Shown in pieces: positions 1 through 64,000 of a stretch of DNA of 64,000 nt. A program made the translations under genes and the position numbers. Source of the DNA: Albimonas marina (lineage in GTDB: Bacteria > Pseudomonadota > Alphaproteobacteria > Rhodobacterales > Rhodobacteraceae). How positions within the stretch are numbered: position 1 is the first letter of the stretch; the number at the start of each line of letters is the position of its first letter. The stretch lies in assembly GCF_029223255.1 (NCBI RefSeq), contig NZ_JARHUC010000001.1, positions 310,001 to 374,000 on the forward strand. Reading direction: 5' to 3'. A model generated the notes under the pieces. That model did no database searches and was not told where the DNA came from. It saw only the letters and a program-made list of their open reading frames with translations.

Positions 1-97
1 GCGCGGAAATCATCGAGCCGATCAGCGCCGTCAGCGCGGCGAGGCCCACCAGGCGCAGGTCATGGGCGTCCTGGACGCAGGAGAGGATGCGGATCAC
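1..97 (-). CDS. MHYT-like sensor protein, N-terminal fragment
   Basis: The minus strand is open from a GTG at 97 to the window edge and encodes about 32 residues. They begin VIRILSCVQDAHDLRLVGLA and continue into a hydrophobic stretch. This resembles the opening of MHYT-domain membrane sensors, which start with a short ILSC..xHDLRLV motif followed by a first membrane helix. Such proteins usually carry histidine kinase, GGDEF or EAL output domains, but the output here lies outside the window. No ATG is in frame just upstream and the ribosome binding site is weak, so the start is uncertain. The call rests on the short motif only. Confidence 0.5.
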   Translation of the reverse strand, partial: MIRILSCVQDAHDLRLVGLAALTALIGSMISA

Positions 98-266
98 GCG
101 CGTTCCGTAGGTCTGGTCTGATCTCGGACCCGGAAGCTGGCACGATTCGCTTTATGGAGCGTTGCGCGGCGATGAAAGGCCCTCGCGCACGCGCTCGCCC
201 GGACCGAGGCCGGGCGCGGCGAAAAGGGCGGCGCGCCGCCCTCTTCACGATCGCTTCAGTCCGCGC

Positions 267-755
267 TCAGGCGGTGCCGACGGGCTGGCCGCCCTGGGCG
301 GCCTGACGGCGCGCGACTTCCTGGCGGTAGATGCTGACGAAGTCGACCATGTCCAGCATCAGCGGCGGGTAGCCGCCGTCGCGGGTCACGTCGGCCACGA
401 TGCGGCGCGCGAAGGGGAACAGCTGGCGCGGGCACTCGATCAGCAGCAGCGGGTGCAGATGCTCCTGCGGCACGTTCTTGATCAGGAACAGGCCGGCGTA
501 GTCCAGCTCGGCGATGAACACCGTCTTCTCGCCCGCCTTCGAGGTGGCCGAGAGCTTCAGCGCGACCTCGTAGCGATCCTCGCCGCGCGGCTTGGCGTCG
601 AGATTCACCGAGACCTGGATCTCGGGCTTGTCCTCGGGCAGGCCGCCGGCCTGGGCGGCGACGTTCTCGAACGACAGGTCCTTCACGTACTGGGACAGGA
701 TCTGGACCTGCGGCGGCGTCTGCGGCTGCTGCGGCGGGGTCTGGGCGTCGGCCAT
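267..755 (-). CDS. secB: protein-export chaperone SecB
   Basis: SecB is the cytosolic homotetrameric chaperone that holds unfolded precursors for the SecA/SecYEG translocase. The 162-residue product has the family's usual length. After a Gln/Pro-rich N-terminus it shows the first beta-strand region (QILSQYVKDLSFEN) and the later conserved stretch HPLLLIECPRQLFPFARRI, followed by a Gly/Pro turn and DFVSIYRQ. The ATG at 755 follows a purine-rich segment and matches the typical SecB start. It lies about 110 bp downstream of fxsA on the same strand and could be cotranscribed with it. Confidence is high. Confidence 0.96.
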   Translation of the reverse strand: MADAQTPPQQPQTPPQVQILSQYVKDLSFENVAAQAGGLPEDKPEIQVSVNLDAKPRGEDRYEVALKLSATSKAGEKTVFIAELDYAGLFLIKNVPQEHLHPLLLIECPRQLFPFARRIVADVTRDGGYPPLMLDMVDFVSIYRQEVARRQAAQGGQPVGTA

Positions 756-864
756 TGGCGCGGGCTCCGGGTGTTCCGTGGGTCGGACGGGCGAGAAATG
801 ATCAGGGCCGAAGCGCTAGCATGCAGGCGTCCGGGCCGCAACGTGGCCCGGTCGCGTCGCGGCC

Positions 865-1449
865 TCAGGGCTCGCGCGTCCAGCCGCTGCCGCCCGCGGG
901 GGGCGGGCCGCGACGCTCGCCAGGGCGGTCGGAGGCGTCGTCCTCGGCCGGCTCGTACTCTCCGTCGATCACATCTCCGCGGGCGCCGGGATGGGGCCGC
1001 CCGCCCGCGCCGCCGCGCGGACCGAAGGGATCGGCCCCGCCGGGGCCGGCGCCGAAGCCGCCCGAGCGGCTGGTCATCACCACCCGTCCGCTGCGCACCC
1101 CTGCCGCGAGGCGGGCGGCCCCCCAGCGGATCAGCGCCTCGCGCACGGGGGGCATCAGCAGCAGCACGCCGCAGGCGTCGGTGAAGAAGCCCGGCGTCAG
1201 CAGCAGGATGCCCGCCACCAGGATCATCGCCCCATGCGCGATGGGGCCGGTGGGGTCGCCGCCCTCGGAAAGGCTTTGCTGCAGGCGCATCATCGCGCCC
1301 CGGCCCTGCTTGCGCAGCAGCCAGCTGCCCAGCAGCGCGGTGCCGATCACCGTGGCCAGCGTCGGCCACAGGCCGATGGCCCCGCCCACCTGGATGAACA
1401 GGGCGATCTCGATGATCGGCACCACCGCGAGCAGGATGAACAGGGGCAT
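865..1449 (-). CDS. fxsA: FxsA family membrane protein
   Basis: FxsA is a small cytoplasmic-membrane protein, named from suppression of phage F exclusion of T7 in E. coli; its biochemical role is unknown. The 194-residue product starts with a hydrophobic helix (MPLFILLAVVPIIEIALFI), has a second membrane segment with a GTALLGSWLLRKQG turn, and a third around ILVAGILLLTPGFFTDACG. This is the family signature, including the conserved LTPGFFTD. The C-terminal 70 residues are hydrophilic and Gly/Pro-rich. In alphaproteobacteria fxsA commonly sits beside secB and a divergent Tim44-domain gene, as here. Confidence 0.92.
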   Translation of the reverse strand: MPLFILLAVVPIIEIALFIQVGGAIGLWPTLATVIGTALLGSWLLRKQGRGAMMRLQQSLSEGGDPTGPIAHGAMILVAGILLLTPGFFTDACGVLLLMPPVREALIRWGAARLAAGVRSGRVVMTSRSGGFGAGPGGADPFGPRGGAGGRPHPGARGDVIDGEYEPAEDDASDRPGERRGPPPAGGSGWTREP

Positions 1450-1520
1450 GTCGGCGGCTCTCCTCCGTCGAGATCTGGGTCGGGGTCCGGGCCGGATCTC
1501 CGGCGGCGTCGGTCATGCGC

Positions 1521-1610
1521 GGCCCCTGTCCAACGGGCCGACCAGGCGCCGGCGCCCGCCGCGCGCATTGCGCGGCAGGGTCGCAGGCGTCTGCCCGTTG
1601 GACAGGGGCC
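1521..1610. repeat. 18-bp perfect inverted repeat between fxsA and the Tim44 gene
   Basis: Positions 1521-1538 and 1593-1610 are exact reverse complements over 18 bp (left arm begins GGCCCCTGTCCAACGG). The 54-bp interior has further GC-rich dyads, including CCGCGC/GCGCGG. The element fills most of the divergent intergenic region. It could act as a cruciform, a shared regulatory site or a small mobile remnant. Neither arm has a T-tract after it, so it does not look like a simple terminator. Confidence 0.7.
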
Positions 1611-1694
1611 GTCGCTCACCTTACATAGGCAGGCGGAAGCGACCCCGCCACGCCTGCCGGCCTCCGGAACCGATCTCCGGGGGACGGCGCCTGC

Positions 1695-2393
1695 ATGAAG
1701 ATGCCCGAGATGGACGACATGACCCAGCTGATCATCCTCGCCGCCATCGCGATCTTCGTCCTGTGGCGGTTGAAGAGCGTGCTGGGAACGCGCACCGGCT
1801 ACGAGCGCACGCCCGGCGAGCGCCCCGAGCCCGCGCCGGCCCCCGCCCGCCGCAAGAGCGGATTCGAGGTGATCGAGGGCACCGCCAACGCCGAGGCGGC
1901 CATCGACGCCGACATCGCCCGCGTCGCCGACGTCGACGGCGAGACCGGCGAGGCCCTTCGCCGCATGGCCCGCGCCGAGCCCGGCTTCCGCCCCTCGGAG
2001 TTCGTCGACGGCGCCAAGCGCGCCTACGAGATGATCCTGATGTCCTTCGAGACGGGCGACACCCGGTCCCTCCGCCCCCTGCTGTCGGAGGAGGTGTTCC
2101 AGAGCTTCGCCGCCGCCATCAAGCAGCGCGAGACCGAGGGGCTGACCGTCGAGGCCCGCTTCGTCGGCGTGAAGGAGGCGCGGATCTTCTCGGCCATGTT
2201 CTCCGAAGACGACGGCGAGGCCGACATCGAGGTCCGCTTCGTGGGCGAGCTGGTCTCGGTCGTGCGCAACGCCGAGCACCAGGTGGTCGAGGGCGACCCG
2301 AACGAGATCCGCCGCCAGGTGGACCTGTGGACCTTCACCCGCAAGATGGGGTCCAACGACCCGAACTGGATCCTCACCGCCACCGGCGGCTGA
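1695..2393 (+). CDS. Tim44/TimA domain membrane-anchored protein
   Basis: The 232-residue protein has an N-terminal membrane helix (about residues 10-25, LIILAAIAIFVLWRL), a Pro/Arg-rich linker, and a C-terminal Tim44-like domain from about residue 95. That domain contains GAKRAYEMILMSFETGD and a final stretch ending WTFTRKMGSNDPNWILTATGG, as in bacterial TimA proteins. The family shares the mitochondrial Tim44 import-motor fold; in bacteria it is an inner-membrane protein of unclear role, possibly in envelope biogenesis. It is followed 22 bp later by the Smr-domain gene, so the two are probably one operon. Confidence 0.9.
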   Translation: MKMPEMDDMTQLIILAAIAIFVLWRLKSVLGTRTGYERTPGERPEPAPAPARRKSGFEVIEGTANAEAAIDADIARVADVDGETGEALRRMARAEPGFRPSEFVDGAKRAYEMILMSFETGDTRSLRPLLSEEVFQSFAAAIKQRETEGLTVEARFVGVKEARIFSAMFSEDDGEADIEVRFVGELVSVVRNAEHQVVEGDPNEIRRQVDLWTFTRKMGSNDPNWILTATGG

Positions 2394-2415
2394 GGGTCTG
2401 CACGAGGGCCCCGGC

Positions 2416-3102
2416 ATGGCCTCCCGCCGTCGCCGCGGCCCGCGCCTGAGCGAGGCCGACCGCGCCCTTTGGCGCGCGGCCATGCGCGACGCGACCCCGC
2501 TTGAGGGGCGCGACCCCGCCCCCGGCGACCTGCCGACGGAGACCGCGCCCGCCGCGCTCGACGCCGGCAACGCCCGCCCGTCCGCTCCCGATCCCTCCGA
2601 GGGCCGCGGCGCGCCTCCGCCCGGACCTGAGCTCGTCCCCTCCGCGCCACCGCCGGGCCGCACCACGCTGCGCCCGACCGGCCGGCCGCGTCCGCAGACC
2701 ATGGCGACCTACCATCCCCCCGCGCTCGACACGTTCGACCCGGCCGCGGGGCTCGACCGGCGCACGGCTGAGCGGCTGCGCCGCGGCCGTCGTCCGCCCG
2801 AGGCGCGGCTGGACCTGCACGGGATGACCGCCGACCGCGCCCACGCGGCGCTGTCGAGCTTCATCCGCTCGACCCGCGCCCAGGGCCTGCGCTGCGTGCT
2901 GGTGGTGACGGGCAAGGGCGGCCGCAAGCCGGTCGAGGACGCCCCCTTCATGCCCGAGCGCACCGGCGTCCTGCGCCACGCCGTGCCCCTGTGGCTGGGC
3001 CAGGCCCCGCTCGCCCACCTGATCGTCGGCATCTACCCCGCCCACCGCAACCACGGCGGCGAAGGCGCGCTCTACGTCTACCTGCGCAAGATCAGGGGCT
3101 GA
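2416..3102 (+). CDS. Smr/MutS2 C-terminal domain protein
   Basis: The 228-residue product has a basic, Pro-rich N-terminal half of low complexity and a C-terminal Smr domain from about residue 130. The domain starts with LDLHGMTADRAHAAL and contains the central VVTGKGG motif with a following histidine (VLRHAVPLWL). The LDxHG and TGKG motifs are the Smr signatures, linked to nicking or RNA endonuclease activity in characterised homologues. The substrate of this short alphaproteobacterial type is unknown. It is likely cotranscribed with the upstream Tim44 gene; the murein transglycosylase MltA that often sits between them in relatives is absent. Confidence 0.9.
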   Translation: MASRRRRGPRLSEADRALWRAAMRDATPLEGRDPAPGDLPTETAPAALDAGNARPSAPDPSEGRGAPPPGPELVPSAPPPGRTTLRPTGRPRPQTMATYHPPALDTFDPAAGLDRRTAERLRRGRRPPEARLDLHGMTADRAHAALSSFIRSTRAQGLRCVLVVTGKGGRKPVEDAPFMPERTGVLRHAVPLWLGQAPLAHLIVGIYPAHRNHGGEGALYVYLRKIRG

Positions 3103-3371
3103 CGGGTTGGGCGTTGCCTAAATCTGGGCTTCGGCACACGTTTTGGCGTTAGCTTGGGGTTGACGCCACAATGGCTAACGGGAATCCTGATTATTGACGT
3201 GGCGGAATCAAAACGCCGCCGAGACCCTGCAACGGTCCGGCGGCGTCCAGTTCCGCAGTTCGCGCTCAACCTTGCTTCAGCCGGGCGCGAGAACGGTCTG
3301 TGTGTATATCCGACGATGATTCTCGGGGACTCGTTTGTCAACCGGCTGGGCGTACGCAACGGAGTACGCAA

Positions 3372-3665
3372 ATGCATACGCTTCGCGATGCAATCCTTGG
3401 TCGTCGCTTGATCCAAATGGATTATCCGCCAGGCTTGAGGCTCCTTGAGCCTCATGCACTGGGCTTCTCCGCCAACGGTGACCTACTTCTACGAGCCTAT
3501 CAGGTCGACGGCGCCTCGGAGTCGGCAGAGTGCGTGGGCTGGAAGCTCATGCGTCTGGATCGAGCTCGGTCGATCGAGATGCTTGAGAACGAGTTCAGCG
3601 GCCCGCGGCCTCAGTACCGCAAAGGGGACCGCGCTATGCGCGGCGGCATCCTCGCTGAACTCTAA
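3372..3665 (+). CDS. small WYL-domain-like protein
   Basis: The ATG at 3372 opens a 97-residue frame starting MHTLRDAILGRRLIQMDY and containing RLLEPHALGFSANGDLLLRAYQ and GWKLMRLDRA, ending in GDRAMRGGILAEL. The pattern (AI..RR.I.m.Y, R.lePh.lG....G..lLrayQ, gWKlm.ld) resembles the ligand-binding WYL domain without the HTH part found in full regulators. An upstream in-frame ATG at 3300 would add 24 residues that do not look conserved. Base composition is lower in GC and codon use looser than in neighbours, suggesting acquisition. Two GTACGCAA direct repeats (3352 and 3364) abut the start and could be an operator. Confidence 0.55.
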   Translation: MHTLRDAILGRRLIQMDYPPGLRLLEPHALGFSANGDLLLRAYQVDGASESAECVGWKLMRLDRARSIEMLENEFSGPRPQYRKGDRAMRGGILAEL

Positions 3666-3687
3666 GCGACACTATCCAAGTTTGTCC

Positions 3688-3710
3688 GGAGGCGAGCGCC
3701 GCTCGCCTCC
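3688..3710 (+). terminator. intrinsic terminator after the WYL-like gene
   Basis: A perfect 10-bp stem GGAGGCGAGC/GCTCGCCTCC with a 3-nt loop is followed on the plus strand by GTCCTTTT. This is a standard intrinsic terminator for the plus-strand gene ending at 3665. The convergent transporter gene ends at 3722, so the hairpin also separates the two transcripts. Confidence 0.8.
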
Positions 3711-3721
3711 GTCCTTTTGGG

Positions 3722-5194
3722 TCACTCAACCCAGCGCACGTCCCGCAGGTCGTTCGCCTGGGTCGGCTGGTTCTGCCACAGGCCCTCGAGGCCCTTCTTG
3801 GCGACCACGGTCTTGCCGAGCTGGAACAGGAAGCCGTTGACCGCGTCCTCGGCGATCTTGGTCTCGACCGCCTTGGTGATCTCGATCCGCTTGTCGGGAT
3901 CGGCCTCGGACGCCAGCTGCTTCATCAGCTCGCGGACCTCGGTCCCCTCGTAATTGAAGTAGTAGTTGTCGCGGGTGTAGATCTGCAGGTCGTCGGGCTC
4001 GGTGTGGGCCACGATCGTCAGGTCGTAGTCCTTGCCCTTGTAGACCTGGTCCAGCCACTGGGCCCACTCGACGGGGATGATCTCCAGCTTGATGCCGGCC
4101 TCGGCCAGCTGCGCGGCCACGATCTCGCCGCCGCGGCGGGCGTAGACCGGGGGCGGCAGCTTCAGCGTCGCCGAGAACCCGTCGGGGTAGCCCGCCTCCG
4201 CCAGCAGGGCCTTGGCCTTCTCGAGGTCATGCGGGTAGAGGCCCGACAGGTCCACGAAGGCCGGTCCGGAGGGCGGATAGTGGGTGTAGATCGGCTCGCC
4301 CGAGCCGAACATGGCCCCGTCGATGATCGCCTGCCGGTCCAGCGCGTGGGCGATCGCCTGGCGAACCTTCAGGTTGTTGAAGGGCTCCTTGCCGTTGTTG
4401 GTCGACAGGATCGTCTCGCCCTCGGTCGAGCCGCGGACCACGGTGAAGCGCGGGTCGGCCTCGATCTGGGGCAGCGTCTCGGGCGAGGGCCAGTTCGGGA
4501 ACGCGTCCACGTCGCCCGCCATCAGCGCGGCCAGCGCCGCGGTCGGGTCGGAGATGAACTTGATCGTCGCCGAGTCCAGCGCCACCGGATCGCCCCAGTA
4601 GTCCGGGTTCTTCTCCAGCGTCACCGAGGAGCCCTTGGCCCACTCCTTGAACTTGAAGGGCCCGGTGCCGATCGGGTTGGTGGCGTTGTTCGCGGCCGAG
4701 GCCTCGTCCACGATCACCGCGTCGCCCCACCCCATCTTGTAGGGGAAGTTGCCGGTGGGGCGCTTGAGGGTGATCTTCACCGTGGCGGGATCGACCACCT
4801 CGATGCTCTCGATCGGCTCGAACAGGCCCTTCTGGGCGTTCTGGCTGTCGGGGCCCATGGCGCGCTCGTAGGAGAACTTCACGTCGTCGGCGGTGAAGTC
4901 CGCCCCGTCGTGGTACTTCGCGCCCTCGACCAGGTGGAAGGTGTAGACCAGCCCGTCCTCGGAGATGTCCCAGGACTTCGCCAGCGAGGGCTGGACCTGC
5001 CCGTCCCTGTCGATGCGGGTCAGGCCCTGCAGGACGTTCTGGTAGACGATCTCGTCGATGGCCGCGGCGGCGCCGGCGGTCGGATCGAGGTTCGGCGGCT
5101 CCAGCGCGACGCCGAGGTTCACGTGCGTCTGCGCGGCGAACGCGGGGCCGGCCATCAGGGCGGCCGTCGCGGCGCCGAGGAGGAAGCGTTTCAT
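3722..5194 (-). CDS. ABC transporter solute-binding protein, family 5 (peptide/opine/nickel type)
   Basis: The 490-residue product has a Sec signal peptide (MKRFLLGAATAALMAGPAFA, cleavage before AQT). It then follows the SBP_bac_5 plan: LGVALEPPNLDPT near the N-terminus, LAKSWDISEDGLVYTFHL, FTADDVKFSYERAMG, NPIGTGPFKFKEW and a VRQAIAHALDRQAIID segment. Such proteins bind peptides or other solutes in the periplasm and deliver them to a DppBCDF-type importer. No permease or ATPase gene is adjacent, so it is an orphan binding protein and its ligand cannot be named. The ATG at 5194 is set by the signal peptide. It is convergent with the WYL-like gene. Confidence 0.9.
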   Translation of the reverse strand: MKRFLLGAATAALMAGPAFAAQTHVNLGVALEPPNLDPTAGAAAAIDEIVYQNVLQGLTRIDRDGQVQPSLAKSWDISEDGLVYTFHLVEGAKYHDGADFTADDVKFSYERAMGPDSQNAQKGLFEPIESIEVVDPATVKITLKRPTGNFPYKMGWGDAVIVDEASAANNATNPIGTGPFKFKEWAKGSSVTLEKNPDYWGDPVALDSATIKFISDPTAALAALMAGDVDAFPNWPSPETLPQIEADPRFTVVRGSTEGETILSTNNGKEPFNNLKVRQAIAHALDRQAIIDGAMFGSGEPIYTHYPPSGPAFVDLSGLYPHDLEKAKALLAEAGYPDGFSATLKLPPPVYARRGGEIVAAQLAEAGIKLEIIPVEWAQWLDQVYKGKDYDLTIVAHTEPDDLQIYTRDNYYFNYEGTEVRELMKQLASEADPDKRIEITKAVETKIAEDAVNGFLFQLGKTVVAKKGLEGLWQNQPTQANDLRDVRWVE

Positions 5195-5473
5195 TCGTCT
5201 CTCCCGGTCGGAGGCTATGTCTGCGTCCGGCCCCGCTCTCGTTCTTCGCCGCGCGGCCCGGTGGGGCCAGGGCGCGGCGACGGCGGGGTCCCGACGCCTG
5301 CATATTCATCGGGTTGGTCCGCCACGTCCAGCGCCGTGGCGCGGCGGGCGGAGATGAAGGCGCCGGGCCTCGCCCCGCAGAAGCGCCCGGCGCCGTTGCC
5401 GCGCCGCGGGCGGCGGTGCTATGCCGCTGCGCCGGGCTGCCTCGGCCCGACCCTGGCCTGAAGGAGCGCCGCC

Positions 5474-6277
5474 ATGACCATTCCCGCGACCGTCACCGGA
5501 GTCTCCGGCCGCATGGGCCGGATGCTGGTCGAGGCGGTGAAGGAGCATCCCGAGATCCACCTGACCGGCGCCACCGAGCGCCCGGGCCACGGCTGGATCG
5601 GCCATGACCTGGGCAAGTGCCTGGGCGGCGCCGAGCTGGGCGTGGTGGTCGAGGAGGATCCGCTGGAGGCCTTCGCCCGCTCCCGCGCCGTGTTCGACTT
5701 CACCTCGCCCGCGGCCTCGGTCGCCCATGCCGCGCTCGCAGCCCAGGCGCGCTGCGTGCACGTGATCGGCACCACCGGGTTCGAGGACGCGCACCTCGCG
5801 AAGCTCGAGGCGGCGGCCCGCCACTCGGTCCAGGTGCGGGCGGGCAACTTCTCGCTCGGGGTGAACCTGCTGTGCGTGATGACCGAGAAGGTCGCCAAGG
5901 CGCTCGGCCCCGGCTGGGACGTCGAGATCGTCGAGATGCACCACCGCCACAAGGTCGACGCCCCCTCGGGCACCGCGCTGATGCTGGGCGAGGCGGCGGC
6001 GAAGGGGCACGATTCCAACCTCGCCGAGGTGATGGACTCCGGCCGCCACGGCCAGACCGGGGCGCGCAAGGACGGGGCCATCGGTTTCGCGGCCCTGCGC
6101 GGCGGCGACGTGGTGGGCGAGCACGAGGTGATCTTCGCCAACGCCGGCGAGCGGCTGATCCTCAAGCACATCGCCACCGACCGGATGCTGTTCGCGCGCG
6201 GGGCGATGACCGCCGGCGTCTGGGGGCAGGAGAAGAAGCCCGGCCAGTACACGATGAACGACGTCCTCGGGCTGTGA
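5474..6277 (+). CDS. dapB: 4-hydroxy-tetrahydrodipicolinate reductase DapB
   Basis: DapB reduces 4-hydroxy-tetrahydrodipicolinate with NAD(P)H in lysine and diaminopimelate synthesis. The 267-residue protein has the N-terminal nucleotide-binding motif GVSGRMGRM, the central IGTTGF segment, and the catalytic signature [15 protein letters not shown] with the conserved HH and the Lys that contact substrate. The length matches the family. The ATG at 5474 follows AAGGAGCGCC. It stands alone on the plus strand after a 279-bp gap that holds no other gene I can support. Confidence 0.97.
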
Positions 6278-6286
6278 GGCCGCCAG

Positions 6287-6404
6287 GCGCCGACCTGCGG
6301 TCGGCGCGCGCCCCTGCGGGGCGGACCGCTCGTTTGATCTCAGGCGCCTCGCGGTCGACCTCCCCGCGCGCCGCCCTTCGGGCGGCGTTCGTTCCTGCGG
6401 AACG
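6287..6404. repeat. cluster of four short perfect hairpins
   Basis: Four perfect palindromes follow the dapB stop: 6287-6307 (9-bp stem), 6309-6323 (6 bp), 6369-6387 (8 bp) and 6390-6404 (6 bp). All have 3-nt loops, TGC in three and TTC in one. None is followed by a strong T-tract. They may cap the dapB mRNA or be REP-like palindromic units. Confidence 0.6.
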
Positions 6405-6457
6405 GGCCTGCGCAATCTCGGGTTGAGCCGCCGGCCGGAAGCGGCGAAACAGGACGG

Positions 6458-7060
6458 GTGAACACGCCCGCGCACCTGATCTTCGCCGCCGCCGCCTTCG
6501 CGCGGCCCGCCGCGCCCGGGCCGGCGGGCGCGGCGACGCGGCGGCGCAACCTCGCGGCGCTGGCGGGCGGGCTCGCGCCCGATCTCGGGCTCTTCGTCCT
6601 GGTGGCCTGGGCGCGCTTCGTGCAGGGCCACGACCTGCCCCGGATCTTCGGGCAGGACTACGGCTCCCCCCTCTGGCAGGCGGTGTTCCGGATCGACAAC
6701 TCGATCCCGCTCTGGGCCGCGCTGGGGGCGGCGGCGCTCTGGCTGGGGCGCCCGGCGCTGGCCGTCCTCGCCGGGGCGGCGCTGCTGCACCTCGCCTTCG
6801 ACCTGCCGCTTCACCACTCCGACGCGCGCCCGCATTTCTGGCCGCTGGTCGAGTGGGTGTTCCGCTCCCCGATCAGCTACTGGAACCCCGCCCGCCACGG
6901 CGGAACCGTGGCGCTGGTCGAGGGGACGATGTGCCTGGCGCTGGCCGTGGTCCTGTGGCGGCGCTTCGAGGGCCGCTGGGCGCGCGCCGCGATCGCGGCG
7001 GCGCTGGCGGCCGAGGCCGCGCCGACCGTGATCTGGCCGTGGCTGCTGGGGCCCGGCTGA
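6458..7060 (+). CDS. polytopic membrane protein, metal-dependent hydrolase (YdjM)-like
   Basis: The frame starts with GTG at 6458 and encodes 200 residues with about four or five membrane segments. It opens with NTPAHLIFAAAAFA, and a central histidine/aspartate cluster (HLAFDLPLHHSDARPHFWPL) lies between helices. N-terminal xxPAHL and the HxxxD..HHxDxxxHFWP pattern resemble membrane-bound metal-dependent hydrolases of the YdjM/DUF457 type. The substrate is unknown and I do not assign a reaction. A purine-rich site precedes the GTG (AACAGGACGG). The gene is convergent with the SMR transporter, 6 bp away. Confidence 0.65.
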   Translation: MNTPAHLIFAAAAFARPAAPGPAGAATRRRNLAALAGGLAPDLGLFVLVAWARFVQGHDLPRIFGQDYGSPLWQAVFRIDNSIPLWAALGAAALWLGRPALAVLAGAALLHLAFDLPLHHSDARPHFWPLVEWVFRSPISYWNPARHGGTVALVEGTMCLALAVVLWRRFEGRWARAAIAAALAAEAAPTVIWPWLLGPG

Positions 7061-7066
7061 CCGGCC

Positions 7067-7399
7067 TCAGTGCTTCACCGAGCCGGAGAACAGGTTCATC
7101 ACCACCACGCCCGCGATGATCAGGCCGATGCCGATCAGCGCCGGCGCATCCAGCCGCTGGCCCATGAACACCCAGCCCACCAGCGTGATCATCACCGTGC
7201 CCACGCCCGACCAGATCGCGTAGGCGATGCCGGTGGGAATCGTCTTCAGGGTCAGCGACAGGAAGAAGAAGGCGACGGCGTAGCCGATCACCACCAGCAC
7301 CGTCGGGCCCAGTTTCGTGAACCCGTCCGAGGCCTTGAGGAAAGTGGTGCCGAACACCTCGCCGGTGATCGCGATCAGAAGATAGATCCAGACCTGCAT
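7067..7399 (-). CDS. small multidrug resistance (SMR/EmrE-QacE) family transporter
   Basis: The 110-residue protein has four predicted helices and the SMR signature: Glu14 in ITGEVFGTTFLKASDG, which is the essential proton/substrate-coupling residue of EmrE, and AYAIWSGVGTV in helix 3. Family members are inner-membrane proton antiporters of lipophilic cations, or guanidinium exporters in the Gdx branch. The KASDGFTKLGPT loop looks more like the EmrE/QacE branch, but the substrate cannot be fixed by eye. A single gene is present, so it should act as an antiparallel homodimer. It lies downstream of, and on the same strand as, the LysR gene. Confidence 0.92.
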   Translation of the reverse strand: MQVWIYLLIAITGEVFGTTFLKASDGFTKLGPTVLVVIGYAVAFFFLSLTLKTIPTGIAYAIWSGVGTVMITLVGWVFMGQRLDAPALIGIGLIIAGVVVMNLFSGSVKH

Positions 7400-7476
7400 C
7401 GCGCCATCTCCTCATCCTGCGTCGGCCCGCCCTCTGACCACGGCGGTAGGGCGGGAGGCAAGACCGGGCGCGCCGG

Positions 7477-8346
7477 CTAGAGCCGTGCGCGCATCGCGTC
7501 GGCGAAGGCCCGCGCGACCCGGCGGATGCGGGCGAGATCGGCGGTGTCCTGGTGCATCACCAGCCAGTAGGCGCGGGTGATCCGCGTCAGCTCGGGCAGC
7601 ACCGGGACCAGGCCCGGGCGCCGGCGGGCCATGAACTCGGGCAGCATCCCCAGCCCTGCGCCCGCCGCCACCATCTCGAGCTGCACCAGCAGCGAGGTCG
7701 AGGCGACCCGCGGCGTCGGCGCGCCCGGGATCTCGGTCAGGTAGTCGAGGCCCTTGTCGAAGATCAGGTCGGGCACGTAGCCCACCAGCCGCCAGCGCTT
7801 CAGCTCCTCGGCCGAGCGGGGGGGGCGGTCGCCCAGCAGGCTCGCCGCGCCGTAGAGCTGCAAGGGATAGTCCGCGATCTTGCGGATCCGCAGCCGGCCC
7901 GCGGCGGGGGGCGTGACGACGATGGCGAAGTCCGCCTCGCGCTGGCTGAGCGAGAAGGTCCGCGGCAGGGCGACGATCTGGATCTCGAGCCGCGGATAGG
8001 TCTCGACCAGGTCCGCCGCCGCCTGGGGGGCGAGATGGCTCGCCGCCCCTTCCGGCATGCCGATGCGCACGGCGCCCGAAAGCTCGTCCTGCCGCCCCCC
8101 CACCTCGGCGGCGGCGAGCATCGAGGCGCTCTCCATCGCTTCGGCCGTCGGCAGCAGGGCGCGCCCCGCCTCGGTCAGCGCGTAGCCGCGGGGGGAGCGG
8201 TCGAACAGTCGCGCCGACAGCGCCCGCTCAAGCGCCCCCACCCGGCGCGAGACGGTGGCGTGGTCCACCCCCAGCGCGCGGGCGGCCTCGGTCAGGCGCC
8301 CGGTGCGGGCCACCTGCAGGAAAAAGCGCATGTCATCCCAGTTCAT
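7477..8346 (-). CDS. LysR family transcriptional regulator
   Basis: The start is set at the ATG at 8346, giving 289 residues that begin MNWDDMRFFLQVARTGRLTE. Longer frames upstream lack the family pattern. Residues 4-60 form the winged HTH (AARALGVDHATVSRRVGALE), followed by a periplasmic-binding-like effector domain (GAVRIGMPEGAASHLAPQ onward). It is divergent from mmsA with a 142-bp gap carrying a TGTGCA-N4-TGCACA dyad, so it probably controls the valine-degradation block and its own expression. The effector is unknown. This placement is an inference from orientation. Confidence 0.9.
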   Translation of the reverse strand: MNWDDMRFFLQVARTGRLTEAARALGVDHATVSRRVGALERALSARLFDRSPRGYALTEAGRALLPTAEAMESASMLAAAEVGGRQDELSGAVRIGMPEGAASHLAPQAAADLVETYPRLEIQIVALPRTFSLSQREADFAIVVTPPAAGRLRIRKIADYPLQLYGAASLLGDRPPRSAEELKRWRLVGYVPDLIFDKGLDYLTEIPGAPTPRVASTSLLVQLEMVAAGAGLGMLPEFMARRRPGLVPVLPELTRITRAYWLVMHQDTADLARIRRVARAFADAMRARL

Positions 8347-8354
8347 TCCGGCAT

Positions 8355-8370
8355 TGTGCAGGAATGCACA
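8355..8370. promoter_or_regulatory. LysR-type operator candidate upstream of mmsA
   Basis: TGTGCA and TGCACA form a perfect dyad with a 4-nt centre, 9 bp from the LysR start codon. It fits the T-N11-A layout of LysR sites. A second palindrome, GGAGA-T-TCTCC, follows at 8379-8389. Both lie in the divergent intergenic region. Confidence 0.5.
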
Positions 8371-8488
8371 TCCAAAGTGGAGATTCTCCCATTGCTTGCC
8401 GCGAAAATTCGTGGAGGGTGGCGCCCGACTATCGAGACGACCGGCCGCGCAGGCCGGGAACGCCAACCAGGCGCGGGAGGATACACGC

Positions 8489-9991
8489 ATGGTCACCGAG
8501 CTCACCCACTGGATCGACGGCAAGCACGTCAAGGGAACCTCCGGCCGCTTCGCCGACGTCTACAACCCCGCCACCGGCGAGGTTCAGGCCAAGACGCCGC
8601 TGGCCACCGTCGAGGAGATCGACGCCGCGGTGCAGTCCGCCAAGGCCGCCCAGCCCGCCTGGGCCGCGGTCAATCCGCAGCGCCGCGCCCGCGTGCTGAT
8701 GGCCTTCGTGCAGCTGCTGCACCGGGACATGGACAAGCTGGCCGAGGCCCTGTCGCGCGAGCATGGCAAGACCTTCCCCGACGCGAAGGGCGACGTGATC
8801 CGAGGCCTGGAAGTGGCCGAGTTCTGCATCGGCGCGCCGCACCTGCTGAAGGGCGAGTTCACCGACGGCGCGGGCCCGGGCATCGACATCTACTCGATGC
8901 GCCAGCCGGTGGGCGTCGCGGCGGGCATCACCCCGTTCAACTTCCCCGCCATGATCCCGATGTGGAAGTTCTGCCCGGCGATCGCGGCCGGCAACGCTTT
9001 CATCCTGAAGCCGTCCGAGCGCGACCCCTCCGTCCCCCTCATGCTCGCCGAGCTGATGAAGGAGGCGGGTCTGCCCGACGGCATCCTGCAGGTGATCAAC
9101 GGCGACAAGGTCGCGGTGGACGCGATCCTCGACCATGAGGACATCGGCGCCGTGGGCTTCGTCGGCTCCACCGCCATCGCGCATTACGTCTATTCGCGCG
9201 GCACCGCCGCCGGAAAGCGCGTGCAGTGCTTCGGCGGCGCCAAGAACCACATGATCATCATGCCCGACGCGGACCTCGACCAGGCCGCCGACGCGCTGGT
9301 GGGCGCGGGCTACGGCGCGGCGGGCGAGCGCTGCATGGCGATCTCGGTCGCGGTGCCGGTGGGCGACAAGACCGCCGACCTGCTGATCGAGAAGCTGATC
9401 CCCAAGATCGAGGCGCTCAAGGTCGGCCCCTACACCGCCGGCGACGACGTGGACTACGGCCCGGTGGTGACCGCGGCGGCCCGCGACAAGATCCTCGGCC
9501 TGGTGGACCAGGGCGTGAAGGAAGGCGCGAACCTCGTCGTCGACGGCCGCGGCTTCAAGATGCAGGGCTATGAGAACGGCTTCTTCGTGGGTCCGTGCCT
9601 GTTCGACAACGTCACCAAGGACATGTCGATCTACAAGGAGGAGATCTTCGGCCCGGTCCTCTCGACCGTGCGCGCGAAGACCTACGAGGAGGCGCTGAGC
9701 CTCGCCATGGACCACGAGTACGGCAACGGCGTCGCGATGTTCACCCGCGACGGCGACGCGGCGCGGGACTTCGTGAACCGCATCAACGTGGGCATGGTCG
9801 GCGTGAACGTGCCGATCCCGGTGCCGCTCGCCTACCACACCTTCGGCGGCTGGAAGAAGTCGGTGTTCGGCGACCTGAACCAGCACGGCCCGGACGCGTT
9901 CCGCTTCTACACCCGCACCAAGACGGTCACCTCGCGCTGGCCGTCGGGCGTCAAGGAAGGCGCCGAGTTCGTCATTCCGACGATGGCCTGA
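8489..9991 (+). CDS. mmsA: CoA-acylating methylmalonate-semialdehyde dehydrogenase
   Basis: MmsA oxidises methylmalonate semialdehyde to propionyl-CoA in valine catabolism, and also malonate semialdehyde. The ATG at 8489 follows GGGAGGATACACGC and gives 500 residues, the usual length. Seen are the N-terminal THWIDGKHVKGTSGR, the NAD-binding region TPFNFPAMIPMWKFCPAIAA, VGFVGSTAIAHYVY, and the active-site cysteine in GYGAAGERCMAIS. The C-terminal FGGWKKSVFGDLNQHG is also characteristic. It is first in the plus-strand valine block, with the next gene in that direction 315 bp away beyond a minus-strand small gene. Confidence 0.97.
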   Translation: MVTELTHWIDGKHVKGTSGRFADVYNPATGEVQAKTPLATVEEIDAAVQSAKAAQPAWAAVNPQRRARVLMAFVQLLHRDMDKLAEALSREHGKTFPDAKGDVIRGLEVAEFCIGAPHLLKGEFTDGAGPGIDIYSMRQPVGVAAGITPFNFPAMIPMWKFCPAIAAGNAFILKPSERDPSVPLMLAELMKEAGLPDGILQVINGDKVAVDAILDHEDIGAVGFVGSTAIAHYVYSRGTAAGKRVQCFGGAKNHMIIMPDADLDQAADALVGAGYGAAGERCMAISVAVPVGDKTADLLIEKLIPKIEALKVGPYTAGDDVDYGPVVTAAARDKILGLVDQGVKEGANLVVDGRGFKMQGYENGFFVGPCLFDNVTKDMSIYKEEIFGPVLSTVRAKTYEEALSLAMDHEYGNGVAMFTRDGDAARDFVNRINVGMVGVNVPIPVPLAYHTFGGWKKSVFGDLNQHGPDAFRFYTRTKTVTSRWPSGVKEGAEFVIPTMA

Positions 9992-10025
9992 GCGGCGCGC
10001 CCGCGACGCGATGGGGAAGGGCGGC

Positions 10026-10217
10026 TCAGCCGCCCTTCCGTCTCTGGTGGAACAGCCCGCCCACGAACCCGCCCACGCCCAGGCCCACGATGGTGGCCAG
10101 CGGCTCGGGCGGCGGGAAGCCCGCCAGGATCATGAGAAGGTTGGCCAGGAAGCCGCCCAGCGCGCCCACCAGCGCGAATTTCACCGGCGTCTCGAGCCGG
10201 CCGAGAAACGAGAACAT
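10026..10217 (-). CDS. small membrane protein, unknown function
   Basis: This 63-residue minus-strand frame begins MFSFLGRLETPVKFALVGAL and contains two Gly/Ala-rich hydrophobic segments separated by a short Pro turn, ending in the basic QRRKGG. It reads as a two-helix membrane protein with glycine-zipper-like spacing (GALGGFLANLL, GLGVGGFVGGLF). It lies between mmsA and the acyl-CoA dehydrogenase on the opposite strand. I do not recognise a family. The coherent helix pattern supports a real gene, though its small size leaves doubt. Confidence 0.5.
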   Translation of the reverse strand: MFSFLGRLETPVKFALVGALGGFLANLLMILAGFPPPEPLATIVGLGVGGFVGGLFHQRRKGG

Positions 10218-10306
10218 GCCGCGCCCCCTGCGCCCGTTGCGATCCGGCGGACCCTAGCCGCCCCGCGACCCCGGCCGCAAGGAACCGCCCGGCGGGAGGA
10301 GGACCA

Positions 10307-11452
10307 ATGGATTTCGCGCTCAGCGAGGAGAGCCAGGCGCTCTACGACATGGCCCTGTCCTTCGGGCAGGACCGCATCGCCCCCCATGCGGCCGAGTGGG
10401 AAGAGGCCGGCACGATCCCCCGCGACCTGCTGACCGAGGTCGGCGCGCTCGGCCTCGGCGCGATCTACTGCTCGGAGGAGCACGGCGGCTCCGAGCTCTC
10501 GCGCCTCGACGCCACGCTGATCTTCGAGGCGCTGGCCCAGGCCTGCCCCTCGGTCGCGGCCTTCATCTCGATCCACAACATGTGCGCGAAGATGATCGAC
10601 ACCTTCGCCTCCGACGAGATGCGCGCGGAGTGGATCCCCCAACTCGCCAGCTTCGAGAAGGTGGCGAGCTACTGCCTGACCGAGCCGGGCTCCGGCTCCG
10701 ACGCCGCCTCGCTGAAGACCAAGGCCGAGAAGACCGACGAGGGCTACGCCCTGACCGGCAACAAGGCCTTCATCTCGGGCGGCGGCTTCTCGGACGTCTA
10801 CCTGGTGATGTGCCGGACCGGGGACGCGGGGCCCAAGGGCATCTCCTGCCTGCTGGTCGAGGACGGCGCCGAGGGGCTGAGCTTCGGCGCGCAGGAGAAG
10901 AAGATGGGCTGGAAGGCCCAGCCGACCGCCCAGGTCCAGTTCGACGGCTGTCATGTCCCTGCGAAGAACCTGCTGGGCGAGGAGGGGCGCGGCTTCGTCT
11001 ACGCCATGAACGGCCTCGACGGCGGGCGTCTGAACATCTCCGCCTCGGCGCTGGGCGGGGCCCAGGCCGCGCTGACCAAGGCCGCCGACTACATGGGCGA
11101 GCGCAAGGCCTTCGGCCAGACGCTCGACCAGTTCCAGGCCCTCCAGTTCCGCCTCGCCGACATGGAGATCGAGCTTCAGGCCGCGCGCACCTTCCTGCGC
11201 CAGGCCGCCTGGAAGCTCGACCAGGGCGCGCCCGACGCCACCAAGTTCTGCGCCATGGCCAAGCGCTTCGTGACCGACACCGCCTTCGAGGTCGCCAACC
11301 AGTCGCTGCAGCTGCACGGCGGCTACGGCTACCTGGCCGACTACGGGATCGAGAAGATCGTGCGCGACCTGCGCGTGCACCAGATCCTCGAGGGCACCAA
11401 CGAGATCATGCGCCTGATCACGGCGCGCGCCCTGCTGGCCGAGCGCGGCTGA
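10307..11452 (+). CDS. acyl-CoA dehydrogenase, probable isobutyryl-CoA dehydrogenase
   Basis: The 381-residue flavoprotein fits the acyl-CoA dehydrogenase length. It has the N-terminal helical domain (MDFALSEESQALYDMALSFG), the FAD-binding YCLTEPGSGSDAASLKT, the middle beta-domain ending GWKAQPTAQVQFDGCHVP, and the C-terminal GGYGYLADYGIEKIVRDLRV followed by QILEGTNEIMRLI. The glutamate in QILEGTNE is at the position of the catalytic base in short-chain family members. Its place between mmsA and a 3-hydroxyisobutyryl-CoA hydrolase points to isobutyryl-CoA as substrate in valine degradation. That substrate is inferred from context. Confidence 0.92.
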   Translation: MDFALSEESQALYDMALSFGQDRIAPHAAEWEEAGTIPRDLLTEVGALGLGAIYCSEEHGGSELSRLDATLIFEALAQACPSVAAFISIHNMCAKMIDTFASDEMRAEWIPQLASFEKVASYCLTEPGSGSDAASLKTKAEKTDEGYALTGNKAFISGGGFSDVYLVMCRTGDAGPKGISCLLVEDGAEGLSFGAQEKKMGWKAQPTAQVQFDGCHVPAKNLLGEEGRGFVYAMNGLDGGRLNISASALGGAQAALTKAADYMGERKAFGQTLDQFQALQFRLADMEIELQAARTFLRQAAWKLDQGAPDATKFCAMAKRFVTDTAFEVANQSLQLHGGYGYLADYGIEKIVRDLRVHQILEGTNEIMRLITARALLAERG

Positions 11453-11487
11453 CGCCGCACCGGGACGCAGGAGCGAAGGGAGACGAC

Positions 11488-12552
11488 ATGACCGATTTGA
11501 TCGTGACCACCGAAGGCCGCGCCGGCCGCATCACCATGAACCGTCCCAAGGCGCTGAACGCGCTGAGCTGGGACATGTCGCTGGCGCTGGAGGCCGCTCT
11601 GAACGAGTGGAAGAACGACCCCGCCATCGACCTGGTGGTGATCGACGCCTGCGAGGGCCGCGCCTTCGGCGCCGGCGGCGACATCCGCAAGATGTGGGAT
11701 CACGGCAGCCAGGGCGATTTCGCCTACTCGCGCGGCTTCTGGTCGGACGAGTACCGCATGAACGCCCTGCTGCGGAACTATCCCAAGCCGGTCGTGTCCT
11801 TCGTGGACGGCATCGTGATGGGCGGCGGCGTGGGCATCGCCTCGAACTGCTCGCATCGCTGCTTCTCCGAGAAGACGCTGCTGGCGATGCCCGAGACGGG
11901 GATCGGCCTGCTGCCCGACGTCGGCGGCACCTTCATCCTGTCGCGCGCCCCCGGCCGCACCGGCGAGTTCCTGGGCCTGACCGGCACCCGCATCGGGGTG
12001 GCGGACGCGATCTTCGCGGGCTTCGCCGACTTTTTCGTGCCCTCCGCCGACCACGCCGCCCTGAAGGCCGAGCTGTGCAAGACCGGCGACGTCCTGGTCA
12101 TCGGCCAGTTCAAGAAGGACCCGATGTCGGCCGAGGCGCCCGAGGTCGCGCCCTTCCTCGCCTCGATCCAGTCCGGCGTGGACGAGATCTTCGACAACTC
12201 CACCCCCATGGCCATCGTCGAGGACCTCCAGGCCTCCTCCGAGGACTGGGCCCAGGCGGCGGCGAAGGCGATCCTGCGGGCCTGCCCGCTCTCGGTCGGC
12301 TCGACCCTGATCGCGGTGCGCAACGCCCGCGAGATGGACACGATCGAGGAGGCGCTGGCCGAGGAATACCGCTTCACCTACCGCTCCCAGGAGTTCGGGG
12401 AGCTGAACGAGGGCGTGCGCGCCCAGATCGTCGACAAGGACCGCAACCCCCAGTGGGCCTCGCCCCGGCTGGAGGACGTGTGGCCGGACCGGGCGATGTT
12501 CATGCTGTCGTCGCTCGGCGAGAACGAGTGGCCGCACGGAAAGAAGGCCTGA
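11488..12552 (+). CDS. 3-hydroxyisobutyryl-CoA hydrolase (enoyl-CoA hydratase/isomerase family)
   Basis: The start at ATG 11488 gives 354 residues, longer than simple enoyl-CoA hydratases and right for the hydrolase subgroup. It shows MNRPKALNALSWDM, FGAGGDIRKMW for the CoA-binding oxyanion hole, GIVMGGGVGIASNCSH, and the active-site region AMPETGIGLLPDVGGTFILSR. The C-terminal part with EYRFTYRSQEF and IVDKDRNPQW is characteristic of the hydrolase. It releases 3-hydroxyisobutyrate from its CoA ester, which mmsB then oxidises. It starts 35 bp after the dehydrogenase, so cotranscription is likely. Confidence 0.93.
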   Translation: MTDLIVTTEGRAGRITMNRPKALNALSWDMSLALEAALNEWKNDPAIDLVVIDACEGRAFGAGGDIRKMWDHGSQGDFAYSRGFWSDEYRMNALLRNYPKPVVSFVDGIVMGGGVGIASNCSHRCFSEKTLLAMPETGIGLLPDVGGTFILSRAPGRTGEFLGLTGTRIGVADAIFAGFADFFVPSADHAALKAELCKTGDVLVIGQFKKDPMSAEAPEVAPFLASIQSGVDEIFDNSTPMAIVEDLQASSEDWAQAAAKAILRACPLSVGSTLIAVRNAREMDTIEEALAEEYRFTYRSQEFGELNEGVRAQIVDKDRNPQWASPRLEDVWPDRAMFMLSSLGENEWPHGKKA

Positions 12553-12556
12553 TCGC

Positions 12557-13171
12557 ATGATCCTCACGGGGCTCTACGATTCCCCCTTCGCCCGGCGGGT
12601 GGCGCTGGCGCTGCATGTCCACGGGGTCGCCTTCGACCGCGCCGCGCTGTCGGTCTTCGGCGACTTCGAGGCGGTGATGCGCGCCAACCCGCTGGGCCGG
12701 GCCCCGGTGCTGCAGCTCGACGACGGGCGGATCCTGTCCGACAGCCGCGCGATCATCGAGTGGATCGAGGATCCGGCCTCGGGCCTCGGCGGCCCGAAGC
12801 TGACGCCCGAGGGCGCCGCCGCCCGCTTCGCGATGCTGGAGGCCGAGGGCCTGGCCATCGGCCTCGCCGACAAGGCGGTGGCGCGGTCGGCCGAGAACCG
12901 CAGGCCCGCGCAGCTCCAGGACCGCGAGCAGATCCTGCGGCTGGAGAAGCAGATGAACTCCGGCCTCGACTGGCTGGAGCGCTGGGCGGACCGCCGCTCG
13001 ACCTCGGGGGAGCCGGACCGCGCCGATCTCGCCGCCGTCTGCGCCTCCACCTACCTGATCGAGAAATGGCCGGGGGTGTTCGACGCCGACGCCCGCCCGG
13101 CGCTGGAGCATTACCGGGCCGGGTGGGAGGCGCGCGCGCCCTTCACCCAGGCCCCCTTCACGGCCGGCTGA
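12557..13171 (+). CDS. glutathione S-transferase family protein
   Basis: The 204-residue protein has a thioredoxin-fold N-terminal domain, opening MILTGLYDSPFARRVALAL and containing NPLGRAPVLQLDDGRILSDSRAIIEW. The latter is the glutathione gamma-glutamyl site with the conserved cis-Pro and SRAI. A helical C-terminal domain follows. The N-terminal S-P-F-A-R-R motif suggests a serine-type or Xi/beta-like GST, but the class cannot be fixed by eye. It starts 4 bp after the hydrolase gene and 34 bp before mmsB, so it is embedded in the valine operon. It may scavenge reactive methacrylyl-CoA by conjugation; that role is an inference. Confidence 0.88.
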   Translation: MILTGLYDSPFARRVALALHVHGVAFDRAALSVFGDFEAVMRANPLGRAPVLQLDDGRILSDSRAIIEWIEDPASGLGGPKLTPEGAAARFAMLEAEGLAIGLADKAVARSAENRRPAQLQDREQILRLEKQMNSGLDWLERWADRRSTSGEPDRADLAAVCASTYLIEKWPGVFDADARPALEHYRAGWEARAPFTQAPFTAG

Positions 13172-13205
13172 CCGGACCGCGACGCACGACACGGGAGGAG
13201 ACGAC

Positions 13206-14075
13206 ATGAAGATCGGTTTCATCGGGCTGGGCAACATGGGCGCCCCCATGGCCGCCAACCTCGCCAAGGCGGGTCATGAGGTGACGGGCTTCGACGTGGC
13301 CGGCGCCACGGCCGAGGGCGTGGCGACCGCCGCCTCGGGGGCCGAGGCCGCCGCCGGCAAGGACGCCGTCATCACCATGCTGCCCAACGGCGACATCCTG
13401 CGCACCGTCGCGGCCGAGGTGATCCCGGCCATGCGCAAGGGGGCCGTCTTCATCGACTGCTCGACCGTCGACGTGGACAGCGCCCGCGCCGCCCACGACC
13501 TCGCCGCCGAGGCGGGCCTCCTGTCGGTCGACGCCCCGGTCTCCGGCGGCATCGGCGGCGCGGCCGCCGGCACGCTGACCTTCATGGCCGGCGGCTCCGA
13601 GGCCTCGTTCGAGGCGGCGAAGCCGCTCTTCGACATCATGGGCCAGAAGGCCGTGCACTGCGGCGAGGGCGGCGCCGGCCAGGCCGCGAAGATCTGCAAC
13701 AACATGATCCTCGGCATCTCGATGATCGGCGTGTGCGAGGCGTTCAACCTCGCCGACAAGCTGGGCCTGTCGCGCCAGTCGGTGTTCGACGTGGTCTCGA
13801 CCTCCTCGGGCTACTGCTGGTCGATGAACGCCTACTGCCCCGCCCCGGGCGTGGGTCCGCAGAGCCCGGCCGACAACGACTACAAGCCCGGCTTCGCGGC
13901 CGAGTTGATGCTCAAGGACCTCAAGCTCTCCCAGCAGGCCGCGGATTCGGTCGGCGCGCCCACCCCGATGGGCTCGCGCGCGATGGAGCTCTACGAGGCG
14001 TTCGTGGGCGAGGACGGCAAGGGCCTCGACTTCTCCGCCATGCTGCCGCGCCTGTCGAAGATGGCCCGCCGCTGA
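13206..14075 (+). CDS. mmsB: 3-hydroxyisobutyrate dehydrogenase
   Basis: MmsB oxidises 3-hydroxyisobutyrate to methylmalonate semialdehyde with NAD, feeding MmsA. The 289-residue protein carries the Rossmann signature IGFIGLGNMGAPMAANLAKAGH, the substrate motif DAPVSGGIGGAAAGTLTFMAGG, and the catalytic lysine in GAGQAAKICNNMIL. The C-terminal helical domain includes KDLKLSQQAADSVGAPTPMG. The length is typical. It is the last gene of the valine block and is followed by a strong bidirectional terminator. Confidence 0.96.
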   Translation: MKIGFIGLGNMGAPMAANLAKAGHEVTGFDVAGATAEGVATAASGAEAAAGKDAVITMLPNGDILRTVAAEVIPAMRKGAVFIDCSTVDVDSARAAHDLAAEAGLLSVDAPVSGGIGGAAAGTLTFMAGGSEASFEAAKPLFDIMGQKAVHCGEGGAGQAAKICNNMILGISMIGVCEAFNLADKLGLSRQSVFDVVSTSSGYCWSMNAYCPAPGVGPQSPADNDYKPGFAAELMLKDLKLSQQAADSVGAPTPMGSRAMELYEAFVGEDGKGLDFSAMLPRLSKMARR

Positions 14076-14136
14076 GGGCCAGAGGCGCCCCGGACCTGAT
14101 CCGGGGCCTCCCGCGCCAGGCCGGCCGCAAAAGAAA

Positions 14137-14165
14137 CGGCCGCCGGGGACGCCCCCCGGCGGCCG
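14137..14165. terminator. bidirectional terminator between mmsB and the cupin gene
   Basis: A perfect 12-bp stem CGGCCGCCGGGG/CCCCGGCGGCCG with a 5-nt loop lies between the convergent genes. The plus strand continues CTTTC and the minus strand continues TTTCTTTT, so it can stop both transcripts. A second hairpin, GCCCCGGA/TCCGGGGC, lies just upstream near 14087-14107. Confidence 0.8.
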
Positions 14166-14182
14166 CTTTCATGTCCGCAGGC

Positions 14183-14653
14183 TCACGCCGGGTGGTTGGG
14201 GTCGATCCAGCGCACCGGCTCGGGGTTCTCGACCGGGTCGATGTCGAGGTTCACCACCACCGGCTCCTGGTCCGAGCGCACCAGCACGCACTCCAGGCTC
14301 TGGTCGTCGGCGGCGTTGATCTCCTGGTGCGGCACGTAGGGGGGGACGTAGATGAAGTCGCCCGCCTCGGCCTCGGCCACGTACTGCAGCTTGTCGCCCC
14401 AGCGCATCCGCGCCCGCCCGCGGACCACGTAGATCACCGACTCGAGGTGGCCGTGGTGATGCGCGCCGGTCTTGGCGTCGGGGTGGATCGAGACGGTGCC
14501 CGCCCAGATCTTCTGCGCCCCCGCCGTGGCGTGGGTGATCGCCGCGGCGCGGTTCATGCCGGGGGTCTGCGCGGTGTTCGCGTCCAGCTCCCCTGCCTTC
14601 ACGATGCGGATGCCGTTCAGGCGCCAGTGATCGGTCTCGGCAGGCTCGGACAT
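14183..14653 (-). CDS. cupin-domain protein
   Basis: The 156-residue protein has a single cupin barrel. Motif 1 is visible as G-A-H-H-H-G-H-L-E-S-V-I-Y, providing the metal ligands (three His and Glu), and motif 2 as GDFIYVPPYVPHQEIN with its His. The C-terminal part ends with IDPNHPA. It is likely a small metal-binding oxygenase, isomerase or sensor; the substrate cannot be stated. Start and length agree with single-domain cupins. The upstream side faces the ProX-like gene across 167 bp. Confidence 0.85.
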   Translation of the reverse strand: MSEPAETDHWRLNGIRIVKAGELDANTAQTPGMNRAAAITHATAGAQKIWAGTVSIHPDAKTGAHHHGHLESVIYVVRGRARMRWGDKLQYVAEAEAGDFIYVPPYVPHQEINAADDQSLECVLVRSDQEPVVVNLDIDPVENPEPVRWIDPNHPA

Positions 14654-14820
14654 GGAGGTCTCCTTCGGCGTCCTGATGCGTCGGGGTCACCCTAGGCCGG
14701 TCCCGCGCCGGACCCAAGTGCGGACCTGAACGTCAGGCCGCGGCTTGACCCCCGCCGCCCGGCGCGCTTGAACGCAGGCGACCCTCGCGCCTCATTCCTT
14801 CCGCCGCGCCGGAGCCGCCC

Positions 14821-15381
14821 ATGACCGCCCTGCCCTGCGACGCCGTCGCCGACCCGTTCGCCGCCGAGGCCGCGCTGCTCGCCCGGCTGGACGCGCTCGG
14901 CATCGGTTACGTCCGCCACGCCCACCCGCCCCTGCGCACCGTCGAGGAAAGCCGGGAGCTGCGCGGCGCGATGCCCGGCGCCCACTGCAAGAACCTGTTC
15001 CTGAAGGAGAAGAAGGGCGGCTTCTGGCTGGCGGTGTGCGAGGAGGACCGCGCCATCCGCATCCCAGACCTGGCCAAGACGCTGGGCGCCAAGCGCTTCA
15101 GCTTCGGCTCTCCCGACGACATGGGCCGCCTGCTGGGGGTGCGGCCGGGGGCGGTGACCTCGCTGGGCCTGATCAACGACGTGGGGCGGGAGCTGCGGCT
15201 CGCCCTCGACAGCCAGATGATGGCGGCCGAGGTGCTGAACGTGCATCCGCTGCACAACGAGGCGACGGTGGCCATCGCCACCGCCGACCTGCGCCGCTTC
15301 TTCGAGGCAACGGGCCACGCCCCCGTCGACGTCGATTTCGACGCGCTCGAGGCGCAGGCCCGCGCCGCGGCCGAGGGCTGA
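14821..15381 (+). CDS. aminoacyl-tRNA deacylase, ProX/YbaK family
   Basis: The 186-residue product matches free-standing INS-like editing domains that hydrolyse mischarged tRNAs such as Ala-tRNA(Pro). It has the family motifs KNLFLKEKKGGFWLAVCEED, the LGAKRFSFGSPDDMGRLLGVRPGAVTSLGL block, and a C-terminal HPLHNEATVAIATADLRRF. The Lys in KNLFLK is the conserved catalytic-site lysine. The domain acts in trans on charged tRNA in the cytosol. The exact amino-acid specificity is inferred from the family and is not certain. Confidence 0.88.
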   Translation: MTALPCDAVADPFAAEAALLARLDALGIGYVRHAHPPLRTVEESRELRGAMPGAHCKNLFLKEKKGGFWLAVCEEDRAIRIPDLAKTLGAKRFSFGSPDDMGRLLGVRPGAVTSLGLINDVGRELRLALDSQMMAAEVLNVHPLHNEATVAIATADLRRFFEATGHAPVDVDFDALEAQARAAAEG

Positions 15382-15400
15382 GGCCCCCGGCCGCGCGCCC

Positions 15401-15904
15401 TCAGCGCCCGGCCAGCGCCGCCAGCGCCGCGTTGGTCGACCGGCCCGCCGCCTGCGCCATCTCGGCGATCGAGGCGTCCTGCGTCGGCGCGAAGCCCGCG
15501 GCCTGCAGCCGCGCCGCCGCCTCCTGCGGGGCGAGGCCCAGCGCGGGCGCCACCGCCGACAGGGGCTGCGCGCTCATCATCTGCGCCACCGCGACCTGCG
15601 GCGGGCCGCCGCGCCCGGCCGGGCCGGCCCCGGTCAGCGAGGGCCAGGCGAAGGCCGCCGCGGCCACGAGGGACAGGGCCAGCGCCACCGCCATCGGGGT
15701 CTTGCGGAAGTACGCGCCGAACTGGCGCCAGTTGCGCCACAGGTGCAGCGCGAAGGGCGCGATCAGCACCAGGCTCAGTATCTCGTGCATCTCGTGGAAG
15801 GCCGGACGGGCGACGCCGAAGTACAAGGCCAGGCCCGAAACCAGCGACACGACGAAAAGACCCGTGATCAGAGGCGTGGCATAGCGGAAAGCGATCTGTT
15901 TCAT
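15401..15904 (-). CDS. DUF4405-like membrane protein
   Basis: The 167-residue protein has an N-terminal helix (FRYATPLITGLFVVSLVSGL), a second with HEMHEILSLVLIAPFALHLWRNW, and a third after a basic loop (MAVALALSLVAAAAFAWPSL). The periodic histidines in the second helix and the xHxxH..H arrangement resemble the DUF4405 family, related to cytochrome b561-like helices. The C-terminal 60 residues contain a helical segment that may be periplasmic or soluble. A CTTAAC half-site lies just upstream near 15963. The function is unknown; any haem-binding role is inferred from histidine spacing alone. Confidence 0.7.
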   Translation of the reverse strand: MKQIAFRYATPLITGLFVVSLVSGLALYFGVARPAFHEMHEILSLVLIAPFALHLWRNWRQFGAYFRKTPMAVALALSLVAAAAFAWPSLTGAGPAGRGGPPQVAVAQMMSAQPLSAVAPALGLAPQEAAARLQAAGFAPTQDASIAEMAQAAGRSTNAALAALAGR

Positions 15905-16158
15905 CTGAAACCCTTTCTTGCGGCCCGGCGGCGGAGGCGCGACGCCCGCGTCCGGGCGAAACCTTAACGTCGCGATCCGCTCAAGCCGTCGCGATCAGCG
16001 CGCAATCCGGCCTTGCCCTCCGCGCATCGGGCCCCACCTTGCCGGTCGAGATCGCTGCTGCGCCGGGCCGTCGTTCGGTTGCGGCCTGGGCGCGCGGCCT
16101 CTACTTAGGGGTCGACATCCGGCGGGGCGTCCGCCGGAGCGACGGAGGGACCCGAGCG

Positions 16159-17079
16159 ATGCTGGAACTGGGCCAGGGACAGGCCGCGGCCCCCGCGGGG
16201 GGCGACCTGATCAAGGACGTGACCGAAGCGACCTTCATGACCGACGTCGTCGAGGCGTCGCGTCAGGTCCCGGTCATCGTCGACTTCTGGGCCCCGTGGT
16301 GCGGGCCCTGCCGGCAGCTGACGCCGGCGCTGGAGGCCGCGGTGACCGCCGCCGGCGGCAAGGTTCGCCTGGTGAAGGTGAACGTGGACGAGAACCAGAT
16401 GATCGCGGGCCAGCTGCGCGTGCAGTCGATCCCCACGGTCTACGCCTTCGTCGACGGCCAGCCCGTCGACGGCTTCATGGGCGCGGTGCCGCCCTCGGAG
16501 CTGAAGGCCTTCATCGACAAGCTGATCGGCATGGCGGGGGGCGAGACGCTCGCCGACGCCGTGGCCGCCGCCGAGGAGATGCTCGAGCAGGGCCAGGCGG
16601 AGGACGCCGTGCAGGTCTTCGCCGCCATTCTCGAGGAAGACCCTGAGAATCTGCCCGCCATCGGCGGGCTCGCCCGCGCCTTCGTGGCGCTGGGCCGCCT
16701 GGACGAGGCCGAGGCCGCGCTGACCCGCGTCCACCCGGCCAAGACCGAGGACGCCGCCATCGCCCACGCCCGCGCCCAGCTCGAGCTCGCGCGGATGTCC
16801 GAGGGCGGCGCCGGGGCCGGCGAGACCGCGGCGCTGCGCGCCCGGCTCGAGACCGATCCCAACGACCACGAAGCCCGGCTCGAGCTGGCGCAGGCGCTGA
16901 TCGCCTCGCGCGAGCACGAAGCCGCCATCAACGAACTGCTGGAGCTGTTCCGCCGCGACCGCGAGTGGAACGAGGGCGCCGCCAAGGCGCAGCTCACCCA
17001 GCTGTTCGAAAGCCTGGGGCCGAAGGATCCGCTGGTCGGAAAGGGCCGGCGGCGTCTCGCCTCGATGATCTTCGCCTGA
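16159..17079 (+). CDS. thioredoxin-TPR co-chaperone (CnoX/YbbN type)
   Basis: The ATG at 16159 gives 306 residues. Residues 20-130 are a thioredoxin fold with an intact redox motif, VDFWAPWCGPCRQLTP, and the cis-Pro in SIPTVYAF. A helical C-terminal half with TPR-like repeats follows (residues 140-300). This is the CnoX/YbbN architecture: a holdase that protects substrates from oxidation and passes them to GroEL or DnaK. In E. coli YbbN the active-site pair is SxxC; here CGPC is kept, so true thioredoxin activity is plausible. The next gene starts 6 bp later. Confidence 0.92.
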   Translation: MLELGQGQAAAPAGGDLIKDVTEATFMTDVVEASRQVPVIVDFWAPWCGPCRQLTPALEAAVTAAGGKVRLVKVNVDENQMIAGQLRVQSIPTVYAFVDGQPVDGFMGAVPPSELKAFIDKLIGMAGGETLADAVAAAEEMLEQGQAEDAVQVFAAILEEDPENLPAIGGLARAFVALGRLDEAEAALTRVHPAKTEDAAIAHARAQLELARMSEGGAGAGETAALRARLETDPNDHEARLELAQALIASREHEAAINELLELFRRDREWNEGAAKAQLTQLFESLGPKDPLVGKGRRRLASMIFA

Positions 17080-17085
17080 GGGGAT

Positions 17086-17742
17086 ATGGGCAGACGGTTC
17101 AGCCTTGCCGACCTTCCGGAGACGGTGCCGGTGTTCCCCCTTCCGGGGGCGCTGCTGCTTCCGCGCGGCCGGTTGCCGCTGAACATCTTCGAACCGCGGT
17201 ACCTCGCCATGATGGACGAGGTGCTGCGCTCGGACCACCGGCTGATCGGCATGATCCAGCCGTTCGAGGCCGACGACGGCGAGGAGCCGCGCCTGCACGC
17301 CATCGGCTGCGCCGGCCGGGTCATCGCCTTCTCCGAGGCCGAGGACGGGCGCTACCTGATCACGCTGGCCGGCGTCTGCCGGTTCCGCAACCGCGGCGAG
17401 GTCGAGGGGTTCCACCCCTACCGCAAGGTCCGCGCCGACTGGACCGACTTCCGCCGCGACCTGGGCGGGGCCGAGAACGATCCCGGCTTCAACCGCGAGC
17501 GCTTCCTCAAGACCCTGGGCAAGTTCTTCTCGGTGGCGCAGCTCAGCTCCGACTGGGACACGCTGCGCGAGGCGGACGCGGAGATGCTGATCAACTCGCT
17601 CTCCATGCTCTGCCCCTTCGAGGTCGAGGAGAAGCAGGCCCTGCTGGAGGCGCCGACCCTCGCCACGCGGCGGGAGACGCTGGCCGCCCTCATGCAGTTC
17701 GCCATCGCCTCGGGCGGCGAGGACGGGACCACCCTGCAATGA
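17086..17742 (+). CDS. LON substrate-binding-domain protein
   Basis: The 218-residue protein has only the N-terminal domain of Lon protease: [32 protein letters not shown], then an [22 protein letters not shown] segment, with no AAA+ or protease part. Such stand-alone LON-domain proteins are common in alphaproteobacteria and are thought to bind peptides or unfolded proteins. It follows the thioredoxin-TPR gene by 6 bp and precedes the Trm112 gene by 10 bp. The three are probably one operon with a protein-quality theme. Confidence 0.92.
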
Positions 17743-17752
17743 GCCTGCCGCG

Positions 17753-18037
17753 GTGAGCGCCGACGAGGATCCGGACGGCGCCGGCCGCGCTCCCGCTCCG
17801 GGGGCCGACGTCACGCCCCTGCCCACGCCCGGCGCGGTTCCGGCCGCCGGCGGCTCGCAACGGCTGGCGGTGGATCGGCGGATGCTCGAGGCGCTGGTCT
17901 GCCCCGCCACCCAGTCCGCGCTGGACTACGACCGCGAGGCGCAGGAGCTGATCTCCCGCCAGGCGCGGCTCGCCTACCCGATCCGCGACGGCATCCCGAT
18001 CCTGCTGGTCGAGGAGGCGCGGCGGCTGGACGACTGA
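17753..18037 (+). CDS. Trm112 family small protein
   Basis: The GTG at 17753 begins a 94-residue frame. The first 38 residues are Pro/Ala-rich and likely disordered, and the rest matches the Trm112/YcaR fold: [17 protein letters not shown], then [24 protein letters not shown]. The [11 protein letters not shown] ending is the family hallmark. The usual zinc-site CPxC is reduced to CPAT here, so zinc binding is probably lost. Family members activate methyltransferases; the partner of this one is unknown. It is the last gene of the thioredoxin-LON run. Confidence 0.85.
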
Positions 18038-18056
18038 TCCCGCCGCCGGCCGGCCC

Positions 18057-19637
18057 TCAGATCCCCTGCACCAGGCTCCCCCGCTCGAAGCGGTAGGTCC
18101 AGGTTTCGGTCAGCGGCTCGCCGTTCAGGGCGAGGTAGAGGCGCAGCTCCGCGGTCTGCGTGGGGTCGTCCAGCTCCAGGTCGAAGAAGGCGCGCCAGAC
18201 GTTGCCGCCGGGCACCGGCTCGACCATCGTCCGCGCGATCCGCCCGGCGGAGGTCGAGGCGACCACCTCGGGCATCACGCCGTAGGGGATCTTTCGCATC
18301 ACCTCGGGCCGGTCGAACTCGACCGCCGCCTTCCACACCCCCTCGGGACGCGCATGGCCGGGCTGGCCGCCGCGCCCGAAGCGGGTGGCGACGGTCTGGG
18401 CGATGTTCTCGGCCGGGTAGGGCTCCCCGTCCAGCCAGTGCATCCGGTAGCGCAGGCGATAGGCGTTGCCCGCCCGCGCCGGCGCCTCGGGCACCCAGAA
18501 CACGCCGATGTTGTCGTGGATCTCGTCGTTGGTCGGGATCTCCAGCAGCTGCACCGAGCCGCGCCCGAACGGCGTCAGCGGCTCGATCCACAGGCTGGGG
18601 CGGCGGTCGTAGAAGACGCCGTCGCGGTAGTGGTCGAAGCTGCGGTCGCGCTGCAGCAGGCCGAAGCCGCGGGGGTTCTCGTCCAGGAAGGCCGAGACCT
18701 GGGTGTAGGCGGGGTTGTTCAGCGGCCGCCACAGCCGCTCCCCCGAGGAGGTCCACAGCGCCAGCCCGTCGGAATCGTGCACCTCGGGGCGCCAGTCGAA
18801 GGGCCGCTCGCGCCCGTATTCGCCGTACCAGAACATCGAGGTCAGCGGCGTCAGGCCCAGCCGCTCGACGTCGCGGCGCAGGAACAGGTTCGCGTCCACC
18901 TCGATGATCACGCCGCGGCTGCGGTCGATCCCGCGCAGGGCCTTGAAGCGATAGGCGCCCGAGACCGAGGGCCCGTCGAGCCGCGCATGCACCACGCAGG
19001 GCGCGTCCGGCCCCTCGCCCTGCTCGATCCAGAACTCGGTGAAGTCCGGGAACTCCTCGGCCCGGTCGGGCAGGGCCGGGTCGATGGCCACGCCGCGCGC
19101 AGACAGCCCGTACTGGCCCGAGGCGCCGATGGCCCGCAGGTAGGAGGCGCCGAGGAACGCCAGCCAGTCCTGGCTGGGCCAGTCCTCGGCCCCGTGCCAT
19201 TCCTGGAAGCGGAAGCCCGCGAAGCCGCTGTCGGCGGGCAGCTTCCGCGCGGGGTTGTCGGCGGGCATGTCGAACAGGCCCGGGTCGTAGACGAATTCCT
19301 GCGCCAGCCCGTCGGCGACCGTGTGCATGCGCACCGAGCTCTGGAAGTACTGGCCCAGGTGGAAGAAGGTCGCCGGGTAGCCCTCCTGGAAGGGGGCGCG
19401 GTCGGTGCGGAAGCGGATCTCGCCCCAGCGCTGGTAGTCGATGGCCGCCGTCACCTCGGGCATCGGCCGGTAGGGGGCGCGCCAGCCCTCGCCCGCCGCG
19501 CGTTCGGCGCGTCTGACCAGCTGCTCCCAGGAGAAGGGGACGCGCTCGCCCTGGGCGCGGGCCGGCGGGATGCCGGCGGCGGCGAGCGTTCCGAGGGCGG
19601 CGGCGGAGCCGAGGACGGTGCGACGGGTATGCGACAT
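18057..19637 (-). CDS. opgG: periplasmic glucan biosynthesis protein OpgG/OpgD
   Basis: OpgG and OpgD act in the periplasm on the backbone of osmoregulated periplasmic glucans. The 526-residue protein carries a twin-arginine signal (RRTVLGSAAALGTLAA) and then the mature domain with VPFSWEQLVRRAE, YQRWGEIRFRTDRAPFQ, DENPRGFGLLQRDRSFDHYRD and SLWIEPLTPFGRGSVQL. The last two are typical of the family catalytic domain. The Tat signal favours OpgD-like export, while the length fits either. No opgH glucosyltransferase is adjacent. The family call is certain; the G/D choice is not. Confidence 0.9.
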   Translation of the reverse strand: MSHTRRTVLGSAAALGTLAAAGIPPARAQGERVPFSWEQLVRRAERAAGEGWRAPYRPMPEVTAAIDYQRWGEIRFRTDRAPFQEGYPATFFHLGQYFQSSVRMHTVADGLAQEFVYDPGLFDMPADNPARKLPADSGFAGFRFQEWHGAEDWPSQDWLAFLGASYLRAIGASGQYGLSARGVAIDPALPDRAEEFPDFTEFWIEQGEGPDAPCVVHARLDGPSVSGAYRFKALRGIDRSRGVIIEVDANLFLRRDVERLGLTPLTSMFWYGEYGRERPFDWRPEVHDSDGLALWTSSGERLWRPLNNPAYTQVSAFLDENPRGFGLLQRDRSFDHYRDGVFYDRRPSLWIEPLTPFGRGSVQLLEIPTNDEIHDNIGVFWVPEAPARAGNAYRLRYRMHWLDGEPYPAENIAQTVATRFGRGGQPGHARPEGVWKAAVEFDRPEVMRKIPYGVMPEVVASTSAGRIARTMVEPVPGGNVWRAFFDLELDDPTQTAELRLYLALNGEPLTETWTYRFERGSLVQGI

Positions 19638-19989
19638 TCGGCGCCTCGCGGTCCGGGTGCTGGGGGCGGGCCGCGGTGAGACGCGGTCGCGCTCTTGTCC
19701 GCATATGGCGCCTGCCGGGCCTCGCGCCAGCGGGCCGTTGCCGCGCCGCCGCCGCGGAAACTGCGACGGAGCGTCGCCGCAGCGCCCCGGCGGGGTCCGC
19801 CGGTCAGCCCTACTCCTGCCCGCAGTCCCAGCTTGGGGCCGCGGCGCCCGGGCCCTGCGCGGCGCGCAAGCGGCGCCGTAACCGTCCGCCCGCCTGCCGG
19901 TCGCCGCGCCGGCGCGCCTCCCGCCCGCCCACCCCGGCGCGCCGGCGCGGCGACCGGCTTTTCGGCGGCGGGGGGCGCCGGAGGTGGGA
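19638..19989. other. gene-free region upstream of opgG
   Basis: This 352-bp gap lies between the opgG start and the end of the fliF operon. I see no gene in it. It is GC-rich and low in complexity, must hold the opgG promoter, and contains the long inverted repeat listed separately. No clear -35/-10 pair stood out. Confidence 0.6.
19896..19958. repeat. 23-bp perfect inverted repeat with T-tract
   Basis: 19896-19918 and 19936-19958 are exact reverse complements over 23 bp (left arm starts GCCGGTCGCCGCG), with a 17-nt loop. The plus strand continues TTTTC directly after. It looks like an exceptionally long terminator stem reading rightwards, yet no plus-strand gene precedes it. For the minus-strand fliF operon the hairpin follows the fliG stop by about 30 bp but lacks a T-tract on that strand. 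Confidence 0.75.
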
Positions 19990-21084
19990 TCAGTCGTCGC
20001 CCAGGTCGATCTCGATCAGCTTGATCTCGCCCCGGCGCGCGAGGGTCTGGATGGCGTTGACCAGTTCGGCCTGCGCGGCCTCGCCCTCCTTCTGGCGGAC
20101 GTCCGGCATGCCGTCGAGGTCCTCGCGCATGCGGTCGGACAGGCGCTTGGCGATGTTGCCCAGGATGAACTCGGCGGACGGATTCTCCTGCGCCTGCGCG
20201 AGCTTGAGGGCGGCCATCAGGATCGGCTCGTCCACCCCGCGGATCACCTTGGCGACGTCGCGCGGGTTCACGCGGCTGGCGACGTCGGCGAAGGTGAACA
20301 TCACCCGCTGCACCTCCTGGGCGAGCTTGGGATCGTCCTGCTCCATCTGGCCCAGGAAGGTCTCCCGCGCTGAGGCGGAGACGTGGTTCATCAGGCTCGC
20401 GATCAGCTCCGCCGGCTTGGCGGCGCCCTGCGTGCGCTCGATCGCCGAGACGAAATCGTGCTCGATCGCGGATTTCAGGATCTCCAGCCCGGCGTTGTCG
20501 GGCGTGGGCACGCGGGCCATGCGCAGCACCACGTCATGGGCGAAGGCGGGCTCGAACCGTTCCAGCAGGCGGGCGGCCTGGTCGGCGCGCAGCTTCGCGA
20601 GCACCAGGCAGGCGACCTGCGGATGCTCGGCCGAGAGCCAGTTCGACAGCGCCGCGTCCGAGGCGTCGGCCAGGCGCAGCCAGATCGAGCGGGTGGCGCG
20701 GGCGTCGATCTCCTCCAGCACCCGGGCAAGCTGATCCTCGTCCAGGATCTGTCCGAGGAAGCGGCGCGCCTCGTCGATGCCGCCGCGCACCGACAGCTCG
20801 TCGCCCAGCGCGCCCAGGAACTCGGCCACCACCGCGTCCACCGTCTCGTGCGGGACGCCCTTGAGCTTGGCGACGGCGGTGGCGAAGCGGCGGATGTTGG
20901 TCTCGCCGAGCGAGCGCAGCACCTCGGTCGCCGCCTCCGGCCCCAGCGCGACGATGACGATGGCGGCCTTCTGCGCCGGGGTCAGCTGCTGGGTCGGGGC
21001 GCTGGGCTGCGCCTGCCCGGTGGGCTGGCCGGCGGCGGGCAGCTGGTTCTGCACGGGGACGAGGGCGTCGGCCGGCGGGCTCAT
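19990..21084 (-). CDS. fliG: flagellar motor switch protein FliG
   Basis: FliG sits on the M-ring and transmits torque from MotA to the rotor. The 364-residue protein has a Gln/Pro-rich N-terminal leader, an N-domain (LTPAQKAAIVIVALGPEAATEVLRSLGE), the middle-domain EHPQ motif (SAEHPQVACLVLAKL), and a C-domain ending with the charged helices that face the stator. The length is slightly above the usual 330-340 because of the leader. Its ATG overlaps the fliP stop by 4 bp. Being last in the fliF operon is unusual, since fliG normally follows fliF directly. Confidence 0.94.
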   Translation of the reverse strand: MSPPADALVPVQNQLPAAGQPTGQAQPSAPTQQLTPAQKAAIVIVALGPEAATEVLRSLGETNIRRFATAVAKLKGVPHETVDAVVAEFLGALGDELSVRGGIDEARRFLGQILDEDQLARVLEEIDARATRSIWLRLADASDAALSNWLSAEHPQVACLVLAKLRADQAARLLERFEPAFAHDVVLRMARVPTPDNAGLEILKSAIEHDFVSAIERTQGAAKPAELIASLMNHVSASARETFLGQMEQDDPKLAQEVQRVMFTFADVASRVNPRDVAKVIRGVDEPILMAALKLAQAQENPSAEFILGNIAKRLSDRMREDLDGMPDVRQKEGEAAQAELVNAIQTLARRGEIKLIEIDLGDD

Positions 21085-21971
21085 GTCGCGTAGCCCCGCA
21101 CCAGGGCGCCGGCCAGCAGCGACCAGCCGTCGGCGGCGACGAAGAAGGCGAGCTTGAAGGGCAGCGAGACCACCGCCGGCGGCACCATCATCATGCCCAT
21201 CGACATCAGCACCGAGGCCACCACCAGGTCGATCAGCAGGAACGGCAGGTAGACGAGGAAGCCGATCTCGAAGGCGCGCTGCACCTCCGACAGCAGGAAG
21301 GCGGGGATCAGCAGGCGGGTTTCGGCCGTCGCGGCGACGGGCGCCTCGCCGGCTCCGGCTCCGGCCTCGGGCGCCGTCTCCTCCGGCAGCGGCGGTTCGA
21401 CGGGCGGCGCGGCGGGCACGGCGGCGGCCAGCGCGTCGAGCGCGTCGGGGTCGACGCGGGCGGCCATGAACTCGCGGAACGGAGCGAGGACGCGGGGCGC
21501 CGCCTCCTCGATCCCGATCTCGTCGTCGAGCAGCGGGCGCACGCCTGCTGCCCAGGCGGCGTCGAAGACCGGGGCCATCACGAACCAGCTCAGGAACAGC
21601 GCCAGGCTGACGATCAGCATGTTGGGCGGCGACTGCTGAAGGCCGATGGCGGAGCGCAGGATCGACAGCACCGTGACCATGAACGGAAAGCAGGTGACGG
21701 TGACGGCGAGCGCGGGCGCCAGGCTCAGCAGCGTGACGATCACGAACAGCTGGATCGCGCGCAGGGTCAGGCTCTCCTGCCCGCCGAGGTCCAGCGTCAG
21801 CTCCTGCGCGACGGCGGCGGCCGGCGCCAGCAGCACGGCGAGGACCAGCGCGACGAGGCAGACGCCGGTCGTCGCGCGCCCTGCGCGGGGCGCATGCCCG
21901 TGCGCCGCGCCTCCGCGCGGGCGCGCGCCGGGGCGCCGGCCGGAGCCGTCTATCGCGAGCGCCGCGACCAA
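21081..21971 (-). CDS. fliP: flagellar export apparatus protein FliP
   Basis: FliP forms the core of the export gate with FliQ and FliR in the M-ring. The 296-residue frame has a long leader (signal-like helix around residues 36-55), mature helices with VTCFPFMVTVLSILRSAIGLQQSPPN, MLIVSLALFLSWFVMAPVFD, and the C-terminal pair with FLVYLPFLLIDLVVASVLM and MMMVPPAVVSLPFKLAFFV. The RxxxG..xxPPN and MMMVPP motifs are diagnostic. An extra Pro/Ala/Glu-rich segment of about 25-30 residues in the periplasmic loop makes it longer than usual. The leader before residue 36 may be over-called, so the start is uncertain. Confidence 0.93.
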   Translation of the reverse strand: MVAALAIDGSGRRPGARPRGGAAHGHAPRAGRATTGVCLVALVLAVLLAPAAAVAQELTLDLGGQESLTLRAIQLFVIVTLLSLAPALAVTVTCFPFMVTVLSILRSAIGLQQSPPNMLIVSLALFLSWFVMAPVFDAAWAAGVRPLLDDEIGIEEAAPRVLAPFREFMAARVDPDALDALAAAVPAAPPVEPPLPEETAPEAGAGAGEAPVAATAETRLLIPAFLLSEVQRAFEIGFLVYLPFLLIDLVVASVLMSMGMMMVPPAVVSLPFKLAFFVAADGWSLLAGALVRGYAT

Positions 21972-21975
21972 GGGG

Positions 21976-22299
21976 TCAGACGCCTTGGGACAGGTCGGCG
22001 ACTTCGGTCAGGCGGACGGCCAGGCGGCCGCTGTCGTCGTCCATCTCCTGCAGTTCGCCGCGCGCGATCAGCCGGTCGCCGATCAGGATCTCGACCGGGT
22101 CGTCGATGCGGCTGTCGAGGGGCAGCACGGAATCGCGGCGCAGGTTCACCAGGTCGGAGACCAGCGGGCGGGCGCGGCCGACCGAGATCACCACCTCGAT
22201 CGGCACGCCCAGCACGGCCGAGCCGCGCTTGCCCTTGCCGCTCTCGGGCGCCGGGGCGCGGACGGGAACCTGGGCGTCGTCATCGAGATCCTCAGCCAT
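21976..22299 (-). CDS. fliN: flagellar motor switch protein FliN
   Basis: FliN builds the C-ring with FliM and FliG and helps dock the export ATPase complex. The 107-residue product has a short acidic leader and one SpoA-type domain: VPIEVVISVGRARPLVSDLVNL, LPLDSRIDDPVEILIGDRLIARGEL and RLAVRLTEV. The family signature VLPLDxxxxDPVxIxIGxxLIARGE is clearly present. It overlaps the upstream fliH-like gene by 8 bp and is 4 bp from fliP, so translation is probably coupled. Length and domain order are normal. Confidence 0.94.
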   Translation of the reverse strand: MAEDLDDDAQVPVRAPAPESGKGKRGSAVLGVPIEVVISVGRARPLVSDLVNLRRDSVLPLDSRIDDPVEILIGDRLIARGELQEMDDDSGRLAVRLTEVADLSQGV

Positions 22300-23023
22300 G
22301 GGCGGCTCTCCTTTCCGGGGGGGGCAGGTGGCGGTCGAGCGCGGCGCGGGCCGCGGCCAGCGCGGAGTCGAGGTCGATGCGGTCCTCGCCGTCCGCCCAT
22401 TCGAGGCGGGCGGAGAGCTCGCCGAGCTCCGGGTCGCCCTCGACCTCGGCGGCGAGTCCGCCCTCGGCGAGCGCGGCCTGCACGGTCTTGACCTGGGCCG
22501 GTCCGACGCGCACCCGCAGGGGCGCGGGATCGGCGGTGGCGCGGCTGGCGCGCAGCGCCTCGCTCACCGCCGCGGCGACTTCCGCCGCCAGGCCCTGGCG
22601 GGCGAAGGCGGGGGCGACGCCCGCCAGCAACGCCTCGGCCAGGTCGCGCGCGGCGCGGTCGACGGCCTGCTCCCGCTCCACGCGGGCGTGGAGCGCGTCG
22701 GCGAGCTGTTCGGCGAGGTCCGAGAGGATCACGCGCAGCGCCGCCTGGCCCTGGGCCTCGGCATGGGCGACGCCTTCCTCGAACCCCGCCGCCCGTCCCT
22801 CTCCGCGGGCGCGGGCGAGCAGCGTCTCGATCGATTCGCCCGGCGGCTCGGGGGCGGGCGTCGGGGGCTCCGGCGCTTCGGCGGCTTTCGGAGCGGCCTT
22901 CGCCGGCGCCGGCTTGCGGCCGGAGCCCTTGCCGGCCGGCCCCGCGTCCGCCTTGCGCGCGGGGGGCGCGCTGACCAGCGTATTCTCGTCGTCCTCGAAG
23001 CTTTCCCAGGTGAGCATGGTCAT
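22292..23023 (-). CDS. fliH: flagellar assembly protein FliH-like
   Basis: FliH regulates and docks the export ATPase FliI. The 243-residue protein starts TMLTWESFEDDE, a conserved opening in alphaproteobacterial FliH/FlbE proteins. It then has a Pro/Ala/Lys-rich linker (residues 20-75), a helical region with GRAAGFEEGVAHAEAQGQAALR containing small-residue-xxx-Gly repeats, and a C-terminal domain with RVRVGPAQVKTVQAAL. Weak sequence conservation is normal for this family, and position between fliF and fliN supports the call. Its start overlaps the fliF stop by 4 bp. Confidence 0.82.
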   Translation of the reverse strand: MTMLTWESFEDDENTLVSAPPARKADAGPAGKGSGRKPAPAKAAPKAAEAPEPPTPAPEPPGESIETLLARARGEGRAAGFEEGVAHAEAQGQAALRVILSDLAEQLADALHARVEREQAVDRAARDLAEALLAGVAPAFARQGLAAEVAAAVSEALRASRATADPAPLRVRVGPAQVKTVQAALAEGGLAAEVEGDPELGELSARLEWADGEDRIDLDSALAAARAALDRHLPPPERRAAHG

Positions 23024-24594
23024 GCCGCCGTCTCACGAACCGTTTCGCCCTGCTCGAGCCACAGGCCCAGCAGCGCCGCCGCATCGTCCTTCCGGTCGCC
23101 GGTGAGGTCGCGCAGGGCGCGCAGCCGGTCAGCGGCGATCTGGCCCGGATCGATCACCTCGCCGGCCAGCGCCAGCGCCGCCGCGGCCTGGGCGTCCGCC
23201 GAGGTCCCGTCGGGCAGGGCGTCGAGCTCCAGCGTCTGCGCGTCCTCGATCCGGCGGGTCATCATCGGGCGCAGCACGAACAGGCCCAGCAGCAGCGCCA
23301 CCAGGCTCAGCGCGCCCAGCTGGATCAGCGTCATCGCGTTGGCGGCCAGGAAAGCCGCCGCGCCCGAGGCGGTGGCCGAGGTTCCCAGGTCCGCGGGGGC
23401 GGTGAATTCCAGCGTGCGCAGGGTGACCACGTCGCCGCGCGCGGGGTCGAAGCCGACCGCGGATTCGACCAGCTCCCGCAGCGCCTGAAGCTCGGCCTCG
23501 GGGCGGGGGGCCCACTCGACCTCGCCCGCGTCGTTGACGGTGCGCACGCCGTCGACCAGCACCGCGACCGAGATCTTGCGGACCTCGCCGGGGCGACGGA
23601 TGCGCTCGCGCAGCACTTCCGAGACCTCGTAGTTCACCCGCTCGCGCGTTTCGTTGGAGTTGGAGGAGGCGCCGCCGGCCCCCTGCTGGCCGCCGTCGGG
23701 CAGGTTCGAGGCGACGGTGACGCCCCCCGCCTCGCCGCCCTGCGACTGCTCCGAGGTCTCCTGCGTGTCGGTGTGGATGGCGACGCGGCCCTGCGGGTCG
23801 AGCACGCGCTCGGTCACCGTCTCGGAGTTCATGTCGGCGTCGACCATCACTTCGACGACCGCGGCGCCGCGGCCCACGCGGGCCTCCAGCAGACGCTCGA
23901 CGTTGGCCTTCAGGCGGGCGGCGCGATCCTCGACCGCCTGGGGGGAATCGGGCCCGCCGTCCTCGGTCAGGACGGCGCCGTTCTCGGCGTCGATCACCGT
24001 CACATGGGCGGCGGTCAGGCCGGGCACGGCGGAGGAGATCAGGTGCCGGATCGCCTTCGCCTGCGCCTCGCCCAGCGCGCCGGTCCCCACCGACACGGAG
24101 ACCGAGGCCGAGGGCTTGGGCGCCTCCTCGAACGGTCGCCGCGGGGGGTTGGCGATATGCACGCGCGCCTGGCGCACCGAGGGCAGGGCGAGGATGGTGC
24201 GCGCCAGCTCCCCCTCCTTCGCGCGCCAGTAGGCGGCGTCGAACATCTGCGCGGTCGTGCCGAAGCCCGACAGCCCGTCCAGCAGCTCGTAGCCCTGCGC
24301 GCCCGCCTGGGGCAGCCCGTCGGCCGCCAGCGCCATGCGCAGGGCGTCGCGCTGGCCCTCGGGCGCCCAGATCGAATCGCCCCGCGCCTCGTAAGGCACG
24401 CCGCGCGCCTCGAGCGCCGCGATGACCTCCCCGGCCGCGGCGGGGTCGAGCCCGGCGTAGAGCAGGCTGAGCGACGGCTCGGCCGCCATCCGCGCCAGGC
24501 CCCAGACGGCCAGCATCGCCGCGGCGGCGGCGAGAAGCGCCACGGTCCGGCGCCGGGCGTCCAGCCCGTTCCACAGGGACGACAAGCGGTCCAC
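23020..24594 (-). CDS. fliF: flagellar MS-ring protein FliF
   Basis: FliF forms the MS-ring in the inner membrane, the platform for the motor. I place the start at GTG 24594, preceded by GAGAGGATCAGC, giving 524 residues beginning VDRLSSLWNGLDARRRTVAL. The longer frame upstream lacks support. Seen are TM1 (VALLAAAAAMLAVWGLARM), [20 protein letters not shown], the secretin-like ring domain with RQARVHIANPPRRPF and ASVSVSVG, TM2 near residue 430 (MTLIQLGALSLVALLLGLFV), and a C-terminal tail with DLTGDRKDDAAALLGLWL, which binds FliG. It leads the minus-strand operon. Confidence 0.95.
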   Translation of the reverse strand: MDRLSSLWNGLDARRRTVALLAAAAAMLAVWGLARMAAEPSLSLLYAGLDPAAAGEVIAALEARGVPYEARGDSIWAPEGQRDALRMALAADGLPQAGAQGYELLDGLSGFGTTAQMFDAAYWRAKEGELARTILALPSVRQARVHIANPPRRPFEEAPKPSASVSVSVGTGALGEAQAKAIRHLISSAVPGLTAAHVTVIDAENGAVLTEDGGPDSPQAVEDRAARLKANVERLLEARVGRGAAVVEVMVDADMNSETVTERVLDPQGRVAIHTDTQETSEQSQGGEAGGVTVASNLPDGGQQGAGGASSNSNETRERVNYEVSEVLRERIRRPGEVRKISVAVLVDGVRTVNDAGEVEWAPRPEAELQALRELVESAVGFDPARGDVVTLRTLEFTAPADLGTSATASGAAAFLAANAMTLIQLGALSLVALLLGLFVLRPMMTRRIEDAQTLELDALPDGTSADAQAAAALALAGEVIDPGQIAADRLRALRDLTGDRKDDAAALLGLWLEQGETVRETAA

Positions 24595-24681
24595 GCTGAT
24601 CCTCTCGGCAGGTGCCCGCGCCGGTTCACAGGCGAGGGGCGGACCGTTCTGGGCCGCCCGCCTCCAATGCCAATCCCGCAC

Positions 24682-24696
24682 TTAAGATTCGGTTAG
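24682..24696. promoter_or_regulatory. CtrA-type binding site between fliF and fliL
   Basis: TTAA-GATTCGG-TTAG matches the alphaproteobacterial CtrA consensus TTAA-N7-TTAA at 7 of 8 positions. It lies in the divergent gap, 88 bp from the fliF start and 131 bp from fliL. CtrA controls motility genes in Caulobacterales and Rhodobacterales, so a role on one or both operons is likely. This assignment is by consensus only. Confidence 0.6.
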
Positions 24697-24827
24697 CCCC
24701 TGAGGGTTACCTCATGGCTCGCGCCGCTCCGGTCCCCCGGGGACGGCCGACCGCAGAACGTGCAACGACCCGGCGCCGCGCCGGCGCGCCCGGCCGCGCC
24801 GCCCGGCGCTGGAAACGGGATCGAACG

Positions 24828-25337
24828 ATGGCCGAAGCCGCCGACGTCGACGTCGATGACGCCCCGCCCCGGAAGAAGGGCAAGAAGGGGCTGCTGATCG
24901 GGCTGCTCGCCATGCTGCTGCTGGGCGGGGGCGGCTTCTTCGCGACCTTCTCGGGCATGCTGAACCTGCCCTTCGGCGGCGGCGACGCGGCCGAGGAGGC
25001 GCATGAGGAGCCGCCCGAACATGCCGGCGACTCGGTCGCGGTCGCCTTCGTCGAGATCCCGCAGATGATGGTCACGCTCGGCCCCTCGGCGCGCAGCCGC
25101 CACCTGCGCCTATCCGCCACGCTCGAGATCGAGCCGGGCCGGGAGGAGGAGGTGGCCAAGCTGATGCCGCGGGTGAAGGACGTGATCAACTCGTACATGC
25201 AGGCGCTGGACGAGGCGGATGTCGAGCGTCCGGCCGCGATGACCCGGATGCGCGCGCACCTGCTGCGCCGGATCCGCATCGTCGCCGGCGAGGATGCCGT
25301 GCGCGACCTGCTGATCACCGAATTCGTGCTGCAATGA
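24828..25337 (+). CDS. fliL: flagellar basal body-associated protein FliL
   Basis: FliL is a single-span membrane protein that surrounds the stator and supports torque. The ATG at 24828 gives 169 residues: a basic cytoplasmic segment, a membrane helix (GLLIGLLAMLLLGGGGFF), an acidic linker, and a periplasmic domain beginning VAFVEIPQMMVTLGPSARSRHLRLSATLEIE and ending EDAVRDLLITEFVLQ. This domain pattern is diagnostic. It is divergent from fliF and opens the plus-strand flagellar run. A longer reading from 24612 lacks family similarity. Confidence 0.93.
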   Translation: MAEAADVDVDDAPPRKKGKKGLLIGLLAMLLLGGGGFFATFSGMLNLPFGGGDAAEEAHEEPPEHAGDSVAVAFVEIPQMMVTLGPSARSRHLRLSATLEIEPGREEEVAKLMPRVKDVINSYMQALDEADVERPAAMTRMRAHLLRRIRIVAGEDAVRDLLITEFVLQ

Positions 25338-25398
25338 CCGGGGCCGGGCGCAACCTCCCGCCGCCTCGCGCGGCGCGACGAACCGGAAGGAGAAGCGG

Positions 25399-26148
25399 AT
25401 GGGCCTGATCGCGGACGGACTGCTGATCGCGGCCGCGCTGACCGCGGCGATCTACTGCCATGTCCTGGCCGGGCGGATCCGCAGCCTGCGCCGGCTCGAC
25501 GGGGGCGTGGGCCAGGCGGTCGCCGCCATGGCCGCCCAGACCGAGGAGCTGCGCGTGGCCCTGCGCGCCGCCAAGGCCGCGGCCGGCGAATCGACCCGGA
25601 CCCTGGCCGAACGCACCGCGCGCGCCGAGATGGCCGCCGGCCGGCTGGAGCTGCTGCTGGCCGCGATCCACGACAAGGACGGCGGCGCGATCCCCGCCAA
25701 CGTCGCCGTGCGCCGGGAGGCGCGTCAGGCCGCCGCCTTCTCCCCCCGGCCGCGCCCCCAGGTCGTGGGCGGCGCGGCCGCGGCGCGGAACGCGGATCCC
25801 GACGAGGAGGCCGACGCGATCGCCGCGCGGGCCGAGGCCCCCGACGCAGAGGCGCACCTGGCGCCGGCCGAGCTCCCCGACGACGACGATCTCGACCCGG
25901 ACCGCTCCGACGACGCCGGCGAACCCGAGGACGAGCCCCCTGCCTCGCCGCCCACGCGCCGCCTGTTCCGCATCGAGGTCGACCCGGCCGATCCCGACCC
26001 GGACGACGACAGCGAGCCGGCCGAGCGGATCGAGCGCACGGCCCCGTCCGCGCGCCCCGCGCGGGGCAGAGGCCTGGGCGACGCCGCCGACGGCGCCGCC
26101 AGCCTGCGCGCCGCGATCCAGGCCCTGGCGAGGGAGAGCGGCGAATGA
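25399..26148 (+). CDS. membrane-anchored coiled-coil protein of the flagellar cluster (DUF6468-like)
   Basis: The 249-residue protein has an N-terminal membrane helix (GLIADGLLIAAALTAAIYCHVLA), then a helical coiled-coil region (about 30-95, with LRVALRAAKAAA and RAEMAAGRLELLLAAI), and an acidic, Pro-rich, probably disordered C-terminus. Proteins of this layout occur between fliL and the MotE gene in alphaproteobacterial flagellar clusters. The short N-terminal domain agrees with DUF6468. The function is unknown. It is 61 bp after fliL and overlaps the next gene by 4 bp. Confidence 0.75.
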   Translation: MGLIADGLLIAAALTAAIYCHVLAGRIRSLRRLDGGVGQAVAAMAAQTEELRVALRAAKAAAGESTRTLAERTARAEMAAGRLELLLAAIHDKDGGAIPANVAVRREARQAAAFSPRPRPQVVGGAAAARNADPDEEADAIAARAEAPDAEAHLAPAELPDDDDLDPDRSDDAGEPEDEPPASPPTRRLFRIEVDPADPDPDDDSEPAERIERTAPSARPARGRGLGDAADGAASLRAAIQALARESGE

Positions 26149-26864
26149 TCGACCTCGGCCCGATTCTCCGGCGGCTCGTTCCCGGCGCCGGCGGCGCCGC
26201 CGGACCGGCGAAGGGCGCCGCCGCGCTCGCCCGGCCCGCCGCCCGGCCTCCGCGCAGCGCATCCGCGTCTTCCGCGCCAGCCTCCCGCGGGCGCGTCGCC
26301 GGGCGGGCGCCGGGCGCGCTCCTGTTGCTGGCGATCTGCTTCGTCGGCTCCGCCGGTCTGCGCCTCGTCGACCCCGAAGGGGCCCTGGCGAAGGAGGCCG
26401 CGGTCACGCTCGCCGGCGCCGAGACGACGACCCGGGCGGCCGCGGAATGCTCCGACTCCGATCCCTCGGGCCTGCTGGCGGCGTTGAAGCAGCGCGAGGA
26501 CCAGCTCGACGCCCGCGCGGCCGAGATCGCGGATCGCGAGCGCCTGCTCCAGGTCGCCGAGGCCAAGTACAAGGAGCAGCTCGAGGCCCTGCGCACCGCC
26601 GAGGAGCGTCTGGCCGCCACCCTCGCCGTCGCCGACGAGGCCGCCGAGCAGGACATCGAGCGCCTGACCGCCGTCTACGAGAACATGAACCCGAAGAACG
26701 CCGCCCGGATCTTCGAATCGATGGACGTGACCTTCGCCGCCGGGTTCCTGGCGCGGATGCGCAAGGACACCGCCGCGAAGATCATGGGGGGGATGAGCGC
26801 CGAGCGGGCCTACGCCATCTCCGCCGTCATCGCCGGCCGCAACGCCCGCGCCCCGCGCGAGTGA
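26145..26864 (+). CDS. MotE-family flagellar motor chaperone
   Basis: The 239-residue product has a Pro/Ala-rich cytoplasmic leader, one membrane helix (GALLLLAICFVGSAGLRLV), a coiled coil (KQREDQLDARAAEIADRERLL), and a C-terminal domain similar to the MgtE N-terminal fold: IERLTAVYENMNPKNAARIFESMD, then GFLARMRKDTAAKIMGGM. In Sinorhizobium MotE is a periplasmic chaperone for the motor protein MotC. Here it is upstream of motA and a large secreted protein that could be its client. Family assignment is firm; the client is an inference. Confidence 0.85.
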   Translation: MIDLGPILRRLVPGAGGAAGPAKGAAALARPAARPPRSASASSAPASRGRVAGRAPGALLLLAICFVGSAGLRLVDPEGALAKEAAVTLAGAETTTRAAAECSDSDPSGLLAALKQREDQLDARAAEIADRERLLQVAEAKYKEQLEALRTAEERLAATLAVADEAAEQDIERLTAVYENMNPKNAARIFESMDVTFAAGFLARMRKDTAAKIMGGMSAERAYAISAVIAGRNARAPRE

Positions 26865-27228
26865 CCCGTCGCGGCGGCCTCGAGCGGTCGGGGCGCGTCC
26901 GGCGGCTCGTTCCCGCGCGCGGCGCCGCGTATCGCGCGGTGTGGTCGCCGCGGTCCCGTGGAGGCGGCCCTCAATGGTCTGGCCTCAGAGAGATTTCTCG
27001 CTTCGCCGCAGTACGGGGAACGGTTCTCCAGAACGCCGTCGGCGCACGCCCGCCCGCCAGCGCGCCGCGCCTTGTGTTGCCTCGGATTGTCGGTTTTCGC
27101 CTCCGGCGCGTTTGGCCTCTCTCCCCCGGTTTCAGCGCTTTCTTAACCTCGCCGGCGCACCTTCCGCCCCGGGTCGGACGGGTCCCGAGCGGGGCTTTCG
27201 TCCGAAGCGTGAGGAACGGGGAAGCGGA
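26865..27228. promoter_or_regulatory. motA upstream region
   Basis: This 364-bp gap contains no gene I can support. It is locally lower in GC than its surroundings, especially 27080-27150, and has a CTTAACC CtrA half-site near 27141-27148, about 80 bp before motA. A separate promoter for motA is likely, though no confident -35/-10 pair is visible. Confidence 0.4.
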
Positions 27229-28092
27229 ATGTTCGGATTCGTCGGAATTGCAGTCACCTTCGCCATGGTCTTCGGCGGCTACGTAGCCGCTGGCGGCAAG
27301 ATGGGGATCATCCTGCATTCCCTGCCGTTCGAAATGATGATGATCGGCGGCGCGGCCGTGGGCGCCTTCCTGCTGTCGAACGACCTGCACACGGTCAAGC
27401 ACGCGCTGGCCGACGTCGGGAAGGTCTTCAAGGGCGCCAAGTGGAAGCCGCAGGACTACCGCGACCTGCTGTGCCTCTTGTTCGAGCTGATCCGCATCGG
27501 CCGCGCGAATCCCATGGACCTCGAGGGGCATGTCGAGAACCCGCAGGAATCGGCGGTGTTCTCCCGCTACCCCAAGATCCAGTCGGACGCCGGCGCGGTT
27601 GACCTGATCTGCGACACGCTGCGCGCCAGCTCGATGAACTACGACGATCCCCACCAGGTCGAGGAGGTGCTCGAGAAGCAGCTCGAGAACCGCAAGCACA
27701 TCGCCCTGCACTCCTCGCATGCGCTGCAGAACATGGCCGACGGCCTGCCGGCGCTGGGCATCGTCGCGGCGGTGCTGGGCGTGATCAAGACGATGGCGGC
27801 CATCGACCAGCCGCCCTCGGTCCTGGGCGGCATGATCGGCGGCGCGCTGGTCGGCACCTTCCTGGGCGTGTTCCTCGCCTACGGCTTCGTCGGCCCCTTC
27901 GCCGCCCGGGTGAAGGGCGTGATCGAGGAGGACCACACCTTCTACCTCCTGATCCGGGAGGTTCTGGTGGCCGCCCTGCACAACCACTCTCCCGACATCT
28001 GCGTCGAGGTCGGCCGGCAGAACACGCCGCGCAGCCTGCGGCCCAGCTTCTCCGACCTCTCCGAAGCCCTGCGCGAGGCGAAGGCCGCATGA
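27229..28092 (+). CDS. motA: flagellar motor stator protein MotA
   Basis: MotA forms the proton-driven stator ring with MotB. The ATG at 27229 follows GGGGAAGCGGA and gives 287 residues, the usual length. It has four membrane helices: the N-terminal FVGIAVTFAMVFGGYVAAGG, a second around EMMMIGGAAVGAFLLS, and the C-terminal pair with ADGLPALGIVAAVLGVIKTMA and IGGALVGTFLGVFLAYGFVGPFA. The conserved PALGIVAAVLG is diagnostic. No motB is in the window, so the partner must be elsewhere. Its stop overlaps the next gene by 4 bp. Confidence 0.95.
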   Translation: MFGFVGIAVTFAMVFGGYVAAGGKMGIILHSLPFEMMMIGGAAVGAFLLSNDLHTVKHALADVGKVFKGAKWKPQDYRDLLCLLFELIRIGRANPMDLEGHVENPQESAVFSRYPKIQSDAGAVDLICDTLRASSMNYDDPHQVEEVLEKQLENRKHIALHSSHALQNMADGLPALGIVAAVLGVIKTMAAIDQPPSVLGGMIGGALVGTFLGVFLAYGFVGPFAARVKGVIEEDHTFYLLIREVLVAALHNHSPDICVEVGRQNTPRSLRPSFSDLSEALREAKAA

Positions 28093-30755
28093 TGCCAAGC
28101 AAGGACGAGATCGCGGGGACCGACGGCGGGCCGACGGCCCGCCCGATCCACGTCGCGACGCCAGGCCGCCTGCTGATCTGGCTCGTCGCGGCGCTGATCG
28201 CGCTGCCGACGCTCGCGTCCGCTCAGCAGCAGATCCGTCTGCGCGCCGGAGAACATGCCGAGTTCAGCCGCATCGCGCTCGACGTGCCCCAGCTGGCGGA
28301 ATGGTCGGTGGAGCGCAACGGCCGCCTGGTCACGGTCCTCTTCCCCGACCGGGAGCTGCTGTTCGAGACCGAGCAGATCTTCCCCCAGCGCCGCGTCTCC
28401 CGCGTCACCAGCGCCCGGAGCGAGCGGGGCCGGGACGGCACCCGGCTGATCCTGTCGATGTCCTGCGCCTGCGTGGCGGAGGCCTATGAATTTCGTCCCG
28501 GCATGCTGGTCATGGACATCCGCGCCCAACCCGAGGAGACCGAGGCCGCTCAGGTGCAGCAGATCGACGCCGGCGCCCCCGACGGTCAGCCGAACCCGCA
28601 GCAGGGCGAAGACGGCGGTTCCTCCACGCCTGCATCCGGCGGCGGCGGGGGCGGCGCGCACGCCTCGTCGGCGATGGACGCGCTCGCCATCCACCGCCCG
28701 GAACCGCCGCCCGCCACCTCCGGCAGCGTGCTGACGCCTGCGTCGAACGGCCCGACCGGGCAACCGCAGGCCGTGGAGTCCGCGGCGACGCCGCCCGCCG
28801 CCGAATCCCCCACGCCGCAAGAGTCGGCGTCGTCCGAGGCCGTCGCCATCTCCGAAGCGCAGCGCCGGTTGCTCGAACAGCTCGCCCGCGCCGCCGACCA
28901 GGGCCTGGTGCAGTTCCGCGATCCCGGCGGCCCCGACGACCCGCGCGAGGCCCGCGACGACGGCCACGCGTCTGCTGACCCGGCCGCGCCCGATCCGCAT
29001 GCCGCGCGCGATCCCCATGCGCCCGGCGCCGGCGCAGACGCGCCGCACGCGGCCGAGGATCAGGCGCAGACCGCCGCCACGCCTCCCGGGCCCGACCCCG
29101 AGGTGCAGCTCGACGCACGCACGGTCTGGGATCGCGACCGCAAGCCGATCCCGCGTCGCGCCCTGACCTGCCCGGACGACGCCTTGCTGGACCCCGAGCC
29201 GTGGCGCCGCTCCGCCGAATTCTACGACCGCATGGGCGAGCTGCGCATGACCCTGATGAAGGAGTTCGACCGCCCCGATCCCCGCGCGGCGCTGGATCTC
29301 GCCTGGCTCCAGGTCGGCTACGGGTTCGGCGCGGAGGCCCGCCAGACTCTCGCCGAGTTCGTGCCCGAGGTGCGGGAGGCCGCCCTGCTGCGCGATCTCG
29401 CCCACCTCATGGACGACGAGCCGCCCGCGGCCGACGGGCCGCTGGCCCAGGGGGCGGACTGCCCGGGCCGCGCCGGCATGTGGCGGCTCGCCGCCGGCAT
29501 GACGCCCGACGCCGCCGCCCTTCAAGACCCGGCCTGGCGCGAGTCGGTGCTCGACGCCTTCGCGGAGCTGCCGGTCCGCCTGCGCCGTCGCGTCGGCCCG
29601 CCGCTCGTCGAGGAACTGACCTCGCTGGGCGAGCTCGACTTCGCGGACGCCGCGCGGCTGCGTCTCGACCGGGCCCCCGGCGATCACGGCGCCCCCTGGC
29701 GGCTGGCGCTGGGCCGCCTCGCGCTCGCGCGCGGGGAGGTCGAGCGTGGCGAGACGCTGCTGCGCGACGTCTCCCGCACCGAGGGACCGGAGGCGGCGGA
29801 GGCGATGCTGGCGCTGGCCGACAGTCTGCTCGGCCGCCGCGACACCCTCCCCCAGGACCTGGTCGAGGATATCGCGCTCAAGGCCTTCGAACATCAGGGG
29901 ACCGAGCTCGGCCGTCGCCTGCTGGTGGCCGAGATCCTGGGGCGCGCCGGCCGCGACCAGCTGGGCGAGGCGCTGGAGGTGATCGAGACCGAGCTCTTCG
30001 CCGGCGGCGCCCGGGCGGACGATCTCGAGGCGGCGCTGCGCGCGATCCTCGAACGCGCCCGCGCCGCGGACGTGGGCGAATACGCCTATGCCGCGGCGAT
30101 CATGCGCCACCGCGACCTGATCCGCGACCCGGAGGTCTTCGACCCCGCCCGCATCCGCGTGGCGCGGGAGATGACCGGCATCGGGCTCGCCAACGTCGGG
30201 ATCGACCTCCTGGCGCCGGCGCTCCAGCGTGGAGGGGCCGAGGCGCGTCTCGCGGCCGCCGCCGCAGAGGTCGCGCTGGACCTGCCGCTGGATGCGCTCA
30301 AGCGCCTGGACGGGCTGGCGGGCGACGACGCCTCCCGCCTTCGCGCGCGGGCGCTCCTGGCGCTGGGCCGCGACGCGGAGGCCTTCGCCGAGGTCGCCGC
30401 GACGCTCCCGGAAGGTTCGATCGAGCGGGCCCGCTTGGCCTGGCGGGCCGCGATCTGGTCCGACGCCGCGCGCCTTCCGGGAGAGGACCCGCGCCGCCTG
30501 CTCGCCGCTTGGATGGCGGGGGAGCCGCCGGCCGATCCCGGCGACGTCATCGCGCGCGCGCTCGACGGCGCCGCGGGATCCGGTCAGGCCGCCGAGGCGA
30601 CCCCCGACCCCGCGGTCGAGACCGCCGCCCGGGAAGCCCTGTTCCTGAGCCCGCCGGAGGTCGCGGAGCCCCCTTCGCTCGCCGCCGCCCGCCGCCTGAT
30701 CGAGGCCTCCGAGGCCGCCCGCGCCCGCATAGAGGAGGCCCTGAACGGGGTCTGA
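28089..30755 (+). CDS. large secreted helical-repeat protein of the flagellar cluster
   Basis: The 888-residue product is translationally coupled to motA (4-bp overlap). It has an N-terminal signal or anchor (RLLIWLVAALIALPTLASAQ), a beta-rich domain (about residues 46-150) including VPQLAEWSVERNGRLVTVLF and SCACVAEAYEF, a long Pro/Ala/Gln-rich linker (150-345), and an Ala/Leu/Arg-rich helical C-terminal half that reads like TPR or solenoid repeats. I do not recognise a named family. The neighbourhood of MotA and a MotE-type chaperone suggests a periplasmic motor component analogous to rhizobial MotC; this is a hypothesis. Confidence 0.7.
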   Translation: MMPSKDEIAGTDGGPTARPIHVATPGRLLIWLVAALIALPTLASAQQQIRLRAGEHAEFSRIALDVPQLAEWSVERNGRLVTVLFPDRELLFETEQIFPQRRVSRVTSARSERGRDGTRLILSMSCACVAEAYEFRPGMLVMDIRAQPEETEAAQVQQIDAGAPDGQPNPQQGEDGGSSTPASGGGGGGAHASSAMDALAIHRPEPPPATSGSVLTPASNGPTGQPQAVESAATPPAAESPTPQESASSEAVAISEAQRRLLEQLARAADQGLVQFRDPGGPDDPREARDDGHASADPAAPDPHAARDPHAPGAGADAPHAAEDQAQTAATPPGPDPEVQLDARTVWDRDRKPIPRRALTCPDDALLDPEPWRRSAEFYDRMGELRMTLMKEFDRPDPRAALDLAWLQVGYGFGAEARQTLAEFVPEVREAALLRDLAHLMDDEPPAADGPLAQGADCPGRAGMWRLAAGMTPDAAALQDPAWRESVLDAFAELPVRLRRRVGPPLVEELTSLGELDFADAARLRLDRAPGDHGAPWRLALGRLALARGEVERGETLLRDVSRTEGPEAAEAMLALADSLLGRRDTLPQDLVEDIALKAFEHQGTELGRRLLVAEILGRAGRDQLGEALEVIETELFAGGARADDLEAALRAILERARAADVGEYAYAAAIMRHRDLIRDPEVFDPARIRVAREMTGIGLANVGIDLLAPALQRGGAEARLAAAAAEVALDLPLDALKRLDGLAGDDASRLRARALLALGRDAEAFAEVAATLPEGSIERARLAWRAAIWSDAARLPGEDPRRLLAAWMAGEPPADPGDVIARALDGAAGSGQAAEATPDPAVETAAREALFLSPPEVAEPPSLAAARRLIEASEAARARIEEALNGV

Positions 30756-30835
30756 CCCCGCCCCCGACGCCAGCATCCCGCCGCGCGATCCGCGCGCCGC
30801 GCTCCGCCCGAGACGACCCCCGAGGAGAACCCCGG

Positions 30836-31552
30836 ATGGACAACCCGATCTACCTGGCCCTCAGCCGCCAGTCCGGCCTGCTCAAGGAGATGCAGGTCGT
30901 CGCCAACAACATCGCCAACCTCTCCATCACCGGCTATCGGCGCGAGGGGGTGGTCTTCGCCGAGATGATCGAACCTCTTCCCGACGGCGCCCCCTCCCTC
31001 TCGATGACCGAGGCGCGGGTGCGTCGCACCGACTTCGCCCAGGGCGCGATGGAGCGGACGGGCGGCGCGCTCGACGTGGCGATCGAGGGCGACGGCTTCT
31101 TCATGGTGCAGACGCCGCAGGGCCCCACCCTGACCCGCGACGGCGCCTTCGCCCGCGACGCGGCCGGCGCGCTGGTCACCTACGACGGTTATCCGGTGCT
31201 CGACGCGGGCGGCGCCGCGCTGTTCGTGCCCGAGGGCGACGAGGTCGTGATCGCCACGGACGGCACGGTCTCGGTCGACGGGGCGGTTCAGGGCCGCCTC
31301 GCCGTCGTCACCGTGCCCGAGCCCGATCGGCTGATCCGCGAGGGCGGCGTGATGTTCCGCGCCGACCAGCCGCTGGAGCCCGCCGACGGCGTCGTCTTCC
31401 AGGGCTTCGTCGAGACTGGAAACGTCCAGCCCGTCGTCGAACTCGCCCGCATGATCGAGGTGCAGCGCGCCTACGAGCTGGGCCAGGCGATGCTGGAACG
31501 CGAGGACGAGCGTATCCGCGCCGCCGTCCGCCAGCTCGGCGGCCAGTCATGA
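30836..31552 (+). CDS. flgF: flagellar proximal rod protein FlgF
   Basis: FlgF is one of the proximal rod proteins. The ATG at 30836 gives 238 residues. It shows the rod-protein N-terminal motif MDNPIYLALSRQSGLLKEMQVVANNIANLSITGYRR (ANNIAN...T.GY.R), a central DFAQGAMERTGGALDVAIEGDGFFMVQTP and TRDGAFARDAAGALVT. The C-terminal LARMIEVQRAYELGQAMLE is the second rod motif. A GAGGAGAACCCC site precedes the start. It is first in the flgF-flgG-flgA-flgH run. Confidence 0.94.
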   Translation: MDNPIYLALSRQSGLLKEMQVVANNIANLSITGYRREGVVFAEMIEPLPDGAPSLSMTEARVRRTDFAQGAMERTGGALDVAIEGDGFFMVQTPQGPTLTRDGAFARDAAGALVTYDGYPVLDAGGAALFVPEGDEVVIATDGTVSVDGAVQGRLAVVTVPEPDRLIREGGVMFRADQPLEPADGVVFQGFVETGNVQPVVELARMIEVQRAYELGQAMLEREDERIRAAVRQLGGQS

Positions 31553-31736
31553 TCGCCGGGCCCGCCTCCGGCCTCGCCGCGCCGCCGTCCGCGCGCCCCG
31601 CCGCGGGCGCTGTTCCCCATCGCGGCCGTCCGCGTCGAAGGCGACCGACCTGGCGCGGCGCGCCCGCCCGTCCGCCGCCCGCCCCGGCGCCCCGGCCGAA
31701 GCCCCGCCCCATCCCCCAGTCCAGGAGACGCCTGCC

Positions 31737-32522
31737 ATGCGCGCGTTGAAGATCGCCGCCACGGGCATGGAAGCCCAGCAGCTCCGGGTCGAGGTCATCT
31801 CCAACAACCTCGCCAACATGTCGACCACCGCCTACAACCCCCGCCGGGCGGAGTTCGCGGACCTGCACTACCAGCAGGCCCAGCGCGCGGGCACCGTCAA
31901 CGCCTCCGACGGCACGGTGCTGCCGGCGGGCGTGCAGCTGGGCCTGGGCGTGCGCACCGCGGCCGTGTCGATGGACGTCGAGCAGGGCTCGCTGCGTCGG
32001 ACCGAGGGGGAGCTCGACGTCGCGATCGAGGGGGCGGGCTATCTCGAGGTGATCCTGCCCAACGGAACCTCGGCCTACACCCGCGACGGGTCGCTGAAGC
32101 GCAACGGCGACGGGCTGATCGTCACCTCCGACGGCTTCCCCGTTGCGCCCGAGATCACCATTCCCGCCGACGCCCGCTCGGTCTCGATCAACGCCGAGGG
32201 CGAGGTCTACGCCTATTTCGACAACCAGGTCGGGGGCCAGCTGCTGGACCGGCTGAACCTCGTCTCCTTCATCAACCAGAAGGGGCTCGAGGCGATCGGC
32301 GGCAACCTCTACCTGGAGACCGAGGCCTCGGGGCCCGCCCAGGCGGGCGACGCGGGCGTGGACGGCCGCGGCATCTTCCGCGCCGGCTATCTCGAGGACA
32401 GCGCCGTCGACCCGGTGCGCGAGATCACCCGCCTGATCGAGGCGCAGCGCGGCTACGAGCTGAACGCGAAGGTGATCACCGCCGTCGACCAGATGATGGC
32501 CGCCACCGCGCAGGTGCGCTGA
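31737..32522 (+). CDS. flgG: flagellar distal rod protein FlgG
   Basis: FlgG forms the distal rod. The 261-residue length is standard. The N-terminus MRALKIAATGMEAQQLRVEVISNNLANMSTTAY is the FlgG signature. It is followed by GTVLPAGVQLGLGVRTAAVSMDVEQGSLRRTEGELDVAIEGAGYLEV and the C-terminal ITRLIEAQRGYELNAKVITAVDQMM. It is 184 bp after flgF, with no gene in the gap, and 2 bp before flgA. The rod is assembled through the export gate that includes FliP in this window. Confidence 0.96.
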   Translation: MRALKIAATGMEAQQLRVEVISNNLANMSTTAYNPRRAEFADLHYQQAQRAGTVNASDGTVLPAGVQLGLGVRTAAVSMDVEQGSLRRTEGELDVAIEGAGYLEVILPNGTSAYTRDGSLKRNGDGLIVTSDGFPVAPEITIPADARSVSINAEGEVYAYFDNQVGGQLLDRLNLVSFINQKGLEAIGGNLYLETEASGPAQAGDAGVDGRGIFRAGYLEDSAVDPVREITRLIEAQRGYELNAKVITAVDQMMAATAQVR

Positions 32523-32524
32523 CC

Positions 32525-33067
32525 GTGGTCCTGCTGCACCTCCTCTCCGTCCTCGCGCCGGGCGGGCGCTTGCTTCGCCTGCGCGCCGCTCTCTGCGTGG
32601 CGCTTCTCGCCGGTCTGGCCGCGCCCGCCGCGGCGCAGAGCGGGGCGAGCTGGGGGCCGCCCGGCTGGGCGCCTTCCGGCGCCGTCGCGGGCGGCGGCGG
32701 GCCGGCGGTGGTCGCCACGCGGCCCATCCCCAGCCGCACGATCCTGACCGAGGCCGACGTCGCGCTGCGCCCCAGCCCCTTCGGCGACGGCCTCGCGGAC
32801 CCGGCCGAGGCCGTGGGGATGGAGACCCGCGTCGCGCTCTACGCCGGCCGCCCGATCCGGGCCGAGGACATCGGCCCCCCCGCCCTGGTCGAGCGCAACG
32901 CATTGGTTCTGATGCGCTATCAGCGCGGCGCCCTGCTGATCACCGCCGAGGGGCGGGCGATGGACCGCGGCGCCGTCGGCGAGCGCATCCGCGTCGTGAA
33001 CCTCTCGTCCCGCCAGACCGTCGTCGGCCGCATCGCCGAGGACGGAACCGTGGAGGTCGGGCCATGA
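32525..33067 (+). CDS. flgA: P-ring assembly chaperone FlgA
   Basis: FlgA is the periplasmic chaperone for P-ring assembly. The GTG at 32525 gives 180 residues with a signal peptide (RLRAALCVALLAGLAAPAAAQ). A SAF domain follows: ATRPIPSRTILTEADVALRPS, GMETRVALYAGRPIRAEDIGPPALVERNALVLM, and a C-terminal MDRGAVGERIRVVNLSSRQTVVGRIAEDGTVEVG. The last segment is the FlgA signature. It follows flgG by 2 bp and overlaps flgH by 4 bp, so translation is coupled. Confidence 0.94.
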   Translation: MVLLHLLSVLAPGGRLLRLRAALCVALLAGLAAPAAAQSGASWGPPGWAPSGAVAGGGGPAVVATRPIPSRTILTEADVALRPSPFGDGLADPAEAVGMETRVALYAGRPIRAEDIGPPALVERNALVLMRYQRGALLITAEGRAMDRGAVGERIRVVNLSSRQTVVGRIAEDGTVEVGP

Positions 33068-33825
33068 CCCTGTTCCCATCCCGCCTGCCCGCCCTCGTCC
33101 TGGCGCTGGGCGCGCTGCTGCTGCTGACGGCCTGCTCCGACCGGCTGAAGAACGTCGGCAAGGAGCCGGAGTTCACCGCGCCCGGCGCCGCCGTGCGCCC
33201 GCCGCCGCCGGTCACCCCCCAGCGCCGCGCCATCGCGACCCCGCCGGAGCGCACGCCGCCGCCCAACTACGCGGTCGCCTCGCTGTGGCGTTCAGGCCCG
33301 GATTCGCTCTTCGGCGACCGACGCGCGCAATCGGTGGGCGACATCCTGACCGTGGTGATCGAGATCGACGATTCCGCCAACATCTCCAACCAGTCCGAGC
33401 GCAACCGATCCGCGTCCGAGGACGTGTCGGTCAGCGCGCTGGTGGGGCTGCCGTCGCTGGTCGACAACGCCTTCGGGGTGTCGACCGACCCGGCGGCGGG
33501 GATCGGCTCCTCCTCGTCGTCCTCGGGCGACGGCAAGGTCACGCGGAACGAGCAGATCACGCTGCGCATCGCCGTCACCGTGGTCGACCAGCTGCCCAAC
33601 GGCCATCTCGTCGTCGCCGGCAACCAGGAGGTGCGCGTGAACTACGAGCTGCGCGACCTGCAGGTCGCCGGCATCGTGCGCCCCGAGGACATCTCCCGAC
33701 GCAACGAGATCACCTACGACAAGATGGCCGAGGCCCGCATCGCCTACGGCGGCCGCGGCCAGATCTACGACGTGCAGCAGCCCCGCTACGGCCAGCAGGT
33801 GCTGGACGTGGTGATGCCGTTCTGA
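33064..33825 (+). CDS. flgH: flagellar L-ring lipoprotein FlgH
   Basis: FlgH forms the outer-membrane L-ring. The 253-residue protein has a lipoprotein signal with lipobox LTAC (about residue 22). The mature domain shows SLWRSGPDSLFGDRRAQSVGDILTVVI, DSANISNQSERNRSASED, and the C-terminal NELRDLQVAGIVRPEDI-type stretch seen as NYELRDLQVAGIVRPEDIS and ending VLDVVMPF. These are diagnostic, and the length is normal. It is 15 bp upstream of the second FliL-like gene. Confidence 0.96.
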   Translation: MTLFPSRLPALVLALGALLLLTACSDRLKNVGKEPEFTAPGAAVRPPPPVTPQRRAIATPPERTPPPNYAVASLWRSGPDSLFGDRRAQSVGDILTVVIEIDDSANISNQSERNRSASEDVSVSALVGLPSLVDNAFGVSTDPAAGIGSSSSSSGDGKVTRNEQITLRIAVTVVDQLPNGHLVVAGNQEVRVNYELRDLQVAGIVRPEDISRRNEITYDKMAEARIAYGGRGQIYDVQQPRYGQQVLDVVMPF

Positions 33826-33840
33826 GCGCGGAGCCCTCCG

Positions 33841-34398
33841 ATGAAGATGCTGATCCCCCTGATCCTCGCGCTGGTCGGCCTCGGCGGCGGTCTCTTCGCC
33901 GGCCAGATGATGCGCCCCCCGCCGCCGGAGGAGGAGGCCGCCGCCGCGGACCCTGCCGGGACCTCCGCGGAGAGCCATGGCGGGGCGGAGGCCGAGGCGC
34001 ACGGAGGGGGCCATGGCGACGCCGTGGCGAAGGCCCACCCCGACGGGCCCCCGCCCCCCTACGACCCGGATCTGAAACGCGAATACGCCAAGCTCGAACG
34101 CCAGTTCATCGCCCCCATCGTCGAACATGAGGAGGTGACCTCCCTGCTGATCCTCACCCTCTCGGTCGAGGTCGACGCGGGCCAGACCTCCGTCGTCTAC
34201 GAACGCGAGCCCAAGCTGCGCGACCGTTTCCTGCAGGTGCTGTTCCGCCACGCCCAGTCCGGCGCGTTCAACGGCGCCTTCACCGCGGCGCCGGTGATGG
34301 CCGACCTGCGCGGCGCCCTGCTCGAAGCGGCGCAGAGCGTGCTGGGCCCGGTCGCCCATGACGTCCTGGTCACCGACATCATCCGCCAGGATCTTTGA
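33841..34398 (+). CDS. second FliL-like flagellar protein
   Basis: The 185-residue protein has an N-terminal membrane helix (LIPLILALVGLGGGLFAGQMM), a His/Glu/Gly-rich linker, and a C-terminal domain with EREPKLRDRFLQVLFRHAQ, ADLRGALLEAAQSVLG and VAHDVLVTDIIRQDL. That ending is the FliL domain pattern, with residues in the order known for FliL. It is the last gene of the flgFGAH run. With the divergent fliL at 24828 the cluster thus has two FliL paralogues. Whether both act at the stator or one has a rod or basal-body role is unknown. Confidence 0.8.
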   Translation: MKMLIPLILALVGLGGGLFAGQMMRPPPPEEEAAAADPAGTSAESHGGAEAEAHGGGHGDAVAKAHPDGPPPPYDPDLKREYAKLERQFIAPIVEHEEVTSLLILTLSVEVDAGQTSVVYEREPKLRDRFLQVLFRHAQSGAFNGAFTAAPVMADLRGALLEAAQSVLGPVAHDVLVTDIIRQDL

Positions 34399-34701
34399 AC
34401 GCGGTTCCGACGGCGCGGTCCGCGGGACCGGGATCGGCGGGCCGCCGATCGCAGCGCGCCCCGGCGTCGGTCCGACAGGTCCGTCCGTCGGCGGGCAGGC
34501 CTCTGCGCCGTCCCTGCCCGGCCGGGCGCCTTCGCCGCTGTGCGGCGAACGGCGACGAGGGGGTTCGACGCCCCCTCGGCGCCGACCCCCGCGCTCGAGA
34601 GCCCGTGCGGAAAGTCATCGACCGGCCGGCAAGTCCGTGCCACCAATGTCCCCCGAAGCGACAGGCGCCCGAGCGAGGCGCCGAAGCCCCGGGAGGATCC
34701 G
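34399..34701. other. gap after the flagellar cluster with one hairpin
   Basis: This 303-bp gap has no gene I can support. A perfect 8-bp stem CGAGGGGG/CCCCCTCG with a 7-nt loop at 34556-34578 may end the flagellar transcript, though no T-tract follows. Confidence 0.5.
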
Positions 34702-35496
34702 ATGACCGACGTGCTCAAGCGCGAGCTGAAGGACGGCCTGCTCGTCCTGACCATGAACCGCCCCGAGCGGAAGAACGCCCTGAACCCCGACCTCACCCTC
34801 GCCCTGCGCGACGCCACCGCCGCCGCCGCGATGGACCCGGAGGTCCGCGCCGTGCTGCTGACCGGGTCCGGCGGCGCCTTCTGCGTGGGCGGGGACGTGA
34901 AGGCGATGAACGAGGGCGCCGGCCGCGACGCTCCCCTGGGCGAGCGGATGAACGCGCTGCGCGACCGCATGAACGCCTCGCGCTACCTGCATGAGATGGA
35001 GAAGCCGACCATCGCCGCGATCGAGGGCGCCGCCGCCGGCGCGGGCCTGTCGCTGGCGCTGGCCTGCGACTTCCGCATCTGCGCCGACGACGCCAAGATC
35101 ACCACCGCCTTCGCCAAGGTGGGCCTCTCGGGCGACTACGGCGGCACCTATTTCCTCACCCACCTGCTGGGCGCCGCCCGTGCGCGGGAGCTCTACCTGC
35201 TCTCGCCCGTGCTCTCGGGCGTCGAGGCCGCTGCCATGGGCCTGGTCACCCGCGCCGTCCCCGCGGCGTCGGTGATGGAGGAGGCGACCGCGCTCGCCGC
35301 CCGCCTCGCCGCCGGCCCGACCCTGACCTACGGGCGGGTGAAGCGGAACATCGCGGCGGCGGAGGCCGGCGGCTCCCTCTCGGAATGCTTCGACGAGGAG
35401 GCGCGCAATCACACGCTGTCGTCCCAGACGCACGATCACCGCGAAGCCGCGGCCGCTTTCGTCGAAAAGCGCGCGCCGGCCTTCACCGGGACCTGA
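34702..35496 (+). CDS. enoyl-CoA hydratase/isomerase family protein
   Basis: The ATG at 34702, after GGGAGGATCCG, gives 264 residues. It shows MNRPERKNALNPDLTLALRD, GGAFCVGGDVKAMNEG (CoA oxyanion hole), IEGAAAGAGLSLALACDFRICADDAKI, and the active-site loop TAFAKVGLSGDYGGTYFL. The pair of hydratase glutamates is not complete: the first expected Glu is replaced in the VGLSGDYGG loop, where an Asp is present as in isomerase or PaaG-type members. The exact reaction is therefore uncertain. It is a stand-alone gene between the flagellar cluster and the toxin-antitoxin pair. Confidence 0.88.
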   Translation: MTDVLKRELKDGLLVLTMNRPERKNALNPDLTLALRDATAAAAMDPEVRAVLLTGSGGAFCVGGDVKAMNEGAGRDAPLGERMNALRDRMNASRYLHEMEKPTIAAIEGAAAGAGLSLALACDFRICADDAKITTAFAKVGLSGDYGGTYFLTHLLGAARARELYLLSPVLSGVEAAAMGLVTRAVPAASVMEEATALAARLAAGPTLTYGRVKRNIAAAEAGGSLSECFDEEARNHTLSSQTHDHREAAAAFVEKRAPAFTGT

Positions 35497-35509
35497 CGCG
35501 CCGGCGGTA

Positions 35510-35540
35510 TTCTTGTCATCTGCAAGAAAATCGCTATACT
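35510..35540 (+). promoter_or_regulatory. promoter and operator-like dyad of the Xre/RES pair
   Basis: TTGTCA (35513-35518) and TATACT (35535-35540) are spaced by 16 bp, a good sigma-70-type promoter that stands out in this GC-rich DNA. TTCTTG (35510-35515) and CAAGAA (35523-35528) form a perfect dyad overlapping the -35 element, a likely antitoxin operator for autorepression. The antitoxin ATG is at 35601. Confidence 0.7.
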
Positions 35541-35600
35541 ACGTCACGTGAAAGGCGGTCGCCGCGGGCGGCCGCCGCCCCGATGCCGGAGGAGGGTCCG

Positions 35601-35984
35601 ATGACCCTGCTGCAAGACGCCGTCTCGCCTGCGCCCGATCCCGGCGCGGTGCTCGCCAAGGCCGTGCTGCGCGCGGCGGCCCGGCTGGGCGTCACCCACG
35701 ACCAGCTCGCGCGGGTGATCGGCGTCTCGCCCTCCACCGTCTCGCGCCTGAAGTCCGGCGCGGCGCGGCTGGAGCGGGACCAGAAGTCCTTCGAGCTCGC
35801 GGCCCTCTTCGTGCGCCTGTTCCGCTCCCTCGACGCCATCGCCGGCGGGGACGAGGCGGCCGCCCGCGCCTGGCTGCGGGCCGAGAACCTCGCGCTCGGC
35901 GCACCGCCGATCGAGCGCATCCTGACCGTCGCGGGGCTGGTGGATGTCGTCGACTACCTGGACGCCCGACGCGCTCCGATCTGA
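35601..35984 (+). CDS. Xre/MbcA/ParS family antitoxin
   Basis: The 127-residue protein has an N-terminal Xre-like HTH (TLLQDAVSPAPDPGAVLAKAVLRAAARLGVTHDQLARVIGVSPSTVSRLKSG region, residues 20-55) and a C-terminal MbcA/ParS toxin-binding domain: FVRLFRSLDAIAGGDEAAARAWL, then NLALGAPPIERILTVAGLVDVVDYLDA. This two-part layout is diagnostic of antitoxins partnered with RES toxins. The ATG at 35601 follows GGAGGGTCCG. It overlaps the toxin gene downstream and probably represses the operon through the dyad at the promoter. Confidence 0.9.
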   Translation: MTLLQDAVSPAPDPGAVLAKAVLRAAARLGVTHDQLARVIGVSPSTVSRLKSGAARLERDQKSFELAALFVRLFRSLDAIAGGDEAAARAWLRAENLALGAPPIERILTVAGLVDVVDYLDARRAPI

Positions 35985-36717
35985 GGCGCGCCCGCTGAGG
36001 GCGACCGCCTGGCGGATGGTCGAGGCGCAGCACGTCGTCTCGACCCTGAAGCTGGTCGACACGCTGGCCGAGCAGGCGGCGCTGGAAGCCCTGCTGGAGG
36101 AGACCAAGCCCCCCGTCCCGCCCGAGTGCGAGGGGCTCGACTACCTGCTCGCCACCCCGTTCCGCTACAAGAGCTATCCCCACGGCTCCCGCTTCCGCCG
36201 GGCCGGCCGCACGCCGGGGGTGTTCTACGCCGCCGACCGCCCGGAGACGGCGATGGCCGAGATGGCCTTCTACCGCCTGCTGTTCTTCGTGGTGGAGAGC
36301 CCGGCCTCTCCCCTGCCCGACGCGCCCGCCGATTTCACCGCCTTCGCCGTCCCCGCCGCGACCGAGGCGAGCCTCGACCTGCGCACGGGCGCGCTCGCCG
36401 CCGACGCGGCGCTGTGGACCGACCCGGTCGACTACGCCGCCTGCCAGGCGCTGGCCGACGCCGCGCGCGAGGCGGGGGTGGAGGCGATCCGCTACGCCTC
36501 GGTCCGCGATCCGGCGGGGGGCGGCGCGCTCGCCCTACTGACCTGCCGCGCCTTCGCGAAGCCCGCGCCGACGCGGCGGGAAAGCTGGAAGATGCGCGTC
36601 ATCCGGACCGGCGTGCAGGCCCTGCGCGAAAGCCCCTCGCTGCGCATCGACCTGCCCCTGTCGGCCTTCCTGGGCGACCCGAGGCTCGCCGCCGCGGTCT
36701 CGGCCGGCGGCGCCTAG
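35944..36717 (+). CDS. RES-domain toxin (NAD+-consuming family)
   Basis: RES toxins such as MbcT and Res degrade NAD+ by phosphorolysis or hydrolysis and stop growth. The 257-residue frame has the RES core: FRYKSYPHGSRFRRAGRTPGVFYAADRPETAMAEMAFYR, with the conserved Arg, Glu and, further on, a Ser (YASVRDP). This is followed by VEAIRYASVRDPAGGGALALL. The ATG at 35944 overlaps the antitoxin by 41 bp in another frame; an alternative ATG at 36016 would shorten the N-terminus by 24 residues and remove most of the overlap. Both starts are plausible. Confidence 0.9.
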   Translation: MSSTTWTPDALRSEARPLRATAWRMVEAQHVVSTLKLVDTLAEQAALEALLEETKPPVPPECEGLDYLLATPFRYKSYPHGSRFRRAGRTPGVFYAADRPETAMAEMAFYRLLFFVVESPASPLPDAPADFTAFAVPAATEASLDLRTGALAADAALWTDPVDYAACQALADAAREAGVEAIRYASVRDPAGGGALALLTCRAFAKPAPTRRESWKMRVIRTGVQALRESPSLRIDLPLSAFLGDPRLAAAVSAGGA

Positions 36718-36748
36718 ATCCGGCCGCGCCTGGCCGAGCGCCGCCCGC

Positions 36749-37366
36749 TCAGGCGGGAAGCCGGTCCAGCCAGCGCCGCTCCTGCGCCTGGCGCGCCTCG
36801 AAGGCGGCGATCTCCGGGCCGTGGCCGAGGGTCAGGTCGATGACGTCGACCCCGCGCAGCAGGCAGTCGCGGCGGAAGCCGTCCACCTCGAACCGGTCTA
36901 CCACGCCGTCGGGGCCGGCGATCTCGCCCCGGTGCAGGTCGATGGCGATCTCCGCCTCCGGGTCCGCGGCCAGCAGGGCCAGCAGCGCCTCGATCCGCTC
37001 CGCGGGCAGGCGCACGGGCAGGGCGCCGTTCTGGAAGCAGTTGTTGAAGAAGATGTCCCCGAAGCTGGGGGCCACGAAGGCGCGGAAGCCGTTGTCGATC
37101 AGCGTGGTGACCGCCGACTCGCGCGACGAGCCGCAGCCGAAGTTGCGCCCCGCCACCAGGATGCGGGCGCCCGCGCGGGCGGGGTCGTTCATCGGGAAGT
37201 CCGGCTTCGGCCGCCCCTGCGCGTCCAGCCGCAGGTCGTGAAAGCAGGCCTCCACCTGCTCGGCCCGCGGGCGGGCGAGGAAGCGGGCCGGGATGATCTG
37301 GTCGGTGTCGACGTTGGCCAGCGGCAGCGGCAGCGCCCGGGCGCGCAGGGTCGTGAAGGGCTCCAT
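36749..37366 (-). CDS. leuD: LeuD-type hydro-lyase small subunit
   Basis: The ATG at 37366 gives 205 residues of the aconitase-swivel fold. It shows ANVDTDQIIPARFL, GARILVAGRNFGCGSSRESAV, FVAPSFGDIFFNNCFQNGALPV and a C-terminal DVIDLTLGHG. In isopropylmalate isomerase the small subunit usually reads SSREHAPWAL; here it reads SSRESAVTTL, so the conserved His is replaced. It follows the large subunit by 11 bp. With the lyase and importer genes of this block it may act on a different C5-C6 branched acid. The general family is sure; the leucine role is doubtful. Confidence 0.85.
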   Translation of the reverse strand: MEPFTTLRARALPLPLANVDTDQIIPARFLARPRAEQVEACFHDLRLDAQGRPKPDFPMNDPARAGARILVAGRNFGCGSSRESAVTTLIDNGFRAFVAPSFGDIFFNNCFQNGALPVRLPAERIEALLALLAADPEAEIAIDLHRGEIAGPDGVVDRFEVDGFRRDCLLRGVDVIDLTLGHGPEIAAFEARQAQERRWLDRLPA

Positions 37367-37377
37367 CCCCGGTCTCC

Positions 37378-38781
37378 TCAGCCCAGCATCCGGCGGACGT
37401 CGGCGAAGCGGCCCTCGACCGCCGCGGCCGCCGCCATGGCGGGGCTGACCAGGTGCGTGCGCACCCCCGGCCCCTGCCGCCCCTGGAAATTGCGGTTGGT
37501 GGTCGAGGCGACGCGTTCCCCCGGCCGGCCGACGTCGCCGTTCATGCCCACGCACATCGAGCAGCCCGGCTCGCGCCACTCGAAGCCCGCGTCGCGGAAC
37601 ACGACGTCCAGCCCCTCGGCCTCCGCCTGCGCCTTCACCAGGCCCGAGCCGGGCACCACCCAGGCCGGCCGCGCCGCCTTGCGGCCGCGGACCACGCGGG
37701 CGGCCTCGCGCAGGTCCTCGATGCGGCTGTTGGTGCAGGAGCCGATGAAGACGCGGTCCACCTCGATCCCCTCGATCGGGGCGCCGGGAGTCAGGCCCAT
37801 GTAGTCGAGCGTGCGCGCCATCCCCTCGCGCGCCGCGGCGGTGGGGGCGGCGGCGGGGTCGGGCACGCGCCCGTCCACCGGGCTCGCGTCCTCGGGGCTG
37901 ACGCCCCAGGTCACCATGGGGGGGAGGGAGGCGGCGTCGATCCGCGCCTCGCGGTCGAATACGGCGTCCGGGTCGGAGGCGAGGCCGCGCCAGTGCGCCT
38001 CGGCCAGGTCCCAGTCGTCGCCCTGCGGGGCGAAGGGGCGGCCGCGCAGATAGGCGAAGGTCGTCTCGTCCGGGGCGACCATGCCGGCGCGGGCGCCGGC
38101 CTCGATCGACATGTTGCACAGCGTCAGCCGGCCCTCGATCGAGAGCTCGCGCACCGCCTGGCCCGCGTACTCGATCACGTGGCCCGCGCCGCCGCCCGCC
38201 CCGATGGCCGCGATCATCGCCAGCGCCAGGTCCTTGGCGGTCACCCCGTCGGCCGCGCGGCCGTCGAAGGTCACGCGCATCGCCTTCGGGCGGCGCTGCC
38301 ACAGGCACTGCGTCGCCATCACGTGCGCCACCTCCGACTGCCCCACGCCGAAGGCCAGCGCCCCCAGCGCGCCGTGGGTCGAGGTGTGGCTGTCCCCGCA
38401 GACCATGGTCAGCCCGGGCTGGGTCACGCCCTGCTCGGGCCCCACGACATGGGCGATCCCCTGCCGCGGGTCGCCCAGGTCGAACAGGGTGAAGCCGTGC
38501 CGATCGGCGTTGGCGGTCATCTGCGACAGCGCCCGCCGGCGCAGCGGCTCGACCAGGGCCGCGGCGGCGCCGCCGGCCGAGGCCACGAAATGGTCGGGCG
38601 TCCCGAAGGAGCGGTCGGGCCGCCGCAGCGGCAGCCCCTTCTCGTGCAGCTTGGCGAAGCAGCCGCCCGAGCCGTCGTGCATCAGGTGCCGGTCGATGTA
38701 GAGCAGCGTGTAGCCGTCGTCTCGCTCGACCACGGCGTGGCTGTCCCAGATCCGGTCCAGCAGGGTTCGCGGGGCGGTCAT
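37378..38781 (-). CDS. leuC: LeuC-type hydro-lyase large subunit
   Basis: The ATG at 38781 gives 467 residues, the length of bacterial isopropylmalate isomerase large subunits, which carry a [4Fe-4S] cluster. Seen are [70 protein letters not shown], and the cluster cysteines in [13 protein letters not shown] and GCSMCVGMN. The region right after IDRHLMH, usually EVTSPQAF in LeuC, is DGSGGCFA here. That loop lies near the substrate, so another branched hydroxy-diacid may be used. It is 77 bp after the lyase gene. Confidence 0.88.
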
Positions 38782-38858
38782 CGTCTTCCTCCCGAGGGGC
38801 GTCTGCGCGCCCGTTCTCATGGGAACCGGGGGGGCCGCGGCGGCCCGCCCGGGGGGCC

Positions 38859-39740
38859 TTATTCGGCCGCGGTGCGCTCGGCCCCGTCGGCGGGGTCGCG
38901 GAAGGCGGTGCGGCGCGCGTCCCACTCGGCCGCGTCGAAGCGCGCGAACAGCGCCCCGGGCGAGGAGCGGTTGGGCGGGAAGCGGTCCTCCGCCAGGTCC
39001 CGCAGCAGGCGGTCGCAGCTCTCGAAGATGCCGCGCAGCAGCAGGCCCGGCACGATCGAGACGGCGAAGCCCATCGCCTGCGCGTCCTTGATCGAGACGT
39101 CGGGGCTCTTGCCGCCGCGGACCATGTTCAGAAGGCAGGGGCCGTCGATGCGCCGCGGGATCTCGGCCACCTCCTCCATCGACTGGGGGGCCTCGACGAA
39201 GATCAGGTCGGCGCCGGCCTGCCGGGCGAGGTTGCCGCGCGCGATCGCCTCCTCGAACCCGGCCGGGCCGCGGGCGTCGGTGCGCGCGATGATGGTGAAC
39301 TCCTCCGAGCGGCGGGCGGCGGCGGCGGCGCGGATCTTGGCGGCGAAATCCTCGCGGCTCGCCAGCTCCTTGTCGTCGAGGTGGCCGCATTTCTTGGGGA
39401 AGGCCTGGTCCTCGATATGGATCGCGGCGACGCCGGCGCGCTCGAACTCCTGCACGGTGCGCCAGACGTTCAGCTCGTTGCCGTAGCCGGTGTCCGCGTC
39501 CGAGATCAGCGGCAGGTCCGAGGCGTCGACGATCCGCCGGGCGTTGGCGACCATCTCGGTCATCGTGATCAGCCCGTAGTCCGGGTATCCCAGCGCCATC
39601 GAGGTGCCGGCCCCGGTCATGTAGACCGCCGGGAAGCCCGCCGCCGCCACCATGCGGCCGGTGATGCCGTCGATCGCCCCGGGGGCGACGATCATCTCGT
39701 CCTTCGCCAGCAGGGCGCGGAAATTCGCGGCGTGGGTCAT
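38859..39740 (-). CDS. isocitrate lyase/PEP mutase family protein
   Basis: The ATG at 39740 gives 293 residues of a TIM-barrel C-C lyase. It has the family motifs [25 protein letters not shown], the Mg-binding [10 protein letters not shown], the catalytic-loop [13 protein letters not shown], and [14 protein letters not shown] with a short C-terminus is characteristic of methylisocitrate lyase, dimethylmalate lyase and related enzymes that cleave a 2-hydroxy-dicarboxylate to pyruvate or a similar fragment. Context with a LeuCD-type hydro-lyase matches a dimethylmalate-type pathway best. It overlaps the GntR start by 4 bp. Confidence 0.9.
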
Positions 39741-40543
39741 GGGTTTCGCTCCTTCGGAGGGCGGACGGACCCCGCCGGGGTCATCGACCCCTCCAGCGTG
39801 TCCATCCCCAGGTCGTAGCGCAGGCGCATCCGGTCGGGCGGGGCCAGCATCTCGAGGTATTCGACCGCCCGCCCGTCGCGGGCGATCATCAGGCAGCGCA
39901 GGTCGATCAGCGCCGCCCCCACCGGCACCCCCAGCCGCGAGGCGGCCAGCGGATCGGCCAGCGCCGCGGAGACGAGCTGGCGGGTCGCCGTCACCTCCGC
40001 GCCCGCGCGCTTGAGGAGGGCGTGCAGGGGCTGCTCGCCCAGTTCGGTCTCGGTCCAGGTCCGCCCCAGCGCCTCGGGCACCCAGGAGGTCAGGATGCCG
40101 AACGGCGCCCCGTCCTGGGAGCGCAGGCGCACCGCGCGCTGCACCGGCGCCTCGGCCCCGCGCCACAGCCGCTCGCGGGCGAAGCCGCGGGCCTCGACGT
40201 AGTCGAACTCCAGCACCTTCGCGACGGTCTCGGCGCCCATGGCGATGATGTTGTCCACGATCGAGCCGCCCGAGGCGTTCAGCGGATAGCCCAGGCCCCG
40301 CACCCGGGTGCGCCGGCCGGCGCCGCGCTCGATCATCCCCTGTTCGTGGAGCGAGGACATCGCCCGCCGAACGGTGATCCGCGACACGCCGTAAAGCTCG
40401 GTCAGCCGCTCCTCGGTGGGCAGGGCGTCGCCCTCGGCGTAGCGGCCCGAGGCGATGGCGTCGGCCAGCACCAGGTAGAGCTGGTGGTGCAGCGGCGCCC
40501 CCAGGCCCCGGTCCAGCGCGAAGGCGCCGTCGTCCTCGCTCAT
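39737..40543 (-). CDS. GntR family regulator with UTRA domain
   Basis: The 268-residue protein has a winged-HTH N-terminal domain ([60 protein letters not shown]) and a UTRA ligand-binding domain from about residue 90. This is the HutC/FarR branch, which usually represses catabolic operons and responds to the pathway substrate. Its gene overlaps the lyase gene and the first permease gene by 4 bp each, so it belongs to the operon and probably autoregulates it. A dyad upstream of the binding-protein gene is a candidate site. Confidence 0.92.
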
Positions 40544-41352
40544 GCGCCCGTCCCCGCGGGGGCGGCGCCCCGGCGCAGGCGCCGGTCGATCGCCAGCAGC
40601 CCCATGTTGGCCGCCACCGCGAAGACCGAGATCAGCACCGCCACGGCCAGGATCGTCTCGACGTCATGCAGGTCGATCGCCTTCATCAGCAGGAAGCCCA
40701 GCCCCCGCTGGGAGGCGAAGAGCTCCCCCAGCATCGAGCCGAGCAGGGTCAGCGAGAAGCCCAGCCGCAGGCCCGCGAAGACCTCCGGCAGGGCGGCGGG
40801 CAGCAGCACGTGGCGGGCCCGCTGGGCGGGGCTCAGCCGCAGGGCGCGGGCGGTGCGGATCTGCACCGCGGGGATGTTGCGCACCGCGTTCAGGGTGAAC
40901 AGCGCCACGGGGATGATCCCGTGGAAGGCGCCGAAGGCCACCTTGGCCTGCATCCCCAGCCCGAACAGCAGCAGGATCACCGGGTAGAGCGTGACCTTGG
41001 GGATGGAATAGAGCGTGACCAGCACCGGCTCCGCCGCCTCCCCCGCCAGCCGGCTGCCGCCGAGCCCCAGCCCGATCAGCACGCCGCCCATCCAGGCGAT
41101 CAGCAGCGCCTGGCCGAAGGCCATCGCGGTTTCGGCGAGATGCGGCAGGAAGCGGGCCTGGCCGACCATCTCGACCAGGTGCGCCAGCGTCGGCGCCGGC
41201 GCGGTGATCGCCACGTCGCCGGCCAACTCATGCGCCAGCTGCCACAGGACGAGGATCGCGACGGTCACCAGCGCGGGCCCTCGCAGGGCGACGAGCAGCG
41301 CGCGCCCGGGGCGCTCCCCCGCCGGCGCTGGGGGTTCGGCGACGGCGCTCAC
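40540..41352 (-). CDS. ABC transporter permease (SsuC/TauC type)
   Basis: The 270-residue inner-membrane protein has about six helices and the binding-protein-dependent permease domain. The loop that contacts the ATPase is seen as RHVLLPAALPEVFAGLRLGFSL, followed by MLGELFASQRGLGFLLM, typical of the nitrate/taurine/sulfonate subclass. It is next to a second permease with 4-bp overlap, so the importer uses two permease subunits or a heterodimer. Length is normal. Confidence 0.9.
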   Translation of the reverse strand: MSAVAEPPAPAGERPGRALLVALRGPALVTVAILVLWQLAHELAGDVAITAPAPTLAHLVEMVGQARFLPHLAETAMAFGQALLIAWMGGVLIGLGLGGSRLAGEAAEPVLVTLYSIPKVTLYPVILLLFGLGMQAKVAFGAFHGIIPVALFTLNAVRNIPAVQIRTARALRLSPAQRARHVLLPAALPEVFAGLRLGFSLTLLGSMLGELFASQRGLGFLLMKAIDLHDVETILAVAVLISVFAVAANMGLLAIDRRLRRGAAPAGTGA

Positions 41353-42098
41353 AGGCCCCTCCGTTTCAGCATCCGGCGCTCCCAGGCGAAGACGGTCATG
41401 TTGAAGGTCGTCACCAGCGCCAGCACGATCAGGATCAGCGCGTACATGCGCCGGTTGTTGAAGTTGTCGTAGGCGTAGGCGATCTCGTGCCCGATGCCCT
41501 CGGTCGACATGATGAACTCTCCGGCGATCACGCCGATGAAGGAATAGGCCACCGCCAGCTTCAGCCCCGACAGGATGTGCGGCGCGGCCGCGGGCAGGCG
41601 CACGCGCCAGATCTCCTCGACGAGCGACAGGCGGTGGACCCGCGCCGTGCGCGCCAGGACAGAGGGCACCCGGTCCAGCCCCGCCATGGTGGCGAGGATC
41701 ATCGCCACCATCGCGAACAGCGTCGCCAGCACGATCAGCGGCGTGCGCCCCAGCCCGAAGATCACGATCAGCAGCGGATAGAAGGCGATGTGCGGGATCG
41801 AGTAGTAGGAGGCGAGGAACGGCGACACCGCCCGGCGCAGCGGCGGCACGCGGGTCAGCGCGAAGCCCGTGCAGAACCCGCCCACGATCGCCACGACCAT
41901 GGCGATCGCCACCGCCTCGACGGTGACGCCGAAGTGGCGCCAGAACTCGGCGTCGCCCAGCGCCTCCACCGCGCCCGCGACCATGGCCGAGGGCGCGACC
42001 ACCATCGTCGGCGGGATCGCGCCCGTCCGGCAGGCGAGCTCCAGCCCGCCGACCGCGCCCGCCAGCACCACCGTGCGCAGGATCGCGGCCGGGGTCAT
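41349..42098 (-). CDS. ABC transporter permease (SsuC/TauC type), second subunit
   Basis: The start is placed at ATG 42098, giving 249 residues; longer readings run into the ATPase gene. It shows TM segments and the permease loop WRVRLPAAAPHILSGLKLAVAYSFIGVIAGEFIM followed by GIGHEIAYAYDNFNNRRMYA. It overlaps the ATPase gene upstream and the other permease downstream by 4 bp each. The two permeases are similar in class but not identical, so a heterodimeric channel is likely. Confidence 0.9.
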   Translation of the reverse strand: MTPAAILRTVVLAGAVGGLELACRTGAIPPTMVVAPSAMVAGAVEALGDAEFWRHFGVTVEAVAIAMVVAIVGGFCTGFALTRVPPLRRAVSPFLASYYSIPHIAFYPLLIVIFGLGRTPLIVLATLFAMVAMILATMAGLDRVPSVLARTARVHRLSLVEEIWRVRLPAAAPHILSGLKLAVAYSFIGVIAGEFIMSTEGIGHEIAYAYDNFNNRRMYALILIVLALVTTFNMTVFAWERRMLKRRGL

Positions 42099-42970
42099 CG
42101 CGCGAACCCCGCCGGCGCCTGCGCGCCCTGGCCCAGCGCGCGCAGGGACTCGCCGCGCAGGAGCGTCCACAGGCGCGAGGTGACGGCGCCGAACTCCGCC
42201 CGCTCGGCGAGGCTCGAATCCCGCTCCCGGTCCCAGCCGGTCTCGACCACCTCGATGAAGCGGCCGGGGCGGGCGGACATCACGCCGATGCGGTCCGACA
42301 GCAGGTTCGCCTCGTCCAGCGCATGGGTGATCAGCATCACCGTCGCGCCGGTCTCGCGCCACAGGCGCAGCAGCTCGTCGCCCATCAGCAGGCGGGTCTG
42401 CTGGTCCAGCGCGCCGAAGGGCTCGTCCAGCAGGATCAGGCGGGGCTGCATCACCAGGGTGCGCGCGATGCACACGCGCTGGCGCATGCCGCCCGACAGC
42501 TGGCTGGGATAGGCGCGGCGGAAGTCGCGCAGGCCCATGAAGCCCAGCGCGAAATCCACCCGCCGCCGGACCTCTCCCGCCTCGACCCCCTCGCGGCGCA
42601 GGCCGAAGGCGACATTGTCCTCGACCGACAGCCAGGGGAAGGAGGCGTCCTCCTGGAACACCACGCCCACCCCGTCGGGCACCCGGCCCGCGATGCGCGC
42701 GCCCTCGAACTCCACCGTCCCCTCTGTGGGGGGCGAGAGGCCGGCGAGCACGTCCAGCAGCGTGGACTTCCCGCAGCCCGAGGGGCCCACGACCGAGAAG
42801 AACTCGCCCTGGCGCAGATCCAGGTCGATCGGGCCCAGCGCATGAACGTCCGGCCCGCCGGAGCGGCCGGCATAGACCCGCGTCACCCCGCGCAGCCGGG
42901 CGTGCGCCGCCGCCGTCGCCCCCGCCTGCGGCGGGGGCGGGGCGACGTCGGCCAGGGCCGTGACGCTCAC
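42095..42970 (-). CDS. ABC transporter ATP-binding protein
   Basis: The GTG at 42970, overlapping the stop of the binding-protein gene (GTGA), gives 291 residues. It has Walker A in VVGPSGCGKSTLLDVLAGL, the signature SQLSGGMRQRVCIARTLVMQP, Walker B in LILLDEPFGALDQQTRL, and the H-loop LITHALDEANLLSD. This is the nitrate/sulfonate/taurine importer subclass. The first 40 residues form an extra Ala/Pro-rich leader. A reading from 43105 is longer but runs into the binding-protein gene and lacks similarity. Confidence 0.93.
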   Translation of the reverse strand: MSVTALADVAPPPPQAGATAAAHARLRGVTRVYAGRSGGPDVHALGPIDLDLRQGEFFSVVGPSGCGKSTLLDVLAGLSPPTEGTVEFEGARIAGRVPDGVGVVFQEDASFPWLSVEDNVAFGLRREGVEAGEVRRRVDFALGFMGLRDFRRAYPSQLSGGMRQRVCIARTLVMQPRLILLDEPFGALDQQTRLLMGDELLRLWRETGATVMLITHALDEANLLSDRIGVMSARPGRFIEVVETGWDRERDSSLAERAEFGAVTSRLWTLLRGESLRALGQGAQAPAGFAR

Positions 42971-43950
42971 TGGATCGCCTTTCCGTCGACGAAGCTCTCG
43001 TCGACGTAGCCGCTCCAGTCCAAGGGCAGCTCCACCAGGTCGACGGCGGCCATCATCTTGGCCATGCCGTCCATCGCCTCGTAGTCGAAGGCGCCCGGCT
43101 TCCACCAGTGATCGGTCATGCCGCGGATGTTGGATATGGCCGCGGCCACGATCTCCGGCTCCATCCCGTAGGCCTTGGCGATCAGCTGCGCCGCCTCCTC
43201 GGGGTGGTCGTAGATGAACTGCACGCCCTTGGCGCGGGCCGCGATGATGGCGCGGATGTCGTCGGGACGCTTGGCGAGCATGTCCTCGGTGACGATCCCC
43301 ACGGTCGAGGCCGAGTAGGGCACCAGCGCGTTCATCCAGGGCAGCTTCTGGTAGGCCGTGCCCTCCGCCGCCTTCTTGGCGAAGATCGGCTCGGGGATGA
43401 TCGCCACGTCGATCTCGTTCTGCTCCAGCGCCGTCAGCCCGGCCGAGAAGCCGCCGATGGCCACCATCTTCACGTCGTCCGGCGTCAGGCCGGCGTTGTC
43501 GACGATGCCCAGGAAGATCGCCTCGGACACCGACTTGGGCCGCGAGTAGACCAGCCGCTTGCCCTTCAGGTCCTCGACGTTCTCCAGCTTCTCGCCGTTG
43601 CGGGTGACCAGGTGGGCCGAGCTGCCCGAGGTTCCCATCATCACGATGCGGATCGGGAAGCCCTCCTTGATCGCCGAGACGGCGGCGGGCAGGGCGACTT
43701 CGGCGAAGGGCGTTTCGCCGGCCATCATGTTGCGCACCGAGGTGCCGCCGCCCTTCGAGGTGAGGATGCCGGTCACGTCGACGCCGGCCTCCTCGAAATA
43801 CCCCTTCTCCATCGCGATGGCGTAGGGCGCGCCGTACATCAGCGACCCGTAGTGGGTGACCACGATGTCCTCGGCCTGCGCGGGGCCCGCGGCGGTCAGC
43901 CCGGCCCAGGCCAGCGCCAGGGCGCCGGCCAGCGTTCTCGTCAGAGTCAT
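42967..43950 (-). CDS. ABC transporter substrate-binding protein, SsuA/THI5-like
   Basis: The ATG at 43950 gives 327 residues with a Sec signal peptide (LTRTLAGALALAWAGLTAAGPAQA, cleavage before EDI). The mature protein shows VVTHYGSLMYGAPYAIAMEKGYFEEAGVDVTG, KGGGTSVRNMMAGETPFAEVAL, LKGKRLVYSRPKSVSEA and a WWKPGAFDYEAMDGMAKMM region. It belongs to the NMT1/SsuA class that binds sulfonates, thiamine precursors, aromatic acids or other small acids. The ligand cannot be named. It is first in the block and next to the candidate operator. Confidence 0.9.
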   Translation of the reverse strand: MTLTRTLAGALALAWAGLTAAGPAQAEDIVVTHYGSLMYGAPYAIAMEKGYFEEAGVDVTGILTSKGGGTSVRNMMAGETPFAEVALPAAVSAIKEGFPIRIVMMGTSGSSAHLVTRNGEKLENVEDLKGKRLVYSRPKSVSEAIFLGIVDNAGLTPDDVKMVAIGGFSAGLTALEQNEIDVAIIPEPIFAKKAAEGTAYQKLPWMNALVPYSASTVGIVTEDMLAKRPDDIRAIIAARAKGVQFIYDHPEEAAQLIAKAYGMEPEIVAAAISNIRGMTDHWWKPGAFDYEAMDGMAKMMAAVDLVELPLDWSGYVDESFVDGKAIQ

Positions 43951-43994
43951 CGTCTCCTCCCTTGGAGCGTACGGTCGTGGCGTCGACCGAATCA

Positions 43995-44013
43995 TTATGT
44001 TGTTATGACATTA
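43995..44013. promoter_or_regulatory. AT-rich operator/promoter candidate of the importer block
   Basis: TTATGT and ACATTA (one mismatch from a perfect dyad) flank a 7-nt centre, within an unusually AT-rich stretch from 43990 to 44022. It lies 45 bp upstream of the binding-protein start. GntR/HutC regulators bind short AT-rich dyads, so it is a candidate site for the regulator in this operon. Confidence 0.45.
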
Positions 44014-44144
44014 GGTCATTGCCCCGCCGCGACGTCAAAGCCTTTGCCCCTGCCGCCGGTCGGCGGCGGGGAGGCGAGCGGCGGAGGCCGCCGACGGTCC
44101 CCGGTGGATCGGAAGAGCGCGCCGCAGGCCCGCTTCGGCGGCGG

Positions 44145-45713
44145 TCAGCCCGCGACCGCGTCCCAGTCCAGCCCATGCCGCGCGAGGTACTTGCGCAGCC
44201 GATCCGCATCGTTGGTCGAGCTGCGCCGCGCGCGGGAGGCCGCGAACAGCCGCCGGCCGGCCTCGCTCAGGCTGGGCGCGCCGCGGCAGGCGCGGATCAC
44301 CTCGGCGAGCTGCACACGGTCGAACGGGTCGATCTCCGCCGCCGCCTCGCCCAGCACATCCGCCAGCAGGCGCAGGTCCGCATCCGGCGCGGCGCGGGCC
44401 CAGGTCGCGCGGAGGCGGGCGATCTCCTCCTCGACCAGCGCGCGGGTGACTCGGCCCCGCGGGGCCAGCGTCGACAGCCGCAGGACCGAGGCGCCGAAGT
44501 CCCGGAAGTTCCCCGGCCAGGGCGTGCCGGGATCGCGGGCGAAGCGCAGGAACGTGGCCCGCGCATCGGCGTTGAAGCCCACGCGCGCGCCCAGCGCCCG
44601 CTCGACCCGCGCAAGCTCGAAGGCGAGGTTCGGCTCGATGTCGTCGCGGCGGTCCCGCAGCGGCGGCAGGGTGAAGCGCCACAGGTCCAGCCGCGCGAGC
44701 AGGTCCGGTCGGAACCGGCCCTCGGCCACCAGCGAGGCGAGGTCGCGGTTCGCCCCCGCGATGACATGGAAGCGGCTGGTCGCGGGCTGGTCGGCGCCCA
44801 GCGGATAGAAGCTCCCCGTCTCGATCGCGTGCAGCAGCACCGCCTGCTCCCGCGGGCCCAGCTCGTCGATCTCGTCGAGGAAAAGCACCCCGCCGTTCGC
44901 CTCGCGCAGCAGGCCGTTGCGCTCGCCGGCCTGCGCGCCGCCCTGCCCGCGGCGCTGGCCGAACAGGGTCGAAAGCGCCGTCGCCTCCGACAGGGTCGCG
45001 CAGTTGATCTGCACGAACTTCCCCTTCACGCGCCGCCGCTCCCGCTTCAGCTCGTAGATCCGCCGGGCGAGCTCGGACTTGCCCGTCCCCGTCTCCCCCA
45101 GCAGCAGGATCGGCGCGTCGGAGCCGGTGGCGGCCAGCTCGATGCGGTCGATCAGCAGGTTGAAGGCGGGGTCGCGCGTCTCGATCCCGCCCTTGAGCTG
45201 GTCGGAATGCTCCCGCGCCAGCAGGTCGAACCGTTGCTGGAGTGCGTCGTAGCGGCTGAGGTCGAGGTCGATCACGGCCATCGAGCCCTCGGTCTCGGTC
45301 GCGCGCGGGGGCGAGGTCTGGATCAGGCGGGCGGGGACGTGCCGGCTCTCGGTCAGCAGGAACCAGCAGATCTGGGCGACATGGGTGCCGGTGGTGAGGT
45401 GGACGAAATAGCTCTCCCGATCCTCGTCGAAGCCGTAGCCGCGCGCGAAGTCGAACAGCTTCCCGTAGACCTCCTGGAAGTCCCAGGGATCGGCGAGGTC
45501 GAGACGCTGGAGCAGAACCTCGGTCTCGGGGGAGGCCGCCTCGATCTCGGCCTTCACCTGCACGGCGAGGCGGTTGTGGCGGTGGTCGTGCAGCAGTTCG
45601 ATGCGGTCGACCTCGAACCCCTCCTGCGCGATCAGGCTCGGCGTCGGGCGCCAGCGCCGCTTCTTGCCGGCGTCGAGCTGCGTGCCGAGGAACCCGAGGA
45701 CCACGTTGCGCAT
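44145..45713 (-). CDS. rtcR: RtcR-type CARF/AAA+ transcription activator
   Basis: RtcR controls the RNA-repair operon. The 522-residue protein has an N-terminal CARF-type ligand domain (MRNVVLGFLGTQLDAGKKRR, VHLTTGTHVAQICWFLLTES), which in relatives senses 2',3'-cyclic-phosphate-ended RNA or nucleotides. A AAA+ domain follows, with Walker A LLGETGTGKSELARRI and Walker B GGVLFLDEIDELG. A C-terminal region with a helix-turn-helix-like segment ends the protein. The usual GAFTGA loop that contacts sigma-54 is replaced by G-Q-G-G-A-Q at the aligned position (DNA near 44930-44945). It is divergent from rsr with a 178-bp gap. Confidence 0.92.
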   Translation of the reverse strand: MRNVVLGFLGTQLDAGKKRRWRPTPSLIAQEGFEVDRIELLHDHRHNRLAVQVKAEIEAASPETEVLLQRLDLADPWDFQEVYGKLFDFARGYGFDEDRESYFVHLTTGTHVAQICWFLLTESRHVPARLIQTSPPRATETEGSMAVIDLDLSRYDALQQRFDLLAREHSDQLKGGIETRDPAFNLLIDRIELAATGSDAPILLLGETGTGKSELARRIYELKRERRRVKGKFVQINCATLSEATALSTLFGQRRGQGGAQAGERNGLLREANGGVLFLDEIDELGPREQAVLLHAIETGSFYPLGADQPATSRFHVIAGANRDLASLVAEGRFRPDLLARLDLWRFTLPPLRDRRDDIEPNLAFELARVERALGARVGFNADARATFLRFARDPGTPWPGNFRDFGASVLRLSTLAPRGRVTRALVEEEIARLRATWARAAPDADLRLLADVLGEAAAEIDPFDRVQLAEVIRACRGAPSLSEAGRRLFAASRARRSSTNDADRLRKYLARHGLDWDAVAG

Positions 45714-45891
45714 GACGCCTTATCCCATTCGATAAATCCCTATCTCTCCGGATCGTAATCGCGCGCCGTCGAATCGGCAACGCTGCGAAATCCGTCTAAA
45801 AATCAACAGCATGTTCGGATTCCCGATTTTCCTCGGTCGCCCCGCCGCCCCATGCGACACCTCTCCCCGTCAACAGAAGGACGAGAGAGAA
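45714..45891. promoter_or_regulatory. rtcR-rsr divergent regulatory region
   Basis: The 178-bp gap is AT-richer than most of the window, especially 45720-45840. A GCCG-N6-CGGC dyad lies near 45765-45778. I looked for a sigma-54 -24/-12 element (GG-N10-GC with good flanks) on the plus strand and did not find a convincing one. The rsr start is preceded by AAGGACGAGAGAGAA. Confidence 0.5.
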
Positions 45892-47460
45892 ATGGCGAAC
45901 AGATCCGTGTTTGCCTCGACCAGAGGCCGGCTGTCCCCGAAGGCGGACGCCACGACCGCCCACGGGACGCCGGCCTATTCCTACGCCGCGCCCCACGCCC
46001 TGGCCCAGATGGCCGTGACCGGCAGCTTCGGGGGCGCCTACTACGCCAAGCCCGAGATGCAGCTCGACCGCGTGCTGTCGCTGGCTGGAGCCGTGGAGCC
46101 CGCGTTCCTGGCCCGCACGGCGATCCACGCGCGCCGGGTCGGGCGGATGAAGGACATGCCCGCGGTGCTGCTGGCGGTGCTGGCCTCCCGCGATCCGGCG
46201 CTGTTCCGCGCGGTCTTCGGGCGGGTGGTCGCCAACGGGCGGATGCTGCGCACGTTCGTGCAGATCCTCCGCTCGGGGCGCACCGGGCGGAAGTCGCTGG
46301 GCTCGGCCCCCAAGGCGATGGTGGCGGGGTGGCTGACCTCGGCCTCCGACCGCGCCCTGCTGGAGGCCGCGATCGGGACCTCGCCCTCGCTGAAGGACGT
46401 GATCCGCATGGTCCACCCCAAGCCCGACAGCCGGGAGCGGGAGGCGCTGTTCGCCTGGATCCTGGGCCGCCCGTGCGAGGCCGCGCGCCTGCCGCAGGCG
46501 GTGCGCGACTGGATCGCCTTCCAGGAGGCCGGGCCGCAGGCCTGGACCGGGCCGCTGCCGGAGGTGCCGTTCCAGATGCTGACCCAGGCGCCGCTGACGC
46601 AGGCGCAGTGGGCCGGGATCGCGCGGAACGGTTCCTGGCAGATGCTGCGCCAGGGGCTGAACATGCTGCTGCGCCACGGCGCCTTCGAGGATCCGGAGAC
46701 GGTCGCGGCCGTCGCCGCCCGCCTCTCAGACCCCGAGCGGATCGAGGCGGCGGGGGCCCTGCCCTACCAACTGCTCGCCGCGATCGGCCATGTCGATCCG
46801 CGGATGCCGGGCGAGATCGTCGAGGCGCTGCACCTCGCGATGGATCACGCCGTCCGCCGGGCGCCTGCGCTGGAGGGCGCGGTCGTGGTCTGCCCCGACG
46901 TCTCGGCCTCGATGCTCGGGTCGGTGACGGGGGTGCGCAAGGGCGCGACCTCGGCGATGCGCCACGTGGACTTGGCGGGCCTGGTCGCGGCGGCGATCCT
47001 GCGGCGCAATCCGCGGGCCGAGGTTCTGCCCTTCGCCCGGGCGCTCCGCCCGATCCGGCTGGAGCCGCGGGACACGGTCGCCAGCAACGCGCGGCGGCTG
47101 GCGGAGATCGCGGGCGGCGGCACCGATTGCTCGGCCCCGCTGCGGGCGCTGAACGCCCGCGGGGCGCGGCCGGACCTGGTGGTGATGATCTCGGACAACC
47201 AGTCCTGGATCGACGCCGCCCACGCCGGGCGCGGCACGGCGACGATGACCGAATGGCTGGCGCTGCGCGCCCGCCATCCCTCGGCGAAGCTCGTCTGCAT
47301 CGACATCGCCCCCTACGGGACGACGCAGGCGGCGGAGGTCGAGGGGGTGCTGAACGTCGGCGGCTTCTCCGACGCGGTGTTCGACCAGATCGGACGCTTC
47401 GCCCGGGGCGAGATGCACCCCGACCGCTGGATGGCCGAGATCGAGGCCATCGCGCTCTGA
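45892..47460 (+). CDS. rsr: Ro60-like TROVE-domain RNA-binding protein Rsr
   Basis: Rsr is the bacterial Ro60 orthologue, a ring-shaped protein that binds Y RNAs and misfolded RNAs and can direct exonucleases. The ATG at 45892 gives 522 residues. A HEAT-like ring domain (residues 30-345) includes TPAYSYAAPHALAQMAVTGSF and an NMLLRHGAF segment. A vWA domain follows with a complete metal site: D-V-S-A-S, a later GGTDCS, and ISDNQSW. It is divergent from rtcR and directly upstream of two Y-RNA-like genes and rtcB, matching the known rsr-Y RNA-rtcB arrangement of enteric bacteria. Confidence 0.93.
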   Translation: MANRSVFASTRGRLSPKADATTAHGTPAYSYAAPHALAQMAVTGSFGGAYYAKPEMQLDRVLSLAGAVEPAFLARTAIHARRVGRMKDMPAVLLAVLASRDPALFRAVFGRVVANGRMLRTFVQILRSGRTGRKSLGSAPKAMVAGWLTSASDRALLEAAIGTSPSLKDVIRMVHPKPDSREREALFAWILGRPCEAARLPQAVRDWIAFQEAGPQAWTGPLPEVPFQMLTQAPLTQAQWAGIARNGSWQMLRQGLNMLLRHGAFEDPETVAAVAARLSDPERIEAAGALPYQLLAAIGHVDPRMPGEIVEALHLAMDHAVRRAPALEGAVVVCPDVSASMLGSVTGVRKGATSAMRHVDLAGLVAAAILRRNPRAEVLPFARALRPIRLEPRDTVASNARRLAEIAGGGTDCSAPLRALNARGARPDLVVMISDNQSWIDAAHAGRGTATMTEWLALRARHPSAKLVCIDIAPYGTTQAAEVEGVLNVGGFSDAVFDQIGRFARGEMHPDRWMAEIEAIAL

Positions 47461-47465
47461 GACCA

Positions 47466-47490
47466 GCCCGGGCGGCGCGCCCGCCCGGGC
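47466..47490 (+). other. 10-bp stem-loop after rsr
   Basis: GCCCGGGCGG and CCGCCCGGGC form a perfect stem with a 5-nt loop, 6 bp past the rsr stop. No T-tract follows, so it is more likely a processing or stability hairpin, or a partial attenuator, that separates rsr mRNA from the Y RNA region. Confidence 0.6.
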
Positions 47491-47511
47491 GCATTCGGAC
47501 GACACGGAGAC

Positions 47512-47656
47512 GGCCTCGGCGAATGCCGCTGGAACTACAGTCATCACCTCGCGGGTTGCGGGTTCGAATCCCGCCGCGACGGCCCCCGGTCCCGACCGGG
47601 GCCTGCGCGTAGCTCAACGGTAGAGCAGCGGTTCCAGCACCCTCGTCGCCGAGGCC
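47512..47656 (+). ncRNA. yrlA: Y RNA (YrlA-like) with permuted tRNA mimic
   Basis: Ends pair in an 11-bp helix (47512-47522 with 47646-47656). Then come an internal loop (5' ATGCC, 3' ACCCTCG), an 8-bp helix (47528-47535 with 47631-47638), and a tRNA-like head. The head has a T-arm at 47558-47574 (GCGGG-TTCGAAT-CCCGC), a stem formed by 47575-47590 and 47595-47609 closed by a CCCG loop, then TA and a D-arm at 47612-47626 (GCTC-AACGGTA-GAGC). In a tRNA the D-arm comes first; here the order is T-arm, acceptor, D-arm, a circular permutation closed at the acceptor. Bacterial YrlA-type Y RNAs are known tRNA mimics that bind Rsr. Exact transcript ends are unknown. Confidence 0.85.
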
Positions 47657-47665
47657 TTTTCGACC

Positions 47666-47780
47666 GCCGGGAGGAATGCCTGCGGGACTACATTGGACGC
47701 CGGTCCGCCGGCTGCCGGTTCGAGCCCGGCTACGCCCCGTTTCGGGGCGGGAGAGTCCCGCACCCTCTTGTCCTCCCGGC
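47666..47780 (+). ncRNA. second Y RNA-like gene, reduced tRNA mimic
   Basis: The fold repeats that of the upstream RNA with different helix sequences: a 10-bp outer helix (47666-47675 with 47771-47780), the same 5' loop ATGCC with CCCTC on the 3' side, a 9-bp inner helix (47681-47689 with 47754-47762), a T-arm at 47714-47730 (GCCGG-TTCGAGC-CCGGC), and a 7-bp acceptor-like stem CGCCCCG/CGGGGCG (47733-47749) closed by TTT. No D-arm is present: only GGAG joins the acceptor stem to the inner helix. Conserved loops with covarying helices argue for a functional RNA bound by the same protein. It ends 37 bp before rtcB. Confidence 0.8.
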
Positions 47781-47817
47781 CTTCCGGCCGCTGATTTGAA
47801 CGCAAAGGAATGGAAAG

Positions 47818-49236
47818 ATGACCGTCTCGACGGCCGCCCCGATCGCCGGCCCCATCACCGGAGAGGACCTGAAGGCCTGGGGCCACCGCCCCGGCCCGCA
47901 GTTCCCGATGCTGCTTGCCAGGGCCGAGAGCCTGCAGGCCGAGGGGCTCGACGCCGAGGCCCTGCGCGCCGCGCTGGAGGCCGAGAAGCCCACGCCCCCC
48001 GTGAAGATCGAGCCCCGCGCCCCCGGCGCGCTCCCCTTCCACGAGCTGCTGGAGCCGTGCGACCCGGACGAGATGGACAACCTCGCCAAGGTCCGCGAGA
48101 CGATGGTCGAGCTGATGCGCACCCCCACCCTCGAGGCCGGCGCGGTGATGCCCGACGCCTGCCCCGCGGGGCCGGTCGGCACGATCCCCGTGGGCGGCGT
48201 GGCCGCGGCGCGCAACGCGATCCATCCGGGCATGCACTCGGCCGACATCTGCTGCTCGCTGATGCTGACCGACCTCGGTCACGCGGACCCGGCGGCGGTG
48301 CTGGACGCAGCCCAGGCGATCACCCATTTCGGGCCCGGCGGACGGCCGCAGGGGCGGCGCTTCACCGTCTCGCTGAAGCTGCTGGACGCGTTCCGGGCGA
48401 ACCCGTTCCTCGACCACCCCAAGGCGATCGAGACGGCGCAGGCGCACATGGGCACGCAGGGCGACGGGAACCACTTCCTGTTCGTCGGCCGCTCCCGCGC
48501 CACGGGGCGCACGGCGATGGTCACCCACCACGGCTCCCGCGGGCCGGGGGCGCTGCTCTACAAGCACGGGATGAGCGTGGCCGAGCGGTTCCGCAAGCGG
48601 CTCTCGCCCGGCACGGCGAAGCAGAACGCCTGGATCCCGGCGGACACGCCGGAGGGCGAGGCCTACTGGGAGGCGTTGCAGCTGATCCGCAAGTGGACCA
48701 AGGCCAACCACAACGCCCTCCACCAGGCGGTGGTCGAGGCGGTGCGGGCCGAGCCGGGGGAGCGGTACTGGAACGAGCACAACTTCGTCTTCCGGCGGAA
48801 CGGGCTCTACCTGCACGGCAAGGGGGCGACGCCGGCCTGGGACGGCTACGCCGCCGACGCCACGGGGCGCACGCTGATCCCGCTGAACATGGCGGAGCCG
48901 GTGCTGGTGGTCCGCGGGCGCGACGACGGCCGGGGCCTGGGCTTCAGCCCGCACGGCGCCGGGCGCAACTTCTCGCGCTCCGAGCATCGTCGGCGGATGG
49001 CGGGGCGCACGGCCGAGGCGTTGCTGGCGGCCGAGACGCAGGGCCTCGACATCCGCTTCCACGCAGGCGGGGTCGACGTGTCGGAGCTGCCGTCGAGCTA
49101 CAAGTCGGCCGCGACCGTGACCGCCCAGATCGAGCGCTTCGGCCTGGCGGAGATCGAGGACTTCATCGATCCCGTCGGCTGCCTGATGGCCGGCGACCTG
49201 CCCCCGTTCCGCGGCGGCCGCAAGACCCGGCGCTGA
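47818..49236 (+). CDS. rtcB: RNA-splicing ligase RtcB
   Basis: RtcB joins RNA 2',3'-cyclic phosphate or 3'-phosphate ends to 5'-OH ends with GTP and Mn2+. The 472-residue protein shows the metal-site motif HSADICCSLM (Cys ligand), HMGTQGDGNHFLFVG, MVTHHGSRGPG, NHNALH, and the guanylation motif SPHGAGRNFSR with the nucleotidyl His. It is somewhat longer than the 400-residue E. coli enzyme because of an N-terminal extension of about 60-70 residues. An AAAGGAATGGAAAG site precedes the ATG. No rtcA cyclase follows; the next gene is convergent. Confidence 0.95.
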   Translation: MTVSTAAPIAGPITGEDLKAWGHRPGPQFPMLLARAESLQAEGLDAEALRAALEAEKPTPPVKIEPRAPGALPFHELLEPCDPDEMDNLAKVRETMVELMRTPTLEAGAVMPDACPAGPVGTIPVGGVAAARNAIHPGMHSADICCSLMLTDLGHADPAAVLDAAQAITHFGPGGRPQGRRFTVSLKLLDAFRANPFLDHPKAIETAQAHMGTQGDGNHFLFVGRSRATGRTAMVTHHGSRGPGALLYKHGMSVAERFRKRLSPGTAKQNAWIPADTPEGEAYWEALQLIRKWTKANHNALHQAVVEAVRAEPGERYWNEHNFVFRRNGLYLHGKGATPAWDGYAADATGRTLIPLNMAEPVLVVRGRDDGRGLGFSPHGAGRNFSRSEHRRRMAGRTAEALLAAETQGLDIRFHAGGVDVSELPSSYKSAATVTAQIERFGLAEIEDFIDPVGCLMAGDLPPFRGGRKTRR

Positions 49237-49280
49237 GCGCCGCCGCCGCCCTGCGAGGACGGCGGCGGATCGAGACGAAG

Positions 49281-49310
49281 GGACCCGCCCGGGATCGCCC
49301 GGGCGGGTCC
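49281..49310. terminator. hairpin between rtcB and the autotransporter gene
   Basis: A perfect 13-bp stem (GGACCCGCCCGGG and its complement) with an ATCG loop lies between the convergent genes, 6 bp from the autotransporter stop. T-tracts are absent on both sides, so it may depend on a factor or act mainly as an RNA end-stabiliser. A second GC-rich hairpin precedes it near 49240-49268. Confidence 0.65.
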
Positions 49311-49315
49311 GAAGG

Positions 49316-52300
49316 TCAGAAGCGGACGTTCACGCTCAGCCGGCCGGCTTGGCCGGCGTAGCCGTCGCCCGCCGCGCCCTCGTAGCTGACGCCCACGTCG
49401 GCGCGGTCCCCGACCTCCAGCGCGACCCCGAGGCCGAGGCGACCCACCGCCTGCGCCTGCGCCGCGCCGTTGGCGAAGCCGGCGATGCCGGTGGCGTCGC
49501 GGGCGAAGCGGACGTCGGCGTCGTAGGAGTCGAGGGTCGAGAAGCTGACCCCCGCCCGCGCCCAGGCCCGCAGGCCCAGCGGATCGCCGCCGCTCTCGCC
49601 CAGCTCCCGCCGCAGGCCCGCCTCCAGCGAGGGGGTCACGACGAAGGCCGTGGCGGCGGCGTCCGAGACGCGCAGCGCCTGCCGCCCCGCGCCGGTCTCG
49701 GTGAAGCCCTGCGAGGAGACGTGGATCAGGTCGAGGTCGAGCGAGGGCTTCAGCCACGCGCCCCCCTCCAGCGCCTGCGTCCAGGCCGCCCGCGCCCGCA
49801 GCCCGAGGCTGAGCGCCCCGTGCTCCGACCGCGCCTGGCCCGGCGCGAGCGGCCCGGCGAAGCGGCGGGAGTCGAACTCCGACCACCCCGCCGTGGCGGC
49901 GCCGCTCAGCGACAGCGCCCCCCTCTCCCGGGTCACCGCGGCGCCGAGGAAGCCGGTGGTCCCCTCGACCGAGCCGCCGCCGCCCTGGCGGGCGAGGTTC
50001 AGCGTCTCCCACCCGAGGGCGCCCGAGACCAGCCAGCCCGGCGCGACCTCCAGCGTCGTCGCGAAGCCCGCGGTCCAGGCGTCGCCCTCGTAGCCGGCCG
50101 CGGCCCCGCTGGCGTCCTGGTCCAGGTGGCGGCCCGAGCCCAGCAGGGTCAGGTAGCCGCCCAGGCCCCCGGTCTCCCAGTCGACGCTGCGCCCGCCGGT
50201 CTCTCCGCAGCCGAGCAGGGTGTCGAAGCGGTCGCGGGTCAGCTCGAAGGTCGCGGCCTCGCCCGCCATCGTGGCGCCCAGCGTGGCGCCCGACAGGGCC
50301 GAGCCCAGCGCCCCGCCCTGCGCCGCCAGCTCCAGCTTGCCGAACAGGCGGGCGAAGTCGCGGTCCCCGGTCAGGAACAGCCGCTCGAGGTAGCGGGCGG
50401 CCTCGGCCTCCTGCCCGCCGAGGCCCGAGGCGAGCTCGACCCCCGTCGCGCGGAGCGTCACGCCCCCGTTCTCGATGCGCTGCTCGAAGCGGAAGATCGC
50501 GCCGCCCAGCCGGTCGAAGGCGCCAAAGATGTCGCCTCCGACCTCCATCACCCGGTGCTCCGCGCCCCCGATCAGGGCCCGCGGCGCGAGGCTGAGCGCC
50601 CCGTCGAGCGTCGCGTCGCCCGCCACGCGGATCACGTCGCCCCGGCCCTTCAGGGGCTCGGCGTCGACCGCCAGCGTCCCGCTCGACCCCTGCTCGAAAT
50701 CGCCGGCGATGACGAGATCGGCATGGTCCCCGGGATCCCCCGCGACCAGCAGGCCGCGGTTCAGCACGTCGGCGTCGTAGCGCTCGGCCCCCCGCAGCAC
50801 GCCGCCGCGGCGGTTGACCAGGGTGATCGCCGGCGGCGGCGCCGGCCGGACCGCCAGAACCTCGGGCCCCGCGGCGAGGGACGCCGCCGCCCCGCCCGGC
50901 GTCCTGACGCCCCGCGGACCGAAGGCAGAGCCGTCGACCCCGCCCTCGACCCGTCCCTTCTTGAAGGAGACGTTTCCGTCGATGACGCCCGCGTTGCGGA
51001 TCGAGAGATGCGAGTCGTAGGGGTCGTTTCGGGTGATGTAGCGGATCGCCTCGCCCGACAGCGCCGTGATCGTTGCGCCCTGGAAGACGGTGATCGCGTT
51101 CTCCGCCCCGCCCCCATGCATCAGCAGGCCGTAGGCCGAGGGGCCCGAGCCGCCCTGCACGTAGCCGTTGATGAAGGCGTCGATCCAGACGTCCTGCATC
51201 CCCCGGCCGTTGGCGGCGCCCAGGCTCTGCAGGAACACCGCGGTGCTGTTGCGGCCGTTGGCGATCACCGCCGCCTCGGGCTGCATGATGAAGTCGATCG
51301 CGCCGCCGCGGCCGACGTCGCCGTTGGTGTTCAGCCCGGCGAAGGGGCCCTGGGCGTCGCCGCCCAGGCCCCCGCCGCCGCCCAGCGACTGGGCGATGAC
51401 GCCGTAGGCGCCGTCGCCGTAGGTGACCAGGGGCCGGTCCACGTTGACGCCGACATAGCCGGCGTCGCCCTCGCCGTTCATCTGCTCGATGGTGCTGGGG
51501 GCGTAGCCGACCGACCGGCTGTAGATCAGGGTCAGCCCGTCGGCGAGCGAGACGTCGCCGCCGATGCCGCCGCCGCCGGCGATGGACTGGGCCACGATGC
51601 CGTGGGCGCCCTCGCCATAGGTGGTCGCGCAGGTGTCGAGCGCAGTCAGCGAGCAGCCCTGCGGACCGCCGAGCGTGACGTCGACCGAGCCCGCGCCCGC
51701 CGTGCCGCGGTAGCCCTCGAGCCCGCCGAGCCGCACCTCCGAGACGCTCCCCGAGCCGGCCGAGGCGATGCCCCCGCCGCCCGAGATCGACTGGGCGACG
51801 ATGCCGATGGCCCGGTCGCCGACGGTCACGAGCCGACCGTAGAAGCCGACGTTCACGTCGTCGGCCCGGTCGGCGCCCTCGCCGCCCCGGCCGCCCAGCT
51901 GCAGCGTCACGTTCTTCTGCGCGCCGCCGATCCGCGCCACGCCGCCGCCGCCCGCGATGGACTGCGCCGCCAGCGCGTGGGCGTCGTCGCCCCGGGTGAC
52001 CACCCGGGCGAGGGAGCTGGTCTCGGCCCCGGTGGGACCTTCGCCGGCGTATTCCCGCAGGATCTGCGCCTTGCCCGCGCCGCGGTCGTCGTCGCCGGCG
52101 CTGGTCGCGCCCAGGGTCAGGACCGCGCCGTCGGCGGAGTGGCCGAAGCTCGCCGCCCCGCCGCCGCCGCCGATCGACTGCACCAGCACCCCGTAGGCGC
52201 CCGCGCCCTCGGTGTCGATCGAGCCGCCGCCCACGCCGCGCCCGGTGTGGGTCAGCGACGCCTTGCCGGCCCGGCCGCCGCCCTGGGTCTGGCCCAGGGT

Positions 52301-55300
52301 CAGCGACGCGCGCGGCCCGGCGCCTGCGCCGTCGCCGATGTCGGCGAGGCCGCCGCCGCCGGCGATGGACTGCACCACCAGCCCGTCGGCGTAGTCGCCC
52401 GAGGTGGCGATCCCGCCGCCGAAGGTCATCGCCACGTCGGCGTTCCAGCCGCCGGTGGCGCCGGTCGCGCCCAGCTGCACGGGCAGGACGCCGCCGCTCC
52501 AGCCGTCGCGGCCGTTAGGCGCCGAGGCCTGGCCGCCACCGCCCGAGATCGACTGCACCACCACGCCGCGCGCGGCGTCGCCCGCGGTCTGCACCCGCGT
52601 GGCCCCGGCCGGGTCCACGCCCATCTCGACCGCGACCGCGCCCCCGTAGGAGCTGCCGCCGCCCGAGGCGCCCAGCGTGACGCGCGACAGCCACGGGGCC
52701 GGCGTCAGCGCCAGCCCCCCGCCGCCGCCCACCGACTGCACCAGCGCCGCGGTCGACCCGGCGCCGCCGGTGACCAGGGTCGCCTCGCCGATGTCGAGGG
52801 TCAGGTCGCCCGGATCGGCGATCGCGTCGCCGTTGCGGTTCGCCTGGCCGGTGCCGTTGGAGCCGCCGAGACGCATCTCGACCACCCCCTCGCGGTTCGA
52901 GACCGCGAGCGGCTGCGAGGTTCCCAGCGCCCCGACGCCGCCGCCGCCCACCACGTTCTGCACCAGCAGGCCGATCGCGCCGTCGCCGCCGGTCTGGATC
53001 AGCGCGTCGTCGCCCATCGTGGCGCTCAGCGCCGCGGACCCGAAGGTCCCGCCGTAGTCGCCGCCGACCAGCAGGCCGGTCCGGCCGGAACCGGTGGTTG
53101 CGCGCACGGTCGTCGAGCCGACGGCCGCGATGCCGCCGCCGCCCTGGATCTCCTGGATCACCGCGCCGTTGGCGCCCCAGCCATTGGTGAAGAACGTGCT
53201 GCCCGAGAGCGTCACGTCCAGCCCCCCGGCCGCCGCGGTCTGGTCCACGCCCTGGACCTTCTGGCGGTCCGCCGCCCCGGCCGAGGTCGCGCCCGAGGCG
53301 CCGACCCGGATCGAGACCGAGGCCATGGAGTCCGAGGTCGGATCGTGGCTCAGCCCCGCGACCCCGCCGCCGCCGGAGATCGACTGCACGATCGCCGCCT
53401 CGGCATGGTCGCCCCAGGTGCGGATCCAGCCGCCCAGCTCGGTCACGACATGCAGGTTCTGCATCCCGATCTCGGGCGAGGACTGGCCGAGGTCGATGCG
53501 CATCTTGTAGGCGTTCGGGTCGGGCGTGTTGGCCGCCGGCTGCGGCGGGATCTTCTTGCCGTTCGCCTCGTCGAGCGTCCAGGACGCGCCGCCGGCGGAG
53601 CCGATCACGCCGCCCCCGCCGCCGATCGCCTGCACCACCACCGCGTCGGCGTCGGCGCCGTAGGTCTGGATGTCGCCGTCGGCCACGAAGCTCGCGGCCT
53701 CGGGGACCTCGTCGGGCGAGACGTTGGCGCCCAGGATCGAGATCTCGCGGGTGACCGTGGTGGACTCGCCCGCGCTCGCGCGCTCCAGCAGCTCGAAGCC
53801 GTTGGCGACGCCGCCGCCGGCCTGCACGCTCTGCGCCACGATCCCCCGCGCCCCCACGCCCAGCGTGGTGATGAAGGAGCCGTCGTCCAGGGAGACGTCG
53901 AACCGGTCGGCGCCGCCGCAGGGGATGTTCGGCAGGCAGCCGGAGGCCGAGCCCATCGTCACCACGCCGGAGGAGAGCGAGGTGGTCTGCGCCCGGTCGA
54001 TCTCGGCCGGGGTCAGCACGACCACGCCGCCGCCGACGCCGACCGACTGCACGATCGCCGCATAGCCGGCGTCGCCGCGGGTGGTGACGTCGTCCACGAG
54101 ATGCATCGTCGCGCCGCCCGCGTGCCCGGCCCCGTAGGTCTCGACGCCCGAGCCCAGCGTCAGCTCGAACAGCAGGTCCAGCGCGGCCTGCTCCGCGTTC
54201 TCGGGATCGTAGCGGCGCAGGGCCGAGCCGTAGGCGAGCGTCGACATCGTGGTGCCGCCGCCGCCCGCCACCGACTGCACGATCACGCCGGGGGAGGCGT
54301 AGCCGTTGGCGTTGATCTTGGTGCCGTGCTCGAGCCGCGCCGCGACCGGGCCCGCGTCGCCCTGGCCGCCGTCGGCGCCGTGACGCAGCAGGCGCGCGCC
54401 CTCGATGCCCGAGACGCCGCCGCCGCCGCCGACCGACTGCACGATCAGGCCCGGGCTGCGCACGCCGTTGGTGACGATGCGGAAGGCGCCCTGCGCCGCG
54501 GCCTCGCCGCCGTTCCCGCCGCGCCCGCCGTCGCCGCCGGCGATGAAGTCGAGATGCGCGCCCCGGAACAGGGCGTTGAAGTTGTCGACGAAGATCGTGC
54601 GGTCGTCGACGTCGAGATGCTTCAGCGACAGCTCGGCCGCGGTCAGCGGCGCCGTGCCGATGCCGCCCATGCCGCCGCCGCCGCCCACCGACTGCACCGT
54701 CAGGCCGAAGGCCGCGGCGCCGTTGGTGGTGATGCGCCCGCCCTCGCCGTTCGCCTCGGCGCGGGCGGCGTTCGCGCCCTCGCCGCCCTCGCCGGAGCCG
54801 CCGATGCCCAGGCGCACGGCCGCCGCAGGCAGCGCCTCGTCGCCGCGGTCGTAGAGCGAGGCGACGTCGAGCTCCTCGAACGCCGCGTCCTCGTTGGTCT
54901 GGGGCTCGCCGTCCTCCTCGGGGGCCTCGGTCTCGGCGTCGATCCCGAGGTTGCCGACCAGGCGGGAGGCGCTGCCGCCCATGCCGCCGCCGCCGCCGAT
55001 GGACTGCAGCAACACGCCATGCGCGCGGTCGCCGTAGGTCAGCACCTCGGCGTCCTCGCCCAGGCGGAAGCCGACCTGGCCGCCCTTGCCGCCCGCGCCG
55101 CCGGTGCCGCCGATGCGCAGGGACAGGTCGAGGAAGCCGATGGAGTCGTGGGGCACCGCGCCCCCGCCCACGCCGCCGCCGCCGCCGATGGACTGCAGCA
55201 CCACGCCGTCGGCGTAGTCGCCATGGGTGACCACCGCGCCGTCGAGCGTGGGCATCATGAAGCGCGTCGCGTCGCCGGACTCCACCTCGGTGGCCGCCAC

Positions 55301-58300
55301 CGCGAAGTCGCCGCCTGCGCCGCCCTCGCCGCCGCGGCCGCCCACGTTGACGTTCAGCGCCCAGGGCCGCTCGATCTGCTCCTTGATCTCCTGCAGCTCG
55401 AGGCCGAAGTCGATCACGTTCTTCTCGCCGTCCTCCTCGGCGCCGCCGCCGCCGAAGTTTCCGCCCAGGCCGCCGCCGCCGCCGACGCTCTGCAGCAGCA
55501 CGCCGTCGCCGTCGGCGCCGAAGGTCTCGATCACGCCGGCCAGGTTCGCCTCGGCGATGCGTCCGCCTTCGCCGCCGCCGCCGCCGGTCATGCCCACGCC
55601 CACCGTCAGGCGGGGCGCCTTGAGCTTGCCGTTCAGCTTCTGCAGCACCGCGTCCGTCAGCTTCGAGGTGAACGAGACCGACGCGGTCTGCGAGGCGCCG
55701 CCGCCGCCGCCCACGCCGTGCATCACCATCCCGCGCGCGCCCTCGCCATGGGTGCGCAGGTAGGTCTCGGCGCCCAGGTCGGCCGTCATGCGCCCGGCGT
55801 CGCTGGCGCCGTCGCCGCCGTAGCCGCCGATGTTGATCGCCATCTTCACGCCGACGCCTTCGCCGAACTTCTTGGTGCCCGCGCCCGCGACGCCGCCGTT
55901 GCCGCCGCCCTTGGCGATGCTCTGCGCCAGGATCGCGTTCGAGTTCGGACCCCAGGTCTCGATCGCCGTCGCGCCTTCCAGGCTCAGGTCGACGTCGCCG
56001 CCGGTGCCGCCGGCGCCGCCGTTGCCGCCCATCGAGATCGAGACGGAGGTGTTGACCTTCAGCGACTTGACGTTCGGCTCCTCCTCGCCCGGGATCGCCT
56101 CCTTCAGCCGGTCGATGAACAGCGAGGCCGCCGCCATCGAGGAGCCGTCGCCCCCGTCGCCGCCGCCGCCGCCGACGGACTGGGCCAGGATCCCGTGGCC
56201 GCCGTCGCCCCGCGTGGCGATGCTCACGTCCGTGAGGTCGAGCGAGACCGCCTTGCCCTCGCCGCCCTTGCCGCCCTTGCCGCCGACCGCCGCCGCGCCG
56301 GCGATGGCGACCTGCAGGTCGAAGGCCGGGATCGGCAGGTCGATCGCATAGGCCAGCGCGTCGGCCGAGCCGCCGAGGCCGCCGCCCCCGCCCACCGACT
56401 GCGCCACCAGGCCGTGGTTGTTCGACACCCCGTCCTTCAGCGCGTCGCCGCCCGTGGCGATGGAGACGTCGTCGAGGCTGATCTTCACCTCCCCGGCGTC
56501 GCCGCCTTCGCCGCCCTTGCCGCCGACCGCCACCGCGCTGCCGAAGCCCACGCTGACGTCGGTGGAGGTGGCCGCGCCGCCGGCGCCGCCCCCGCGCCCG
56601 ATGGAATGCGCGACCAGGCCGCGGGCGTGGCTGCCCCAGGTGGTCACGTCCAGCGCCTCGGCCGTGATGTCGACCTCGCCGCCCTCGCCCCCGGTCGAGC
56701 CGCCGCCGGCGATGGCCACCGAGGTCAGCGCGAAGACCCCGAAGGAGAGCGAGCGCGCGTCGCCCCCGGTGCCGCCGCCGCCGCCGATCGACTGCACCAG
56801 CGCGCCATGGGCGTTGTCGCCCTGGGTGAAGATGCTGTTGCGCAGGCCCTCGTCGCCCGCCTCGACCTCGAGCGTCACCTTGCCGCCGTCGCCGGTCGTT
56901 CCGCCGTCGCCGCCCACTGCCACGTTGGGCACGCGGGAGGCGATGGCGAACACGTCGCCGCCGTTGCCGCCGCCGCCGCCGATGGAATGCGCCAGCAGGC
57001 CGAAGGAATACTTGCCCCGGGTCTGGATGTTGGTTCCGGAGTGGAGCGTCGCGGTCACCGCGCCGCCCGCGCCGCCGCCGCCGCCCTGGCCGCCGACGGT
57101 GGCGACGCCCGCCGCCCCGCCCACGTCGATCACGTCGCCGCCGCCGCCGCCGATGGACTGCAGCACCGCGCCCGCCGAGGCGTCGGCCCTGGTCAGGATG
57201 CGGCCGCCGTCGCTCTCGAGCACGACCTCCCCGCCCGGGGTGCCGTCGCCGCCGGCGCCGGCCACCACCACGCCCTCGTCCGTGTCCGCGGTGACCCCGG
57301 CGCCGTCGGTGGTCAGCGACCCGCCGCCGCCCGCGATCGACTGCATCAGCAGCCCGTGGGAGCCGTAGCCGTCGGTGCGCACGTCGAAGCGGCCCGCGGC
57401 GCTGACCTTGCCCGCGGTCCCGCTGTTGCCGCCCTTGGTCTCGCCGGCGCTGAACAGCGAATACTCCGAGTCGGCCGACCCGCCGCCCCCCGCCAGCGAC
57501 TGCATCACGATGCCGATCGAACGGCCGTACTGGGTCGAGATCACCGGCGCGACGCCGTCCTCGCCCGTCGGCAGGACCAGGGTCACGTCGCCGGCATTGC
57601 CGCCGCGACCCGCCTCCGAGCCGTGGAAGTCGACCAGCCCGCCCGGCGTGCGCACGCCGCCGCCCGAGCCGCCCTTGGCGTGGATCATCACCCCCGCCGA
57701 GTTCGCCCCCTGGGTGACGATCGAGGCGCCCGAGCCCAGCACGACCTTCAGGTCGCCCGTGTCGCCGCCGCGCCCGCCGTTGGAGTTGGTGGAGTTGCCG
57801 AGCCCCCCCAGCGCCCCCTGGGCGTAGAGCGCCACGCCCATGATGTTGTTGCCGGCGACGTCGACCTGGGCCCCGTCGGCGAGCTTGATGCGCGAGGTCC
57901 CCAGGGCCCCGGTCTCCGGGTCTATGCCCGCGTCGCCGCCCTGGCCGCCGTCGGCCCGCGAGATCCCGTCCTTCGACGCGCCCCCGGCCGCGCCGTAGGT
58001 GGCGGCCAGGATGCCGGCGGACTGGTAGATGAAATAGGGGATCGCCTCGACCTGGCAGACCGCGCCTTCCAGGCAGGCGCGGTCGATCACCTCGTCCTCG
58101 GGCGTCGCGGCCGGGGCGGAGTCGCGGGTGCGCAGCTCGATGCGCCCGTCATGAGCAACGTCGACCCGGCCCGAGTCGCCGCCGTCGCCGCCGTCCACGC
58201 CGATCGACTTGGAGGTGATGCCGGCGTAGCCCGCCTGGCTCGCCGCGAAGATTCCGTAGGCGTGGCCGGTCCTGTCGACATAGGTGCGCAGCAGGATGTC

Positions 58301-59272
58301 GCCCACGCTGTCGACGGACACCGCGCCGGCGTCGCCGCCCGAGGAGGTGGGATCGGCGCCGTGGCCGCTGGCGCTCTGCGCATAGATGCCGGCCGCGAGA
58401 TCGCTCAGCGGATCCGGGCCGACCTTGCAGTCGAGCGAGAGGACGTCGCACATCCGGATGCTTCCGGTGTTGGTCACCGTCACCTGGCCGGCGTCGCCGG
58501 CGCTGCCGCCCCGGGGCTCGCCGTCGGTGGTGTCGCGCTCGCCGCCCGAGCCGGAGGTGCTGGAGGCGAGGATCGCCACCGCCCCGACCCGCGGCGTCCC
58601 GAAGGCCTGCGCGGCCGAGGCCGGCTCGAAGTCGATCCTCCCGGCGTTGGTGACGTCGACCGTGCCCCCGTCGCCCCCGTCGCCCCCGTCGCCGCCGCCG
58701 AAGGTCTGGTCGCGCGCGTCGCGTCCCTCGCCGCCGACCGAGGCGGCGTAGAGGCCGAAGACCAGGCCGCCGCGGTCCCACAGGCCGGCGGCGGAATCGT
58801 CGCCGCCATGGGCCGCGAAGTTCAGGTCTCTCACCGAGATGCTCGACTGGTTGTCGAGGGTGATCTCGCCGCCCGCGCCGCTCGCGCCCGCGTCGTCCTT
58901 GTCGTCCGCCCCCTGTCCGCCGCGCAGCCGCACGGCCAGGCCTGCGAACTGCCCGCGGTCCGGGATCCAGCCCAGCGTGTTGTAGTTGGTCAGGGTGTAG
59001 GAGCCCGCTGGATCGGCGTCCTGGTCGTCGTCGCCGGTCGCGTTCGGACCGGTGAACAGGACCTGCGCGCCGGCGACGCCGGCGTCCGCGGGAATGGTGC
59101 AGGATTCGGGCCCCACCCGCCCCGGCGGGCAATCGGCCAGCTGCGCGGCGGCCCGCGTCGCGACGAGCGCCCCGCTCATCCCCAGCGCCGCGGCGCAGCA
59201 GGACCCGAGCAGCACGGCGCGCAGCCGCGGACGCGCGCCGACGGCGCGCGTGTCGATGATCTGAAAGGACAT
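49316..59272 (-). CDS. giant Gly-rich autotransporter with beta-barrel domain
   Basis: The start is set at ATG 59272 (after GGGGAAGCCGTC), giving 3318 residues. An extended signal peptide (about residues 15-43, RAVLLGSCCAAALGMSGALV then ATRAAAQ) leads into a passenger of about 2950 residues made of many degenerate repeats around a VLVQSIGGGGGxGG core, each usually followed by polar beta-strand segments. The last 300 or so residues (from LGCGETGGRSVDWE) form a type V autotransporter barrel ending in VNVRF with the terminal Phe. Several passenger loops carry close Cys pairs (SLDCKV, ACLEGAVC, GCLPNIPCGG, TCATT). It is likely a surface fibre or adhesin; target unknown. Confidence 0.92.
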   Translation of the reverse strand: MSFQIIDTRAVGARPRLRAVLLGSCCAAALGMSGALVATRAAAQLADCPPGRVGPESCTIPADAGVAGAQVLFTGPNATGDDDQDADPAGSYTLTNYNTLGWIPDRGQFAGLAVRLRGGQGADDKDDAGASGAGGEITLDNQSSISVRDLNFAAHGGDDSAAGLWDRGGLVFGLYAASVGGEGRDARDQTFGGGDGGDGGDGGTVDVTNAGRIDFEPASAAQAFGTPRVGAVAILASSTSGSGGERDTTDGEPRGGSAGDAGQVTVTNTGSIRMCDVLSLDCKVGPDPLSDLAAGIYAQSASGHGADPTSSGGDAGAVSVDSVGDILLRTYVDRTGHAYGIFAASQAGYAGITSKSIGVDGGDGGDSGRVDVAHDGRIELRTRDSAPAATPEDEVIDRACLEGAVCQVEAIPYFIYQSAGILAATYGAAGGASKDGISRADGGQGGDAGIDPETGALGTSRIKLADGAQVDVAGNNIMGVALYAQGALGGLGNSTNSNGGRGGDTGDLKVVLGSGASIVTQGANSAGVMIHAKGGSGGGVRTPGGLVDFHGSEAGRGGNAGDVTLVLPTGEDGVAPVISTQYGRSIGIVMQSLAGGGGSADSEYSLFSAGETKGGNSGTAGKVSAAGRFDVRTDGYGSHGLLMQSIAGGGGSLTTDGAGVTADTDEGVVVAGAGGDGTPGGEVVLESDGGRILTRADASAGAVLQSIGGGGGDVIDVGGAAGVATVGGQGGGGGAGGAVTATLHSGTNIQTRGKYSFGLLAHSIGGGGGNGGDVFAIASRVPNVAVGGDGGTTGDGGKVTLEVEAGDEGLRNSIFTQGDNAHGALVQSIGGGGGTGGDARSLSFGVFALTSVAIAGGGSTGGEGGEVDITAEALDVTTWGSHARGLVAHSIGRGGGAGGAATSTDVSVGFGSAVAVGGKGGEGGDAGEVKISLDDVSIATGGDALKDGVSNNHGLVAQSVGGGGGLGGSADALAYAIDLPIPAFDLQVAIAGAAAVGGKGGKGGEGKAVSLDLTDVSIATRGDGGHGILAQSVGGGGGDGGDGSSMAAASLFIDRLKEAIPGEEEPNVKSLKVNTSVSISMGGNGGAGGTGGDVDLSLEGATAIETWGPNSNAILAQSIAKGGGNGGVAGAGTKKFGEGVGVKMAINIGGYGGDGASDAGRMTADLGAETYLRTHGEGARGMVMHGVGGGGGASQTASVSFTSKLTDAVLQKLNGKLKAPRLTVGVGMTGGGGGEGGRIAEANLAGVIETFGADGDGVLLQSVGGGGGLGGNFGGGGAEEDGEKNVIDFGLELQEIKEQIERPWALNVNVGGRGGEGGAGGDFAVAATEVESGDATRFMMPTLDGAVVTHGDYADGVVLQSIGGGGGVGGGAVPHDSIGFLDLSLRIGGTGGAGGKGGQVGFRLGEDAEVLTYGDRAHGVLLQSIGGGGGMGGSASRLVGNLGIDAETEAPEEDGEPQTNEDAAFEELDVASLYDRGDEALPAAAVRLGIGGSGEGGEGANAARAEANGEGGRITTNGAAAFGLTVQSVGGGGGMGGIGTAPLTAAELSLKHLDVDDRTIFVDNFNALFRGAHLDFIAGGDGGRGGNGGEAAAQGAFRIVTNGVRSPGLIVQSVGGGGGVSGIEGARLLRHGADGGQGDAGPVAARLEHGTKINANGYASPGVIVQSVAGGGGTTMSTLAYGSALRRYDPENAEQAALDLLFELTLGSGVETYGAGHAGGATMHLVDDVTTRGDAGYAAIVQSVGVGGGVVVLTPAEIDRAQTTSLSSGVVTMGSASGCLPNIPCGGADRFDVSLDDGSFITTLGVGARGIVAQSVQAGGGVANGFELLERASAGESTTVTREISILGANVSPDEVPEAASFVADGDIQTYGADADAVVVQAIGGGGGVIGSAGGASWTLDEANGKKIPPQPAANTPDPNAYKMRIDLGQSSPEIGMQNLHVVTELGGWIRTWGDHAEAAIVQSISGGGGVAGLSHDPTSDSMASVSIRVGASGATSAGAADRQKVQGVDQTAAAGGLDVTLSGSTFFTNGWGANGAVIQEIQGGGGIAAVGSTTVRATTGSGRTGLLVGGDYGGTFGSAALSATMGDDALIQTGGDGAIGLLVQNVVGGGGVGALGTSQPLAVSNREGVVEMRLGGSNGTGQANRNGDAIADPGDLTLDIGEATLVTGGAGSTAALVQSVGGGGGLALTPAPWLSRVTLGASGGGSSYGGAVAVEMGVDPAGATRVQTAGDAARGVVVQSISGGGGQASAPNGRDGWSGGVLPVQLGATGATGGWNADVAMTFGGGIATSGDYADGLVVQSIAGGGGLADIGDGAGAGPRASLTLGQTQGGGRAGKASLTHTGRGVGGGSIDTEGAGAYGVLVQSIGGGGGAASFGHSADGAVLTLGATSAGDDDRGAGKAQILREYAGEGPTGAETSSLARVVTRGDDAHALAAQSIAGGGGVARIGGAQKNVTLQLGGRGGEGADRADDVNVGFYGRLVTVGDRAIGIVAQSISGGGGIASAGSGSVSEVRLGGLEGYRGTAGAGSVDVTLGGPQGCSLTALDTCATTYGEGAHGIVAQSIAGGGGIGGDVSLADGLTLIYSRSVGYAPSTIEQMNGEGDAGYVGVNVDRPLVTYGDGAYGVIAQSLGGGGGLGGDAQGPFAGLNTNGDVGRGGAIDFIMQPEAAVIANGRNSTAVFLQSLGAANGRGMQDVWIDAFINGYVQGGSGPSAYGLLMHGGGAENAITVFQGATITALSGEAIRYITRNDPYDSHLSIRNAGVIDGNVSFKKGRVEGGVDGSAFGPRGVRTPGGAAASLAAGPEVLAVRPAPPPAITLVNRRGGVLRGAERYDADVLNRGLLVAGDPGDHADLVIAGDFEQGSSGTLAVDAEPLKGRGDVIRVAGDATLDGALSLAPRALIGGAEHRVMEVGGDIFGAFDRLGGAIFRFEQRIENGGVTLRATGVELASGLGGQEAEAARYLERLFLTGDRDFARLFGKLELAAQGGALGSALSGATLGATMAGEAATFELTRDRFDTLLGCGETGGRSVDWETGGLGGYLTLLGSGRHLDQDASGAAAGYEGDAWTAGFATTLEVAPGWLVSGALGWETLNLARQGGGGSVEGTTGFLGAAVTRERGALSLSGAATAGWSEFDSRRFAGPLAPGQARSEHGALSLGLRARAAWTQALEGGAWLKPSLDLDLIHVSSQGFTETGAGRQALRVSDAAATAFVVTPSLEAGLRRELGESGGDPLGLRAWARAGVSFSTLDSYDADVRFARDATGIAGFANGAAQAQAVGRLGLGVALEVGDRADVGVSYEGAAGDGYAGQAGRLSVNVRF

Positions 59273-59702
59273 GACGGCTTCCCCAAGCACCCAATCCACC
59301 CGACGGACCCCGCCGAGCCGCCGCGTGCGCCATCTCCCACCAGACATCGGGACGCGGTTCACGTTACGTTTATCGAGGTGAATTGGTTTGGCAAGCATAT
59401 GAAATGGAATGGCATACCAGAATCCACGCCGGCCCTTCCCGGCTTGGCCGGCGTCGGAGTCCGCGCTGCGCGAGAATGCGCGCCGCGGTCCGCCGAAGGT
59501 TCCTGCACGAAACCGAATCGCCGCCGCCGAGCTCGCTCCGGCGCTTCGCTCCGCCTTGGATTCGAGGGTTGCGCGCCGGCCTCGGCCCGGATCTCCGTAT
59601 TGCGTCCGGCCTCTCCGATACGATGCGCGGCCTGATCTCCCGGGCGCTCCGACGCCGGCGTCCCAGCCCGGGCGACGCGATGCGGCGCCGCCCGGGCGAC
59701 AT
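59273..59702. other. autotransporter upstream region
   Basis: This 430-bp gap has no gene I can support. On the minus strand TTGCCA (59394-59389) and TAAACG (59372-59367) are spaced by 16 bp, about 95 bp before the autotransporter start. This is a weak promoter candidate in an AT-richer stretch (59355-59415). The rest, to the SDR stop at 59703, is GC-rich without clear features. Confidence 0.45.
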
Positions 59703-60482
59703 TCAGACGGTGGGCACGGTCCCGCCGTCGATCACCACCTCGGTCCCGGTGATCGCGCCGGCGCGGGGGGAGGCGAGGAAGGCGATCAGGTTCGCGACCT
59801 CGCCGGGCGTCGCGGGGCGGCCCAGCGGGATGCCGCCGAGCGCCTCCATGACGATCCGCCGGCCGCCCTCGCGGTCCGTGCCCGCCTCGGCCGCCAGCCG
59901 GTCGGCGAGCGCGACCGAGGCCTCGGTGTCGATCCAGCCCGGCGCGACCCTGACCACCCGCACGCCGCGCGGCGCGGACTCCTTCGACAGGGCCTTGGAG
60001 TAGGTCGAGAGGGCGGCCTTGGCCGCCGCGTAGGCGGTGGTCGCCTCGGGCAAAGGCAGGCGCGCCTGGATCGAGGAGACGTGGATCACCACGCCCGAGC
60101 CCTGCGCCAGCATCCCCGGAACCAGCGCCCGGTCGAGCCGCACCGCCGGCAGCAGGTTCATCGCCAGCTCCTGCGCCCACTCCGCCTCCCCCAGCGCCGC
60201 GAAGCCGCCGGCGGGGGAGGCGCTGCCGCCCAGCACGTGCACCAGCGCGTCGACCCCGCCGAGGCGCTCGCGGACCGCTTCGGCGACGGTCGCGCAGCCC
60301 TCCGGCGTGGTCAGGTCGGCCGCGACGAACAGGTCCACGGGCAGGTCGTCGGGGCGGCTGCGGGCGGTGGTCAGCACCTGCACCCCCAGCTCGCGGAACA
60401 GCGCGACGGTCGCCGCTCCCGCCCCGCGGGTGCCGGAGGTGATCAGCGCGCGCTGGCCCGAGAGGTCGAGAAAGCCGCTCAT
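59703..60482 (-). CDS. short-chain dehydrogenase/reductase
   Basis: The 259-residue SDR has a glycine-rich cofactor motif T-S-G-T-R-G-A-G, then the NxG-equivalent LVHVLGGS, an active-site Ser in [16 protein letters not shown] and the YxxxK pair in [17 protein letters not shown]. The C-terminal GxxDTE and [10 protein letters not shown] match classical SDRs. Its substrate is unknown. It overlaps the upstream NTF2-like gene by 4 bp, so both are one operon under the divergent LysR-type regulator. Confidence 0.92.
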
Positions 60483-60823
60483 GCCCCGATCTCCAGCCGG
60501 CGGATGCCGGCCGCGCCGGTCTCGAAGGCGAAGCGCAGCACGGCGGGGGCGCCGGGGAAGTCGCCGGTCACCCGGACGCGCACCCGCAGGCGGCCGCCCT
60601 CCTCGGCCGCGTCCAGCGGCGCGTTGCGGAAGCGATACCGGTCATGGGCGCCCTGCCACCAGGCGCGGATCGCCTCGCGCCCGACATGGATCGCGCCCTC
60701 GTCCCTCACCTCGCCGTCGGGCGAAAAGCTGCGGGCGAGCGCCTCGGCGTCGCGCGCCGCATCCGCGGCGAAGAAGGCGGAGACGGCCGCGGGAAGGGGC
60801 GGGGCGGGAAGGTCGAGGCTCAT
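60479..60823 (-). CDS. NTF2-like/SnoaL-type small protein
   Basis: The ATG at 60823 gives 114 residues: [34 protein letters not shown], then [21 protein letters not shown] and [20 protein letters not shown]. This is the cone-shaped NTF2/SnoaL fold, used by isomerases, dehydratases and binding proteins. No catalytic role can be assigned by eye. It starts the two-gene operon with the SDR and faces the LysR gene across 124 bp. Confidence 0.82.
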
Positions 60824-60947
60824 GACGGCGTCTCCTGTCCTTGCGGGCGCCGGCGAAGGGCCGCCGGCTTCCCCGGACAAGTTGGCCCCGCGCCGCCATC
60901 CTGATAAGCTGGACGATGCGCCATGCGGTGATGAAGGAATCGGGATT

Positions 60948-61850
60948 ATGAAGGGCTTCGCCGAGCTCGACGCGGTGATCGCCGTCGCCCGTCGCGGCAG
61001 CTTCCGCGCCGCCGCCGTCGATCTCGACATGTCCACCACCGCGCTCAGCCACGCCGTCGCGCGGCTCGAGGGGCGGCTGGGCGTGCGCCTGTTCAACCGC
61101 ACCACCCGCTCCGTCGCCCCGACCGAGGCGGGCCGCGCCCTCGTCGCCAGCGCCGCCCCGGCGCTGGAGGCGCTGCGCGAGGCGATGGAGGCGGCGCGCG
61201 AGCAGGCCTCCGCCCCCTCCGGCGTGCTGCGCATCAACAGCGCCCCCGGCGCGGCGCGGCAGATGCTCGACCCGCTGGTGCTGGAGTTCCTGCGCCGCCA
61301 CCCGCAGATGCACGTGGACATCGTGACCGAGGGCCGGCTGGTCGACATCGTGGCCGAGGGCTTCGACCTGGGCGTCCGCGCCGCCGATTTCGTGCCGGCG
61401 GAGATGATCGCCACGCCTCTCGGCCGGCCCCTGCGTCACGCGGTGGTCGCCTCGCCGTCCTTCCTCGCCGGCCGCACGCCGCCGCGCATCCCCCAGGACC
61501 TGCTGGGCCATCCCTGCATCCGGGTGCGTCTGCCCAACGGCGCCCTCTACCGCTGGGCCTTCGAGAAGGCGGGCGAGAGCCTGGCGCTGGAGGTGCAGGG
61601 TCCGCTGACGGTGGACGAGGCCGGACTCGCCCGCCGCGCCGCCCTGGCCGGCGTGGGCTTCGGCTATGTCCACGAATTCGAGGCGGCCGAAGAGATCGCC
61701 GCCGGCCGCCTGGTCCGCGTGCTCGAGGACTGGACCCCGCCGCTGCCGGGCCTGCGCCTCTACCACCCCGGCCGCCGGAACCCCTCCGCCGGGCTGCGCG
61801 CCTTCCTGGCGCTGGCGCGGGAAATGGCGCGGGCGGCGGGCGCCTCCTAG
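60948..61850 (+). CDS. LysR family transcriptional regulator
   Basis: The ATG at 60948 gives 300 residues. The HTH is at residues 3-60 ([59 protein letters not shown]), followed by an effector domain ([23 protein letters not shown]). The [14 protein letters not shown] boundary is typical of the group linked to SDR or oxidoreductase genes. Divergent orientation suggests it controls the NTF2-SDR operon. No single operator stands out in the 124-bp gap. Confidence 0.93.
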
Positions 61851-61903
61851 GCGCGCGCAACGGCGGCCTGTTCCCCGCGTCGGTTCCGCAGTAAGCCACG
61901 GCG

Positions 61904-62263
61904 ATGCGCCCGTCGTCGGCAAACCGCATCCTGGTCGCGCTTCTCGCGGCGCTTCTCGCCGTGACGAGCGTCGTCTCGGCGCGGCTGATGACGCCCGAGG
62001 CGCACGATCCGGCGCATGCGGCCTACCTGCAGCTCGAAGCCTACGTCCACGGCGATCTCTGCGGGATCGAAGCGCCGGCGACCTCCGCCGATCACCAGTG
62101 CCCCTTCTGCCATGGCTTGCCCAAGGCGCCCGAGGTCGCCTGGGCGGGCCGCATCCTGCCCATCGAGGCGTTCCGCACGCGTCCCGCCCTCGCGCATCTG
62201 CTGCGCGGCGCGCGCGACCGCGACCTGTCCCGTTCCCCCAGGGGCCCGCCCGTCCGCGCCTGA
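61904..62263 (+). CDS. small exported CxxC protein (DUF2946-like)
   Basis: The 119-residue product has an N-terminal hydrophobic signal or anchor (ILVALLAALLAVTSVVSA), then a domain with a C-P-F-C motif inside HQCPFCHGLP, and a basic Arg/Pro-rich tail. The CxxC with nearby His resembles DUF2946 proteins found beside metal-handling and TonB-linked genes. It is followed by the PepSY gene, so a role in metal or haem handling is plausible; this is inferred from position and motif only. Confidence 0.65.
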   Translation: MRPSSANRILVALLAALLAVTSVVSARLMTPEAHDPAHAAYLQLEAYVHGDLCGIEAPATSADHQCPFCHGLPKAPEVAWAGRILPIEAFRTRPALAHLLRGARDRDLSRSPRGPPVRA

Positions 62264-62362
62264 CGGCCTTCGCGCCGAACGCCGCGACGTGTCGCCCGGG
62301 CGAAGGCCTCGCCCGGGATTGCTGGCCTCCGCCCTCCCGGCGGACCCTATCGGAACGAGATC

Positions 62363-63715
62363 ATGAACACCCCCACCCCCAGGGCGGCGTCCGCCGCGCT
62401 GTACCGCGCCGTGTGGCGCTGGCACTTCATCGCGGGCCTGCTGGTCCTGCCCTTCGTCCTCGTCCTGGCGCTCACCGGCGCCGTCTACCTGTTCAAGGAC
62501 GAGATCAACGACGCCGCCTATCGCCCGCTGCGCGTGGTCGAGGCGCAGGGCGAGCGGCTGGCGCCCTCCCGCCTGGTCGCCGCCGCGCTCGAGGCCCGAC
62601 CGGGCGAGGTCACGGCCTACACGCCCCCCGCCTCCCCCGACCGCAGCGCCGAGGTCGACGTCCGCGGCGCCGACGGGCTGAAGACCACCGTCTACGTCGA
62701 TCCCTACACCGCCGAGGTCCTCGGAACCCGGTGGGAGAGCGGCGCCGCCGGAAGCCCGGGGATGTTCGTCGTGCGCAAGCTGCACTCGCTCGAATACGTC
62801 GGCTGGCTCGGCAACCGGCTGATCGAGCTGGCGGCGGGCTGGATGGTGCTGCTGGTCGCCTCCGGCATCTACCTGTGGTGGCCCCGCGGCAATGCGGTGG
62901 GGACCCTGTCGATCCGGGCCGCCCGCGGGCGGCCGTGGTGGCGCGACCTGCACGCGGTGACCGGGATCTACACCTCGGTCTTCATCGTCTTCCTCGCGAT
63001 GACCGGCCTGCCGTGGTCCGGCGTCTGGGACGGCAAGTTCTACGAGTACTCGTATGCGCTGGGGCTCGGGATGCCGGACGGCTACTGGTCGAAGACCCCG
63101 GTCTCCACCGTGCCGACGGCCGAGGCGGTGGACCGCGCGCCCTGGATCCTCGAGAAGCAGCCGCTTCCCGTCTCCGACCCCGCGGCGGGCGGCGCGCCCC
63201 AGGCGCTCGACGCCGTGGTCGCGCGGGTCGAGGCGCTGGGCATCGCGCCGGGCTACGCCGTGTCGATGCCGCAGGGGCCGGAGGGGGTGTTCACCGCCTC
63301 GGTCTATCCCGACGACATCACCTACGAGCGGATCATCCACCTCGACCAGTACACGGGCGAGGTGCTGTTCGACGCGGGCCTGGCCGACCTCGGCACGCTG
63401 GGCCGCTGGGCCGAGTGGGGGATCAGCGTCCACATGGGGCAGGAGTGGGGGCTGGCGAACCAGGTCGCGCTGCTGCTCGCCTGCCTCGCGATGGTCGCGC
63501 TGTGCGTCTCCGCCCCGGTGATGTGGTGGAAGCGGCGCCCGTCCGGCGCGCTCGGCGCGCCCGAGGCCCCGCGCGACTGGCGCATCGTGCGTGGCGTGCT
63601 GGTCATGGCCGCGCTCGCGGGCGTGTTCTTCCCGCTGGTCGGCCTCTCGATGCTGGTCCTGGCGGCGGTCGAGATCGCCCTGCACCTCGGCGGCGGCAGG
63701 CTACGTCCGGCCTGA
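62363..63715 (+). CDS. PepSY-associated membrane protein
   Basis: The 450-residue inner-membrane protein has four or five helices: RAVWRWHFIAGLLVLPFVLVLALTGAVYLF at the start, a central ELAAGWMVLLVASGIYLWWP, then HAVTGIYTSVFIVFLAMTGLPW, and a C-terminal pair including VALLLACLAMVALCVSAPVMWWKRRP. Periplasmic PepSY segments (YTPPASPDRSAEVDV, TTVYVDPYTAEVLGTR) lie between. This is the PepSY_TM architecture seen beside TonB receptors and metal reductases (FpvG/PiuB types). The preceding small CxxC gene supports a metal role. Length is typical. Confidence 0.9.
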   Translation: MNTPTPRAASAALYRAVWRWHFIAGLLVLPFVLVLALTGAVYLFKDEINDAAYRPLRVVEAQGERLAPSRLVAAALEARPGEVTAYTPPASPDRSAEVDVRGADGLKTTVYVDPYTAEVLGTRWESGAAGSPGMFVVRKLHSLEYVGWLGNRLIELAAGWMVLLVASGIYLWWPRGNAVGTLSIRAARGRPWWRDLHAVTGIYTSVFIVFLAMTGLPWSGVWDGKFYEYSYALGLGMPDGYWSKTPVSTVPTAEAVDRAPWILEKQPLPVSDPAAGGAPQALDAVVARVEALGIAPGYAVSMPQGPEGVFTASVYPDDITYERIIHLDQYTGEVLFDAGLADLGTLGRWAEWGISVHMGQEWGLANQVALLLACLAMVALCVSAPVMWWKRRPSGALGAPEAPRDWRIVRGVLVMAALAGVFFPLVGLSMLVLAAVEIALHLGGGRLRPA

Positions 63716-63740
63716 CGCGCCCGGCCCTCCCCCCTGAAAC

Positions 63741-63781
63741 GGATCCGCTCGTACCGTCGGCTGAGCCGACGAGGCGGATCC
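63741..63781 (+). promoter_or_regulatory. stem-loop covering the transposase start region
   Basis: GGATCCGC (63741-63748) pairs with GCGGATCC (63774-63781), extended by TCGT/ACGA after a one-base bulge. An inner CGGC/GCCG pair closes a TGA loop. The stem ends one base before the ATG at 63782, so it could limit translation or serve as a terminal repeat structure. Confidence 0.6.
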
Positions 63782-64000
63782 ATGCCGAGGAAGAAGCGCA
63801 AGCCCGAGGAGATCGTCGCGCAGCTGCGGCAGATCGACGTTGCGGCGGCGCAGGGCGTTCCGCTGGCCGAAGCGATCCGCGGGTTCGGCGACGGCGAGGT
63901 CACCTGCCACCGCGGGCGGACCGAATACGGCGGGTTGAAGCTCGACCAGGTGAAGCGGCTGAAGGAGCTGGAGCAGGAGAACCTCAGGCTGCGCCGGGCG
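63782..64000 (+). CDS. IS3-family transposase OrfA, N-terminal part
   Basis: The frame starts MPRKKRKPEEIVAQLRQIDV and continues with AQGVPLAEAIRGFGDGE, GGLKLDQVKRLKELEQENLRLRRA at the window edge. The PEEIVAxLR, HTH region and the KRLKELExENxRLRRA leucine-zipper start are the OrfA hallmarks. Translation of the full transposase would need -1 frameshifting into orfB, which is not in view. The frame is open to the edge with no disruption. Confidence 0.85.
   Translation, partial: MPRKKRKPEEIVAQLRQIDVAAAQGVPLAEAIRGFGDGEVTCHRGRTEYGGLKLDQVKRLKELEQENLRLRRA

Follow-up and report, generated by a model that had tools for sequence, protein, structure and literature searches.

RtcR has been treated as an activator of sigma-54 promoters, and the RtcR of Escherichia coli carries the GAFTGA motif. 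We analyzed a stretch of 64,000 nucleotides from the genome of Albimonas marina, hereafter called the window, in which an rtcR gene without this motif is found. The rtcBA promoter of E. coli is described as having a UAS, an IHF site and a -24/-12 element (PMC9650030). As far as they are described in PMC9650030 and PMC7790460, the RtcR proteins of E. coli and Salmonella resemble that of the window in belonging to NF038308, in having a CARF sensor, in standing divergent from an RNA-repair operon, and in how enhancer, IHF site and promoter follow one another; they differ in the use of sigma-54 and a -24/-12 promoter, whereas the clade of the window's protein has neither the GAFTGA loop nor the -24/-12 element.

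Loss of GAFTGA accompanied by the use of sigma-70 is already known in other bEBPs. NtrC of Rhodobacter capsulatus, which lacks the motif, is reported to activate sigma-70 RNA polymerase from an enhancer; what it needs is the binding of ATP rather than its hydrolysis (work cited in PMC10274813). This protein is like the loopless RtcR in being a bEBP without GAFTGA, but it is a nitrogen response regulator with a larger loop deletion, whereas the loopless RtcR has a CARF sensor and an RNA-repair target. Caulobacter NtrC, an alphaproteobacterial bEBP without GAFTGA, acts at sigma-70 promoters and needs a Walker B residue, according to the account in PMC10274813, which also describes the GAFTGA loop of Rhodobacterales NtrC as deleted; the Caulobacter protein differs from the loopless RtcR in its eight-residue deletion and in its sensor and targets. 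For TyrR, DhaR and HupR, in which GAFTGA is altered, sigma-70 use has been shown or proposed, as it has for an EBP with an altered GAFTGA from Jannaschia sp. CCS1, whose genome is without rpoN (PMC3162934); VpsR/VspR provide a further precedent for an altered GAFTGA with sigma-70 use (PMC10274813). TyrR, DhaR, HupR and VpsR are not CARF proteins, and the portions of these papers that deal with the motif describe no promoter switch for them; the Jannaschia EBP could be an RtcR.

Despite the deletion stated for NtrC of Rhodobacterales, an NtrC-like protein of the genome of the window (L002; G000:C16:738805, plus strand) has GAFTGA. Its NtrX-like neighbor (L004; G000:C16:742730, plus strand) is without it, as is a HupR-like response regulator (L005; G000:C3:135907-136389, minus strand) with a degenerate Walker B (LFLNGVD). 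The names NtrC-like, NtrX-like and HupR-like are presumptive ones, given by resemblance.

In the open-access literature, searched mostly at the level of titles and abstracts, no report of a loopless or sigma-54-independent RtcR was found. What appears to be new for RtcR is that the sensor family and the operon have stayed unchanged while the transcription machinery is different, and that the promoter switch is visible in the sequence. We consider it probable that one clade of loopless RtcR switched once, from sigma-54 to sigma-54-independent activation of the divergent RNA-repair operon.

The rtcR gene and RNA-repair operon

The rtcR gene of the window (44145-45713, minus strand) is an open reading frame of 522 amino acids, and encodes a regulator with CARF, AAA+ and HTH parts and without the GAFTGA loop. 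The protein scored 696.9 bits against NCBIfam NF038308 (cut-off 650), which identifies it as a bona fide RtcR, and matched both PF06956 and the sigma-54-type AAA+ domain PF00158. Residues 256-261, directly after FGQRR, are GQGGAQ in place of the GAFTGA (loop L1) expected of bEBPs, and are encoded at 44948-44931 on the minus strand; this replacement, claimed in the preliminary description, was confirmed by alignments of 55 and 131 proteins. A frameshift, a sequencing slip or an assembly error at the loop was ruled out, because GAFTGA is found in none of the 44 members of the clade and the change is therefore not a local sequencing error. In a structure model of the protein (mean pLDDT 85.3, pTM 0.54), loop residues 259-261 had pLDDT values below 50.

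As is typical of RtcR, the gene is divergent from an RNA-repair operon, in which Rsr and RtcB had been read correctly before. The operon, on the plus strand, contains rsr (45892-47460), which encodes a Ro60-like protein (PF25045, with NF041674 below its cut-off), two YrlA-like Y RNAs, and rtcB (47818-49236; PF01139, 3e-35), which belongs to a divergent subfamily. The two RNAs lie in tandem between rsr and rtcB, and one is just below and the other well below the Rfam gathering threshold: the first copy (47516-47655) matched RF02553 with 67.5 bits (gathering 69, E 1e-14), and the second (47669-47780) with 37 bits (E 6.9e-6). No tRNA gene was found by ARAGORN between rsr and rtcB, and a tRNA reading of this interval was dropped, since Rfam gives YrlA-like RNAs. 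On the minus strand at 49316-59398, there is an open reading frame of 3360 amino acids with many repeats such as VQSVGGGGG, which looks like a giant autotransporter.

Among 23 loopless loci of named genomes (up to 9.6 kb, several of them incomplete), rsr was found in 14 and a window-like rtcB in 19, and in some of them rtcB adjoins rtcR without rsr. RtcB of the window's kind scored 650-810 bits in the loopless named loci versus 40-61 bits in 14 of the 15 canonical loci holding both genes. This divergent RtcB subfamily accompanies the loopless RtcR, and a Devosia locus with a canonical loop (L110) also has one, at 542 bits.

Distribution and phylogeny of loopless RtcR

RtcR was searched for in 295 genomes of the family, which gave 17 matches above the NF038308 cut-off; two long ones that fell short of it (L027 and L028) were also kept. 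It was found in 12 of 385 genomes of the class and in one of three of the genus, and in the phylum a threshold of E 0.001 gave 28 of 398, of which 27 exceeded the cut-off. Named genomes were scanned with a profile, and the best 80 of 578 relatives were retained; this sample is biased toward the kin of the window's protein, because the profile was made from 20 loopless proteins. After removal of repeats, 131 distinct proteins were aligned, and the loop was called canonical in a wide sense when it fitted [GNS][AS][FY]TGA.

A canonical loop is present in 87 of the 131 proteins and absent in 44, which come from Rhodobacteraceae and a few relatives; 31 different hexamers are found at this place among the 44. 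None of the 19 proteins that the family contributed to the first set has the loop. The loss of the loop is thus real and clade-wide. The preliminary description had noted it in this organism, where it is indeed found, but it is not peculiar to this organism and affects the whole clade. As for the residues contacting sigma-54, which had been noted as missing, the Thr of GAFTGA is gone in 44 of 44 loopless proteins.

When a maximum-likelihood tree was built with the loop columns left out, by a quick method with no bootstrap, a single branch separated loopless from canonical proteins (SH-aLRT 99). Two proteins from other alphaproteobacterial families (L040 and L044) adjoin this split, and that of Roseibium (L092) falls inside the clade. 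The GAFTGA loop thus appears to have been lost by one change on the RtcR tree. Since a single switch is one event, counts such as 44 of 131 should not be taken as counts of independent origins.

Catalytic residues and selection

Walker A of the window's protein (GETGTGKS, 45075-45098, minus strand) is retained, and G..G.GK[ST] is found in all 44 loopless proteins. Walker B (44865-44885, minus strand) is LFLDE followed by I-D, and this last D marks the clade: in residue counts over the 131 proteins, the residue two past the Walker B Glu is D in 42 of 44 loopless proteins and G or A in all 87 canonical proteins. The Walker B Asp and the sensor II Arg are present in 44 of the 44, the two Arg fingers in 44 and 43, and the Asn of the PspF switch in 43; this Asn and the other catalytic residues are presumed to have the roles of their counterparts in PspF. 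The window's protein has Walker A, Walker B, the Arg fingers and sensor II, as expected of the AAA+ domain of bEBPs, and in lacking GAFTGA while retaining the ATP-binding site it resembles sigma-70-activating bEBPs such as R. capsulatus NtrC. The catalytic Glu of Walker B is replaced in 11 of 44 loopless proteins (D in five, Q in two, R in two, G in one and H in one) versus none of 87 canonical proteins; at least four changes on the tree are needed for this, and the Glu is retained in the other 33.

The variability of the loop columns and the loss of the catalytic Glu in a quarter of the proteins might be taken as signs of an RtcR that is decaying and functionless in the clade, a reading that we find scarcely credible in the light of the selection on the gene. 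The dN/dS ratio was 0.03-0.10 in five pairs of RtcR from genomes without rpoN (L012/L015, L079/L080, L096/L097, L076/L084 and L080/L085) and 0.09 in the pair L023/L087, of which only the L023 genome is without rpoN; dS was saturated in two further pairs. In addition, Walker A and sensor II are invariant, R254, R255 and R265, which flank the loop, are present in 44 of 44, a new majority loop of approximately S-[YHF]-T-G-Q-A-G-S-E-R is found, and the upstream sites described below are conserved. Most of the loops are of unchanged length. By these dN/dS ratios, RtcR is under purifying selection in genomes without rpoN.

Loss of the -24/-12 promoter

The gap between rtcR and rsr is 178 bases long and holds no -24/-12 site (best match 7/11, on the minus strand). 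In a search of either strand within 300 bases upstream of the window's rtcR, the best match was again 7/11, below the mean of 7.76 for mononucleotide shuffles, in agreement with the earlier statement that the gap has no such element. For comparison among loci, the 300 bases upstream of rtcR were scanned for TGGCAC-N5-TTGCW, and a -24/-12 element was called where 9/11 or more matched on the operon strand at a distance of 90-200 bases. It was present in 79 of 87 canonical loci versus 1 of 44 loopless loci, so that the target promoter usual for RtcR is missing from the window's clade. Mean best scores in the first set were 9.90 for canonical (n = 31) and 7.71 for loopless loci (n = 21), with shuffles giving 7.75 and 7.76. 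Seven canonical loci (L043, L074, L100, L109, L112, L151 and L152) are without an operon-strand site of at least 9, and canonical L140 has a 10/11 site farther away, at 283. The lone loopless match (L084, from a genome without rpoN) is the G block described below and is without the GC of -12. These scans of the window and the clade, which covered both strands, led us to reject a hidden sigma-54 site. Little weight should be given to the Fisher p value of 3e-25 for the association of loop and promoter, since related rows enter it as if they were independent. Three features changed together on a single branch: the loop, the residue following Walker B, and the -24/-12 promoter.

Retained and putatively rebuilt upstream sites

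Enhancer-like sites (ATCCnnnnnGATAA and GATA/ATCGTA, 45722-45757, plus strand) are, judging from column counts, retained from the sigma-54 kind; the enhancer-like ATCYNNNNNGATAA is found near rtcR in 39 of the 44 loci without the loop, in 55 of the 87 with it, and in 4-5% of shuffles. An IHF-like site (WATCARNNNNTTR, 45801-45813, plus strand), which has one mismatch in the window, is found in 37 of the 44 loopless loci, in 55 of the 87 canonical ones, and in 10-12% of shuffles.

Past the IHF-like site, loopless loci have TTTTYCTY at +26 and GSCAAAA at +53. In the window, the T block of a putative new core promoter is TTTTCCTC (45827-45834, plus strand; columns +26 to +33), and the G block is GCGACAC (45854-45860, plus strand; columns +53 to +59). 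The pair reaches at least 11/15 in 43 of 44 loopless loci, 16 of 87 canonical loci and 9.5% of shuffles. The distance between the canonical -24 box and the IHF-like site is 41-42 in 33 of 52 loci, and 52-53 in the rhizobial L062, L071 and L110, which have the same kind of rsr start; in L123, with this same kind of start, it is 41. Since the distances from the IHF-like site are equal, the G block occupies the place of the -24 box of L062, L071 and L110, and it may have descended from an ancestral -24 box.

The fixed spacing of the two blocks, which are unlike the -35/-10 consensus, could indicate that another sigma-70-family factor, of the RpoH or ECF kind, reads this element with or without RtcR. 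We regard this as quite improbable. In 21 genomes the two-block pattern was no commoner than its reversed control, which shows that it is not a general promoter motif, and it was rejected as a genome-wide one; moreover, we know of no sigma consensus that fits it. A scan of the operon strand for a consensus sigma-70 -35/-10 of rsr gave none above shuffles.

In the rsr leader of the window (approximately 45865-45891) and of relatives (L024, L079, L080 and L085), inspection by eye showed a short inverted repeat that surrounds the ribosome-binding site. On the minus strand, conserved columns and a scan gave a possible sigma-70-type promoter of rtcR (TTGCCG-17-TACGAT, 45752-45780), although such candidates as a group are only slightly above shuffles. 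This possible promoter overlaps the enhancer-like site, an arrangement by which RtcR could turn off its own expression. The overlap also bears on the idea that RtcR of the clade is no longer an activator: bound to the enhancer, it would repress, or regulate in both directions, until RNA ends relieve it, and the operon would be transcribed from a weak promoter of the ordinary kind. Repression is possible for TyrR-like bEBPs that have no loop, and some sigma-70 promoters are described as repressed by Caulobacter NtrC (PMC10274813). However, the enhancer-like site is located more than 100 bases upstream of rsr and the IHF-like site is retained between them, a layout that fits activation at a distance, and we think that repression is unlikely and that RtcR probably still activates in this clade.

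Presence of rpoN

The window genome has one rpoN gene, and for Albimonas marina itself the argument for sigma-54 independence therefore goes through its clade. By PF04552, with PF04963 in agreement, rpoN is absent from 12 of the 21 loopless first-set genomes and present in 31 of 31 canonical ones; completeness of the 12 genomes is at least 94% for eleven and 64% for the other (G196). For the named set TIGR02395 was used: 8 of the 24 loopless genomes had a true match, which in L098 was split in two, and 16 had none; rpoN was present in all 14 canonical genomes tested, out of 56 canonical named loci. Counted by distinct loopless protein, rpoN is absent for 27 of 44 and present for 17, while it is absent from none of the 45 canonical genomes tested. 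Its presence and absence require at least 11 changes on the RtcR tree, which implies that the loop switch came before many losses of rpoN or that genes moved between lineages. Family-wide, 65 of 100 sampled genomes have no rpoN match at E 0.001; since absence is so common, it is not a mark of RtcR carriers, and the telling point is that RtcR persists without rpoN.

Where rpoN exists, as it does in the genome of the window and in 16 more of the loopless ones, RtcR might still depend on sigma-54 through the altered loop and a weak -24-like box (TGSCA), and the -24/-12 match at the G block does average 5.5/11 versus a median of 2.8 at other offsets. We consider this very unlikely, because loci seldom retain the -24 GG and the -12 GC, the Thr of the loop is missing throughout the clade, and genomes without rpoN keep these promoter elements as well. 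With loop and promoter lost and many genomes without sigma-54, the RtcR switch must operate differently, and the sigma-54 independence of the loopless clade is close to certain.

Proposed mechanism

The preliminary description had proposed sigma-70-based activation. Its sigma-54-independent part is upheld by the losses of loop, promoter and, in 27 of 44, rpoN; its sigma-70 part is supported only in the wide sense of some sigma-70-family holoenzyme, by exclusion, with no -35/-10 above chance. A partner of the sigma-70 type is also suggested by analogy with R. capsulatus NtrC. In the sequence of events that we propose, the CARF domain would, like that of other RtcR proteins, sense RNA damage, the AAA+ ring would assemble on the enhancer, IHF would bend the DNA, and the ring would touch a sigma-70-family holoenzyme at the core element replacing -24/-12. 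In line with what is reported for NtrC of R. capsulatus, ATP would have to be bound, while its hydrolysis could be dispensed with at least in part, so that binding rather than hydrolysis may be the switch; activation with ATP binding alone is hinted at by the Walker B Glu loss in 11 of 44.

Counterpoints to this mechanism are the absence of an rsr sigma-70 consensus above chance, the catalytic Glu kept in 33 of 44, the need of Caulobacter NtrC, likewise loopless, for its Walker B residue (PMC10274813), and rpoN in the window genome. A bolder reading, to which we give somewhat less than even odds, is that a CARF damage sensor became an ATP-binding switch, with no remodelling motor, and activates the housekeeping RNA polymerase from an enhancer; the DNA would be bent by IHF, and the core promoter would have been rebuilt, in its old place, from the -24 box. 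On this reading a single switch predated repeated losses of rpoN in the family and let regulated RNA repair outlast them.

Significance

The name RtcR does not imply dependence on rpoN. One branch of RtcR was uncoupled from sigma-54: its loop, its promoter and partly its catalytic Glu changed, while the enhancer-like and IHF-like sites stayed. This provides a natural comparison for the long-standing question of what an AAA+ activator needs of its loop and motor, and the same comparison bears on how an enhancer-driven promoter leaves sigma-54. For the family, a large one often without sigma-54, the switch may provide regulated RNA repair.

What the first reader, a model, noticed from the sequence alone, without database searches (positions are those of the whole stretch)
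47512..47780. Two tandem Y RNA-like genes supported by covariation
Between rsr and rtcB two segments fold the same way although their helices differ. Copy 1 has an outer helix 47512-47522/47646-47656 and an inner helix 47528-47535/47631-47638. Copy 2 has 47666-47675/47771-47780 and 47681-47689/47754-47762. Both keep ATGCC in the 5' internal loop and CCCTC in the 3' internal loop, and each carries a T-arm (TTCGAAT or TTCGAGC loop). Different stems with the same loops is compensatory change, strong evidence for structured RNA. YrlA-type Y RNAs near rsr/rtcB are established in other bacteria; the twin arrangement here is read directly from this sequence.
Basis: partly seen in the sequence, partly recalled or inferred. 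Interest (0 to 1): 0.88.

Follow-up and report, generated by a model that had tools for sequence, protein, structure and literature searches.

The report
Two bacterial Y RNAs, reduced array
The stretch holds two small RNAs of the known bacterial Y RNA kind, one folded like a rearranged tRNA, between the genes for their partner protein and an RNA-repair enzyme; related bacteria carry longer arrays of such RNAs mixed with spare tRNA genes, which I did not find described.

Summary
Confirmed. Every helix, loop and T-arm named is at the stated coordinates. Both copies match Rfam YrlA (67.5 and 37 bits). Tandem tRNA genes can also score 35-40 bits, so copy 2 rests on its covariation and context. Twin Y RNAs between rsr and rtcB are known (Salmonella rsr-yrlBA-rtcBA); the core finding is a new lineage of a known kind.

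Three results go further. (1) Copy 1's distal domain is a circularly permuted tRNA: rotated, ARAGORN calls it a tRNA; shuffled controls never are. Copy 2 belongs to another class, with a T-arm but no D-arm. (2) The pair is the short end of an array. In 80 related loci the rsr-rtcB spacer mostly holds 2-8 Y RNAs of at least five classes, few reaching Rfam's threshold. In 42 it also holds co-oriented tRNA genes for Asn, Gln, Lys or Pro; those checked are extra copies. (3) RtcR here and in near relatives lacks an intact GAFTGA (sigma-54 contact) motif, and the -24/-12 promoter is missing; seven distant loci keep both.

Expression and Rsr binding are untested. Two key Y RNA papers could not be read, so novelty of the arrays is provisional.

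The parts
44145..45713 (-). rtcR: CARF-type regulatory domain plus AAA+ domain; lacks the GAFTGA sigma-54 contact motif (reads LFGQRRGQGGAQAGER)
   Evidence: Pfam RtcR 246 bits and Sigma54_activat 136 bits; motif compared across 80 loci
45720..45735 (.). TTATC-CCATTC-GATAA inverted repeat beside the rtcR start; similar letters are conserved among relatives; candidate RtcR site (inference)
   Evidence: sequence and comparison of rtcR-rsr spacers
45892..47460 (+). rsr: Ro60-type protein, 522 aa
   Evidence: Pfam vWA_Ro60 E 1e-12; PDB 2nvo Rsr E 3e-16
47466..47490 (+). perfect 10-bp G+C hairpin just after the rsr stop; in relatives a short Y RNA, or its bare outer stem, sits at this place
   Evidence: sequence; comparison with relatives
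47512..47656 (+). Y RNA copy 1, canonical YrlA class
   Evidence: Rfam RF02553 67.5 bits; fold z -4.5; clusters with 113 other units
47558..47574 (+). copy 1 T-arm GCGGG-TTCGAAT-CCCGC
47575..47609 (+). copy 1 acceptor-like arm, closed by a loop
47612..47626 (+). copy 1 D-arm GCTC-AACGGTA-GAGC; with the T-arm and acceptor arm it makes a circularly permuted tRNA
   Evidence: rotated domain called a tRNA by ARAGORN, shuffled controls 0
47666..47780 (+). Y RNA copy 2, a separate class (13 units including this one) with a T-arm but no D-arm
   Evidence: Rfam RF02553 37 bits; fold z -4.1; clustering; class covariation
47699..47712 (+). copy 2 first hairpin GCCGG-TCCG-CCGGC
47714..47730 (+). copy 2 T-arm GCCGG-TTCGAGC-CCGGC
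47734..47748 (+). copy 2 third hairpin GCCCCG-TTT-CGGGGC where copy 1 has acceptor and D arms
47818..49236 (+). rtcB: RNA ligase, 472 aa; no RtcA family match exists anywhere in the genome
   Evidence: Pfam RtcB E 3e-35

Best explanation
The two segments are Ro60-associated (YrlA-type) Y RNAs, most likely transcribed as one unit with rsr and rtcB. Shown by sequence: each has the two-helix Y stem with conserved AATGC and CTTGTC-type internal loops, and a distal domain. Copy 1's distal domain is a circularly permuted tRNA (T-arm, closed acceptor arm, D-arm); copy 2's keeps only a T-arm among three hairpins. Inferred from work on Salmonella and Deinococcus: the Y stem binds the Rsr ring, and the tRNA-like head controls access to the ring or tethers a partner such as PNPase; damaged tRNAs ending in 2',3'-cyclic phosphate switch on RtcR, which turns on Rsr, Y RNAs and RtcB; RtcB reseals broken tRNAs. 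In this lineage RtcR probably acts without sigma-54, because it has lost GAFTGA and the promoter lacks a -24/-12 element (inference). The pair is a short version of longer Y RNA arrays that in relatives often carry accessory Asn, Gln, Lys or Pro tRNA genes.
For: Rfam match for both copies; folds; protein identities; same gene order in relatives. Outer-stem pairing 99/96/91% at the variable positions 2, 5 and 6 against 53/45/45% when 3' arms are swapped between units, units chosen without regard to pairing. Copy-2 class: 9 pairs changed on both sides against 3.4 in shuffles, 0 of 500 as high, 0-2 when the helix is slid. Rotation test: 90 of 299 distal domains become ARAGORN tRNAs, including 80 of 111 of copy 1's class and copy 1 itself; 0 unrotated, 0 in five shuffled rounds. 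Published: RtcR binds tRNA 5' halves with 2',3'-cyclic phosphate and activates rsr-yrlBA-rtcBA (PMC7790460). GAFTGA/GSFTGA and a TGGCAC-N5-TTGC-like promoter occur together in L119, L123, L125 and L127-L130 and not in the Rhodobacterales and Acetobacteraceae loci; sigma-54 itself is present in the genome.
Against: No expression or binding data. Neither copy reaches Rfam's gathering score, and copy 2 scores no higher than some tandem tRNA genes. Copy 2 lacks a D-arm, so its tRNA mimicry is partial. RtcA is absent from the genome, so the RtcA feedback described in Salmonella cannot apply. No promoter was identified for the operon. Two congeneric genomes lack rsr, so the system is dispensable.
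Confidence: 0.88

Rival explanations
1. Copy 1 is a true Y RNA, but copy 2 is a decaying duplicate with no function of its own.
For: Lower Rfam score; no D-arm; the hairpin at 47466-47490 looks like a further collapsed unit at the place of a short Y RNA in relatives.
Against: Copy 2's 19 stem pairs are intact, its fold is as significant as copy 1's, and it belongs to a covarying class kept in several genera.
Confidence: 0.08
2. The segments are tRNA genes or tRNA-derived remnants that the YrlA model picks up by cross-match.
For: The model scores tRNA genes at 29-40 bits, most of all tandem pairs; both copies have T-arms.
Against: ARAGORN finds no tRNA in the window; the Y-stem motif is absent from 750 kb of flanking DNA of relatives yet occurs 339 times in the spacers; copy 1 is tRNA-like only after rotation.
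Confidence: 0.01
3. The distal domains are permuted tRNA precursors: the Y stem is removed and RtcB joins the ends into a working tRNA, as in the permuted tRNA genes known from algae and archaea.
For: Domains are permuted tRNAs and about 23 of the 90 rotated hits keep NCCA at the acceptor 3' end, about 1.4 expected (output); RtcB is the neighbouring gene.
Against: Anticodon stems are poor or missing in most copies and the would-be anticodon varies; most copies have no CCA, nor has the window's copy 1; the Y stem covaries like a permanent part.
Confidence: 0.02
4. The stems are only processing or attenuation hairpins in the rsr-rtcB mRNA.
For: Position between two genes; a plain hairpin also follows rsr (47466-47490).
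Against: Conserved internal-loop letters and tRNA-like domains are not needed for that; several different classes share the same stem.
Confidence: 0.03

Closest known systems
YrlA / YrlB Y RNAs of Salmonella rsr-yrlBA-rtcBA
   Same: Two tandem Y RNAs between rsr and rtcB, an RtcR regulator, a tRNA-like domain in YrlA (PMC7790460, PMC4987338)
   Different: No rtcA in operon or genome; RtcR lacks GAFTGA and no sigma-54 promoter is seen; relatives of the window have up to about eight Y RNAs and tRNA genes in the spacer
Rfam RF02553 YrlA
   Same: Both copies align over the full model
   Different: Both are below the gathering score; copy 2 lacks a D-arm; in ten related loci only 13 of 58-65 units reach that score
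Deinococcus radiodurans Rsr and its Y RNA with PNPase
   Same: Rsr homologue (2nvo, E 3e-16) beside Y RNA genes; suggested gate or tether role
   Different: Contact with PNPase not testable here; distant sequence
Phage-encoded tRNAs against host anticodon nucleases (PMC10264068)
   Same: Extra tRNA genes, sometimes kept with an RNA ligase; a model for the accessory tRNAs in the relatives' arrays
   Different: Chromosomal repair operon, not phage; anticodon loops look ordinary; no tRNA gene in the window's own operon

Membership tests
YrlA-type bacterial Y RNA (copy 1) | Two-helix Y stem with conserved internal loops, supported by covariation | tested here: met
YrlA-type bacterial Y RNA (copy 1) | tRNA-like distal domain (T-arm, D-arm, acceptor-like arm) | tested here: met
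   ARAGORN after rotation; shuffled controls 0
YrlA-type bacterial Y RNA (copy 1) | Reaches the Rfam RF02553 gathering score | tested here: inconclusive
   67.5 against 69 bits, E 3e-14; gathering scan of the window lists nothing
Bacterial Y RNA (copy 2) | Two-helix Y stem with conserved internal loops, supported by covariation | tested here: met
YrlA-type tRNA mimic (copy 2) | Complete tRNA-like distal domain | tested here: not met
   T-arm present, D-arm absent, no ARAGORN hit after rotation; filed as a Y RNA, not as a YrlA tRNA mimic
Bacterial Y RNA (both) | Gene beside a Ro60/Rsr gene | tested here: met
Bacterial Y RNA (both) | Expressed and bound to Rsr | not testable with these tools
   needs RNA and pull-down data
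RtcR-controlled sigma-54 RNA repair operon | rtcR divergent from an operon with rtcB | tested here: met
RtcR-controlled sigma-54 RNA repair operon | GAFTGA motif in RtcR and a -24/-12 promoter | tested here: not met
RtcR-controlled sigma-54 RNA repair operon | rtcA present | tested here: not met
   no RTC match in the whole genome

The most novel reading that the evidence does not exclude
In Rhodobacterales the Ro60 - Y RNA - RtcB operon is a combined tRNA-rescue unit: arrays of several distinct Y RNA classes, some of them permuted tRNA mimics acting as decoys or adaptors, are co-expressed with spare Asn, Gln, Lys or Pro tRNAs that replace cleaved ones, under an RtcR that has switched away from sigma-54. 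The window holds a reduced form with two Y RNAs and no tRNA gene.
Probability: 0.3. Interest if true: 0.75.

Novelty: new variant of a known kind. Interest (0 to 1): 0.5.

Why it matters
What Y RNAs do in bacteria is still open. That the distal domain is a swappable module, that one locus can hold several classes, and that accessory tRNAs of only four amino acids travel with them, makes the question why Y RNAs imitate tRNA directly testable in terms of tRNA damage and repair. The joint loss of GAFTGA and the sigma-54 promoter is a natural experiment in rewiring an enhancer-dependent activator.

Tried and rejected
tRNA gene reading: ARAGORN finds none in the window. Rfam score as sufficient proof for copy 2: rejected, because hits without rsr nearby proved to be tRNA genes, single or tandem, at 29-40 bits. 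Sigma-54 promoter upstream of the window's rsr: none within 3 mismatches, best has 5. The first motif script printed no RtcR motifs and was redone by alignment. The careful tree did not finish; the quick tree was used, and the window's Rsr sits there on a long branch of unsure place. Papers on Y RNA diversity (RNA 2014; Annu Rev Microbiol 2020) and RNA repair systems (NAR 2016) are not held; searches for tRNA genes inside Y RNA/rtcB operons found no report. One annotation-only paper query failed on its term format and was not repeated.

Full report
Observation. The sequence was read directly. The folds are far more stable than shuffles (z -4.5 and -4.1). The Y-stem motif occurs only at these two places on either strand of the window.

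Identity. Rfam's YrlA model is the best match for both segments: 67.5 bits (E 3e-14) and 37 bits (E 2e-5), with a gathering score of 69. The same model also hits tRNA genes: family hits that I followed up were tRNA-Asp genes at 29-30 bits and tandem Lys, Gly or Arg tRNA pairs at 35-40 bits (G130, G129, G114, G059). A tandem pair offers T-arm, then acceptor, then D-arm, the same order as in YrlA. Copy 2's score alone is therefore not proof; its stem, loops, place and class are. The neighbours are a Ro60 homologue (Pfam vWA_Ro60; PDB 2nvo, E 3e-16), RtcB and a divergent RtcR. RtcA is absent from the genome.

Covariation. Among 257 units picked by motif without regard to pairing, the variable outer-stem positions 2, 5 and 6 pair in 99, 96 and 91% of units, against 53, 45 and 45% when 3' arms are exchanged between units. 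Inner stems pair at 6.8 of 7 positions against 5.8 with swapped arms. For copy 2's own class (11 of its 13 units aligned), 9 of 19 pairs have changes on both sides against 3.4 in shuffles (0 of 500 as high) and 0-2 in slid versions.

Distal domains. Joining the ends of each distal domain and asking ARAGORN for a tRNA across the joint gives 90 hits in 299, none unrotated and none in five rounds of shuffled domains. Copy 1 and 80 of 111 members of its class are hits, as are 6 of 11 of a class that resembles a tRNA-Leu opened in the D-loop. About 23 of the 90 hits retain NCCA at the acceptor 3' end (counted from the printed sequences); about 1.4 are expected by chance. The anticodons ARAGORN prints span an artificial joint and mean nothing. 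tRNA mimicry by YrlA is known; this shows the permutation directly and suggests, as inference, that such domains arose at the junction of tandem tRNA genes. Copy 2 gave no hit.

Array. A search with an Rsr alignment gave 80 named loci, mostly Rhodobacterales, with some Acetobacteraceae and a few from other groups. The order rtcR / rsr - spacer - rtcB recurs. Counted by motif, the spacers hold 1-8 Y RNAs, most often 4. Clustering gives copy 1's class (114 units), copy 2's class (13), the Leu-like class (11), a large class with a T-arm and a second long arm (51) and short ones without a tRNA part (76, more than one kind). In ten loci 13 of 58-65 units reach Rfam's threshold. The window has two units and no tRNA gene.

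tRNA genes. 42 of the 80 spacers contain tRNA genes for Asn-GUU (23), Gln-UUG (16), Lys-UUU/CUU (13) or Pro-UGG/CGG (11), 63 in all, every one on the operon strand, nearly all with encoded CCA. One Asp call that overlaps a Y RNA and one call without clear identity are left out. Rfam's tRNA model confirms them in the ten loci scanned. Where checked they are extra copies: G168, G171 and G003 have another tRNA-Asn-like gene of different body (by anticodon-arm pattern), and G163 another tRNA-Gln. Presence or absence changes 14, 7, 9 and 7 times on the Rsr tree for Asn, Lys, Gln and Pro (quick tree). Their anticodon loops look ordinary, which fits replacement better than nuclease resistance. This concerns relatives, not the window; replacement of cleaved tRNAs is inference, by analogy with phage tRNAs (PMC10264068).

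Regulation. In seven loci (L119, L123, L125, L127-L130) RtcR has GAFTGA or GSFTGA, and a TGGCAC-N5-TTGC-like promoter with at most two mismatches lies 34-106 bases before rsr. The Rhodobacterales and Acetobacteraceae RtcRs, including the window's, have varied sequences in place of the motif, and no such promoter is placed consistently; L100 and L115 have isolated two-mismatch matches, L121 has GAITGA without a promoter, and L095 and L096 did not cover the motif. GAFTGA mediates contact with sigma-54 (PMC4987338). Sigma-54 is present in the genome. I infer sigma-54-independent activation, as recalled for Rhodobacter capsulatus NtrC (from memory, not checked).

Mechanism. In Salmonella, RtcR binds 5' tRNA halves ending in 2',3'-cyclic phosphate and activates rsr-yrlBA-rtcBA (PMC7790460). 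I expect the same signal here, with Rsr-Y RNA complexes and RtcB acting on damaged tRNA. Expression, Rsr binding and partner proteins are inferred, not shown.

Novelty. Twin Y RNAs in an rsr-rtcB operon are established, so the window's core is a new lineage of a known kind. Copy 2's class, the multi-class arrays, the tRNA genes and the RtcR change make it a variant. My searches found no description of them, but two main papers on Y RNA diversity could not be read, so this is provisional. The 80 loci are the nearest Rsr relatives, not a random sample; in a survey of 198 family genomes ten had a match above Rfam's cut-off, and with G000 and G171 twelve had a confident one at an rsr locus; two congeners lack rsr.

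Noticed in passing
window 44145-45713 (-); L119, L123, L125, L127-L130: The RtcR GAFTGA motif and the sigma-54 promoter are missing together in the window, Rhodobacterales and Acetobacteraceae and kept together in seven other loci.
   Followed up: partly
L059, L062, L086, L089, L106 and others, rsr-rtcB spacer: Accessory tRNA genes limited to Asn, Gln, Lys and Pro lie among the Y RNAs, all on the operon strand.
   Followed up: partly
window 47466-47490; L048 hairpin after rsr: A bare hairpin follows rsr where relatives have a short Y RNA with the same outer-stem letters (L048 against L042), as if the inside had been deleted.
   Followed up: no
L073, L078, L079, L082, L091 spacers: Some Y RNAs appear to hold a whole tRNA opened in the D-loop, anticodon arm included, a different entry point from canonical YrlA.
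   Followed up: partly
L020, L021, L022, L023: Rfam's YrlA model scores tandem tRNA gene pairs at 35-40 bits, because T-arm, acceptor and next D-arm come in YrlA order; a false-positive source, and perhaps a hint of origin.
   Followed up: partly
window 49316-59398 (-): Open frame of 3360 codons, Gly/Asp-rich repeats with an autotransporter-like C-terminus, next to rtcB.
   Followed up: no
window 41349-43995 (-): Genes resembling an ABC uptake system (permease, ATPase, substrate-binding protein) beyond rtcR.
   Followed up: no
L038/L080, L071, L086, L088 spacers: Long spacers contain further sequence, possibly open frames, between the Y array and rtcB.
   Followed up: no

Follow-up and report, generated by a model that had tools for sequence, protein, structure and literature searches.

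A probable YrlA-type Y RNA carrying a permuted tRNA mimic between rsr and rtcB of Albimonas marina, and a proposed second permutation in its relatives

The rsr-rtcB locus and the anatomy of its first Y RNA

The window analyzed here, the whole 64,000-nt stretch of A. marina DNA, contains an RNA-repair locus in which rtcR lies divergently upstream and is followed by rsr, two Y RNA elements (Y1 and Y2) and rtcB:

44145-45713, minus strand: rtcR, RNA-repair transcriptional activator with CARF-like and sigma54-interaction domains (NF038308, 696.9 bits, cut-off 650; PF06956)
45889-47460, plus strand: rsr, Ro60-related protein (PF25045 vWA_Ro60 above cut-off; 57-64% identity to Rsr of 14 relatives)
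47512-47656, plus strand: Y1, YrlA-type Y RNA (RF02553, 67.5 bits, E 2.1e-15 over 47516-47655; fold z -4.1)
47666-47780, plus strand: Y2, second Y RNA (RF02553, 37 bits, E 1.4e-6; fold z -4.2)
47818-49236, plus strand: rtcB, RNA ligase (PF01139, E 3e-35)

The rsr product reached only 49.7 bits against NF041674, far under the cut-off of 900. Its start is likely at 45889 (MANKS), because further upstream the homology to relatives is broken by an in-frame stop in one of them (L038). The order of rsr, Y RNAs and rtcB is the same as in the Salmonella rsr-yrlBA-rtcBA operon (PMC7790460; PMC9879122). The genome lacks rtcA and encodes TruB, DusA, DusB and PNPase, and a simple consensus scan upstream of rsr gave no convincing sigma54 promoter. 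Immediately past rtcB, the minus strand holds an open frame of 3360 aa (49316-59398) with glycine-rich repeats and a C-terminal domain that looks autotransporter-like.

Y1 is composed of the following parts, all on the plus strand:

47512-47522/47646-47656: outer stem, 11 bp, enclosing the inner stem
47528-47535/47631-47638: inner Rsr-side stem, perfect 8 bp, in the place of the anticodon arm
47557: T standing for tRNA position 48 and partner of 47617 in the Levitt pair (A15-T48; covarying in 90 modules)
47558-47574: T-arm GCGGG/TTCGAAT/CCCGC, corresponding to tRNA 49-65 (sequence, fold)
47564: U55 equivalent in the T-loop TTCGAAT, predicted TruB site
47575-47609: acceptor-like hairpin with loop CCCG at 47591-47594 (fold; acceptor pairs covary in relatives)
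47610-47611: TA linker, corresponding to tRNA 8-9 (U8 A9) (sequence)
47612-47626: D-arm GCTC-AACGGTA-GAGC (sequence, fold)
47612-47615 and 47623-47626: D-stem strands (sequence)
47616-47622: D-loop, A14 A15 C G18 G19 U20 A21 in tRNA numbering
47617 and 47619-47620: position 15 and the G18 G19 equivalents
47621: U20 equivalent in the D-loop, predicted DusA site

The preliminary description of this DNA had proposed a circularly permuted tRNA mimic, with a T-arm, an acceptor-like stem closed by a CCCG loop, a TA linker and a D-arm in this order, and with the Rsr-stem side replacing the anticodon arm. On re-reading the sequence its coordinates for these parts proved exact to the base, and the arm order is upheld by the sequence and by minimum free energy (MFE) folds. 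The linkers are tRNA-like, with 0 nt between T-arm and acceptor hairpin and exactly 2 nt (TA) between the latter and the D-arm. The acceptor strands (47575-47590 and 47595-47609) form a helix of 4+3+7 bp with a bulged A at 47579 and a C.C mismatch at 47583/47602. The D3 strand continues into the inner Rsr-side stem, and it is this 8-bp stem that stands where the anticodon arm would be. All helices are present in the MFE fold of 47513-47661 (-75.8 kcal/mol; 0 of 200 shuffles equal), and the tRNA-like module folded alone (z -2.3) keeps the T-arm, acceptor and D-arm hairpins. A normal tRNA order on an alternative fold was also looked for; it yielded one sub-threshold match to the tRNA model RF00005 (25.5 bits, cut-off 29), which joins the D-arm of Y1 to the T-arm of Y2, and ARAGORN called no tRNA.

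Conservation of the module and family assignment

Relatives were drawn from the same-family set and from a scan of genome contigs with an alignment of 15 Rsr sequences (333 matches, 80 kept), giving 80 named contigs, mostly from Rhodobacterales; a scan of genome contigs with a single Rsr sequence gave no matches. Modules with T-arm, acceptor hairpin, TA and D-arm were found in 64 of the 81 loci (rsr-rtcB gaps), and 90 of them are distinct. Because this count partly presupposes pairing at acceptor pairs one to three and at three D pairs, the unconditioned tests are those of acceptor pairs A4 and A5 and of the Levitt pair. A4 is paired in 88 of the 90 modules (41 by shuffling) and A5 in 86 (45 by shuffling), and the acceptor pairs differ between modules while pairing is kept. 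The Levitt pair 15-48, which played no part in module finding, is G-C in 79 modules, A-U in nine, G-U in one and G-G in one (Fisher p about 1.6e-11, over related sequences that are not independent). The A15-U48 modules come from eight loci of different genera, and Y1 has this form, as opposed to G15-C48 in most relatives. The covarying 15-48 pair lends indirect support to the tRNA-like core proposed for Y1. It can be lost and is not universal, since an enteric YrlA (L131 800-918) has A15 with C48. The acceptor hairpin ranges from 13 to 40 nt across relatives.

A stricter descriptor, covering both the Y1 order and the D-loop-opened order described below, gave 60 matches in 101 kb of rsr-rtcB gaps, against one match in 745 kb of plus-strand flanking DNA and none on the minus strand. 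The single outside match lies within a tRNA gene cluster and joins neighbouring tRNA genes. For the Y1 order the count of 90 modules is preferred, because the strict descriptor demands an unbroken 5-bp acceptor start and so under-counts.

Some mimics in the YrlA register (L060 6568-6699, L085, L090, L102; L072 4804-4933) have a D-arm resembling that of tRNA-Leu (GCGGAAUUGGUAGACGC) or of tRNA-Glu (GUCUACUGGUUAGGAC). These D-arm sequences suggest that different tRNAs may have been captured repeatedly.

At the gathering threshold Rfam had no match anywhere in the window, and E-value mode was needed to recover those of Y1 and Y2. Y1 aligns end to end with YrlA RF02553 (model 1-114), but its score is 1.5 bits under the gathering cut-off of 69. 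Several same-family relatives reach 71-84 bits at the same operon position, so the name YrlA-type rests for us on its homology, synteny and anatomy and not on the threshold. It has the YrlA order of T-arm, closed acceptor stem, TA and D-arm. On the Rsr side the model alignment places AAUGC, GGAACUAC and CU.GUC around two nested stems. It lies beside rsr in an RtcR-linked rtcB operon, as do its counterparts in relatives. Salmonella YrlA (RF02553, PDB 6CU1) shares with it the arm order, the Rsr stem replacing the anticodon arm and the location between rsr and rtcB. Points against this reading of Y1 are the score and the acceptor helix, which is short in the RF02553 model whereas in Y1 it is longer and interrupted (14 bp in a 35-nt hairpin), and long also relative to most relatives. 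The A15 with C48 of the enteric YrlA, the missing rtcA and the lack of a convincing sigma54 site also count against it. The Y RNA of Deinococcus radiodurans (RF01053) likewise has an Rsr-binding stem and a T-loop hairpin, yet Y1 is not a member of that family (17.8 bits, E 1.5, cut-off 80). With canonical tRNA Y1 has in common the T-, D- and acceptor arms, U8, A14, A21, G18G19 and the Levitt pair; it differs in its permuted order, sealed acceptor, and lack of an anticodon arm and CCA end.

According to PMC8394870, the tRNA-like domain of YrlA resembles the D, T and acceptor arms and binds PNPase, Rsr being bound by the basal stem; the same paper, citing Chen et al. 2014, reports that TruB and DusA introduce pseudouridine and dihydrouridine. 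Binding of YrlA to PNPase is also reported in PMC9879122, and PMC11472068 describes how the Y RNA in PDB 6CU1 (Wang et al. 2018) superposes on tRNAs by circular permutation. As both the permutation and the TruB/DusA modification have been published, the core idea of a YrlA-type permuted tRNA mimic is already known, although the preliminary description arrived at it from the sequence; Y1 is a further member of the described family and the permutation idea itself is not new. The earlier suggestion that TruB or Dus enzymes may act on Y1 agrees with the modification described in PMC8394870, and genes for TruB, DusA and DusB are in the genome.

A second permutation register, Y2 and other array units

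In relatives, several Y RNA-like units commonly share one rsr-rtcB gap, as judged by automatic calls of which some are merged or long. One class of these units, here class II, has another order of parts: CUACA of the Rsr stem, G18G19 with the D3 strand, a short capped hairpin in the anticodon place, a variable region, the T-arm, a closed acceptor hairpin, U8-N9, the D5 strand and closure of the Rsr stem. Read from sequence, class II would be the tRNA ring cut in the D-loop, and the YrlA register the same ring cut in the anticodon arm. Type IIa carries GGUAGAGC ... UAGCUCAG and a tRNA-like AGGUC variable region (type-I-like); type IIb carries GGUAGACGC ... UGGCGGAA and a variable arm that is usually long and tRNA-Leu-like. 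Examples of these D-loop-opened units, with weak or no Rfam match, are:

L105 6802-6926
L112 6698-6820
L079 6960-7098
L081 6779-6922
and others

The strict descriptor found 26 distinct class II modules, all inside rsr-rtcB gaps. For type IIa, an alignment of 12 sequences has 97.5% of its cells paired (83% after shuffling, 36-50% after sliding by 1-3 columns), with 25 pairs changed on both sides. For type IIb, with 15 sequences, pairing is 100% in the D-, T- and acceptor helices, whereas the anticodon-like and variable helices align poorly and are only 40-59% paired. The Levitt pair of the 26 modules is G-C in 12, A-U in 12, U-A in one and U-C in one. IIa has a weak YrlA match in Rfam (29 bits), and the IIb of L079 has none. 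Arrays with class II units occur in Rhodobacterales, other alphaproteobacteria and Burkholderiales, and plasmids of Rhizobium and Methylosinus have sequences readable by eye as IIa. The D-loop-opened register has no description in the literature searched, which did not extend to the main primary articles (Chen 2014; Wang 2018; Sim & Wolin 2018).

The second Y RNA of the window is arranged as follows (plus strand):

47666-47675/47771-47780: outer stem
47681-47689/47754-47762: inner stem
47695-47700: GGACGC
47714-47730: T-arm
47733-47749: GC hairpin

The Rsr-binding scaffold of Y2, GGGAGGAAUGCCUGCGGGACUACA, is also found on a class IIb RNA of L081, and it is followed by UUGGACGC, a hairpin, the T-arm, two nucleotides and the GC hairpin; sequence and fold give neither a D-arm nor a D5 strand. 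YrlB (RF02565) is the second Y RNA of this operon in enterics, but Y2 is unmatched by RF02565 and differs in carrying a T-arm and a GC-rich hairpin.

The enteric rsr-rtc operon is usually described with two Y RNAs. An enteric fragment shows an apparent third one between yrlA and rtcB (L131 924-1037; L132 1077-1190), and the L131 unit, with 31.7 bits to YrlA, has a plan similar to Y2, with GGUAACGC. This DNA is a low-coverage fragment deposited as phage, and as E. coli genomes contain nothing that matches it, the species it comes from is uncertain. We infer that Y2 and this third unit may be class II mimics minus the D5 strand.

Other units are found in the arrays. By ARAGORN, 43 of the 81 loci carry ordinary tRNA genes in their rsr-rtcB gaps, 65 in all, and the window has none. 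Nearly all are Asn(GTT), Gln(TTG), Lys(TTT/CTT) or Pro (for example L079 6783-6858, L060 6946-7284 and L087 7368-7721), and they might serve as backups when stress leads to tRNA cleavage. Another conserved group of Y RNAs has a T-loop-like hairpin and GCGCCCAGACGGCAAACGC (L051 6823-6978, L060 7042-7200, L069 7249-7405 and others); the consensus fold of 12 of its sequences has 12 pairs with compensatory change. There are also very short Y RNAs of about 76-90 nt with the scaffold GGGGGAAUGCCCGUGGGAGUACAUCGC and no tRNA-like arm (L053 6907-6985, L060 7648-7727, L079 6875-6953 and others).

We consider it probable that Y RNAs mimic tRNA in two permutations on one Rsr handle, the YrlA register and the D-loop-opened register of IIa and IIb, with Y2 as a degenerate form. 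The second register is the more interesting result; it belongs to the relatives, and the window has at best a degenerate instance of it, Y2.

Proposed role of Y1 and significance

Y1 is very probably a YrlA-family Y RNA, a permuted tRNA mimic on an Rsr stem, and likely a tether for an effector (PNPase) under RtcR control. If it is transcribed, its 5' and 3' ends would pair into the Rsr-binding stem that replaces the anticodon arm, and the hairpin loop would seal the acceptor ends, giving a circularly permuted tRNA ring that is joined at the acceptor and cut in the anticodon arm, and in which the T- and D-loops may come together as they do in the elbow of a tRNA. Going by the analogy of YrlA and of the Deinococcus Y RNA, the effector that this module would most likely dock is PNPase, and PNPase tethered to Rsr could then carry out decay of structured RNA. 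TruB should modify Y1 at 47564 and DusA at 47621. Cleaved tRNA ends, sensed by RtcR, should be the signal that turns on rsr-Y1-Y2-rtcB.

It has to be considered that Y1 might act mainly as a decoy or competitor for stress-induced tRNA-cutting nucleases or other tRNA-binding enzymes, and not as a PNPase tether. The operon is reportedly responsive to cleaved tRNAs, Hughes et al. 2020 (PMC7790460) raised a competitive-inhibitor idea for YrlA, and the arrays of relatives combine different tRNA mimics with real tRNA genes (Asn, Gln, Lys, Pro). However, the mimics have no anticodon loop, which is where anticodon nucleases cut, and YrlA is reported to bind PNPase (PMC9879122), so that we regard this role as unlikely.

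Permuted tRNA genes, whose transcript is circularized and then cut into a working tRNA, occur in some algae and archaea. The arm order of Y1 would fit such a gene and the RNA ligase RtcB is encoded next door, but where the anticodon arm should be there is a perfect 8-bp Rsr-side stem, the acceptor hairpin varies in length among relatives and bears no sign of conserved processing ends, and ARAGORN made no tRNA call; we rejected this reading as very improbable. Chance hairpins or tRNA-gene debris, hairpins being common in this region because it is GC rich, have a negligible probability and were rejected, as the comparative data already contradict them: the RF02553 match (E 2e-15) and fold (z -4.1) are strong, order, synteny and covariation are conserved in 64 loci, and descriptor matches are strongly confined to rsr-rtcB gaps.

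For the YrlA-type mimic, the covariation, which includes a tertiary pair, extends support for YrlA's permuted tRNA fold well beyond enterics, and the mapping of Y1 predicts exact modification sites. The two-register result outweighs the window element in importance. If Y RNAs indeed mimic several tRNA types in two registers, often beside real tRNA genes, each mimic can be examined directly for the tRNA-binding protein that it captures, and one can ask whether the array provides Rsr with exchangeable effector handles during RNA repair.
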